From Syntrophobacteraceae bacterium (GTDB lineage: Bacteria > Desulfobacterota > Syntrophobacteria > Syntrophobacterales > Syntrophobacteraceae): a stretch of DNA of 32,651 nt. Shown here one piece after another: positions 1 through 32,651 of the stretch. Numbering within the stretch: position 1 is the stretch's first letter; each line of letters starts with the position of its first letter. The translations under genes were made by a program, and so were the position numbers. The stretch lies in contig JARLHO010000162.1 of assembly GCA_031292215.1 (NCBI GenBank), positions 1 to 32,651 on the forward strand, written 5' to 3'. A model generated the notes under the pieces. That model worked only from the letters and a program-made list of their open reading frames with translations. It was not told the DNA's origin and did no database searches.

Positions 1-321
1 CCAGTCGGGTGGGACCGGTATCCAGTTATGTTCGATTGCCGTTGGAAACCGCTTTTCCTTCCAGCCGGCAAGGTCGGGGACGAGGATGTTTTCGCCCAGT
101 TTGATTTCGACCTCGTATAGAAAGACCCATCCCCCCGGACCTGCGCCGGAGCGGTGAAAATGGCGGCCGAGTATATTGCTCAAAACGGTTGCCGCGTGCG
201 CGTGCCGGGGGGCGGGGCGCGGGGAGGCGATCAGTTCGCCGTCTATGATCTCTGCGATCATATTATCGGGAATCTCAAAGAGGTCTTTGTAGGTCGCGCT
301 CTTCTTTGCCGGTTCGCTCAT
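1..321 (-). CDS. Uma2 family endonuclease-like protein, 3' part cut by the window edge
   Basis: Reading the minus strand from an ATG at 321-319 gives 107 uninterrupted codons to base 1, so the C-terminus lies outside the window. The protein starts MSEPAKKSATYKDLFEIPDN. It has an acidic EIIDGEL segment, an SPRPAPRHAHA segment, a FLYEVEIKLGENILVPDLAGW segment split by a short turn, and then W-P-P-D-W. These match the N-terminal half of Uma2/DUF820 proteins, a PD-(D/E)XK-like fold of uncertain cellular role that is often multicopy. The Asp of VPDLAGW corresponds to the conserved catalytic-type Asp. An AAAGGG ribosome site lies just upstream of the ATG. The gene is divergent from the downstream operon. 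The family call is firm; the function is not established. Confidence 0.85.
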   Translation of the reverse strand, partial: MSEPAKKSATYKDLFEIPDNMIAEIIDGELIASPRPAPRHAHAATVLSNILGRHFHRSGAGPGGWVFLYEVEIKLGENILVPDLAGWKEKRFPTAIEHNWIPVPPDW

Positions 322-339
322 GGCAGCCCTTTCGAAAAA

Positions 340-345
340 ATTATA
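340..345 (-). promoter_or_regulatory. possible -10 box for the Uma2 gene
   Basis: The minus strand reads TATAAT here, about 18 bases upstream of the Uma2 ATG. No good -35 hexamer sits at 16-18 bases; a TTTACC at 368-373 is 22 bases away. The transcript leader would be very short. This is a weak call from one perfect hexamer. Confidence 0.3.
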
Positions 346-497
346 ACACCGATTTTAATACATATTCGGTAAAATTCGAGGCTTTTTCGCTCCATTTTCC
401 CCCCGGTCGGCCAGGGCGTGGGGCGCGACATGGAGGTTGAGGGTGCGGGAAGGATTTTAGGATGAATGACGCAGCCTTGCGGCTTTTCGCGGCGCGT

Positions 498-526
498 TTG
501 ACAGATTCTTCTCAGGCGTTCATAAT
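498..526 (+). promoter_or_regulatory. sigma70-type promoter of the partner-switch/Mla operon
   Basis: TTGACA (498-503) and CATAAT (521-526) are separated by exactly 17 bases, an 11/12 match to the sigma70 consensus. Transcription would begin near 533, leaving about a 43-base leader before the ATG at 576. No other strong promoter is apparent before the tightly packed genes that follow, so this is the likely main promoter of the operon. Confidence 0.7.
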
Positions 527-575
527 GCTAAAAGTTAAATGATGCTTTGTCGTCTCCTATAAATCGTGAATTCTT

Positions 576-1922
576 ATGGAAACTCAAAAAATCGGCCATA
601 AAGAGTCGGACTATCCTTGCGAAGCGGGAGGCGGGAGCGGTTGCGCGGCCCTTCTAAAGACGCGCGCGCGGCTTGAGAGCCTCAAGGAGTGCTTCCGGAT
701 ATCGGGCCTCATAAATTCGAGCCTGCAACTCGACCAGGTTCTCGAAAACATCATGACGACGTCGCGCTCGATTTTGCATGCCGATGCGTGCAGCCTCATG
801 CTGGTCGATGAGAAAAGCGACCAACTGGTGTTCGAGGTGGCGCAGGGGCCGGTTGCCGATAAGCTAAAAGGCGGCATGCGGATAGGCCGGGGACAGGGAA
901 TAGCCGGGAGTGTCTTTGCAAGCGGCGAGTCTCTTTTGATTCAAAATGCTTACGAGGACGATCGGTTTAACCGGGAATTCGACCGGGTGACCGGATACCG
1001 CACCCGCTCCATCCTGTGCGTGCCGCTCAAGATAAAGGAGCGGGTAATCGGGGTATCGCAGGTCATAAACAAACTTGACGGATCGGATTTTAGCGAGGAA
1101 GACAGGGAGACTCTCAGCCTTCTTTGCTCCAATGCCGCAGTGGCTGTTGAAAATGCTCGGTTGCACAAAAAGATTCTTTACAATCAACAGATCGAGCAGG
1201 ACATGGCGTTTGCAAAAAGCGTCCAGACGAGTTTTTTGCCAAGTGCAATGCCACGGCTCGATGGATTCAGGTTTTGCGCCCACTACCAGCCGGCGAGGGA
1301 AATCGGGGGAGATTTCTACGATTTTCTACCTCTTGATGAGGATCGAATTGGCGTTCTGATCGGGGATGTTTCGGGAAAAGGCGTGCCGGCGGCTCTCTTT
1401 ATGGCCAGATTCACCAGCGATTTTCGCGTCCTGGCTATTCGGGAAAAGGAGCCGGAAAGGCTCATGGGCCGCATGAACGAAATCGTCTGCGAGAGGAGCT
1501 GCCGGGGAATGTTTGTGACACTTTTCTACCTGGTGCTGGAGAAAAACAGCGGCGAGGCGCTCTATATCAATGCGGGACATCTTCCGCCCGTAACCTGGAA
1601 CAGCTCGACGGAAAAGTTCGCTGTTTCGGGGCGCCACGGCGGACCTCCCCTGGGGATAGCGCCCGGTCTGCATTACGAATCCGCGCGGATGACACTCGAG
1701 CCCGGTACGTGCCTGCTTCTATTTACCGACGGGCTTACGGAGGCCAAAAACGGTCACGGGGAGTTTTGGGGGCCTGGTGGGATAGAAAAGACGTTGAGGG
1801 GTGGAAGCTCCGAGGCGGAGTCGTCTCTCTCGCGTATATGCTCGTCGCTTTCCGGGTTTGTCGGGGAGTGGCCGCAGGCAGACGACGTTACGCTGGTGCT
1901 GGCCCAGTTCATGGAGGCATAG
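576..1922 (+). CDS. GAF domain-containing PP2C-type (RsbU/SpoIIE-like) serine phosphatase
   Basis: This 448-residue protein has a GAF sensor domain at about residues 40-195 and a SpoIIE-type PP2C phosphatase domain at about 235-447. Phosphatase motifs are EIGGDFYDF (about 242), GDVSGKGVPAALF (about 261), NAGHLPP, LLFTDGLTEA and a final DDVTLVL (about 434); the Asp residues bind the metal pair. RsbU-type enzymes dephosphorylate a STAS anti-anti-sigma protein, and the GAF domain probably senses a small ligand or redox signal. The gene is first in an operon with an RsbW-like kinase and a STAS protein, completing a partner-switching set. The ATG at 576 lacks a clear Shine-Dalgarno but is the first start after the promoter. 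Its stop abuts the next start. The biochemical role is well supported; the signal is unknown. Confidence 0.93.
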   Translation: METQKIGHKESDYPCEAGGGSGCAALLKTRARLESLKECFRISGLINSSLQLDQVLENIMTTSRSILHADACSLMLVDEKSDQLVFEVAQGPVADKLKGGMRIGRGQGIAGSVFASGESLLIQNAYEDDRFNREFDRVTGYRTRSILCVPLKIKERVIGVSQVINKLDGSDFSEEDRETLSLLCSNAAVAVENARLHKKILYNQQIEQDMAFAKSVQTSFLPSAMPRLDGFRFCAHYQPAREIGGDFYDFLPLDEDRIGVLIGDVSGKGVPAALFMARFTSDFRVLAIREKEPERLMGRMNEIVCERSCRGMFVTLFYLVLEKNSGEALYINAGHLPPVTWNSSTEKFAVSGRHGGPPLGIAPGLHYESARMTLEPGTCLLLFTDGLTEAKNGHGEFWGPGGIEKTLRGGSSEAESSLSRICSSLSGFVGEWPQADDVTLVLAQFMEA

Positions 1923-2360
1923 TTGGGTGGAGCGGGTTTTAGCGGCCCAGTCATTTTGGAGGCGCCCTCGGACCCTGCCGTTCTGTCGGCGGTAAGGGCC
2001 CTTACGGACAAGATCTGCCTGGCCGCGGGGGTTGATCCCGCAGAGAGCGATAAGCTCGTACTGGCGGTGGACGAAGCGTGTACGAATGTGATCAGGCATG
2101 GCTATTGCGATCGGTTGGACGGGCGGATAAAGATAAGCTTTACCGTTGAGGGGGACCGGCTGGAGATAGAGATTCGGGATTTTGGCCGAGGCGCGGATCC
2201 TGCGACATTTCGCGGGCGCGATCTGGGCGAAGTCCGTCCCGGAGGGCTCGGAATGCACTTCATAAGGTCAGCTGTGGACACGATGGAGTATGATTGGAAG
2301 CCCGGCGGGGGCATGGTTTTAAAGATGGTGAAATTTATTTCCAAACAGGAGAAAGCATAG
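1923..2360 (+). CDS. RsbW-like anti-sigma factor / serine-protein kinase (HATPase_c_2)
   Basis: This 145-residue GHKL-fold ATPase has the N box VDEACTNVIRHG (about residue 49), the G1 box IRDFGRG (about 84) and the G2 box GLGMHFIRSAVD (about 108). That is the pattern of RsbW/SpoIIAB kinases, which phosphorylate a STAS partner on serine and bind either it or a sigma factor. The start is a TTG directly after the previous TAG, with GGAGG at 1913-1917 inside the upstream gene at good spacing, so the two genes are translationally coupled. No sigma factor gene lies nearby. The kinase's output may therefore be the STAS protein that follows rather than a sigma factor; that is inference from position. 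Confidence 0.9.
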   Translation: MGGAGFSGPVILEAPSDPAVLSAVRALTDKICLAAGVDPAESDKLVLAVDEACTNVIRHGYCDRLDGRIKISFTVEGDRLEIEIRDFGRGADPATFRGRDLGEVRPGGLGMHFIRSAVDTMEYDWKPGGGMVLKMVKFISKQEKA

Positions 2361-2362
2361 AG

Positions 2363-2707
2363 TTGAACATACAGGTTGAGGAAAGAAAGCCGGGAGTTTT
2401 CGTGATCTCGCTTGCAGGAGATCTCGACATGAGCGTCTCCCCGCAGGTAAGGAAGGTCCTGCTTCCCATTTTCCGGAAGAATGTCTCTCACATAATAGTG
2501 GACCTAAAAGATGTTCCCTACATTGACTCCTCGGGGATAGCGACTTTTGTGGAATCGCTCCAACTTTCGCGCAAGAGCGACATCCGGTTCTCGCTGGCCG
2601 GTGCGTGCCAACGGGTTGAGTCGATCTTCGATCTCGCGCATCTAAAAAGTATTTTCGAGATGGCGCCCGATGCGACCGCGCTAATCGATGGAGAGCCGGC
2701 CCGGTGA
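2363..2707 (+). CDS. STAS-domain protein (anti-anti-sigma factor / MlaB-like)
   Basis: This 114-residue single STAS domain has the motif D55-S56-S57-G58-I-A, where S56 aligns with the serine phosphorylated in SpoIIAA. I chose the TTG at 2363 because an AGGAGAAAG ribosome site (2347-2355) lies seven bases upstream and the protein then begins at the conserved first STAS strand. An in-frame ATG at 2294 would add 23 residues with no domain match. The gene sits between a kinase/phosphatase pair and mlaE. It can be read as the RsbV-type substrate of the former or as the MlaB-type STAS subunit of the latter. MlaB normally binds MlaF and is needed for transport. Both roles at once are possible and would be unusual. 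Confidence 0.88.
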   Translation: MNIQVEERKPGVFVISLAGDLDMSVSPQVRKVLLPIFRKNVSHIIVDLKDVPYIDSSGIATFVESLQLSRKSDIRFSLAGACQRVESIFDLAHLKSIFEMAPDATALIDGEPAR

Positions 2708-3498
2708 GTTCGGAAGCGATGCGTTCTGAGGGCAGGATAATAGTTTTCCTGAGGCATTTGACGAGTTTTTCCTGTTTTTTTGCCGAAACGATGAAGTGGA
2801 CGGTGGTAAAGCCCTTCCAGGGCAAGCCCCTTCGGTTGCGCTCGGCCATCGCGCAGATGGATGAAGTGGGGGTGAAATCGGTCCCCATCGTAGCCCTGGT
2901 TTCCTTTGTGATCGGCGTCATCCTGGTGCTCCAGACCGCCTATCAACTGGATAAATTCGGCGCGGTAAATCTTGCGGCAAGCCTTGCCGGGGTGGCGCTC
3001 ACCCGCGAGATGGCCCCTCTTTTGACGGCCATCGTTTTGGCCGGAAGGGTCAGCGCGGCATTTACCGCCGAACTGGGCACGATGATGGTAACCGAAGAGA
3101 TAACGGCGCTGGAAGTAATGGCCATATCTCCGATCGCCTATCTCGTCGTGCCCCGGTTTGTGGCGATGATTGTCATGCTGCCGTGCCTCACCGTTTTATC
3201 CGATGCGATCGGCATGGCGGGAGGCTTCTTTGTCGGGACGCTTGCCATCGGCATAAGGCCGGGGCTCTATATACACGACACGATCAATGCTCTTCTGGTT
3301 AAAGACATCCTGAGCGGTCTTCTAAAAAGCGGGGTTTTTGCGGCAATAATAGCCATGGTGGGCTGCTATACGGCGTTTGCGGTAAAGGGGGGGCCCGAGG
3401 GGGTCGGGAAGGCGACGATGATTTCGGTCGTAACCTCGCTTATCAGCATAATCCTTGCCGACTGTCTTTTTACGGCGATATTTTACATGTACCTGTGA
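2704..3498 (+). CDS. mlaE: MlaE-type ABC transporter permease (MCE lipid transport)
   Basis: This 264-residue inner-membrane protein of the MlaE/YrbE family has several hydrophobic segments, and the family-typical stretches VLQTAYQLDKFGA, LTREMAPLLTAIVLAGR and ELGTMMVTEEI. MlaE dimers form the membrane core of the Mla complex, which moves phospholipids between the inner membrane and the periplasmic/outer-membrane side through an MCE ring. The GTG start (2704) overlaps the TGA of the STAS gene by four bases (GTGA), indicating translational coupling. MlaF and an MCE protein follow, so the transporter set is nearly complete; no mlaC is seen here. Length is normal for the family. Confidence 0.93.
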   Translation: MSSEAMRSEGRIIVFLRHLTSFSCFFAETMKWTVVKPFQGKPLRLRSAIAQMDEVGVKSVPIVALVSFVIGVILVLQTAYQLDKFGAVNLAASLAGVALTREMAPLLTAIVLAGRVSAAFTAELGTMMVTEEITALEVMAISPIAYLVVPRFVAMIVMLPCLTVLSDAIGMAGGFFVGTLAIGIRPGLYIHDTINALLVKDILSGLLKSGVFAAIIAMVGCYTAFAVKGGPEGVGKATMISVVTSLISIILADCLFTAIFYMYL

Positions 3499-3505
3499 GG
3501 TCGGG

Positions 3506-4303
3506 GTGCTGGAAACCTTAATTGAAGTGAAAAATCTTAGCAAAAGCTTCGATGGCCGGGCCGTACTGGAAGGCATAAACCTTACGGTGGAGCGGGGCAG
3601 CGTATTTGCGATCATGGGCGGATCCGGCTGCGGAAAGACCACCCTGCTTCGAAACCTGATCGGGGTGATTCGTCCCGATTCCGGTGCGATCCTGGTCGGC
3701 GGTCAGGATATAACCAGGTTTGACGAAAACGAGATGGACGGGTATCGAAAGCGTTTCGGGATGCTTTTCCAGATGGGGGCGCTGCTGAACTCGCTTAGCG
3801 TTCACGATAACATTGCGCTTCCCTTGCGGGAGCACACGCAGCTTGACGAAAAGATCATAAGTGTGATGGTCAAGATGAAGCTCGAGTTGGTCGGGCTTCG
3901 AGACTTCGAGCGCCTCAAGCCCTCCCAGTTGAGCGGGGGAATGCAAAAAAGGGTCGCACTGGCCCGCGCCCTGGCGCTCGATCCGGAAATCGTTTTCTAC
4001 GACGAACCCACTTCCGGGCTCGATCCGGTGGTGACCGGGGTGATCGGTCAGCTCATTTCGGATTTGAGCAAACGGATGGGCATAACCTCGGTCGTTGTCA
4101 CCCACGATATCGGGAGCGCGTTCAGTATAGCCGATAAGATGGTGGTTTTATTCCGCGGAAAAGTTGTCGCCGAGGGTAGCCCCGGGCAAATTCGAAAATC
4201 CTGCGACCCGGTGGTCCAGCAGTTCATAAACGGTAGACCCGACGGACCCATACCGCTTCGCCAATCGAGCCGGGACTACCTCGAGGACCTGCTGGATATT
4301 TAG
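3506..4303 (+). CDS. mlaF: MlaF-type ABC transporter ATP-binding protein
   Basis: This 265-residue ABC ATPase has the Walker A motif GGSGCGKTT (about residue 38), the signature LSGGMQKRVALARAL (about 142), Walker B IVFYDEPTSGLDP (about 162) and the switch histidine in VVVTHDIG (about 198). The order and spacing are those of MlaF, which energises MlaE. I chose the GTG at 3506 because GAGG lies five bases upstream and the protein then begins LETLIEVKNLSKSF, a standard N-terminus. It begins eight bases after mlaE ends. Its stop codon is followed immediately by a 196-bp heptamer array that separates it from the MCE gene, the only large gap in the upstream part of the operon. Confidence 0.94.
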   Translation: MLETLIEVKNLSKSFDGRAVLEGINLTVERGSVFAIMGGSGCGKTTLLRNLIGVIRPDSGAILVGGQDITRFDENEMDGYRKRFGMLFQMGALLNSLSVHDNIALPLREHTQLDEKIISVMVKMKLELVGLRDFERLKPSQLSGGMQKRVALARALALDPEIVFYDEPTSGLDPVVTGVIGQLISDLSKRMGITSVVVTHDIGSAFSIADKMVVLFRGKVVAEGSPGQIRKSCDPVVQQFINGRPDGPIPLRQSSRDYLEDLLDI

Positions 4304-4499
4304 GAGCGGGGAGCAAGGAGCAAGGAGCGGGGAGCAAGGAGCAAGGAGCGGGGAGCAAGGAGCGGGGAGCGGGGAGCGGGGAGCGGGGAGCGGGGAGCGG
4401 GAAGCGGGGAGCGGGAAGCGGGAAGCGGGAAGCGGGGAGCGGGAAGCGGGAAGCGGGAAGCGGGAAGCGGGGAGCGGGAAGCGGGAAGCGGGAAGCGGG
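4304..4499 (+). repeat. 28-copy heptanucleotide tandem array (RAGCRRG), G-quadruplex-capable
   Basis: Beginning at the base after the mlaF stop, 28 consecutive 7-bp units run in perfect register: GAGCGGG, GAGCAAG and AAGCGGG. The GAGCAAG variant occurs only in the first eight units and AAGCGGG only in the last half, which suggests expansion by slippage from the two ends. Runs of consecutive GAGCGGG units (4360-4401) give four or more G4 tracts separated by AGC, a strong G-quadruplex pattern on the coding strand and therefore in the mRNA. The array lies inside the Mla operon. A smaller array of the same unit, in opposite orientation, lies at 13671-13735. Confidence 0.97.
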
Positions 4500-4564
4500 G
4501 AATAAAGCGGGTCTTATTTTTATCCAGCTTTTTCGCTTCTGTAATCAATGAAAGAGAAAGAGAT

Positions 4565-5539
4565 ATGCAGGTTTTCCGATCGGAAATACGAGTCGGGTTG
4601 GTTGTTTTGATCTCGTTTATTCTTTTTGTCTCCGGGATCTTTGTTGTTAGCGGCATCCGTTCTCTTTGGAGCGACAAAAAGACGCTCACGATTCTTTTCC
4701 GTTACTGCGACGGCATAACGGCAGGCGCGCCCGTGCGGTGGGCCGGGTTGGAAGTGGGCCAGGTGCAGCGGATACGCATTGCCCCCGGGGTGTCGGATCG
4801 CATTGCGGTAACCGTTGGTATTTCCCCCAAAGTGAGGGTCAGGAAGGATTCGAGCGCCCAGATAAGAGATCTGGGGATGATGGGGTCCAAATACGTGGAG
4901 ATCAGCCCCGGATCGGCCGGGTCTCCCGAGCTGCCATCGGGGGCCACGATGGAGGGGAAAAGCCCTGCCTCGCTTTCCCAGATCATCGAGACGGGCGGGA
5001 AGGTCGCCTCCGGGCTTGTCGAGCTGGTCCGGGAGTCAAAGCAGCTCGTCTCGGAGGTCCGAAGCGACTACCAGATAAAACAGACGATCGAAAACGCGAA
5101 CGCTTTGCTCGTCGAGCTTAGAAAGAATACGGCAGATCTTGGGCCGATAATGAAAAACGTAAGGAAGGTAACCGGCGAGGGCGGCCGGCAGATCACCGGG
5201 CTTATCGGAGAAGTGCGCCGGACCAACAGGCAATTGCAACGGCGGCTGGGTTCTGTGGGAGATCAGGTCACCAAGACCATGGGGCAGGCCGACAAAGGGT
5301 TGGCCGAGGTCCAAAAGACCGTCAAGGGAGTCCGCTCGGTAGTCGATTCGAACAAAGACAATATAGATTCCATCCTCGCCCATTTAAACGAAACCTCCCG
5401 GAACCTGGATGCGCTAAGCGAAGACCTAAGGCTTCATCCCTGGAAGGTGGTGTGGAAAGGGGAGGGAAAGGCCGGGTCGAAAGCTGGTTCGGCGCAGTGG
5501 AGGCAACGAGGCAGGATCGGACCCTATGGCAAGGAATAG
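4565..5539 (+). CDS. mlaD: MCE-family (MlaD-type) lipid-transport substrate-binding protein
   Basis: This 324-residue protein has one N-terminal membrane anchor (about residues 9-30) followed by an MCE domain (about 38-118) containing the typical LGMMGSKYVEISPG end. The rest of the chain (about 140-300) is long, polar and predicted helical, rich in heptad-like Leu/Val with Lys/Glu and Asn. This resembles longer MCE proteins more than the short enterobacterial MlaD. MCE hexamers sit on the MlaFE core and form the lipid path in the periplasm. The ATG follows a purine-rich AAAGAGAAAGAG ribosome site. Its 3' end overlaps the next gene by 14 bases. The heptamer array separates it from mlaF, but same-strand order and family leave little doubt that it belongs to the complex. 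Confidence 0.92.
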   Translation: MQVFRSEIRVGLVVLISFILFVSGIFVVSGIRSLWSDKKTLTILFRYCDGITAGAPVRWAGLEVGQVQRIRIAPGVSDRIAVTVGISPKVRVRKDSSAQIRDLGMMGSKYVEISPGSAGSPELPSGATMEGKSPASLSQIIETGGKVASGLVELVRESKQLVSEVRSDYQIKQTIENANALLVELRKNTADLGPIMKNVRKVTGEGGRQITGLIGEVRRTNRQLQRRLGSVGDQVTKTMGQADKGLAEVQKTVKGVRSVVDSNKDNIDSILAHLNETSRNLDALSEDLRLHPWKVVWKGEGKAGSKAGSAQWRQRGRIGPYGKE

Positions 5540-6386
5540 CGCGCTACTTGTCGTTTGTCTCCTGGTGCTCTCGGCGTGCGCCTCGGGGTCCGAAGGGCCC
5601 TATAACCGAGGCGTCGAACAGTACGGAATCGGCCATGTTGGCCGGTGCGTAAAGGATTACCGGCAGGCGATCGCACAGCGTCCGGATGATCCGCGGCCCA
5701 AATTCAACCTGGCGGTGATTTACCAGGATGAGGGTAAACTGAGGGAAGCCGAAAATCTTTACGAAGAATTAGTGGCGCGGGCCCCCGGGTTTTCTCCGGC
5801 ATGGTCGAACCTGGCGTCCATTATGGAAAAGCGCGGGCTGGTCGATCGGGCCGAAAGGATGCATCGGCGCGCCATGAAAGCGGACGGTGGTTGTGCCGAG
5901 GGGTGCCAGTACGGTTTTTTCCTTCTAAGACAGGGGCGAAAAGTCGAAGCGGAGAAGGTCTTTAAAAAGTCGGTTGGAAGAGATCCCCGCTGCGCGAACG
6001 GTTGGTTTGGCCTGGGGCTTATAGCCGAGGGAAATGGCGACATACGGGCGGCGCTTCGAAACTATGACAGGGACTCGATTTATAATCCCTCCGATGTCGA
6101 AGCCTACCTGAGGTCCTCAAATATTTTGATATCCATGGGCGATACGGCGCGAGCCGCCGGGTTGCTTGAAAAGGCGGCCGGGGAAAATCGCGCCGGTGGC
6201 GATGTCGATCATGGCGATATCGAGCTGCGACTTGGAATATTGTTCCTTGGAAACGGGGAATTAAAAAAGGCGGAAAAGGCGCTGGAACTGGCCAAAAAGA
6301 ACGGAGCACCGCCTGGGCAATGCGATCGGGAGCTGCATAGCGTCTACCGGAAACTGAGCGCGCGGTCGGCGGGGGAGGCGAGGTGA
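5526..6386 (+). CDS. TPR-repeat lipoprotein
   Basis: This 286-residue protein has a lipoprotein signal peptide: a charged MARN start, a hydrophobic core and the lipobox L-S-A-C with lipidated Cys at residue 18. Mature sequence consists of tandem tetratricopeptide repeats from about residue 40 to 275, for example FNLAVIYQDEGKLREAENLYEEL and WFGLGLIAEGNGDIRAALRNYD. TPR solenoids bind proteins; this one would be membrane-anchored facing the periplasm. The start overlaps the MCE gene by 14 bases, so the two are probably co-translated. It may scaffold or assist the lipid transporter, by position only. There are several Cys residues in the mature part (for example GGCAEGC), which is unusual for TPRs. 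Confidence 0.85.
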   Translation: MARNSALLVVCLLVLSACASGSEGPYNRGVEQYGIGHVGRCVKDYRQAIAQRPDDPRPKFNLAVIYQDEGKLREAENLYEELVARAPGFSPAWSNLASIMEKRGLVDRAERMHRRAMKADGGCAEGCQYGFFLLRQGRKVEAEKVFKKSVGRDPRCANGWFGLGLIAEGNGDIRAALRNYDRDSIYNPSDVEAYLRSSNILISMGDTARAAGLLEKAAGENRAGGDVDHGDIELRLGILFLGNGELKKAEKALELAKKNGAPPGQCDRELHSVYRKLSARSAGEAR

Positions 6387-6389
6387 GCA

Positions 6390-7256
6390 TTGACTGAAGA
6401 GTTGCCGGGTGAGGTTGAAAGTGGACAAATTCGGGAGCTGGGTGAGCCGGAAAGTGAGACCCATGCGGCAGGATTTCAAGGGGCAGGGTCCGTTATCCGG
6501 TCCATGCTCGCATCTATTGGTAGGGGGCTTAAATTTGCCGGCTCAGCCGTTGTGGATTTGTGCCTTCCACGGAGCTGCGCGAGCTGCAAAAAAATAGGGA
6601 CTCTCCCACAAAAGTCCTGGTGCGGCCCGTGCTGGGAAAAAATGGCGCTGGTCGCCCCGCCTCTTTGTCCGGGATGCGGCAGACCTTTTCTGGATGCACA
6701 GGCCTCCCCCGACCACCTCTGCGGCGATTGCATCGAACGAAATTATCGTTTCGATTCCGCAAGGTCTGCGGCACTTCATGTGAGTGCGGTGCGCACTCTG
6801 GTCCACCAGTTAAAATTCGGGGGGCAGTTGAAATGGACGCCCTGCCTGGTGGAGCTTTTGGAAACCGCCTACGCTGCATGGGAACTGCGCGCGCCGGACC
6901 TTATCATACCGGTGCCTCTTCACCCCAAAAGGCTAAGTGAAAGGGGATTTAACCAGGCCGGGGTGCTGGCCCGCGAGTTGGGGCGAAAAATCGGGATACC
7001 GGTTTCACCGGACGGACTCGTTAGAAAAAACCTGACTTTGCCACAAACACGGCTCAACCGGGAAGAACGTCTTAAAAACGTCAAGGGGGCCTTCGAAATC
7101 TTTGACGACAGGAAAGTGCGGGGCCGGCGAATTCTTCTGATAGACGATGTATTCACTACGGGAACTACGCTTAGCGAATGCGCAAAGGTCCTCAAAAAAA
7201 AGGGCGGGGCGTTGGAAGTGTATGCTCTTACGGTTACGCGGGCGTTGCCGGACTGA
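6390..7256 (+). CDS. ComF family protein (phosphoribosyltransferase-like, zinc-finger N-terminus)
   Basis: This 288-residue protein has Cys pairs characteristic of ComF (SCASCKK, CGPCW, CPGCG and CGDC, about residues 62-115) and a C-terminal type I phosphoribosyltransferase fold. The PRPP-binding loop is ILLIDDVFTTGTTLSECAKVL (about 247-267), and VPLHPKRLSERGFNQA is also family-typical. ComF proteins support DNA uptake in competent bacteria; in non-competent species the role is unclear. The start is a TTG three bases after the previous stop, preceded by GAGGTGA. The first 45 residues are an unconserved extension, so an internal start is possible. It appears to be the last gene of the operon; no terminator is obvious in the roughly 200 bases beyond. 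Confidence 0.88.
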   Translation: MTEELPGEVESGQIRELGEPESETHAAGFQGAGSVIRSMLASIGRGLKFAGSAVVDLCLPRSCASCKKIGTLPQKSWCGPCWEKMALVAPPLCPGCGRPFLDAQASPDHLCGDCIERNYRFDSARSAALHVSAVRTLVHQLKFGGQLKWTPCLVELLETAYAAWELRAPDLIIPVPLHPKRLSERGFNQAGVLARELGRKIGIPVSPDGLVRKNLTLPQTRLNREERLKNVKGAFEIFDDRKVRGRRILLIDDVFTTGTTLSECAKVLKKKGGALEVYALTVTRALPD

Positions 7257-7460
7257 GACTAGCCTTGTGTGCAGACCCACGGTGTGGGGTGGCCACAGAC
7301 TCCGTCCCTCTCGTGACACGGCTTTTCGCAGGAACGCGGGCTGGAAAGAAACGTTAGCCTCTGCTTCAGAAGCTATCTCGCGAAGCAGGATCATTTGTGA
7401 CGCGGCAACGGCCGGAGCATATTCGGCAATCGTCTGCGTGGCTTTTCCTCATGGTACGGG

Positions 7461-7798
7461 CTACTTTCCTGGAGCCTTCGGGAGTTCCCCGATCTGTTTG
7501 TTCAAGACAGGAATATCATCCCGCGCGGGGAGCCACACCGTTTCCAAGTCCACGCCGAAGTAGTCGTGAATCAATTTGTCCCTCATTGCGGAAACATCTG
7601 GCCATCGAATCTCCGGGTAAATGGAGCGCGGATTGAAACCCGTTTTACGGCTTCCCCTATGATTTCATGTCGTATGACTCCGTCCTGAATCAGATGGTTC
7701 GCTTCAAACTGAACCTGGCTCACTCCCTCCAAAAATTCCAAAATGCGTCCCGATGCGTCAAGGGCGTGCCGGAGATAGACGGAATCGTCTTTTTCCAT
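7461..7798 (-). pseudogene. hepT: HepT-like HEPN ribonuclease toxin, single-base frameshift
   Basis: Starting at ATG 7798 the minus strand encodes MEKDDSVYLRHALDASGRI through HEIIGEAVKRVS, then shifts frame near 7630-7636. The frame one base off continues PRSIYPEIRWPDVSAMRDKL, IHDYFGVDLETVW and on to a TAG at 7461. Restoring one base gives about 112 residues, a normal HepT (DUF86) length. The HEPN catalytic motif R-X4-H-X-Y is present as RDKLIHDY after the shift, so it is lost in the unshifted 71-residue product. HepT is an RNase toxin held in check by AMPylation of the motif tyrosine by MntA. It may be a sequencing error or a genuine inactivation. The start overlaps mntA by 41 bases. Confidence 0.8.
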
Positions 7799-8072
7799 GG
7801 ATTACCAGAAGCTCTTTGAGAATGCGGTCCCTGAGGTACGGACTAATAGCCGATTCGGTCAATAAATCCACTTTTCGCGCCAAAGTTTGTGACAGATCCC
7901 GCTCAAGCCTTACCAGAGAAAGGAGGCTGACAGGTTTTGCAAATCTCACGAGAATGTCGATATCACTGCCTTTTGAATCCTTTCCCCTGGCCGTCGATCC
8001 GAAAATTCCGACCATCGAGGCATTGTGTTCACGGCACATTCTGATGGTGATGTCACGCTCTGCGGCGTTCAT
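7758..8072 (-). CDS. mntA: MntA-type nucleotidyltransferase antitoxin
   Basis: This 104-residue minimal nucleotidyltransferase has the motif G25-S26-T-A-R-G followed by D37-I-D39, the GSX10DXD signature of the family, in a sequence beginning MNAAERDITIRMCREHNASM. MntA transfers AMP groups to the HEPN motif tyrosine of HepT, which neutralises the toxin. The ATG at 8072 gives a family-length protein. The frame stays open upstream to 8249, but those extra residues do not resemble the family. The 41-base overlap with hepT in the same direction is the normal arrangement of this type VII-like toxin-antitoxin pair. The antitoxin appears intact while hepT is shifted. Confidence 0.88.
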   Translation of the reverse strand: MNAAERDITIRMCREHNASMVGIFGSTARGKDSKGSDIDILVRFAKPVSLLSLVRLERDLSQTLARKVDLLTESAISPYLRDRILKELLVIHGKRRFRLSPARP

Positions 8073-8217
8073 ATAGTTTTCCGTCCCGAAGATGGATGCT
8101 CCGATAGGCTCCCGGGATAACCAGAAGAAAAACGGTGTCAAGATGAAGGCTTGGGACTGGTGGAATTCGACACTCAAGCGGTTGCGCACTAACAGACAAA
8201 ATTGTAGCGACAAAAAG

Positions 8218-8246
8218 TGGACGTTTTTTCTACGGGTGTATAAAAT
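8218..8246 (+). promoter_or_regulatory. possible promoter of the U32 peptidase-like gene
   Basis: TGGACG (8218-8223) and TAAAAT (8241-8246) lie 17 bases apart, about 65 bases upstream of the ATG at 8312. The match to consensus is moderate (4/6 and 5/6). It lies in the divergent gap between mntA and the U32 gene. Confidence 0.35.
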
Positions 8247-8311
8247 CACTCCAATGGAGAAGATTGCGATCGTCTTTATTCAGGCAAGGTTACGGGCGAA
8301 GGGGATCCATT

Positions 8312-9337
8312 ATGAATGAGCTGTTGGCGCCGGGGGGCAGTTTGGCGATGGTGGAAAAGGCTTTCGCAGCGGGCGCGGAGGCGGTCTACGTAGGCGCTAA
8401 GGGGTTTAGCAGAAGAAAGTGCGCATGGGAACTCGAAGACTCGCAGATAGGCGAGGCAATAGATACGGCCCGGCGATTCGGGGGGAAGATCCGGATTGCC
8501 TTAAACGCCGAGATTCCGCCCGAGCAGTGGACGGTGCTGCTGGGAAAGATCGAAAAATATGGTTCCCTGGGCGCCGAGGGAATTATTGTCAAAACGGCCG
8601 GAGTTATGGAACTTGTCCGGGACAGGTTTGCGGGGCTCACCATACATGCGAGCGTGGGGTGCAATATACAGACTGCCGCGCAAATGGCGCGCTATAAAGG
8701 ATTTGGGGCAACCCAGATCGTTGCGTCCACAGAGATCGACACGCCGGAAAAACTAAAAGTTTTTAAGGCGTCCGCCGACCGGTTGGGGCTTGCAACCGAG
8801 GTTTTGATACACGGCAACAGGTGTGTTGGAGGGATTGGAAACTGCCTGTTTCACGAGTTGATAAGCGACTCCTACGTAAAGCGCACACACCGGGATGAAG
8901 ATGGAAACGAAATAGTCGAATATGAGGGGTGGCCGGATCGGAGCGGGAGTTGTTTCCGGTTCTGCCTGCTAAGCGAGGGGCAGCGGCAAAAATTGTTAAA
9001 AGAGCGTTCGGTTGAAGACGAGCTGATAGAGGAAATAAATTCACGCATCAGGCTTCACCCGAACGTGGCTTTTGTCATAAACGGCAAAGAGCTGTGGGAA
9101 TACATGGAGCTTGGTCTTCACACGCTAAAAGCTCAAGGCCGGGAATACTCAACGGGTCTTGTCGAGCGGATGATTTCCTGCTACCGGCAGCTAATCGACG
9201 CGCACAGGGCAGGAAAACCCTTTGACGATCCGTCTTTGGTCCCGATCCAGGTTGAACTGGACAGGATCGGAAAGGACCGCGACCTTGCCCGGCTGGAGAA
9301 GACCCGGGAGCTGCACGCCAACATACGGGGAGTGTAG
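8312..9337 (+). CDS. U32 family peptidase-like protein
   Basis: This 341-residue protein begins with the U32 hallmark [20 protein letters not shown] and [18 protein letters not shown]. The central segment [15 protein letters not shown] resembles the U32 signature (H-G-x-x-C-x-x-x-x-G-x-C), and a further Cys pair is in SGSCFRFC. In related U32 proteins (UbiU/UbiV, RlhA, TrhP) four Cys bind a [4Fe-4S] cluster and the proteins act in hydroxylation of RNA or quinones; true peptidase activity is doubtful. I prefer the ATG at 8312 because AAGGGG lies seven bases upstream and the N-terminus is then the conserved one. The gene stands alone, convergent with the GspB-like gene. Exact substrate cannot be told. 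Confidence 0.88.
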
Positions 9338-9356
9338 AGGCAATGTCCGCGCGGTT

Positions 9357-10352
9357 TCAGTCTCCAAGCACGCTCTTGTAAAAGCGCCGCCCCAGATAGG
9401 TAAAGATTGCGCCGTCGTGGGTAATGCGCTCAAGCTTTAGGCCCGAGGAAATCTCGTCGCCTTCATGTCTTTTGACTCCGTTTATGTAGATGAATCTATC
9501 CGCTGTCCGTTTGGAATAAACCAGCATGGAAACCGAGAGATTGGGAAGGGCTTCGCGGATTGGGGCGGGAAGCCCGCTAAGCCTTGGGGCCTCGGGTTCG
9601 TTCGCTGTGTTGGTCCGGGCAAGGTCCCTGCCGGGCAGGAATTTTTCCCTGCGGCGCGCAGGCCTTTCGGATTTTTCGAGGCTTTCGGCCTGCTTTTCGA
9701 GCAGCGCCTTTAAATCTTCGGCTTTCGAGTCGATCGCAGCCTGGCCGGCGGGATGTCTATCGAGGGGCCGGGCCTTTTTAGCCGCGGCTAACCGGCCGGG
9801 CGGCAAGCCATGAGAAAGGGGCTGGGGTCTACTGACTTTTTCTTTTACGCTAAGGTCTTTAGCTGGGCCGTTTTTTCGTACAATCCCGCCTTCGGCGCGG
9901 CTGTGGCCGCGTGCGGCCAGGGCGCTTTCCCTGTGATGGGAAGGGGGGCTTGGGACAGCTCCTTTGGGGCGGGCGGTTGGGCCGCCGGAGGAAAGGGATA
10001 AGGCCTTGTGCTTGGGGCTTATCGCCTGTTGGTCCGGCGCAGGGACTAAAGAGGTGGGGGGCGATTTTTTCTTTGCCGGGGGCAGGGCCGAAGCCGTTTT
10101 CATTCCAGGATTTGCCTTCGCGGGTTCGTGTGAAATTGCCGGGGCGCCGGCGCGCCTTGGGCGGGTCAGCAAGACGAAAACGGCTGCGTTAAGACACAGG
10201 ATAAAGGCTAGTAGATACAGTATTCTCCGTGAGTTTTTGGAGGTGGGCAAATGGAGGGCAGGCGAGTGGGGGGGCTCTTCGGCCAACTCGGGGGCTTTGC
10301 GGCCCCCGCGCGCCTTTTCGGATTTTTTCAGTGCATCGAGAATGTAGGACAT
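9357..10352 (-). CDS. GspB-like general secretion pathway protein
   Basis: This 331-residue protein begins MSYILDALKKSEKARGG, the conserved cytoplasmic start of GspB/ExeB-type proteins, followed by a single membrane segment (about residues 44-63), a long Pro/Ala/Lys-rich linker (about 65-260) and a C-terminal GspB domain (about 262-331) with YINGVKRHEGDEI. GspB partners with GspA to help insert or assemble the type II secretin GspD across the peptidoglycan. I place the start at ATG 10352 because it gives the conserved N-terminus; an in-frame GTG at 10394 would add 14 residues. It lies 54 bases downstream of the ExeA/GspA gene in the same direction. No gspD or other T2SS core genes are in the window. 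Confidence 0.88.
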   Translation of the reverse strand: MSYILDALKKSEKARGGRKAPELAEEPPHSPALHLPTSKNSRRILYLLAFILCLNAAVFVLLTRPRRAGAPAISHEPAKANPGMKTASALPPAKKKSPPTSLVPAPDQQAISPKHKALSLSSGGPTARPKGAVPSPPSHHRESALAARGHSRAEGGIVRKNGPAKDLSVKEKVSRPQPLSHGLPPGRLAAAKKARPLDRHPAGQAAIDSKAEDLKALLEKQAESLEKSERPARRREKFLPGRDLARTNTANEPEAPRLSGLPAPIREALPNLSVSMLVYSKRTADRFIYINGVKRHEGDEISSGLKLERITHDGAIFTYLGRRFYKSVLGD

Positions 10353-10406
10353 ATCGGATACCCGGCTGCCGCGAGAAATTGATTCGCCTTGCACCGCCTA
10401 TAAGGA

Positions 10407-11636
10407 TCACGGCTGAGACGTCGGTTTTGTCTTTGGAACGAGATCGATCCCGGTCGTGTTGTCTGAGCCCGCGTGGCTAAGAGGTGCGGGCGATGCGGGC
10501 AAAGAGTGGCGCGAGACTACCCGGGGATTTTTCTCGGGCTTTTCCTGCGCGCTATCCCCCATGCTCTGCGCTTGCCACAGGGGCCAGGCTTTCTGCGTAG
10601 AGCCATTTAAGGCGAGGTACACAAGACCCAGGAAGGTACAGATAAGAACCGCTGCGGCCAATGGAAATTTCCAATTTCCCTTCGCTTCGGGCGAAGGGGT
10701 TCCCAGCACCTCGGCGGCGGCCTTTACCAGCGTTTCTTTGGAAACGATTTGCCGGTTCTGGACAAAAGCCCCGAGAAGTGCGCGGTCACAAATCAGGTTG
10801 ATCAACCGGGGAATGCCACCGCTACAGGCATACAGGCTGTTTAGCGCGTTTTTGGAAAATAGACCGCAGTCCTCGGGCGCAGGGGCGGCGACCTTGTTCG
10901 TCGGAGGCCCCGCTTTGGCGTTTGCTGCGAAGTCACCTTTTGTTTTTGCACCGAGGGATTTTTTGCGAGTTTGCCTGCGTCCGTTATTGGCCGCTGCGGG
11001 GCGCTTCCCACGCGCCACGGCGATCCTGTGGTTGACATAGCTAATGAGGTCGGGCTTCGAGAGCGCATCGATATGGTAGCGGGCAACGATGCGTTGGGAC
11101 AGTTGCCTCATGTCCGGCTGAGAGAGCCTGTCTCGCAGTTCGGGCTGCCCGATGAGGATTATCTGCAGGAGCTTTCGCTCGTTTGTCTCAAGATTGGTGA
11201 GAAGCCGGATTTGCTCTAGGACCACGCCCTGGAGGTTTTGGGCCTCCTCGATTATGAGGATGGCTTTCCTGCCCTTCATGTGTAGTTCCAAAAGAAAAGC
11301 GTTTATGCGATCTATCAGGACCTTTATGGTTGTTTTTCGCGGATATTTTATGCCGAAGTCGTCGCACACCGCAGCGAGCAGTTCGGCGACCGAAAGCGTC
11401 GGATTTATGATGTAGGCAGTGGCGATATCGCTGCTCATCGTATCGAGGATGTGTCTAAAGATGGTCGTTTTGCCGGCGCCGATTTCTCCGGTAAGCAAGA
11501 CGAACCCCCCGTCGCTTCCGATTCCGTAGAGCAGGTGGGCCAGAGCCTCCTCGTGCTGCGGACTCATGTAGAGAAAGCGCGGATCGGGGGCAATCGAAAA
11601 GGGAGCTCTCTTTAAGCCGAAATATCTTTTGTACAT
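10407..11636 (-). CDS. ExeA/GspA-like AAA+ ATPase with C-terminal membrane anchor
   Basis: This 409-residue protein has the classic ExeA N-terminus (YFGLKRAPFSIAPDPRFLYMS), Walker A GEIGAGKTT (residues 50-57) and a Walker B-like KAILIIEEAQNL (about 125-136). A sensor region contains GGIPRLINLICDRALL (about 270-290), and a membrane segment lies at about 323-343. GspA/ExeA forms a complex with GspB and, in the family, interacts with peptidoglycan during secretin assembly. An unusual Lys/Ala-rich insert (about 207-257) interrupts the usual ATPase core just before the GGIPR segment. The periplasmic tail is short (about 65 residues) and lacks an obvious peptidoglycan-binding domain, unlike ExeA proper. 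Upstream lies a NarL-type regulator in the same direction, 37 bases away. Confidence 0.9.
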   Translation of the reverse strand: MYKRYFGLKRAPFSIAPDPRFLYMSPQHEEALAHLLYGIGSDGGFVLLTGEIGAGKTTIFRHILDTMSSDIATAYIINPTLSVAELLAAVCDDFGIKYPRKTTIKVLIDRINAFLLELHMKGRKAILIIEEAQNLQGVVLEQIRLLTNLETNERKLLQIILIGQPELRDRLSQPDMRQLSQRIVARYHIDALSKPDLISYVNHRIAVARGKRPAAANNGRRQTRKKSLGAKTKGDFAANAKAGPPTNKVAAPAPEDCGLFSKNALNSLYACSGGIPRLINLICDRALLGAFVQNRQIVSKETLVKAAAEVLGTPSPEAKGNWKFPLAAAVLICTFLGLVYLALNGSTQKAWPLWQAQSMGDSAQEKPEKNPRVVSRHSLPASPAPLSHAGSDNTTGIDLVPKTKPTSQP

Positions 11637-11673
11637 GGCTTTCCAGGCGTATTTGAGCTCGAAATTTACGATC

Positions 11674-12330
11674 TTACTTGGTTATAAGCCCTTTTTCCAT
11701 AGCAAAGGCGGTAAGTGAGGAAGCGCTGTGGAGGTCGAGTTTTTTCATCAGGTTGGCGCGGTGTTTTTCAACGGTCTTGGCGCTTATGCACAAATAGTTG
11801 GCGATGTCCTTGTTTCTGTAGCCTTCGGCGATCATCTTAAGGATTTCGCGTTCGCGCTGCGTAAGGCTATCCCAGGTGCTGGAGGCCTTAATGTTTTTCC
11901 TGCCCTCCAGATAGCCCTCGATGACCTTTTCCGAGATGCCCGGGCTAAGATAGCTTTTGCCCGAGAAAATATTTTCGAGTGCCAGCATCAATTCCCCATG
12001 GGTTGCGTCCTTTAGGATATAGCCGTCGGCCCCGGTCTTTAGGGCGGTAAGGATGTGTTCTTCGGTCTTGTGGACGGTCAGAACGAGAATTTTTGTAGAA
12101 GGGCTTTGCTTCTTTATTTCCGGAATCGCCCCCCCTCCATTCATTCGCGGCATGGAGAGGTCCATAAGGATCAGGTCGGGTTTCAGGGAATCGACAAGGC
12201 GGATAGCTTCAAGCCCGTCCTGCGCTTCGCCTACCACCTCGAAGCCGGGGTTCGACGATAGAAGCATTCTCAATCCTTCTCTTAGTATCGTGTGATCTTC
12301 GGCGATTACGATTCTTTTAATATCGGGCAT
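11674..12330 (-). CDS. NarL/LuxR-family two-component response regulator
   Basis: This 218-residue response regulator has a receiver domain (about 5-120) with the acidic pair E11-D12, the phospho-acceptor D57 in LILMDLSMPRMNG and the conserved Lys in YILKDA. A LuxR-type helix-turn-helix at about 150-210 has LTQREREILKMIAEG and ISAKTVEKHRANLMKKL. It would regulate transcription after phosphorylation. No histidine kinase is adjacent, so it is an orphan regulator here. It is the first gene of a minus-strand group that continues into the ExeA and GspB-like genes, so it may control them. GGGAAGG lies about eight bases before the ATG. Confidence 0.95.
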   Translation of the reverse strand: MPDIKRIVIAEDHTILREGLRMLLSSNPGFEVVGEAQDGLEAIRLVDSLKPDLILMDLSMPRMNGGGAIPEIKKQSPSTKILVLTVHKTEEHILTALKTGADGYILKDATHGELMLALENIFSGKSYLSPGISEKVIEGYLEGRKNIKASSTWDSLTQREREILKMIAEGYRNKDIANYLCISAKTVEKHRANLMKKLDLHSASSLTAFAMEKGLITK

Positions 12331-12365
12331 GTGTTGAACCTTCCCTGAAAAAAGAGAGCGATGAC

Positions 12366-12394
12366 TTGTTCCCCGGCTATCCCCGACTTATAAT
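12366..12394 (+). promoter_or_regulatory. sigma70-type promoter for a leader RNA or small RNA
   Basis: TTGTTC (12366-12371) and a perfect TATAAT (12389-12394) are 17 bases apart. Transcription would begin near 12401, in the divergent gap between the NarL regulator and the receiver gene and more than 320 bases before the next supported start codon. Confidence 0.5.
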
Positions 12395-12400
12395 CCGGTC

Positions 12401-12550
12401 CGGCTTTGCCTGAGGCGCTTACAGACGAAGACCCGTTTTGTCGGCAAGCCCGGCAGACGTACGAAAGGGCATGCGGAGTGGCCGTTCGCAGTACAAGACT
12501 GCTTATGGGCTTATTCTACTCCAAAACGGTAGAATTTACCAGTCTTTTAC
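12401..12550 (+). ncRNA. candidate structured leader or small RNA, unassigned family
   Basis: Downstream of the promoter, no convincing coding region is seen until 12729. At 12488-12502 a GCAGT/ACTGC hairpin with a five-base loop can form. Overlapping it, AAGACTG (12495-12501) can pair with CAGTCTT (12540-12546), enclosing an ATTCTAC/GTAGAAT hairpin (12513-12519 with 12529-12535). The second structure ends in TCTTTTA, weakly resembling an intrinsic terminator. The two structures cannot form together, a pattern typical of attenuators. It matches no riboswitch I recognise. The rest of the gap (12551-12728) is AT-rich and shows nothing else definite. This is a hypothesis from sequence pairing only. 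Confidence 0.3.
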
Positions 12551-12728
12551 AACCCGGTGACGAAAGGGTGTTTGGGAGGGTGGTTAAAATACAGTATCGG
12601 GGGTTCTTGATTACTGCCAATTGAGTATTTACGCTCTTACGGTGCTGGTAGAAAATGGGGCATACTTTTTGATTAAAATAGAGAAAAAAAAGGCCGATTC
12701 TTATGGAAAGCGTGGGGGCGCGCAAGAA

Positions 12729-13136
12729 ATGAGTCCTATTTTGCTGGTGGAAGATAATGAGATTTTCCGAAAGTCGCTACGGGAAATGTTGGAGTATAGA
12801 TTTCCCGAAATCGAGATAGAGGAAGCGTGCAATGGGGAAGAAGCGCTAAGGAAATTGGAGACCCTTAACGCCGAGCTGATATTTATGGACATCAGGCTGC
12901 CGGGGATGAACGGCCTGGAGACAACCAGGAAAATATTGGAAGCCGATTCCACCCGGGAGGTAGTAATTCTAACCAGCCACGACATTCCCGAGTACCGGGC
13001 CGCGGCTTTTGGCAGCGGCGCGAGTCAATTTTTCACCAAGGGAAATACGAGAAGCGAGGAGATAGCCGGCTTTGTCGAGGCCTTCTTCCAGGAGAGGGGC
13101 TCGGCGCGGGCGCTCGCCAGGGAGACATGCCCCTGA
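12729..13136 (+). CDS. single-domain response regulator (CheY-like receiver)
   Basis: This 135-residue protein is a receiver domain alone: SPILLVEDNEIFRKSL with acidic pair E8-D9, phospho-acceptor D54 in LIFMDIRLPGMNG, and the conserved Lys in FFTKGNT near residue 104. It has no output domain, so it would act by protein contact, as a phosphate sink, or in a phosphorelay. I chose the ATG at 12729 because it gives the canonical N-terminus; the Shine-Dalgarno is weak. The frame stays open upstream to 12621 but those residues are not conserved. No kinase gene is adjacent. Divergent from it lies a NarL-type regulator. Confidence 0.9.
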   Translation: MSPILLVEDNEIFRKSLREMLEYRFPEIEIEEACNGEEALRKLETLNAELIFMDIRLPGMNGLETTRKILEADSTREVVILTSHDIPEYRAAAFGSGASQFFTKGNTRSEEIAGFVEAFFQERGSARALARETCP

Positions 13137-13319
13137 AGGAATGCACCGCTACCTCCTCCCCCTACTTTCTCCCTACTGAAGAGTTCCAAAATACGGCGAG
13201 AGGCAGCCGCCTTTAAGGTGATCACTCCATTCATGTTGGTTTTGCTTTCCAATATAAGTGTGCGTGTGAAGCAGCAGGGATTTGCCGATAAGATTGACCG
13301 AGGGAGCGAGGAGGGAAAC

Positions 13320-13607
13320 ATGAAGGTAGAGGGATCGGATCTAGCCGGTTATTTGTCCGTTGACGAAGTGAAAATGAAGATGAGGATGTCTTCGGGGTTT
13401 CTCAAGTTTCAAAAATGGCTGGTGATCTACAATCTCCTGGTCGACCCCAGACCGGTGACCGAGATAGCCAGGCACACGGGTTTGTCGGAGTCAAGCGTCC
13501 ACAGGATTATCGCCGAGTATAACGACGGAGGTCCCGAGTCGATTGAGACCATCAGGCAAATGAGAGGGCACGCCTGGTTTGAATGCGCGCAAGGGTGTTC
13601 GATGTAA
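13320..13607 (+). CDS. small helix-turn-helix protein, IS630-transposase N-terminus-like
   Basis: This 95-residue protein has a helix-turn-helix at about residues 32-72 (VTEIARHTGLSESSVHRIIAEY) followed by N-D-G-G-P-E-S-I. That HTH-YNxGGPExl arrangement is typical of the DNA-binding start of IS630-family transposases and related Homeodomain-like proteins. The DDE catalytic part is absent; the frame ends within about 20 residues with an unrelated Cys-containing tail. The ATG at 13320 is chosen because AGGAGGG lies directly upstream. It could be a remnant of a transposase or a small stand-alone DNA-binding protein. The strong ribosome site argues that it is still translated. Confidence 0.6.
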   Translation: MKVEGSDLAGYLSVDEVKMKMRMSSGFLKFQKWLVIYNLLVDPRPVTEIARHTGLSESSVHRIIAEYNDGGPESIETIRQMRGHAWFECAQGCSM

Positions 13608-13670
13608 TCGGGGGGGGAGCGGGAAAAGAGGAGCAGGAAGGCTGAGTGGGGAAAGGTCCTATTTTTTCGC

Positions 13671-13735
13671 GCTCCCCGCTCCCCGCTCCTTGGTTTTTTG
13701 GCTCCCCGCTCCCCGCTCCCCGCTCCCCGCTCCTT
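13671..13735 (-). repeat. second heptamer array, GAGCGGG family, opposite orientation
   Basis: On the plus strand, three units (GCTCCCC, GCTCCCC, GCTCCTT; 13671-13691) and, after a nine-base T-rich spacer, five more (13701-13735) repeat the reverse complement of the array at 4304-4499. The same GAGCGGG and GAGCAAG-type phrases occur. Degenerate GAGCGGG-like units on the plus strand at 13609-13640 face it, so the region can fold back partly on itself. Confidence 0.85.
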
Positions 13736-14058
13736 GTTTTTTTGGCTTCTCTCGATTGGCGCCGCGCAAAGCGATTACCTTCCGCCCGCCTTTTAGACAC
13801 CAAAAGTGGGGCGACCACAAAAAAATTCTCTCATCCGATTAATCTCACCCTATCCACCCATCCCCGGGGTTTTGGCGCGGGATTTAAGGCGCCGCGCGGT
13901 TTCAGGGTCGATTCGTTTTTCCGCCTTGACCTCTCCGGTTAGACATGCGATGCATTAAGCCATTTGGTTTTTGAGTGGCGGCGGTATCTACGAGCCGGGT
14001 GCACCCCGAGCAATGGAGAAAACTGCCGCCCGCCCAGCCTAGTAGCGGAGAGGTAAAG
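13736..14058. other. intergenic stretch without recognisable gene
   Basis: From the end of the heptamer array to the chosen start of the sigma54 activator, I see no conserved coding signal. A GGCGC...GCGCC inverted pair occurs near 13875-13895 and a TTGACC (13926-13931) lacks a matching -10 box. An in-frame GTG at 13975 could extend the downstream protein by 28 residues. Confidence 0.5.
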
Positions 14059-15588
14059 TTGGATAAGCCGTTTGATTTTTATCGGGCCGTATCGGAGGAA
14101 CTCGACCCGGAGATATTGCAGCAAAAATTTCTGTCCGCGCTGCTCGATATGCAAAACGTCGAGCGGGGGTCGATATGGGTGAGGAGCGAAGGCGGCTACA
14201 CATGCCTTGAAGCCGTGGGCGCTCAAAGCGAGAGTATCAAGGCGATGACCATTGGCCCGGGGCAGAGCAGCATCGTGGGCTGGGTAATCGAAAACGGCAA
14301 AATGACTGTGGCCGAAGCGGGAAAAGATGCGCGTCATTTCTGGCAGGCCGAGCAAAAGATAGACATCAAGAGCAAGCTGATCCTTTGTTTTCCCCTATTT
14401 CTCAGGAGCGGGGAGGTGTACGGGGCTGTCCAGATAATCGATACGAGCGCCGGGGGAAATCATCTCAACCTTGACCGAAGCTACCTCGATCTTTTGCAGC
14501 AATTGATCGACATCGGGTCGATAGCTCTTAGTAATTCTCTTGTTTTCTCCCGGCAGGCCCAGGAAAACAGGAAACTGCGCGAGACCCTGGAGGCGATAAA
14601 CGACCGGGACGCAATGGTTGGCAGGAGCGGGGCCCTGCTTGCCGCGAGGAAGCGGGCCGCCGAGTATGCGAGAACGGATTTTCCGGTGCTTATCACCGGC
14701 GAGAGCGGGTCGGGAAAAGAGCTCCTTGCCCGCGAGATCCACCGGCTGAGCGGGAGGAGCGGGGGGGCTTTTCTGGCTCAAAATTGCAGTTGCATCCCCG
14801 ACACCTTGCTTGAAAGCGAGCTTTTCGGCTACGAAAAGGGCGCCTTTACGGGCGCCTTAAAGACCAAGGCGGGCCTATTCGAGTCCGCGAGCGGGGGGAG
14901 CGTTTTTTTAGATGAGATAGGAGATATGCCCCTGCAGCTCCAGGCAAGGATTCTTCGCGTAATCCAGGACGGGGAGATAAAACCGATTGGAAACGCGCGG
15001 ACCAAAAAGGTGGACGTAAGAATTATTTCGGCCACCAACCGGGACCTGCAAAGTGAAATCGGACGGGAGAACTTCCGGGAGGACCTGTTTTACCGGTTAA
15101 ACGTTTTGCCGTTGCATGTTCCACCTCTTCGCGAAAGGCCCGAGGACATAGCGCTGCTTCTGGACCATTTTTTGAGCCGGGAAGCGCTGCGGTTCGGGGC
15201 CGGCCGCAAGAGGTTTTCCGAAGAGGCCCTCGAGTTTTTGCTCGAATACGAGTGGCCGGGAAACGTTCGAGAGCTTGAAAACTTTGTAAAGCACATCATC
15301 GTTATTACGCCGGGAGAGTTCATTGCCAGGGAGGATCTCGCGCACCATTTCATCCGTGGGGAAGGCTGCCGGCCGGGGCAAAAGCCCGGGCCGAGCGAAG
15401 GGGCAAGCGTTGAAAAAAGAGGCGGTGAGCTAAGCTTTGAGGGCTGTTCCTGGGAGGAGGTGGAGCGACGGTATGTTCTTTATCTTCTGGAGAAGAACAA
15501 ATGGCACATCACGCGGGCCGCAAGGGAGGCGGGTGTCAACCGTTCGACTTTCGATTCGCGGATGAAAAAACTAAATATCAGAAAATGA
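14059..15588 (+). CDS. sigma54-dependent transcriptional activator with GAF sensor domain
   Basis: This protein of about 509 residues has an N-terminal GAF domain (about 10-170) and an AAA+ sigma54-interaction domain (about 185-420). Walker A is GESGSGKE (about 213), the sigma54-contact motif is GAFTGA (about 261), and an arginine-finger region is FREDLFYRLNVLPLHVPPLRERPEDI. A Fis-type HTH ends the protein (WHITRAAREAGVNRSTFDSRMKKL). It would activate sigma54 promoters after a GAF-sensed signal. I chose the TTG at 14059 because GGAGAGG lies five bases upstream; a GTG at 13975 without ribosome site is the alternative. The cysteine-cluster gene follows after 14 bases. Confidence 0.93.
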   Translation: MDKPFDFYRAVSEELDPEILQQKFLSALLDMQNVERGSIWVRSEGGYTCLEAVGAQSESIKAMTIGPGQSSIVGWVIENGKMTVAEAGKDARHFWQAEQKIDIKSKLILCFPLFLRSGEVYGAVQIIDTSAGGNHLNLDRSYLDLLQQLIDIGSIALSNSLVFSRQAQENRKLRETLEAINDRDAMVGRSGALLAARKRAAEYARTDFPVLITGESGSGKELLAREIHRLSGRSGGAFLAQNCSCIPDTLLESELFGYEKGAFTGALKTKAGLFESASGGSVFLDEIGDMPLQLQARILRVIQDGEIKPIGNARTKKVDVRIISATNRDLQSEIGRENFREDLFYRLNVLPLHVPPLRERPEDIALLLDHFLSREALRFGAGRKRFSEEALEFLLEYEWPGNVRELENFVKHIIVITPGEFIAREDLAHHFIRGEGCRPGQKPGPSEGASVEKRGGELSFEGCSWEEVERRYVLYLLEKNKWHITRAAREAGVNRSTFDSRMKKLNIRK

Positions 15589-15602
15589 TACGGTAAACTA
15601 TT

Positions 15603-16112
15603 ATGGGTTTTCGAAATGAAGAAACGGTAGGCGAACGGATAGCAATGGCCAGGTGTCTCTACAGCAAGTGGGGCGACGAGCTGAGACGGGACCCGGAGAT
15701 AGCGGCCAGGACCCGGGAGCTTTCGACCCTGATCAAGGCTTCGAGCGTTTTGAGCAGTAGTTCGGGTGTTACAAACGAATGCCGGATTTGCGAAGAAGAA
15801 GATGGGGGATCTTGCTGCGGCGCGGGGATAGAGGACGGATACGGCTCCGAGCTGCTTTTGTTAAATCTGCTTTTGGGCGCCGTGCTGCCGGGAGTCGCAA
15901 ATTCTGCCGGGAGCTGCCACTTTCTTGGCGAAACCGGGTGTGTTCTCCACGCCCGGGATATTTTATGTATAAACTATATGTGCCGCAGGATCCATGAAAC
16001 CATCCCGCCGGGAATGCTTTTTGCGCTCCGGAAAGCCAACGGGGCGGAGATGGACCTTATCTTTGCGCTCCACGAGCGGGTAAAGGGGTTTATCCGTAAA
16101 AATACCTTATGA
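15603..16112 (+). CDS. YkgJ-like cysteine cluster protein
   Basis: This 169-residue soluble protein has eight or more Cys in a pattern like the YkgJ/CxxCxxCC family: CRICEEE, SCCGAG, SCHFLGETGC and DILCINYMC. Such clusters are thought to bind zinc or an iron-sulfur centre; no enzymatic role is established. It begins 14 bases after the sigma54 activator and is probably co-transcribed with it, so it may be involved in redox or metal sensing with the GAF regulator. It ends six bases before the convergent cupin gene. Confidence 0.75.
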   Translation: MGFRNEETVGERIAMARCLYSKWGDELRRDPEIAARTRELSTLIKASSVLSSSSGVTNECRICEEEDGGSCCGAGIEDGYGSELLLLNLLLGAVLPGVANSAGSCHFLGETGCVLHARDILCINYMCRRIHETIPPGMLFALRKANGAEMDLIFALHERVKGFIRKNTL

Positions 16113-16118
16113 AGGCTT

Positions 16119-16484
16119 TCATTCCTGTGCCCGGTAGCAATCCTGCCGAAAGGGCGGTGTGCAGATGCAGTAGAAGATGAGATCTTCTGTCCCGATATTT
16201 GCGATACGCTGGGCGCAACCGGGGGGAATTCTTACGACATCGCCCTCAAAGACCTCCACGGGAGCTTGTCCGCCAAGCTCGACCCTGCCTTTTCCAGACA
16301 CGATCACGTATCTTTCGGCAACGCCCGTCAGCGTGTGCCAAGCGGTGGCGCCCCCGCCCCCTACCCTTGCGCGGGCGATGGAGGCGAATTCATCGCCCGC
16401 GTCATTTGCGACTTCCAAGATATGGCAGCGCTCAGGTGTTTCGAATTCTACTTTTTCCGTGGATCTCAGAACTTCGGCTCTCAT
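16119..16484 (-). CDS. small cupin domain protein
   Basis: This 121-residue single cupin has the conserved barrel pattern: WHTLTGVAERYVIVSGKGRVEL (motif 1 with metal-type His and Glu) and GDVVRIPPGCAQRIANIG (motif 2). The second-motif His is replaced (Gln/Arg at that position), so metal binding may be altered. Similar proteins are annotated as mannose-6-phosphate isomerase-like cupins, but the substrate cannot be predicted. The ATG at 16484 is preceded by AGGAG at good spacing and lies just beyond the stop of the OYE-like reductase gene, so the two form an operon. Confidence 0.88.
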   Translation of the reverse strand: MRAEVLRSTEKVEFETPERCHILEVANDAGDEFASIARARVGGGGATAWHTLTGVAERYVIVSGKGRVELGGQAPVEVFEGDVVRIPPGCAQRIANIGTEDLIFYCICTPPFRQDCYRAQE

Positions 16485-16499
16485 GGGGTCACTCCTCAC

Positions 16500-17561
16500 T
16501 CATTTCGCGCGCTGGTACTGCTGGGGCCAATGGATGTCGGCGTGAAGGGCCTTTGCCGCGTGGAGCGGCCAGTAGGGGCGGCGCAGGAACTCGCGCCCCA
16601 TCATTACGACATCGGCGTTTCCCGTTGCGACGATCTGCTCGGCCTGGGCCGGATCGGTAATGAAGCCTACCGCCCCGGTAAGTATTTGGGCCTCCTGCCT
16701 TATGGCGGCCGCAAAAGGGACCTGGAACCCGGGGCCTGCGGGAATTTTGGCGTCCGGGGCCAAGGCGCCGCTCGAGCAATCGACCAGGTCGATGCCCGCC
16801 GTTTTTAGCCGGCGGCAGAACTCGACGGATTGCGCCAAATCCCATCCGCCTTCCATCCAGTCGGTGCAGGAGATGCGGACAAAAACCGGCAGGTGTGCGG
16901 GCCATGCCTGCCTCAGGGTTTGGGCGACCTGGAGAGGAAAGCGCATCCGGTTTTCGAGCGAGCCCCCGTATTCGTCGGTTCGGCGGTTGGAAAGGGGCGA
17001 GAGAAATTCATGGAGCAGATAGCCGTGGGCAATGTGGATTTCAATGACCTCAAAGCCTGCCTCCAAGCTGAAGCGGGCCGCTGCGAGAAATTGTGAGGCC
17101 ACCTCTTCGATGTCTTCCCGACTCATCTCCCGGGGCGTTTGCGATTGATCGTCAAAGGGGATGGGGCTTGGAGCTATCGGCAGCCATCCGCCATCGGAGG
17201 GGGCAAGCGGTTTTCCTCCGCGCCATGGGGCCTCGGTTGCAGCTTTTCGCCCGGCGTGGGCAAGCTGGATACCCGGCGCCGCCCCCTGGTCTTTTAGGAA
17301 GGCTGCGATGCGTTTAAATGCCAGGGCGTGGGCCTTAGACCACATCCCGGAGTCAAAGGGCGAGATGCGGCCGGCAGGTGATACAGCGGTCGCTTCGACC
17401 ATCACCAATGCCGCCCCTCCCACGGCTCGGCTTCCCAGATGAACCAGATGCCAATCGGTGGGCATCCCTTCGTTACTGGAGTACTGGCACATGGGGGAGA
17501 CGAAGATGCGGTTTCTAAACTCAATTTCCCTTATTTTTAACGGTTCGAATAATTTGCTCAT
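16500..17561 (-). CDS. Old yellow enzyme-family NADPH:flavin oxidoreductase (YqjM/NamA type)
   Basis: This 353-residue FMN-dependent ene-reductase starts SKLFEPLKIREIEFRNRIFV and has the YqjM-class residues C25 and Y27 in SPMCQYSS. The substrate-binding motif is EIHIAHGYLLHEFLSPLSN (the two His bind the substrate carbonyl) followed by RTDEYGGSLENR. Such enzymes reduce activated C=C bonds with NAD(P)H and often act in xenobiotic or oxidative stress responses. The ATG at 17561 gives the family start; a TTG three codons upstream has the better-spaced GAGG and cannot be excluded. Cupin gene follows directly downstream in the same direction. Confidence 0.94.
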   Translation of the reverse strand: MSKLFEPLKIREIEFRNRIFVSPMCQYSSNEGMPTDWHLVHLGSRAVGGAALVMVEATAVSPAGRISPFDSGMWSKAHALAFKRIAAFLKDQGAAPGIQLAHAGRKAATEAPWRGGKPLAPSDGGWLPIAPSPIPFDDQSQTPREMSREDIEEVASQFLAAARFSLEAGFEVIEIHIAHGYLLHEFLSPLSNRRTDEYGGSLENRMRFPLQVAQTLRQAWPAHLPVFVRISCTDWMEGGWDLAQSVEFCRRLKTAGIDLVDCSSGALAPDAKIPAGPGFQVPFAAAIRQEAQILTGAVGFITDPAQAEQIVATGNADVVMMGREFLRRPYWPLHAAKALHADIHWPQQYQRAK

Positions 17562-17819
17562 GGCGGTCAAGTTCCTCTACGGGTGAATCTTCTCCCCTTT
17601 TGCGGCAGGGGGGCGCGTGCGGAAAATCCCGGTGTCCGGATGGACAGGATTCTACCATTTCGGGCCGGGGGTGTGCAAACGGCAACCGGATGCGGCAACG
17701 GAAGGGCGACGAGAAAAGGCAAAAGGTCTTTTAATCTGTTTCGGGCGTTGCTATTGTAGCCGGCAGCCGTTGGGGCAATAGCTGCGAAAAATCCATTTAT
17801 TCCGGGGAGTATTTACGGT

Positions 17820-18908
17820 ATGGCGGGTAATCTCGTTTTCTATGCGGGCAAATATGCCATGGAGGCCATCGGCCGGGAGGGACTGCGTCCCGAAATGGTC
17901 AAAGCGGTCCTCGGTGCGGCCGGCGGGCCGAAGTGGCTGGTTCTCCACGGTCTGGACCACGCTATTTTTTGTTCCTGGTTTAAGGGGCGGAGCGAACCGC
18001 TTTACCTTTTGGGCTCATCCATCGGGGCCTGGCGGTTTGCGGCGGTGTCGCAAAAAGACGCCTCCGAGGGTCTTGGCCGGTTTCTTTCCGCCTATATCGA
18101 ACAGAGCTACTCGCCCCGTCCCGGGCGAGAAGAAATCACGAGCGAATGCGCGAAAATATGCGATGAGATGTTGGGGGAAAGGGGAATCGAAGAAATACTC
18201 AGTCATCCCTTCATGAGGCTTAGCGCTTTTACGGCTCACTGCAAGTGGCCGGTCGCAAGCGAAAACAAGGTGTTGTTGAGCCTGGGGCTTGCGGATGCCG
18301 CCGTCTACAACGGAGTGCACCGGGCGGGTCTAAGGTTTTTCTTCGACCGGGTGATTTTCTCCGACCCTCGGAACTCCCCGCCGTTCGGTGAAATGTCTGA
18401 CATTGCGACACGCTGGGTTCCCCTTTCGGCGGCAAACTTAAAAGACGCCCTGATGGCTTCGGGGTCTATTCCGCTGGTGATGTCGGGGGTAAAAGACATA
18501 GCCGGCGCCCCTGCTGGGATGTATCGGGACGGCGGGGTCCTCGACTACCATTTCGACCTGCCGGTTTTAGGAGATGGCGACGAAAACGGGTTGATTCTTT
18601 TCCCGCACTACTCAAACCGCATCATACCGGGGTGGTTCGATAAGCGGCTTCCGTGGCGTGGTCCCGGGGAAGAACATGTGGATCGGATGCTCATGGTTTG
18701 TCCCTCCGGGGAATTTATTGGCAGCCTGCCGCATAAAAAGATTGCGGACCGGGAGGATTTTGCGTTTTTCAGGGGCCGGGACGCGGAGCGCATCGCGTAC
18801 TGGAATGGAGTCGTTGCGGCAGGGGAAAGTCTTGGCGAAGAGTTCCTGGAGGCGGTCGAAACGGGAGCGATCCGGGAGCGGGTAAGGCCTATTTCGGAGA
18901 TTATGTGA
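17820..18908 (+). CDS. patatin-like phospholipase/esterase
   Basis: This 362-residue protein has the patatin-type nucleophile motif G65-S66-S67-I-G69 (Ser67), an oxyanion-type GGPK segment (about 35-38) and the catalytic Asp in the RDGGVLDYHF motif (about residue 236). This is a Ser-Asp dyad hydrolase expected to cleave acyl esters. The classical GGGxRG is replaced by GAAGGPK, so its substrate may be atypical. The ATG is preceded by GGGGAG at slightly long spacing. The 3' third (from 18534 on) is duplicated beyond the helicase gene at 25696-26107, and the duplication extends 37 bases past the stop. It is the intact copy. Confidence 0.85.
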   Translation: MAGNLVFYAGKYAMEAIGREGLRPEMVKAVLGAAGGPKWLVLHGLDHAIFCSWFKGRSEPLYLLGSSIGAWRFAAVSQKDASEGLGRFLSAYIEQSYSPRPGREEITSECAKICDEMLGERGIEEILSHPFMRLSAFTAHCKWPVASENKVLLSLGLADAAVYNGVHRAGLRFFFDRVIFSDPRNSPPFGEMSDIATRWVPLSAANLKDALMASGSIPLVMSGVKDIAGAPAGMYRDGGVLDYHFDLPVLGDGDENGLILFPHYSNRIIPGWFDKRLPWRGPGEEHVDRMLMVCPSGEFIGSLPHKKIADREDFAFFRGRDAERIAYWNGVVAAGESLGEEFLEAVETGAIRERVRPISEIM

Positions 18909-18945
18909 GGGGGGGGCGAGGGTTGTTTTTGTTGGGCTGCGCTTC
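18534..18945 (+). repeat. left direct repeat (3' end of patatin gene)
   Basis: 412 bp that align without gaps with 25696-26107; I counted 18 mismatches over the roughly 375 coding bases. It covers the end of the patatin coding region and stops inside the loop of a REP-like hairpin (18931-18957). Together with the right copy it brackets the helicase-nuclease gene. Confidence 0.95.
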
Positions 18946-18957
18946 GCTTAGCCCAAC
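18931..18957 (+). repeat. REP-like hairpin (GTTGGGCT/AGCCCAAC)
   Basis: Perfect 8-bp arms 18931-18938 and 18950-18957 with an 11-base loop. A related hairpin with GTTGGGTT/AACCCAAC arms and an 11-base loop is at 26475-26501. The right patatin copy has the left arm only, so the duplication boundary falls in the loop. No U-tract follows, so it is not a classical terminator. Confidence 0.7.
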
Positions 18958-19088
18958 CTACTCGGCTTCGCCCGGGTGTCCCCATTGGGACGCGATGTGC
19001 TGCTTTTCGCGCTCCGCATTTTTGCGTTGGTGATGCGGGCGTTGGGCGAAGGCGCAGGACTGTTGGGAAAACGATTGAGACGACGGTT

Positions 19089-22000
19089 TTAAGTTTTTTG
19101 AACCTGCTCCAGCGAAGCCTTTTCCCATGCCGCTTCCAGCCGAGGCCGGGATATATTCCTTAGCCTTTTCAGACCCAAATGGCGGGCCATGAGAATAATG
19201 CCCACGGGCAGATGAGTATCGCCAGATGACTCCTTGATTATTGAGCGAGCAAGGGCGATCAATTCCGGCATGGCGACCTGGTTGACATAACGGGGATTGC
19301 CGTCTCTTCCAGGACGACAAGAACTACAATGTTCGGCCTCGGCATCTGTTTTCCAAAAGAAAAGGCCCACCTCTTCTTCTGTCGTCCTAAAACGAGCTTT
19401 GGCGGTGCTCCATACCGATGATCGGATGCTTGCGCCGGCTTTAAAGAAACCTAGCCGCTTGGCAACTTGATGAGCCAGTACATCTTGATGGATGGGCGAC
19501 TCTGCCTCGATTATTGAAACAATGGACTGGAGGATCTTTTCTTTGTCTATTTGCTCAAAGGCGCCAAGTTGCCGTGGAAGCGAACCTTCATGATTTGGGG
19601 CTTTCTCGTCGGCAATGTCGTCGGGAGCCGTTTCGAAGTCCACTGGTAGAGATTGTGTCTCTTCATTTACCTCGAGCTCAGGAAAGATTTTCATCTCCCC
19701 GGATGTCGTGTAGTGCCCCAGCTCTGGCGCCCCCGCGATTCTGGCGTGTCCGGTAGAATAATTTACGATTGACGGCCCTGTGGCCGGAATGTCTATATTG
19801 GGCTCTTGTGCCCTCTTTTCACGCGCGTTGTTTAGCAACCCGGTTAATCGATCGTGCAATCTGTTCGTTGCTCGCTCTCTGCTTGTCCACCATTCGGTTG
19901 ACCAGACACGAAGGATCTCCCATCCCAGTCCTCGCAGAACTGACTCTCTTAGTTTGTCCCGATCTTTCGCCGTGGCCGCACGGCGATAATTTGCGCCATC
20001 GCACTCGATCCCAGCCAGATATCGGCCCGGCACATCGGGATCGACAACTCCCAGGTCAATTCGAAACGTAGAAACGCCGATCTGCGGATGCACGGTCCAG
20101 CCTTTTTGACGTAAGGTACTGGCCACGGCCTCCTCAAAGGGCGATTCGAAGTGTCCGACGCTGCCGTGTATCTCCTCCATGAATGCGCGAGCTCCTCGCT
20201 GAGCGAACTCGAGATATAGCCTCAAGTCCCTCACCCCGGGGGCGTTTGTGCGTGTCAAGTCTATTTGATCAGGCTTCATAGAGGAGAAGACCCGCAATTC
20301 GTGCCGAGCACGAGTGACTGCGACATTCAGGCGCCGCTCGCCGCCAGCTTTGTTGAGCGGTCCAAAGTTCATAAGGACCCGTCCGGTAGAATCGGGGCCA
20401 TATGTTGTTGAAAAATAAATGATATCCCTCTCGTCGCCCTGAACATTCTCTAAATTCTTTACGAAAAGATTTTCTCCTGATCCGGCGTCGAAATACCCTT
20501 CCAAAGACCTGTCTTTTCGGCATTCATTTTCCAGCAGGTCCTCGATGAGCTTTTGCTGCTCAGCATTAAATGTGACGACGCCTATGCTCAGTCCCTTTTC
20601 GGAGAACTGCGGGTCTGAAAGCCTGGAGACGATCTCCGCCACCAGGGCACGGGCCTCGACCGGATTAGTGCGTGTGTTTCCTCTCTGGTATGTGCCCGCC
20701 ACATACGTATATGATACCGCCCGATCTTGGGCATGCGGGGCTGGAAAAGTTAAAAGCTTTCCATCGTAATACCTGTGATTCGAGAAGGTGATGAGGCTCT
20801 CGTGACGGCTCCTATAGTGCCAGCGCAATTGAAGTGGGGGGATGCCCGAGCTGAGACACTCGTCTAAAACACTCTCCATGTCGCAATCTTGCGCCGAGTC
20901 GTCATCGGCCGTCTCATCCTCGGAACGGGTGAAAAAATTTGTCGGCGGCAGTTGTTTCGGGTCGCCGGAGACTACGACATGTTTGCCACGCGCCATTGCC
21001 CCTATGGCGTCCCATACAGGAATCTGCGACGCTTCATCGAAAATTACCAGGTCGAACCGACTCACTCCTGGCGCGAGATACTGGGCGACTGAAAGTGGGC
21101 TCATGAGTATGCAGGGTGTGAGCCTGGTCAGTATCCTTGGAACCGCACTCACAAGTTTGCGAAGGGGGAGATGCTTCGATTTCTTCTGCATCTCCTTTCT
21201 GAGCACACCCCACTCGTCTTTTGTTTCTTTGTCATCATCAAGGGCGCCTGAGCGGAGACGCATGCGGATGATTTTGCGGGAAAGGGTGCGCAAGGTTTCG
21301 TCCAGGGCTTGAAAGTCCGTAATGGTTTGTTCATGCTGGACAGCTACGAAGGAGCGCAGAAGTGGAAGTTCCTCAGCCGCCGCGATGAGCCACCACCGGC
21401 AGTAATTGACCTCGAATGTCTGAGATACAACGTCGGGTTCCACAGCGCCGGAGATGACGGACTCCACCAACGGCCCAAGGCCCCTTGAGAAAGCCTCCTG
21501 CTTCACCCTGAGCCATGCGCACCAGTCGAACAGATCCGGGTGCTGTTCCGAAATTTCCCTGCAGGCGGCGGTAATCGAAGGGATGTCCGTATCAAGCCAA
21601 TCGCTGTTTTCTGCGAGACGCCGGGTTGCTGCCCGTTTAGACCCGAATCGCTCCAGCGTTTCGATGAAAGCGGCAAACGCCGTGTTTGCCCCTCCATTAG
21701 GGGCAAGCAAGATGTTTCCGGGGCCAAGAAGATATTCCAGGGCCTTTTGAAGCCCCATGTGGGTATCGGGATTGTCTACGAAATGTGCAATTGCAGACTG
21801 TAACTCTTCGAAAAATGATGTCGCTGACTCGATTTCATCGATATCCGTTCCGATGCCACGCCAGAAGCCGTCTGTGCGCTCCCGCAAGTCGTCGAGGCTC
21901 TTTAGTTTTTCGTGGACCGAACGCATACCGGCGAGGGTGGTCAAATCTTTTACACAATCCCGGGCAGGATTGGGTTCCTTCTCGGCATGTTCCAAAAGCA

Positions 22001-25000
22001 GTCTGCCAACGCGGTCCTGCAGAAGCGCTGCGATATCTGTATGATCGTTTTCTTTAGCCGGCGGCTTGCCAGCCGGAAGCGCTGGAAAATCAGATATTCC
22101 CAGCAGTGCTCCCAGCGCTTTTCCAGGGTCTACCGGTGCGCATGGTGCTATGGGCAGGGAAGAGGCGACCTCGAGCAAAGCGTCTCGAAAAGCAGCGCAT
22201 TTGCCGTGCGCCAGCTTTGGCGACTCCTGCCAGAGCATCCTGGCTTCTTCTTCCAACGGGTTCACCGAACTTAGCCGATCCCGGATGGTGCTCATTTTAA
22301 TGAGGATAGCTAATTCACTCTGACAATCAAGCTTGTAGTCGCCCTTATCGGCGGTAACGGTCCCAAGAGCTTTTCGAACACGCCGGCGAAGGACACGGCG
22401 CCGCATCCACCAGCTTTTTTCGGACTGCTCCCAGGTGGACATCAGGATTGTGTGATCGAGGTCATGCGCTTGTAATGTATAATCGGCACTCAGGCTGCTA
22501 CCAAGGTCCCCGTATTCCTTCAAGAGATCTATCGTTTGCTGGAGTTTTTGAATCCATGCTTGGCGAGAAAGCAGGCAAACTGATTTGAGGTTGTCATGGT
22601 CGAGCTGCAGGGCTTCTCCCCGGTATGGGACTGAGAGAGCATTTGAGTATTCCTTATACTCCCGCAGCATTTGGCGTCCTTCCCGCAGCCTGGCGACTAT
22701 CGCGACGGCATCAGGGCGAAGAAGGAAGCGCCAGTCCCGGCCCGCCGCTCGCGGCAATGAGCCGGCTAGCCGCTCCATACCGCCAAGTCCTTTGGAATCC
22801 GAGCGAATTGCCGGGATATTCGTTATTTGTGTGATCGCTTTTACTGTATCTGCGAGTTGGCCGCATAAGCTTTGCAATTCATCGGCCGAGTCAACCAGCA
22901 TAGTAGCCCAGGTTGGCGACCATTCCCGCCGCCTGATCTCCTTTAGAGCCGTAGACTCAAGATTTCCGGCAGTGTGTCCATGGATACGCAGATTTGACAC
23001 GACCTCGCGCAGCTTAGCCAGGTCCGAGCGGTCGTGAGCAGTGGCAGACGGCCAGCAGAGCCTAACTGAGGTTATATCCGTTCGGCTTACGACAGTTCCG
23101 ACTGCATAATAGGCCGTCAGGCCGTTTGAGAAAGGCCGATGAATTGTTTGCACATACTCATTAAGCTTGTCTTTGAGTTCGCCCAGGTTCTGGGATTCTA
23201 AATCCCAGTGGTTCTCACCGATATCTTCATTCGCTTCGTAGGAATTTCGGAGCTGTTTAAGAACTTCCAGTTTGCTGGATTTGTTAGAGTGAAGTTCGAG
23301 GCAAAATTCACCTAGACCTATTTCTTTAAGGCGGCGGTAGACGACATTGAGGGCCGCAGTTTTTTCTGCGACAAAGAGGACTGTTTTGCCCTCCGCCAAG
23401 CACTGCGCAATTGTGTTGGCTATGGTTTGGCTCTTGCCCGTTCCAGGTGGACCAACCAAAACAAAATCCTTGCCCCTGGCGGCCGTGGCAACTGCGGCCA
23501 GTTGGGAGGAATCTACGGGCAAGGGGCAAAAGACGTTTTGTGGCGGCAGGCTGCTGTCTAATTCCCCGGGAGCGAGAAAGGCGACGCCATCTTTGTAGGT
23601 CCGGGATGGCGTGTCCAGCAGATGGCGCACAACAGGGCTCTCTTTAAGCGTTTCAGTTCGGTCGACAAGGTCTTTCCACATGAGGTATTTGGCAAAGGAA
23701 AAGAGGGCTATTACAACCGTACGGGATACTTCCCAGCCAGGGATATCTTTGATCGCTATCTCAACAGTCCGCCATATTCTCTCAATATCCAGCCCGCGTG
23801 CTCCCTTGAGTAAATCATTTTCGATTGCATCGAGGCCGGAAATCTCGAAGTCCTTGCGAAGCATTTCTATCAGCGTCAAATTGAAACGGGGCTCGTCATC
23901 ATGTAGGGACAAATAAAAGCCTGATTGAACGCTTCTCCGTTCGAGCTTAACTGGAATGAGGACCAGTGGAGCTCTGCAGGGTTTCTCTCGCTCCACGGGT
24001 TTCCAGGACAAAAAACCCATACCCATGAACAGGGTATTTGCACCGCCTTCGTCCAGCGAATTCCTGGCTGCCCGATACAGTTCAAGGAGTCTGGTGTCCA
24101 ATTCATTTCCTGGCAGTGGGGATAATACCTGATTGCGGTCGAGCGCATCGCGCGCATGGCTCAATATCAGATCTTCCTGATGTCTATTTTTGTGCAGCGA
24201 GTATTCGCGCGGGTCGACGTCATATTGCTCGATGCTTGGAAGGACACGAAGCCTATGTCCCTCTGCGAGTCTATCTTCCAAAAGGGCTGGGGCAGGGGCG
24301 ATCAGTTCGACAACGCGTTTGGTGGCTCTGAAATTGAGCAGGTTGTTTCGCGCCGAAAGATCCAGGAGCCTTCTTTGCCACCTTTCAAGGCGGGTCAGCG
24401 TCCCCTTTGACGCCCGCTCCTCGAAAGCTGTGGCATCAAGTGCAAAGTCCGGCGCCTCTTCTAACTGCGGTTGGCTAATCTCCTCACATACCTTTCGGGA
24501 CAGACGCTCCGGCCCGGCTCCTTCAGCCAATGCCAACGGAAGAATGCGTTGAATCCTTGCCCTGCGAACATCCACAGCGAGGTGGAAAAGGCCTTCTTTC
24601 TCCCCGGATAAGTGTCCTTCGCCGTATTCACGAGCCCACTTGAAGGAAGGGGGCAAACCCTTGCTTTGCGTTGCTAGAGTACTTTCGAATAGAATGAGTT
24701 CCTGCAGGTGGAGACGCTTGCGCAGAGCGGTAATATCGTCTACGACCGCTGTGGAGAAGGTTTCATCGGAGAGCCAGCACCCAAGGAATGAATGACCTTG
24801 AGTGAAGACGAGAACGGGATTTAACCCGCACTGTTCGATGCAGGAGGCGAAAAGCATTGTGAGGTCTAAACAAGTTCCTACGCCAGCTTGGATGACTTGT
24901 GACGGGGGACGAACTTTCTGACCGGTTTGTTCGAAGCTTGCCGGGGGCAACACGTACCCGATCCCCAGTCCACAGACGGCATTCCAAAGAGCCGACATCT

Positions 25001-25523
25001 GTTCCCATGCGCCCTTCTTTCCTCGCCCGTAGCCAACTGTGGAAGGCTCCTTGCCGTGGGTTTTCAGGATGTCTATCGTTTTTCGGAGGATTTGCTGCAC
25101 AGTAGGATCATTTGGCTGCACAAAAGCGGCTGCCAATTCAGGAAAGTGGGCGATCCCGCCCCACTCATTTCTTGCCAGGAGTTCGACCTGGAGGCTCAGT
25201 TTGGTGATCTCATCGCAGCCTTTGCGCAGCAGAAAATGAAGCGAGCCCTTTTCCGCTTCGTTCAATCGAGCGAGCGCTCCTGCGTCCATGTCCAGATCCA
25301 GATTTGGGATCCGATAGCGTTGTCCAGGCCCTATCTGGGCTATACGCCAGGTAGAGGATATGAAAAAAATCGGTGAGGAGCTAACGATCAACTCAATATC
25401 TTGTAGGGGTTCTGTTCCCTCGTTGATAATTGCAACGTCTCTGAGAATTGGCACCGCGTTTTGCTGTAGTGCGAATGATATTTTGGGCGCCACAAATGCT
25501 TCAATTCGTGCAGATGAGTCCAT
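19089..25523 (-). CDS. DUF4011 helicase-nuclease with transglutaminase-like and DUF3320 domains (putative antiphage defence)
   Basis: This 2144-residue protein has, in order: a beta-rich N-terminus (1-130); a transglutaminase-like Cys/His domain (about 130-260, Cys in GVGTCLDL, His in GHSFLG); DUF4011 (about 383 onward, RLLDLSARNNLLNFR); an SF1 helicase with Walker A VGPPGTGKSQT (about 691), Walker B FDEASQIPVWDA (about 1494) and the VAVTRARHELRVF motif VI (about 1738); a Vsr/PD-(D/E)XK-like nuclease (about 1790-1880, FRIDLGVV and GIECDGANY); and DUF3320 near the end. This helicase-nuclease combination resembles the single-gene Hhe-type antiphage systems as I recall them. Helicases with a roughly 800-residue insert between Walker A and B are usual for DUF4011. 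The ATG at 25523 follows AGGG; an earlier in-frame start at 25589 is possible. GC content is visibly lower than in neighbours. No partner gene is adjacent. Confidence 0.9.
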   Translation of the reverse strand: MDSSARIEAFVAPKISFALQQNAVPILRDVAIINEGTEPLQDIELIVSSSPIFFISSTWRIAQIGPGQRYRIPNLDLDMDAGALARLNEAEKGSLHFLLRKGCDEITKLSLQVELLARNEWGGIAHFPELAAAFVQPNDPTVQQILRKTIDILKTHGKEPSTVGYGRGKKGAWEQMSALWNAVCGLGIGYVLPPASFEQTGQKVRPPSQVIQAGVGTCLDLTMLFASCIEQCGLNPVLVFTQGHSFLGCWLSDETFSTAVVDDITALRKRLHLQELILFESTLATQSKGLPPSFKWAREYGEGHLSGEKEGLFHLAVDVRRARIQRILPLALAEGAGPERLSRKVCEEISQPQLEEAPDFALDATAFEERASKGTLTRLERWQRRLLDLSARNNLLNFRATKRVVELIAPAPALLEDRLAEGHRLRVLPSIEQYDVDPREYSLHKNRHQEDLILSHARDALDRNQVLSPLPGNELDTRLLELYRAARNSLDEGGANTLFMGMGFLSWKPVEREKPCRAPLVLIPVKLERRSVQSGFYLSLHDDEPRFNLTLIEMLRKDFEISGLDAIENDLLKGARGLDIERIWRTVEIAIKDIPGWEVSRTVVIALFSFAKYLMWKDLVDRTETLKESPVVRHLLDTPSRTYKDGVAFLAPGELDSSLPPQNVFCPLPVDSSQLAAVATAARGKDFVLVGPPGTGKSQTIANTIAQCLAEGKTVLFVAEKTAALNVVYRRLKEIGLGEFCLELHSNKSSKLEVLKQLRNSYEANEDIGENHWDLESQNLGELKDKLNEYVQTIHRPFSNGLTAYYAVGTVVSRTDITSVRLCWPSATAHDRSDLAKLREVVSNLRIHGHTAGNLESTALKEIRRREWSPTWATMLVDSADELQSLCGQLADTVKAITQITNIPAIRSDSKGLGGMERLAGSLPRAAGRDWRFLLRPDAVAIVARLREGRQMLREYKEYSNALSVPYRGEALQLDHDNLKSVCLLSRQAWIQKLQQTIDLLKEYGDLGSSLSADYTLQAHDLDHTILMSTWEQSEKSWWMRRRVLRRRVRKALGTVTADKGDYKLDCQSELAILIKMSTIRDRLSSVNPLEEEARMLWQESPKLAHGKCAAFRDALLEVASSLPIAPCAPVDPGKALGALLGISDFPALPAGKPPAKENDHTDIAALLQDRVGRLLLEHAEKEPNPARDCVKDLTTLAGMRSVHEKLKSLDDLRERTDGFWRGIGTDIDEIESATSFFEELQSAIAHFVDNPDTHMGLQKALEYLLGPGNILLAPNGGANTAFAAFIETLERFGSKRAATRRLAENSDWLDTDIPSITAACREISEQHPDLFDWCAWLRVKQEAFSRGLGPLVESVISGAVEPDVVSQTFEVNYCRWWLIAAAEELPLLRSFVAVQHEQTITDFQALDETLRTLSRKIIRMRLRSGALDDDKETKDEWGVLRKEMQKKSKHLPLRKLVSAVPRILTRLTPCILMSPLSVAQYLAPGVSRFDLVIFDEASQIPVWDAIGAMARGKHVVVSGDPKQLPPTNFFTRSEDETADDDSAQDCDMESVLDECLSSGIPPLQLRWHYRSRHESLITFSNHRYYDGKLLTFPAPHAQDRAVSYTYVAGTYQRGNTRTNPVEARALVAEIVSRLSDPQFSEKGLSIGVVTFNAEQQKLIEDLLENECRKDRSLEGYFDAGSGENLFVKNLENVQGDERDIIYFSTTYGPDSTGRVLMNFGPLNKAGGERRLNVAVTRARHELRVFSSMKPDQIDLTRTNAPGVRDLRLYLEFAQRGARAFMEEIHGSVGHFESPFEEAVASTLRQKGWTVHPQIGVSTFRIDLGVVDPDVPGRYLAGIECDGANYRRAATAKDRDKLRESVLRGLGWEILRVWSTEWWTSRERATNRLHDRLTGLLNNAREKRAQEPNIDIPATGPSIVNYSTGHARIAGAPELGHYTTSGEMKIFPELEVNEETQSLPVDFETAPDDIADEKAPNHEGSLPRQLGAFEQIDKEKILQSIVSIIEAESPIHQDVLAHQVAKRLGFFKAGASIRSSVWSTAKARFRTTEEEVGLFFWKTDAEAEHCSSCRPGRDGNPRYVNQVAMPELIALARSIIKESSGDTHLPVGIILMARHLGLKRLRNISRPRLEAAWEKASLEQVQKT

Positions 25524-25623
25524 GGTGCAATCCCTGATGAGAGGAAACACGATCATCGCTATATGGCACGGCACGATGTCCAAACGCAATGTTATTTTGC
25601 ATCGGATTGTTATGTGATACAGA

Positions 25624-26070
25624 GTGGCCTATATCTTTGAAGATGAATGGACCCTTTTTCGCGCTCATTTTTTGAGGACTGATACTGGCCGTGCCGGGGT
25701 CCTGGACTACCATTTCGACCTGCCGGTTTTAGGAGATGGCGACGAAAACGGGTTGATTCTTTTCCCGCACTACGCAAACCGCATCATACCGGGGTGGTTC
25801 GATAAGCGGCTTCCGTGGCGTGGTCTCGGGAAAGAACACGTGGATCGGATGGTCATGGTTTGTCCCTCCGGGGAATTTATTGGCGGCCTGCCGTATAAAA
25901 AGATTGCGGACCGGGAGGATTTTGCGTTTTTCAGGGGCCGGGACGCGGAGCGCGTCGCGTACTGGAATGGAGTCGTTGCGGCCGGGGCAAGTCTTGGCGA
26001 AGAGTTTCTGGAGGCGGTCGAAACGGGGGCGATTCGGGAGCTGGTAAGGCCCATTTCGGAGATTCCGTGA
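25624..26070 (+). pseudogene. 5'-truncated duplicate of the patatin-like gene
   Basis: From 25696 the sequence matches the last third of the patatin gene at 18534 onward (GVLDYHFDLPVLGDG to VRPISEI), without gaps and with only substitutions. The first two thirds, including the GSSIG nucleophile, are missing. The reading frame stays open from a GTG at 25624, giving 148 codons, but the first 23 residues are unrelated and no clear ribosome site precedes them. As a hydrolase it must be dead, since the catalytic serine is absent. It lies about 100 bases upstream of the divergent helicase gene. Confidence 0.9.
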
Positions 26071-26107
26071 GGGGTGGCGTAGGGGTGTTATTGTTGGGCT
26101 GCGCTTC
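25696..26107 (+). repeat. right direct repeat (copy of the patatin gene end)
   Basis: 412 bp matching 18534-18945 in the same orientation. Identity ends at GCTGCGCTTC, within the loop of the REP-like hairpin whose complete form is present at the left copy. Confidence 0.95.
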
Positions 26108-26157
26108 AAAAGAGCAGAGCATGGGATTAACGCAAAGATAAAGATACAAAATCAAAC

Positions 26158-26180
26158 CACAGAGGCACAGAGGCACAGAG
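26158..26180 (+). repeat. CACAGAGG tandem repeat (three units)
   Basis: Two full and one almost full 8-bp units, CACAGAGG, preceded by an A-rich ATACAAAATCAAAC stretch. Similar CACAGAGGCACAGAG phrases are found between genes in many unrelated bacteria; the origin is not known to me. Confidence 0.8.
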
Positions 26181-26194
26181 AAAGAAAACTCTTT

Positions 26195-26229
26195 TTTTGA
26201 CCGGCCGGGGAGACGACGGCCGGTCAAAA
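26195..26229. repeat. inverted repeat with 12-bp perfect arms
   Basis: TTTTGACCGGCC (26195-26206) pairs with GGCCGGTCAAAA (26218-26229) around an 11-base loop. It could act as a bidirectional transcription barrier, but neither strand has a U-tract directly after the hairpin other than the paired A/T end itself. Confidence 0.75.
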
Positions 26230-26351
26230 GGGCTCCGCCTTCGGCGCGATGCACTCACTCCATGGCCGGCGGAGCGGAAAGCGTCATCAGTCATCAGCGT
26301 GGTCCGTGCTGTACGAAAAGGCTTGAAATCCCCCCAACCCCCCTTCGAAAA

Positions 26352-26377
26352 CTTACAATTACCCACACATGCGCCCA
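26352..26377 (+). repeat. left arm of a 26-bp inverted repeat
   Basis: CTTACAATTACCC followed by ACACATGCGCCCA; the exact reverse complement is at 26624-26649. The arms are 246 bases apart and enclose a REP-like hairpin, like a very small non-coding insertion. Confidence 0.9.
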
Positions 26378-26474
26378 GCTATCTCCTTTTGCAAGGTTGC
26401 AAAAAAGGGGGGCCGCCGCCTCCTTGGATGCGGTTTGAACGAACAGGAAACTTAAAGTTTTATAAGATTCTTTT

Positions 26475-26501
26475 GTTGGGTTTCGCTGCACTCAACCCAA
26501 C
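26475..26501 (+). repeat. REP-like hairpin (GTTGGGTT/AACCCAAC)
   Basis: Perfect 8-bp arms at 26475-26482 and 26494-26501 with an 11-base loop, the same design as the hairpin at 18931-18957. The sequence GTTGGGTTTCGCTGCACTC is a phrase seen in intergenic repeats of many proteobacteria. Confidence 0.7.
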
Positions 26502-26623
26502 CTACATTTGCTCCCCGGCGAATTTTTAGGCGGCGTCCAGATGGTTTTTCCCAAACGAAGTTTCATAAGAGGGGGGGCGATCAGGCCAAGCCCCTTTCTT
26601 GGGAGTCTCCGCTAAGGGGTAAG

Positions 26624-26649
26624 TGGGCGCATGTGTGGGTAATTGTAAG
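26624..26649 (-). repeat. right arm of the 26-bp inverted repeat
   Basis: Exact reverse complement of 26352-26377. Flanking bases are partly similar too (TTCAAAG against TCGAAAA outside the arm), so the original repeat was probably longer. Confidence 0.9.
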
Positions 26650-26724
26650 CTTTGAAAAAAAGAGGGGCGATTGGGGCCGGCCCCCTTCGGCGATTGACTC
26701 GGCTACGCTGGTATTTTGGAGATT

Positions 26725-26756
26725 ATGTTTGCCCGGCGATATCGCCGGGCAAACAT
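26725..26756 (-). terminator. 32-bp perfect palindrome after the autotransporter gene
   Basis: ATGTTTGCCCGGCGAT (26725-26740) is followed directly by its exact reverse complement (26741-26756), 15 bases beyond the autotransporter stop. A GC-rich stem at this position is most simply a transcription terminator for the minus-strand gene, although no long U-tract follows. A dyad protein-binding site is the alternative. Confidence 0.5.
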
Positions 26757-26770
26757 CAGGCCGTCTTTGC

Positions 26771-29700
26771 CTAGAACGAAATGCGCAGTTCGCCTATCAC
26801 GCCGTTACTTCGCGCCCGGTTTCCGACAAGGCCGATGTAGCCAAGCGAGGTGGAGAGGCCGCATTTGCTCTTGAGGGTTAAGCCGGCCCTTATGACGGCC
26901 ATGTCCTGGCTCATATCGGGAAGGGGAACGGTCATGCCCAGAGGCGTGTCGACAAAAGAGATGTTCTCGCTGTTCGGGGACAACCCGAAGCCGTGCTGCC
27001 AACCGGCCTTAATCATCGGCACGAGGACGCCCCTGGAGGTATAAAAGGGCCGCTCCACCTCGATCCCCACTTCGGAAAATACCTCATCGGTTGTGTGGCC
27101 GTTGATTTTCATGGCTGCAAGCGCCCCCGTTTCGTCGATAGCGCCTTCGCCAAGATTGTAGTAGCCGATGGAGGCAAAGGGCTGCACGTTCCATTGGCGC
27201 ACTGGAAAACTGTGTCCCGCTTCGGTCAATACCGAAAAAGCGTTTCCCCTGTGGTTGCTGTCATTTAGGGATGGGGGCAGGGAACCGATGTCCACCAGGC
27301 GGCTCATCGTATAGTGATGGTTGCCGTAGGTGAGGATGCTCTCCACGTAGGAGCGATCGTTGAAGTAGGTGCCGTAGACAGAGCCGTAAAGGCTGTTGAG
27401 GTCGCTGTCGCCGGGCATGCCATACATGTTGAGCGTGGAGTAGGAATAGCCGAAATTTGCGCCCAATATGAGATTGCGGGTAAAGGCGCGATCAAGGCCC
27501 AGGGCGAAGCCGCTCGTGCCGAGATCATAGCCGGAATTACCGCCAGGCGAGTCTTGGTTACCCCATTGGCCAAAACCCTGCATCCAGAACCCGAGCCCGG
27601 AAGTGTCCTGTTGAGCGCCGGCCAGCCCCTGGCCCCCCTTGGATGCGAGGAGCGGAAAGGAAGTCTTTGAAAGCGCGCCGGGCGTCGTTTGCGCCCGCTC
27701 AAGCGAGCGCAGGGTCTCCAGGCGCTGCTGGAGCGCGCGCTCGTATTGCCTGGTGATGTCGAAGGTGGCGTTGGTAGCCGCCCAATAGAGACTCGGAGTC
27801 AGGCTGTCAAAGGCGGCCTGGAACCTGGAGGGGGCAAGCCTCTGAAATTCGGCCAGGAGCAGGGCGAAGCGGCCGGAGGGATCATCTGCGATCAGTTGGT
27901 CCAGGAAACCGCCCACCGCCTTGCTTGTCGGGTCGTAGCCAACGGAGGTAAAGCTGCCTACGTTTGAGACTACCTGGACTGCATGGCCGCCGGTGTAGGT
28001 GAGGCTAAAGTCCAATAAAGGGGAATTGGCAGGCAAAGTACTTGCCAGGCTCGTGGCCGCGAAGCTTCCCGTTACATTTCCCGTAAGCACGGTGTAGGCG
28101 GCGCCGTTTTGGAGGGGCTGCGTGTTACTTAGCGCTATTTGCAGCCCGCCGCCCAGGTTGGCGGCCCCGGAGACGTTCAAACTGCCGCAACTGCCGTTAT
28201 TGCCAAGCGTTACCTGCAATATCCCGGCGTCGGCCTGGATGAAACCGCCGGTGAGAGCCGTAGCCGTCGCGCCGAGGGCGACAAGGCCGGTGTTGGTGAA
28301 TATGCCGTTGCCAAGGTTTACTACCGGCCCGGCATTATAAATCGCGCCCGGATAGTTGTTGACCGTAATGTTGCTCACGCCTCCGGGGAGGCTGAGACCG
28401 CTGTTTAAAGACGAAGCCGCCTGAACGGACTGGGTGATCGAGCCGGTGATTGCGCCGTGATTTTCAATGATCAGATTCCCGAGTTGAGGCGCGCCGTAGG
28501 AGGCTTGCTGCGTAACCGCCGTTCCGGTTGCTCCGTCCAGGGTGGTGATTGCGCCAAGATTGAACAGTTCATTGTTGGCTCCATCGAGGAAGAGGACGCC
28601 ATAGCCATTGTAGGTGGTGAGGGAGCCGTCGGGATTTGTCGCCGTGCCGGTGTGGCCGCCCTGCGCCAGGCCGTAGTTCGCGCCGGGTTGATTGATGGTG
28701 ACGTCGATATTGCCGTCGCCCTTGGCGCCGAGGCTTTGGGCCACGATGGCCGATGAGCCGAGTCCGTTGACGACAATGTTGCCGGGAGTCGCGCCGGGAC
28801 CGTTTAGGGTGACGGACACATTGCCCGCCTTGTCCCCGCCGGCCGTGCTCTGGGCGACAATACCGTCGGCGTCCTGGCCGTAGGTGGCGATGTCGCCGGT
28901 CTGTGTGACGGAGACATTTCCGCCCGTGCCGCTCGCGCCGCTGAAATTGCTGCCGTTATACAGGTAACCCCACAGGAATTCGTTCGTTTTTGAGCCGCCG
29001 CCGCCCGAGCCCCCGACGCTCTGTGCGAAGATTGCGTCGGAGTCGTTTCCCGAGGTTGCGATGTTGGCGGTGTTGGCGACCGTGACATTTCCGCCCGAGC
29101 CCCCGCCGCCGCCGCTGCCGCCGATATTTAGCGCCAGGCCGAAGTACTGGGTAAAGTTCATGCCGTGGAAGGGCCCCCCGAGGGTGCTGGCGGACCCGCC
29201 GCCCCCGCCTATGCTTTGGGCATAGATACCGTAGGCCTGCTGCCCGGAGGTGATTATGTTCCCGCTGTTGGCGACCTGGACCGCGCCGCCGTTGCCGGCC
29301 GCGCCGCCTGAGCCGCCTATGACGATCGTGCCCAGTTGCAGGCCATTGTCCGTACCGCCCCCGCTGCTGTTCGTGTCGGTGAACATCTGGCTCTGGTCGT
29401 AGGAGGCAACGCCTCCGCCCCCGCCCAGGCTTTGAGCGTAGATGCCCTGCGCGCCGTCGCCTGTCGTGGTTATGGCGCCGGAATTGGTTACTGTGACATT
29501 GCCGCCGTTGCCGCAACTGCCTCCGCTGCCGCCCACGCTGAAGGCGAGGTCTAAACTGGGCAGGACCCAGCTTTTCCAGTCGTTCAAGTCTTCGGAGGGT
29601 ATTGCGAGCCCGTTGGCGCCTTCGCTGCCCGAGCCGCCGCCGCCGCCGACACTTTGCGCAAAGATGGCGTAAGCGCCAACGCCGGAGGTCTTCACGGCGC

Positions 29701-32620
29701 CGGAATTGGTTACCGAGACATTGCCGCCGTTGCTGGCCCCTCCGCCGCTGCCGCCCACGCTGACCGATTCTTTCAAATTAAACCCCGCGGCCTCGTTGTT
29801 TTTGTTGCCGGCCTTGGAGAGAGCGGTTACCAGGGAGTAATTATTACTATCGCCGCCGTCTCCGCCGCCTCCGCCAACGCTTTGGGCAAAGAGGCCGTAG
29901 GCTTGCATTCCCTCGGTGGCGACATTGCCCCCATTGGCGAGGGAGACCGCGCCTCCGTTATTGCCGTTGCCGCCCCCGCCGCCGACCGAGACGGCGCCGA
30001 CAATGTTGGCGCTCGGCAAAGCCATGGTGCTCAGTTCATCTTTTGTGGCGGCCGGGTCGATGGTCAGAACGGAACTGGCGCCCCCGTCACCGCCTCCTCC
30101 TCCGACACTCTGGGCCTCGATGCCGTAAGAGTTATCCCCGGAGGTGAAGATGTTGGCAAAGTTTTCGACCGTTACCTGCGAGCCCGCGCCTCCAACGCCT
30201 CCGCCGCCGCCTACCGATACGTTGCCGGTTATGTTGAACGTCGGGTTCTGGCCGAATCCGGGCTTGATACTGTACGTGTTGGCCGCCCCGCCGTCGCCTC
30301 CGCCGCCTCCGATGCTTTGGGCGAGGATGCCCAAGGCGGAGTCTCCCGAGGTGGTGATGGCGCCAAGAGCCGGATTGGTGGCCCCACCGTTATTTACGGT
30401 CACACCGCCGCCTGCGCCGCCGCTTCCCCCCGTACCCCCGATGGTGACGGCGCAGTTAAGGCCGCTCGAATAGCTGGGGAAAGATCCGTCCACGGTCGTA
30501 CTCCAGCCGCCGTTTCCACCGCCTCCGCCAACGCTTTGGGCCTCGATGCCGATGGCCGATTGACCGCTTGTGGCGATTGCGCCGGTGTTGCCGACCTCTA
30601 CGCCGCCGCCCGAGCCTCCTCCGCCGCCCGAGCCACCCACGGCCACCGGGCCCCCTATGCTCATCGTGCCCAGGCTTGCTACCGAGGCATTGACCGCGAC
30701 GCTCCACCCCGCGTTCCCCCCGCCGCCTCCGATGCTTTGGGCCAGGATGCCGTAGGAGTCTTCTCCAAGGGTTGTAATCCCGATCTGATTGAGGACATTG
30801 ACAAGGCCGCCTGCGCCGCCCAGGCCGCCTGCGCCCCCGATGCTCACCGGAAACGCAAAGGCGCCCTTATAGCCGCTGGTCCCCAAGGAAGCATCGAAGG
30901 TTGCCGCCACACTGCCTCCTCCGCTGCCTCCTCCGCCCCCGACGCTTTGGGCGAAAATGCCCACGGCCTGGTCGCCGAGAGTGGTGATGGCGCTGCCGCC
31001 GTTAGCGGGCGCGAGATCATCGACAGTGACGCCGCCCCCGTTCCCGCCCGCGCCGCCCGAACCGCCCAAAGACACCGCGACACTCATGGAAAGGGGGACG
31101 TCAGGGGTGTTGGAGCTGATACTGCCCGCCCCCGACCAACCGGCATTGCCACCGCCTCCGCCGACACTTTGGGCTAAAATGGCATCGGCCCCGCTGCCCA
31201 AAACCGTCTGCGAGCCATCGGCGTTGGCGACGATCGAGCCCGTGGAGATCGAACCCGTGTTGTCGACGGTTACCGCCGCGCCGTTGCCCCCCGCGCCACC
31301 GCTGCCCGAGACGGAAACACTGGTGGAGAATATCGGGGTATAGTTGCCGGAAATGCTGAAATCGCCGTTACCGCCTCCTCCTCCCACACTCTGGGCCTCG
31401 ATGCCCCGGGAGGTGTCATTTTTGGTGGCGATAGCGCCGGCGTTATAAACGTTAACTACCCCGCCCGCGCCGCCCCCGGTTCCGCTGCCGCCAACGCTTA
31501 CCGGGAGGGCCACGATGCCTGCGGCCACGTCCCATCCGCCCTCGCCCCCGCCTCCGCCAACGCTTTGGGCCATGATGCCCTGCGAAGCTACGCCTGTCGT
31601 GAAGATGTCGCCGCTCGAATAGGCGCCGCCGGATCCGATATCGACTTGACCGCCGCCTCCGCCCGAGCCGCCCGAACCGCCGATACCCACGAGGCCGCCG
31701 ATGCCCGCGGTCACATTCCATCCGGCCGCGCCGCCTCCTCCCCCGACACTTTGCGCCATCATTGCGGCGGCATCGCTTCCGGAGGTGGAAAGGGTATTAT
31801 TGCTCGAAGCGGCGACATTGCCGCCGTTGCCCCCGCCTCCGCCGCTGCCCCCGATGCCTATGCTGACAGCGTTTAGGCCTGCTGTGACGTCGTAGTAACC
31901 GGCGCCGCCGCCTCCCCCGACGCTTTGGGCAAAAATGGCGTAGGCCGAAGCCCCGGAGGTGGAAATAACGCCGTCGTTCGATGTGGCGACATTGCCGCCG
32001 CCCCCGCCGCCACCGCCGCTGCCGCCCATGCCGAAGTGCAGGCCCAGACCGTTGCCTGCGTTAATCGAGTAGTCGCCTTCTCCGCCGCCTCCGCCCACAC
32101 TTTGGGCAAAAATGGCGTAAGCCGAAGCGCCGGAGGTGGAGATAGCGCCGGAGTTTGAGGCGGCGACAATGCTCCCCTTGCCTCCCGAGCCTCCCGAGCC
32201 GCCGATGGAAACGCCCGCGACGGTGGAGACCGAAACCGCGCCGCCGCCGTCTCCTCCGCCTCCGCCCACTCCCTGTGCCTCGATGCCATAGGCGGATTCA
32301 CCCAGAGTGGTGAGCGCGAGGTAGTTTGTGAGCGCGACCTGTCCGGCGTCGCCGCCTGCCGCGCCGGCGCCTCCCAGGGCGACTATGGTTCCGCTGGCGC
32401 CGCCCGCCCCGCCCCCGCCTCCTATGCTTTGAGCCAGGATCGCAGCGGCGCCCTTGCCTTGAGTGGCGATGGCGCCGGAGTTATTGGAGGCAGCGCCAGT
32501 GTCGACTGTGACTGCGCCCCCATTAGCCCCGCCGCTCGCAGCGGCCCCCCAGGCAATCAGGCCGTAGGCCGCCCCCCCCCCCCCCCCCCCCCCCGCCCCC
32601 CGCCAGGGCCCGGATCCCAT
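26771..32620 (-). CDS. giant glycine-rich autotransporter, N-terminus not reliably present
   Basis: The readable frame is 1949 residues. The passenger consists of about 20 repeats, each roughly 60-100 residues, built as VTVxNxGxIxTSGxxAxGIxAQSVGGGGG; most keep the AQS[VIL]GGGGG core, and the last three are degenerate. After a Leu/Ala-rich linker (about 1570-1660) comes an autotransporter beta-barrel (about 1675-1949) beginning GFWMQGFGQWG and ending with terminal phenylalanine, the usual BAM signal. Such proteins are surface-exposed or shed; adhesin-like roles are common. The apparent start MGSGPWRGAG has no signal peptide and directly precedes a 23-base C tract (plus strand), so the true 5' end is lost to a contig end, slippage or assembly error. 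A palindrome follows the stop. Confidence 0.88.
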   Translation of the reverse strand: MGSGPWRGAGGGGGGGAAYGLIAWGAAASGGANGGAVTVDTGAASNNSGAIATQGKGAAAILAQSIGGGGGAGGASGTIVALGGAGAAGGDAGQVALTNYLALTTLGESAYGIEAQGVGGGGGDGGGAVSVSTVAGVSIGGSGGSGGKGSIVAASNSGAISTSGASAYAIFAQSVGGGGGEGDYSINAGNGLGLHFGMGGSGGGGGGGGNVATSNDGVISTSGASAYAIFAQSVGGGGGAGYYDVTAGLNAVSIGIGGSGGGGGNGGNVAASSNNTLSTSGSDAAAMMAQSVGGGGGAAGWNVTAGIGGLVGIGGSGGSGGGGGQVDIGSGGAYSSGDIFTTGVASQGIMAQSVGGGGGEGGWDVAAGIVALPVSVGGSGTGGGAGGVVNVYNAGAIATKNDTSRGIEAQSVGGGGGNGDFSISGNYTPIFSTSVSVSGSGGAGGNGAAVTVDNTGSISTGSIVANADGSQTVLGSGADAILAQSVGGGGGNAGWSGAGSISSNTPDVPLSMSVAVSLGGSGGAGGNGGGVTVDDLAPANGGSAITTLGDQAVGIFAQSVGGGGGSGGGSVAATFDASLGTSGYKGAFAFPVSIGGAGGLGGAGGLVNVLNQIGITTLGEDSYGILAQSIGGGGGNAGWSVAVNASVASLGTMSIGGPVAVGGSGGGGGSGGGVEVGNTGAIATSGQSAIGIEAQSVGGGGGNGGWSTTVDGSFPSYSSGLNCAVTIGGTGGSGGAGGGVTVNNGGATNPALGAITTSGDSALGILAQSIGGGGGDGGAANTYSIKPGFGQNPTFNITGNVSVGGGGGVGGAGSQVTVENFANIFTSGDNSYGIEAQSVGGGGGDGGASSVLTIDPAATKDELSTMALPSANIVGAVSVGGGGGNGNNGGAVSLANGGNVATEGMQAYGLFAQSVGGGGGDGGDSNNYSLVTALSKAGNKNNEAAGFNLKESVSVGGSGGGASNGGNVSVTNSGAVKTSGVGAYAIFAQSVGGGGGSGSEGANGLAIPSEDLNDWKSWVLPSLDLAFSVGGSGGSCGNGGNVTVTNSGAITTTGDGAQGIYAQSLGGGGGVASYDQSQMFTDTNSSGGGTDNGLQLGTIVIGGSGGAAGNGGAVQVANSGNIITSGQQAYGIYAQSIGGGGGSASTLGGPFHGMNFTQYFGLALNIGGSGGGGGSGGNVTVANTANIATSGNDSDAIFAQSVGGSGGGGSKTNEFLWGYLYNGSNFSGASGTGGNVSVTQTGDIATYGQDADGIVAQSTAGGDKAGNVSVTLNGPGATPGNIVVNGLGSSAIVAQSLGAKGDGNIDVTINQPGANYGLAQGGHTGTATNPDGSLTTYNGYGVLFLDGANNELFNLGAITTLDGATGTAVTQQASYGAPQLGNLIIENHGAITGSITQSVQAASSLNSGLSLPGGVSNITVNNYPGAIYNAGPVVNLGNGIFTNTGLVALGATATALTGGFIQADAGILQVTLGNNGSCGSLNVSGAANLGGGLQIALSNTQPLQNGAAYTVLTGNVTGSFAATSLASTLPANSPLLDFSLTYTGGHAVQVVSNVGSFTSVGYDPTSKAVGGFLDQLIADDPSGRFALLLAEFQRLAPSRFQAAFDSLTPSLYWAATNATFDITRQYERALQQRLETLRSLERAQTTPGALSKTSFPLLASKGGQGLAGAQQDTSGLGFWMQGFGQWGNQDSPGGNSGYDLGTSGFALGLDRAFTRNLILGANFGYSYSTLNMYGMPGDSDLNSLYGSVYGTYFNDRSYVESILTYGNHHYTMSRLVDIGSLPPSLNDSNHRGNAFSVLTEAGHSFPVRQWNVQPFASIGYYNLGEGAIDETGALAAMKINGHTTDEVFSEVGIEVERPFYTSRGVLVPMIKAGWQHGFGLSPNSENISFVDTPLGMTVPLPDMSQDMAVIRAGLTLKSKCGLSTSLGYIGLVGNRARSNGVIGELRISF
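32572..32594 (-). repeat. homopolymer tract of 23 G (C on plus strand)
   Basis: The tract lies at the 5' edge of the autotransporter frame and encodes Gly. Sequence beyond it (32595-32651) does not resemble the passenger repeats and contains an in-frame stop just before the apparent ATG. It may be a slippage-prone tract or an assembly artefact. Confidence 0.9.
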
Positions 32621-32651
32621 AGCCTATAATCCGCCTTATGATAAATAACGC

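Follow-up and report, generated by a model that had tools for sequence, protein, structure and literature searches.

A partner-switching kinase and phosphatase linked to an Mla-type transporter operon suggest lipid transport gated by STAS phosphorylation

Why would a complete partner-switching module sit inside an operon for lipid transport? The question is raised by a locus in a Syntrophobacteraceae genome, which we analysed within a stretch of 32,651 nucleotides (the window). An earlier note, made from the sequence, had placed here a phosphatase, a kinase and a STAS protein with a D-S-S-G motif together with mlaE, mlaF and an MCE gene, and Pfam and PDB matches found each of them in its place with motifs intact. 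On the forward strand, the operon begins with a GAF-PP2C phosphatase of the SpoIIE/RsbU type (576..1922; SpoIIE PF07228, 2.3e-45; GAF, 1.3e-19), followed by an RsbW-type serine kinase with an HATPase_c_2 domain (1923..2360; PF13581, 1e-27) and the STAS protein carrying DSSG with S56 (2363..2707; PF01740, 2.3e-18). The transporter genes follow on the same strand, encoding an MlaE permease (2704..3498; PF02405, 3e-75), an MlaF ATPase with a C-terminal extension ending in DYLEDLL (3506..4303; best PDB match MlaF, 2e-76) and an MlaD-like MCE protein (4565..5539; PF02470, 4.2e-18). A TPR lipoprotein-like protein (5526..6386, forward strand; Pfam TPR) occupies the same place in relatives, and comparison of their loci shows that, within the family, its gene is conserved as the final one on the transporter side of the operon; comF (6390-7256) is the next gene of the operon. 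No mlaC is found in the operon and no sigma factor was detected in the window; the earlier note had seen none nearby.

The note had also called these genes translationally coupled, which holds from the phosphatase through mlaF. At the PP2C/RsbW junction TAG is followed directly by TTG with GGAGG upstream, 2 bp separate the kinase and STAS genes, STAS and mlaE overlap by 4 bp, and 7 bp lie between mlaE and mlaF. Coupling does not extend from mlaF to the MCE gene, as the two are separated by a 261-bp gap containing a tandem array of 28 copies of the 7-bp repeat GGAGCGG (4303..4501, forward strand; TRF). The MCE and TPR genes overlap by 14 bp.

Each protein has the features expected of its role. 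The phosphatase has the PP2C/SpoIIE domain of an RsbU/RsbW/RsbV module, and its GAF-SpoIIE architecture was present in all 10 of the homologues examined, which were drawn from other families and phyla. The kinase has an N-box (VDEACTN) with the catalytic Glu and Asn, as well as G1 and G2 motifs, and RsbW/SpoIIAB are its best PDB matches. Across 77 linked kinases the N-box D, E, A and N and the G2 motif GGLG are invariant, although the scan pattern partly selected for these motifs. In the STAS protein, the motif D55-S56-S57-G58 is invariant among 10 close orthologues, and S56 aligns with RsbV and TM1442 as the phosphorylatable serine of a STAS substrate. Its AF2 model (pLDDT 93) has SpoIIAA/RsbV as nearest folds and also matches MlaB, which Foldseek lists; an MlaB chain was missing from the VIA-align top 50. 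With 25.9 bits against a cut-off of 90 on the MlaB equivalog NF033618, the protein is not classed as an MlaB orthologue, and it falls in a separate, kinase-linked clade. On the transporter side, MlaE has no fused STAS domain and scores 245 bits on TIGR00056 (cut-off 212), and the MCE domain is that of an MCE/Mla lipid ABC transporter. The MlaF extension, which contacts MlaB in E. coli, is invariant in 10 orthologues, and its Y, L and L align with E. coli Y261, L265 and L266.

A genome survey of this gene order, which the earlier note had suggested, used only the kinase as query against 85,000 genomes and took the 80 best loci. In 73 of these 80, which span more than 10 phyla, mla genes adjoin the kinase. 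With 4 mlaE in 4.9 Mb and flanks of 7 kb, chance would place mla genes beside the kinase at roughly 1% of loci. Chance linkage was rejected, as was linkage confined to one lineage, since it recurs in many phyla. At least five arrangements occur: PP2C-RsbW-STAS-MlaE-MlaF-MCE, which is the most frequent among linked loci; STAS-MlaE-MlaF-MCE-PP2C-RsbW; RsbW-STAS-MlaF-MlaE-MCE; a divergent PP2C-RsbW / MlaF-MlaE-MCE-STAS-MlaC; and a dispersed form. The arrangement in the window is not a chance one, as genomes of other families and phyla share its gene order. One family (L154-L156) has an RsbW-STAS cassette in the position of MlaB. For L154/L156, MlaE falls in the canonical clade (100/99) and STAS in the kinase-linked clade (100/99), from which we conclude that the kinase-STAS cassette took the place of MlaB. 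No report of linkage between partner switches and mla genes was found in the open-licence papers searched.

The residue at the phosphosite separates with the kinase. It is Ser in 76/76 kinase-linked STAS proteins and Thr in 21 of 22 stand-alone STAS proteins without a kinase; the sole Ser exception (L109, G024) has an orphan PP2C-RsbW pair elsewhere in its genome. The docking extension of MlaF is present in all 67 kinase-linked operons and all 23 operons with a stand-alone STAS, and absent from 21/23 operons with a STAS-MlaE fusion. A second MlaB-like protein serving this transporter, which the note had named as a point against its proposal, was not found: exactly one STAS occurs in 74 of 75 loci with kinase and MlaE, a search of linked operons for a hidden second STAS found none, and the other STAS domains of the window genome are fused to MlaE, are part of a different RsbW module or have no phosphosite.

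From these observations, we propose that the STAS protein is an MlaB-like subunit of MlaF and that phosphorylation of S56 switches transport, a reading from sequence to which we assign a probability of roughly 0.68. In its unphosphorylated form, STAS would dock on MlaF and permit it to function together with MlaE. S56 lies where the second helix begins, on the surface through which E. coli MlaB docks MlaF; a phosphate placed there by RsbW would detach or block the STAS subunit, and transport would stop. When the GAF domain senses its signal, GAF-PP2C would strip the phosphate and restore transport. We infer the phosphorylation and its inhibitory effect, as well as the signal and the lipid substrate. 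The dual role of kinase substrate and transporter subunit, as first suggested in the earlier note, gains support that is comparative in kind, namely the phosphosite, the MlaF tail, the cassette transfer, the linkage and the single STAS. Two E. coli Mla papers propose regulation of MlaB by phosphorylation of T52 (PMC5016091, PMC7367683), a residue that sits in the MlaF interface (PMC7367683).

Relatives in which the linkage breaks are partly unexplained by this model. In UBA702 (G004) and UBA696 (G008) the mlaE, mlaF, MCE and TPR genes have been lost and purifying selection still maintains PP2C-RsbW-STAS, which means that these three genes can serve some other purpose. G001 and G010 have lost kinase, phosphatase and transporter and keep the STAS gene alone, with a dN/dS of about 0.1-0.2 against the window gene. 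One reading of this pattern is that the STAS protein is shared, serving both the adjacent MlaF and the canonical MlaFED of the genus, whose operon would have lost its own mlaB, such that the kinase controls two transporters. Consistent with sharing, no STAS was detected beside canonical mlaFED in eight members of the genus, the MlaF proteins read at those operons keep the C-terminal extension (mostly ...YYERLLG), window-type STAS occurs in all eight, and G001 and G010 have conserved that STAS gene on its own. However, the STAS gene is also present in other genus members, which weakens the association as a test, and G004 and G008 retain their own Thr-type MlaB yet keep the trio. We consider sharing doubtful; it would extend the phospho-switch explanation and does not exclude it.

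A second alternative reverses the sign, with phosphorylated S56 as the active form and the phosphatase turning transport off. In E. coli, MlaB T52A retains MlaF binding and abolishes ATPase activity (PMC5016091), which shows that the side chain matters for activity and that the site does more than turn binding on or off. Against this, T52E weakens MlaF binding, and phosphorylation breaks partner binding in SpoIIAA, RsbR and RsbS (PMC7367683), and we judge the reversed sign improbable.

The weakest alternative, which we regard as very improbable, is that the three genes form a conventional partner switch acting on a sigma factor encoded elsewhere in the genome, with the mla genes as co-transcribed cargo or regulon. 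Classical RsbU/RsbW/RsbV modules do act on sigma factors, G004 and G008 have the trio without mla genes, and the kinase has an ECF sigma gene in its vicinity in two unlinked homologous loci (L178, L194) and one linked locus (L238, the one clear ECF among the sigma genes of linked loci, which otherwise gave three weak matches). Yet when the genome was searched for a cognate sigma factor, a possibility the earlier note had raised against its own model, the sigma profiles found no SigB/SigF type, and none of the seven sigma factors, read as RpoD, RpoS-like, three RpoH, FliA and one ECF, adjoins the operon. On this gene content, as opposed to binding, the kinase does not class as an anti-sigma RsbW proper, and it scores 58-62 bits on RsbW equivalog models with cut-offs of 145-155. 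Furthermore, the mla linkage is kept in five arrangements and many phyla and a sigma gene is not, and the Ser/Thr segregation, the retention of the MlaF docking tail and the replacement of MlaB in L154-L156 also speak against a sigma-directed switch.

Returning to the phospho-switch, we think it fairly likely that the window represents a widespread, patchy class of lipid ABC transporters gated by STAS serine phosphorylation through a dedicated kinase and phosphatase, with repeated transfer of the kinase-STAS cassette to different mla transporters. Phosphorylation of T52 in E. coli MlaB was called an open question in 2020 (PMC7367683), and operons that place a candidate kinase and phosphatase next to the transporter, in carriers that include the cultured Terasakiella pusilla DSM 6293, Caenispirillum bisanense and Chiayiivirga flava DSM 24163, make this type of question directly testable. 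If the proposal is correct, an ABC transporter would be a direct output of partner switching, a signal could rapidly switch inter-membrane lipid traffic with no need for fresh transcription, and the same reading might apply to the STAS subunits of other transporters.

Known systems share parts of this design. SypE-SypA of Vibrio fischeri, which PMC10120452 treats, is one of the partner switches with an output that is not a sigma factor. As in our proposal, the output is governed by phosphorylation of a STAS protein, but a transporter subunit is not known to be the direct target. In STAS-MlaE fusion transporters, two of which are encoded in the window genome, each MlaE likewise has its own STAS, but it is fused to the permease, the site is mostly DSAG, no kinase is nearby and MlaF mostly lacks the docking tail. 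The RsbU/RsbW/RsbV and SpoIIE/SpoIIAB/SpoIIAA switches of B. subtilis have the same PP2C, HATPase_c_2 kinase and DSS/TG STAS, with the same fold and motifs; they act on a sigma factor, whereas the module described here adjoins an ABC transporter and a sigma factor of that kind was not found. Finally, E. coli MlaFEDB has the same MlaE, MlaF with C-terminal extension, MCE protein and single STAS, with the position of the phosphosite conserved. Its MlaB is shorter, has Thr and lacks a known kinase or phosphatase, whereas the STAS of the window, in an operon without mlaC, is RsbV-like, has Ser and lies beside both enzymes.

The source genome of the window is 4.9 Mb and 97% complete; Syntrophobacteraceae and further Desulfobacterota MAGs are closely related to it. 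On the forward strand, a GAF-PP2C phosphatase (576-1922) and an RsbW-type kinase (1923-2360) are followed by a STAS protein (2363-2707), MlaE (2704-3498), MlaF (3506-4303), an MCE protein (4565-5539), a TPR lipoprotein (5526-6386), and comF (6390-7256). Re-reading the genes bore out the coordinates and motifs that the earlier note had given for 576-5539, but not its translational coupling of mlaF to the MCE gene, as these are separated by 261 bp holding 28 copies of the 7-bp tandem repeat GGAGCGG (4303-4501). The phosphatase and kinase genes share a reading frame with a single TAG between them, GGAGG precedes the TTG start of the kinase, and several Pseudomonadota and Methylacidiphilum relatives have the two as one fused protein. 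Elsewhere in the window, a 1949-codon Gly-rich repetitive ORF (26771-32620) has what by eye is an autotransporter-like C-terminus, and no Pfam match at E 0.01.

With the kinase alignment as the only query, we scanned 85,000 species genomes and took the best 80 loci. mla genes adjoin the kinase in 73 of these 80, against a chance expectation of ~1% (from 4 mlaE per 4.9 Mb and 7-kb flanks). Because the loci were chosen by the kinase alone, the selection does not itself produce this linkage; it does account in part for the conservation of VLAVDEAC and PGGLG in the kinases. By record title the phyla are Desulfobacterota, KSB1, Nitrospirota, Nitrospinota, Planctomycetota, Omnitrophota, Verrucomicrobiota, Tectomicrobia, Calditrichota, Auribacterota, Pseudomonadota (alpha and gamma), Myxococcota, and Acidobacteriota; the STAS tree puts one "Actinomycetota" MAG, possibly a misbinned one, close to a MAG from Calditrichota. 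The gene-order survey that the earlier note had proposed thus finds the linkage recurring in many phyla, with the window's order the commonest among linked loci. Other orders are STAS-MlaE-MlaF-MCE-PP2C-RsbW, RsbW-STAS-MlaF-MlaE-MCE, and divergent forms, and at one locus (L225) the STAS gene shares an operon with a true mlaC. The GAF-SpoIIE architecture was present in 10/10 phosphatases sampled from other families and phyla. The system has a patchy distribution in the phylum, with a close kinase in 9 of 297 evenly drawn genomes: all five kinases scoring over 115 bits have mla genes linked to them, a sixth of 110 bits lies where its contig ends, and the remaining three, under 100 bits, show no such link within the stretch read.

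We compared the STAS phosphosite, which aligns with T52 of E. coli MlaB and S58 of SpoIIAA. Ser occupies it in 76/76 kinase-linked STAS proteins (74 DSSG, 2 SSAG) and Thr (DTAG, DTSG, or DTSC) in 21 of 22 stand-alone STAS proteins beside mla genes without a kinase. Most of the Thr proteins come from a single lineage, so these counts are not independent; three tree positions supply the independent contrasts. The sole Ser exception (L109) belongs to a genome whose PP2C-RsbW pair sits elsewhere, without a STAS. From these alignments, the phosphosite residue appears to follow the presence of the kinase. STAS domains fused to MlaE also carry Ser (DSAG in 10/11) with no kinase nearby, and therefore Ser alone is no proof of phosphorylation.

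The window STAS protein, modelled with AF2 (64 sequences, pLDDT 93), has the full RsbV/SpoIIAA fold, and its second helix begins with S56. Its top structure matches are SpoIIAA (Z 19.1), TM1442, and RsbV, and it also matches MlaB of E. coli (Foldseek E 1.6e-5) and P. aeruginosa (4.7e-5). In E. coli MlaB the second helix lies at the heart of the interface with MlaF, into which a C-terminal extension of MlaF puts Y261, L265, and L266 (PMC7367683). The window MlaF shares these three residues (...DYLEDLL). Scored by tail length, all 67 kinase-linked MlaF and all 23 MlaF with a stand-alone STAS have the extension, which is absent in 21 of the 23 whose STAS is fused to MlaE; the tail therefore goes with a separate STAS partner. 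Kinase-linked MlaF keep this docking tail, and the STAS protein appears to behave in evolution like an MlaF subunit. Exactly one STAS is present in 74/75 linked loci, where no other STAS candidate for the transporter was found; the second MlaB-like gene considered in the earlier note is thus not seen there. Separately, MlaF with a C-terminally fused GGDEF occurs in class relatives (L117 1480-2784, Pfam E 6e-17; L112 761-2017, 5e-11; L029 123-1451, 6e-9). No STAS was detected in these three operons, and the fusion may offer a further way for signals to reach an mla transporter.

On the well-supported branches of the MlaE tree, the link to the kinase must have been gained or lost three times or more. 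Most clearly, at two loci (L154 and L156), MlaE falls within the canonical mlaFED clade (support 100/99), whereas the STAS protein, standing in MlaB's place, falls within the kinase-linked STAS (support 100/99, in a tree of ~119 columns whose root is arbitrary). These positions indicate that a kinase-STAS pair replaced MlaB on another transporter. With moderate support, the MlaE of STAS-MlaE fusions groups within the kinase-linked clade, and the fusions may descend from kinase-linked forms.

The operon, phosphatase through TPR gene, is present in ten genus and family genomes, and an eleventh (G011) carries it up to a contig end. None of the ten shows any change in the catalytic residues of the kinase, the DSSG of STAS, or the tail of MlaF; mlaE of G009 (L095 5228-6075) is split over two frames by a frameshift or an assembly error. 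Within the genus the module erodes. UBA702 (G004) and UBA696 (G008) have kept PP2C-RsbW-STAS and lost mlaE-mlaF-MCE-TPR, with a dN/dS of ~0.1 between them for the retained trio. In G001 the STAS gene alone remains at the same place, between a Uma2-family gene and comF-U32 (L293 4715-5056), and the STAS gene of G010 is an orphan in a different setting (L294 1909-2271). Both are orthologues of the window STAS and retain DSSG, and in neither genome did we find a kinase or transporter closely related to those of the window operon. Against the window STAS gene, dN/dS is ~0.2 for G001 and ~0.1 for G010, and these orphans still look selected. The canonical mlaFED operons of the genus (L065, on contig C12 of the window's own genome, L071, L086, L093, and L097) keep the MlaF docking tail, and no adjacent mlaB was detected in them; the orphan STAS of G001 and G010 could possibly act with such a canonical MlaFED.

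The window genome has seven region-2 sigma factors, which from their sequences we read as RpoD, an RpoS-like protein, three RpoH, FliA, and one ECF. None adjoins the operon, in agreement with the earlier note. Among the linked loci, a clear ECF gene occurs at one (L238), and three further matches are weak. The genome's second RsbW-type module, on contig C41, has a different PP2C and an SSAG-type STAS in the order PP2C-STAS-RsbW; it adjoins a substrate-binding-protein-like gene, and no sigma factor is adjacent to it.

We propose that unphosphorylated STAS would dock on MlaF, enabling transport, that phosphorylation of S56 by RsbW would prevent docking, and that the GAF-PP2C phosphatase would reset STAS when its signal is present. 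We put the probability that the STAS protein is a subunit of the operon's MlaF at about 0.85, and hold with slightly greater confidence that the kinase and phosphatase act on it. That phosphorylation turns transport off is a fairly likely but less secure part of the model. This negative sign is favoured by the published T52E variant of E. coli MlaB, which weakens MlaF binding (PMC7367683); T52A, which binds but lacks activity, cautions that activity too depends on this site (PMC5016091). The protein families are known, and what appears to be new, as far as the open-licence literature shows, is their combination.

Follow-up and report, generated by a model that had tools for sequence, protein, structure and literature searches.

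Little is known about how single-gene defence systems spread when they lack mobile-element machinery. Nobusato (2000) and Furuta (2010) reportedly observed the insertion of restriction-modification genes with long target duplication. Insertions of this type, affecting restriction-modification genes, have been described in the literature (PMC1643837, PMC3031569, PMC3874152). In E. coli, linear DNA that carries homology at one of its ends closes into a circle again and then integrates through a single crossover (Amarir-Bouhram 2011, PMC3240628). The homologous gene end was duplicated in 56 of 60 such unusual integrants (109-950 bp in the 14 that were sequenced), while the remaining four arose by homology-facilitated illegitimate recombination (PMC3240628). 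The locus described here, in a stretch of 32,651 nucleotides (the window) from the genome of an uncultured Syntrophobacteraceae bacterium, is a real insertion scar at a recognised defence gene, and the kind of rearrangement is already known. Its features are as follows.

16500-17570, minus strand: NADH:flavin oxidoreductase of the OYE family (Pfam Oxidored_FMN, 248.6 bits)
17820-18908, plus strand: intact patatin-like gene of 362 codons (weak Pfam Patatin match, below the gathering score; full-length orthologues in five congeners)
18534-18945, plus strand: left copy of a 412-bp direct repeat
18931-18957, no strand assigned: REP-like hairpin of a dispersed family (more than 40 matches in the genome; DNA fold z = -3.9)
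19089-25523, minus strand: predicted ProA-type anti-phage helicase-nuclease (DUF4011, SF1 helicase, MTES_1575 endonuclease, DUF3320)
25524-25695, no strand assigned: region upstream of the helicase, up to the novel joint 25695/25696
25696-26107, plus strand: right copy of the repeat, a patatin 3' fragment without a start that holds codons 239-362 and a further 37 bp
26108-26770, no strand assigned: right flank, dense in dispersed intergenic repeats (26148-26246 and about 26303-26693)

The two copies of the repeat were identical at 388 of 412 positions (94.2%), without gaps and at an offset of 7162 bp. The match was beyond chance (blastn E = 0.0) and similarity stopped abruptly at either end. 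The left copy comprises codons 239-362 of the patatin-like gene and 37 bp downstream of it; codons 1-238 are missing from the right copy. A sequence-only reading of this stretch had described a gapless 412-bp repeat of about 95% identity, attached on the left to an intact gene and lacking the 5' part on the right, and both descriptions proved accurate. The assembly of the source genome is broken into 177 contigs and dispersed repeats lie at the right edge, as an assembly chimera would predict, but the copies were assembled separately, differ at 24 sites and share no exact run longer than 69 bp, which makes a chimera scarcely credible. The repeat families at 26148-26693 have more than 100 matches in the genome and are partly shared with one congener (G007). 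Further right, a minus-strand frame of 1949 codons (26771-32620) contains many repeats of about 150-230 bp, has no Pfam match and probably encodes a large surface protein. Elsewhere in the window, two arrays of 7-bp units (GGAGCGG-like; 4301-4513 and 13614-13747) lie 9.3 kb apart in opposite orientation, and 36 bp of them are perfectly complementary.

The right edge of the repeat coincides with the apex of the REP-like hairpin, and the right copy retains one arm only. We infer that the hairpin may have played a role in breakage, coincidence being possible. No short target-site duplication was found at the insert. The stop at the hairpin apex would also agree with an in-place tandem duplication of a patatin-end/helicase segment, in which the helicase already lay beside patatin and the second helicase was deleted later, the hairpin marking the deletion point. 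However, this requires an extra large deletion ending exactly at the hairpin and leaves the arrival of the helicase unexplained, and we consider it improbable.

The helicase gene is the only gene between the repeats. Its open frame (6.4 kb) extends from 19089 to 25589 on the minus strand, and the true start is likely the ATG at 25523, judging from the profile match. The protein passed the NCBIfam profile NF058533 'anti-phage protein ProA' (2139.9 bits, curated cut-off 1500) and also matched PADLOC PDC-S37, giving an identity to what had been proposed from the letters alone as a defence-like helicase. The match spans the whole protein with identical domain order, but the nearest homologues found share only about 50% identity. 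Hhe (NF042953) is a cousin of ProA/PDC-S37; the score against it (834.4 bits) fell below its curated cut-off (2000), and the protein is not classed as Hhe. An anti-phage function is predicted from family membership. Our literature search found no account of ProA as a DUF4011 anti-phage protein. By eye, residues of about 150-270 resemble a transglutaminase-like fold, and the N-terminal part has weak matches in separate frames of about 530 amino acids in congeners (loci L029 and L044).

The insert has a lower GC content than the DNA to its left (53.4% vs. 55.9%), and the helicase GC3 (0.561) is the lowest among the 18 genes of the window. The lower GC had been taken as a sign of transfer; the direction is correct, but the difference is slight and the argument weak. 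An unselected frame of this size would be expected to gain about ten stop codons by chance while the repeat diverged by approximately 6%; none was observed, so the helicase was probably retained for use, if its entry coincided with the duplication.

No recombinase, transposase, integrase or integrase remnant was present in the 6.75 kb separating the repeats. Integrase-borne islands are recognised by an integrase and short att repeats, mostly located at the end of a tRNA or other gene, whereas the repeat found here is long and coding, and the unit has no integrase. A related helicase, at locus L304, does lie in a classical island that has an integrase and whose repeat falls at the end of a tRNA; this would be the precedent for a site-specific integrase island that had lost its recombinase and kept long att-like repeats. 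For the present locus we regard such an origin as very unlikely, since 412 bp far exceeds an att core, lies in coding sequence and has neither integrase nor remnant beside it. The L304 island (5298-15514) carries a ProA-like helicase, a tyrosine integrase, a DNA methyltransferase and a 180-bp repeat containing a tRNA end.

The patatin protein was used to search ten congeners, five of which matched. Each of the five has one full-length patatin (69-76% protein identity) and no second fragment, whereas the source genome gave exactly two matches, the intact gene and the right-hand fragment. ProA-like genes were absent from these five congeners or located elsewhere, never beside patatin; in G001 and G005, DUF4011 helicases of roughly 32-41% identity are encoded on other contigs. 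The search for empty sites that the sequence-only reading had suggested thus yielded, among congeners, five genomes with a single patatin and no adjacent helicase, at the protein identities given above and with unrelated 3' flanks. The OYE-family gene adjoins patatin in G001, G005 and G010 too, and this side is syntenic in all three, but the 3' side of patatin is not. Downstream of patatin, G001 and G007 carry an HTH-cupin regulator, and G005, G009 and G010 have other genes; the best match of this regulator in the source genome reached only 32%. Neither flank of the insert matched the congener flanks beyond dispersed repeats, and the patatin loci of other genera had no direct repeat overlapping patatin. 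The duplicated state is thus a derived one. An ancestral tandem arrangement, which had been named as one of two findings that would overturn the insertion, was ruled out: five of the five matching congeners are single-copy and the other genera show no repeat. Carriage of patatin by a virus was also rejected, viral contigs giving one distant match only. In G007 (L048, 8833-9468), a ParE-type toxin gene and a small upstream gene lie directly 3' of patatin, before the HTH-cupin regulator, which indicates that the genus has acquired at least two different accessory genes at this gene end.

The left and right copies are 94% identical to each other, while either is about 70-77% identical to any congener, and they have a 3-base gap in common. 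Each copy resembles the other much more than it resembles any congener sequence, and the duplication thus arose within the lineage. Between the copies, dS was 0.085 and dN/dS was 0.47, a ratio based on the small number of 18 coding differences; for the same stretch between congeners it was about 0.07-0.24. Eleven of the 18 differences are nonsynonymous, a share that purifying selection would seldom produce at an omega of 0.15 (P = 0.013), that is marginal at 0.2 (P = 0.05) and that agrees with neutral evolution (P = 0.11). With the congeners as outgroups, the right copy carries seven derived amino-acid-changing differences and the left copy three. The raised dN/dS, mostly on the right side, favours an old event over a recent import from a donor diverged by approximately 6%. 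These few differences suggest an old insertion whose copies would have been near-identical initially and diverged in place after the right one lost function.

Taken in its strict form, the circle model proposes that a circle carrying the helicase and a patatin fragment came recently from a donor diverged by approximately 6% and integrated by a single crossover. The topology fits exactly, the E. coli experiments provide a precedent with matching duplication sizes (PMC3240628) and 94.2% is within the range expected between close strains. However, 11 nonsynonymous changes in 18 are too many for two constrained strain alleles (see the P values at omegas of 0.15 and 0.2), neither a circle nor a donor was seen, and the viral contigs lack a patatin of the source lineage. 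We consider this model doubtful.

The reading that we favour, with some reserve, is an insertion with long target duplication: the ProA-type helicase would have entered just 3' of a resident patatin gene through an event anchored by homology, in which about 412 bp of the patatin 3' end became duplicated. The incoming DNA would have paired by homology with the patatin end. Its other end would have been linked by illegitimate joining at the site corresponding to 18534, whether through a circle formed by re-ligation and then one crossover, or directly. This would leave a complete patatin gene at the left and, at the right, an orphan 3' fragment; the two copies would probably have been near-identical at the start, the right one drifting afterwards. 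The same map would be expected from homology-facilitated illegitimate recombination, from long-target-duplication insertion of host DNA, or from tandem duplication followed by deletion. The circle and single crossover proposed at the outset therefore stand in part: insertion beside a pre-existing patatin, the exact topology and the E. coli precedent agree with them, but the circle itself is only plausible and other homology-anchored routes fit as well. When the two copies were recombined in silico, 7162 bp were lost and the 362-codon patatin was restored at all four crossover points tried, in agreement with the predicted excision of about 7.16 kb leaving one intact gene. RecA-type recombination between the copies could yet excise these 7162 bp and leave a single patatin.

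The locus resembles the E. coli re-circularised DNA in that a homologous gene end is duplicated around the insert (PMC3240628), but the E. coli case is a laboratory plasmid system, while the event proposed here in Syntrophobacteraceae would be old. It resembles the restriction-modification insertions in having a defence gene between long direct target copies (412 bp, 94.2%), no transposase or integrase in the unit and, at the level of congeners, relatives free of the insert. It differs from them in that the gene is a ProA/DUF4011 helicase, the duplication is 412 bp compared to 'in the order of 100 bp', and the empty sites come from congeners alone.

We analysed 57 DUF4011-helicase loci of the phylum, 45 of which have at least 1.5 kb on either side. 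A locus was scored as a scar when direct repeats lay within 1.5 kb of both gene ends, a criterion fixed after the first hits. Scars were present at 6 of the 45 loci, the present one included. Of 142 control intervals matched in size, which were not from defence-rich regions, one had a scar (Fisher p = 0.0008). The difference persisted (p = 0.011) with the window omitted and the genus of L235 and L236 counted once. The batch that prompted the criterion gave 5/25, and the batch collected later 1/20 (p = 0.23). The repeats at the other loci are as follows.

L200: the helicase stands between an intact 287-codon gene, which precedes it, and a fragment of that gene lacking the 5' part; the two are 70% identical over 700 bp
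L235 and L236 (both from one genus): a stretch of about 145 bp from the gene that precedes the helicase recurs just behind it
L288: 62 bp from the start of a DNA methyltransferase gene recur before the helicase
L190: noncoding repeats, possibly an old dispersed element, giving weak support

No further copy of the 287-codon gene was found outside the locus in the L200 genome. Upstream of the intact gene in L200 there is a third, short 3' fragment (4976-5343), which shares 91% identity over 112 bp with the fragment on the right, as though insertion had recurred at this locus. Two other candidates were discarded: the 73-bp repeat at L191 resembles ordinary paralogy, and L304 is a classical tRNA/integrase island.

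The recurrence of scars around DUF4011 helicases is suggestive, a lead and not a result. One tentative generalisation, which we hold to be possible but not probable, is that ProA and its DUF4011-type relatives among the defence helicases are a recurrent mobile unit lacking an integrase. On each of its repeated entries into genomes, such a unit would duplicate a long stretch of a neighbouring gene, with an intact gene, the helicase and an orphan gene fragment as the outcome; the helicase-nuclease itself, or breaks at REP-like hairpins, may assist. The pattern around these helicases merits a planned survey. The scar points to mobility of a defence gene without moving machinery of its own. As it records where the joint lies, which gene was the target and how long the duplication is, it makes the question of how defence genes move testable, both by looking for the same pattern near other defence genes and by looking for precise gene loss through recombination between the copies.
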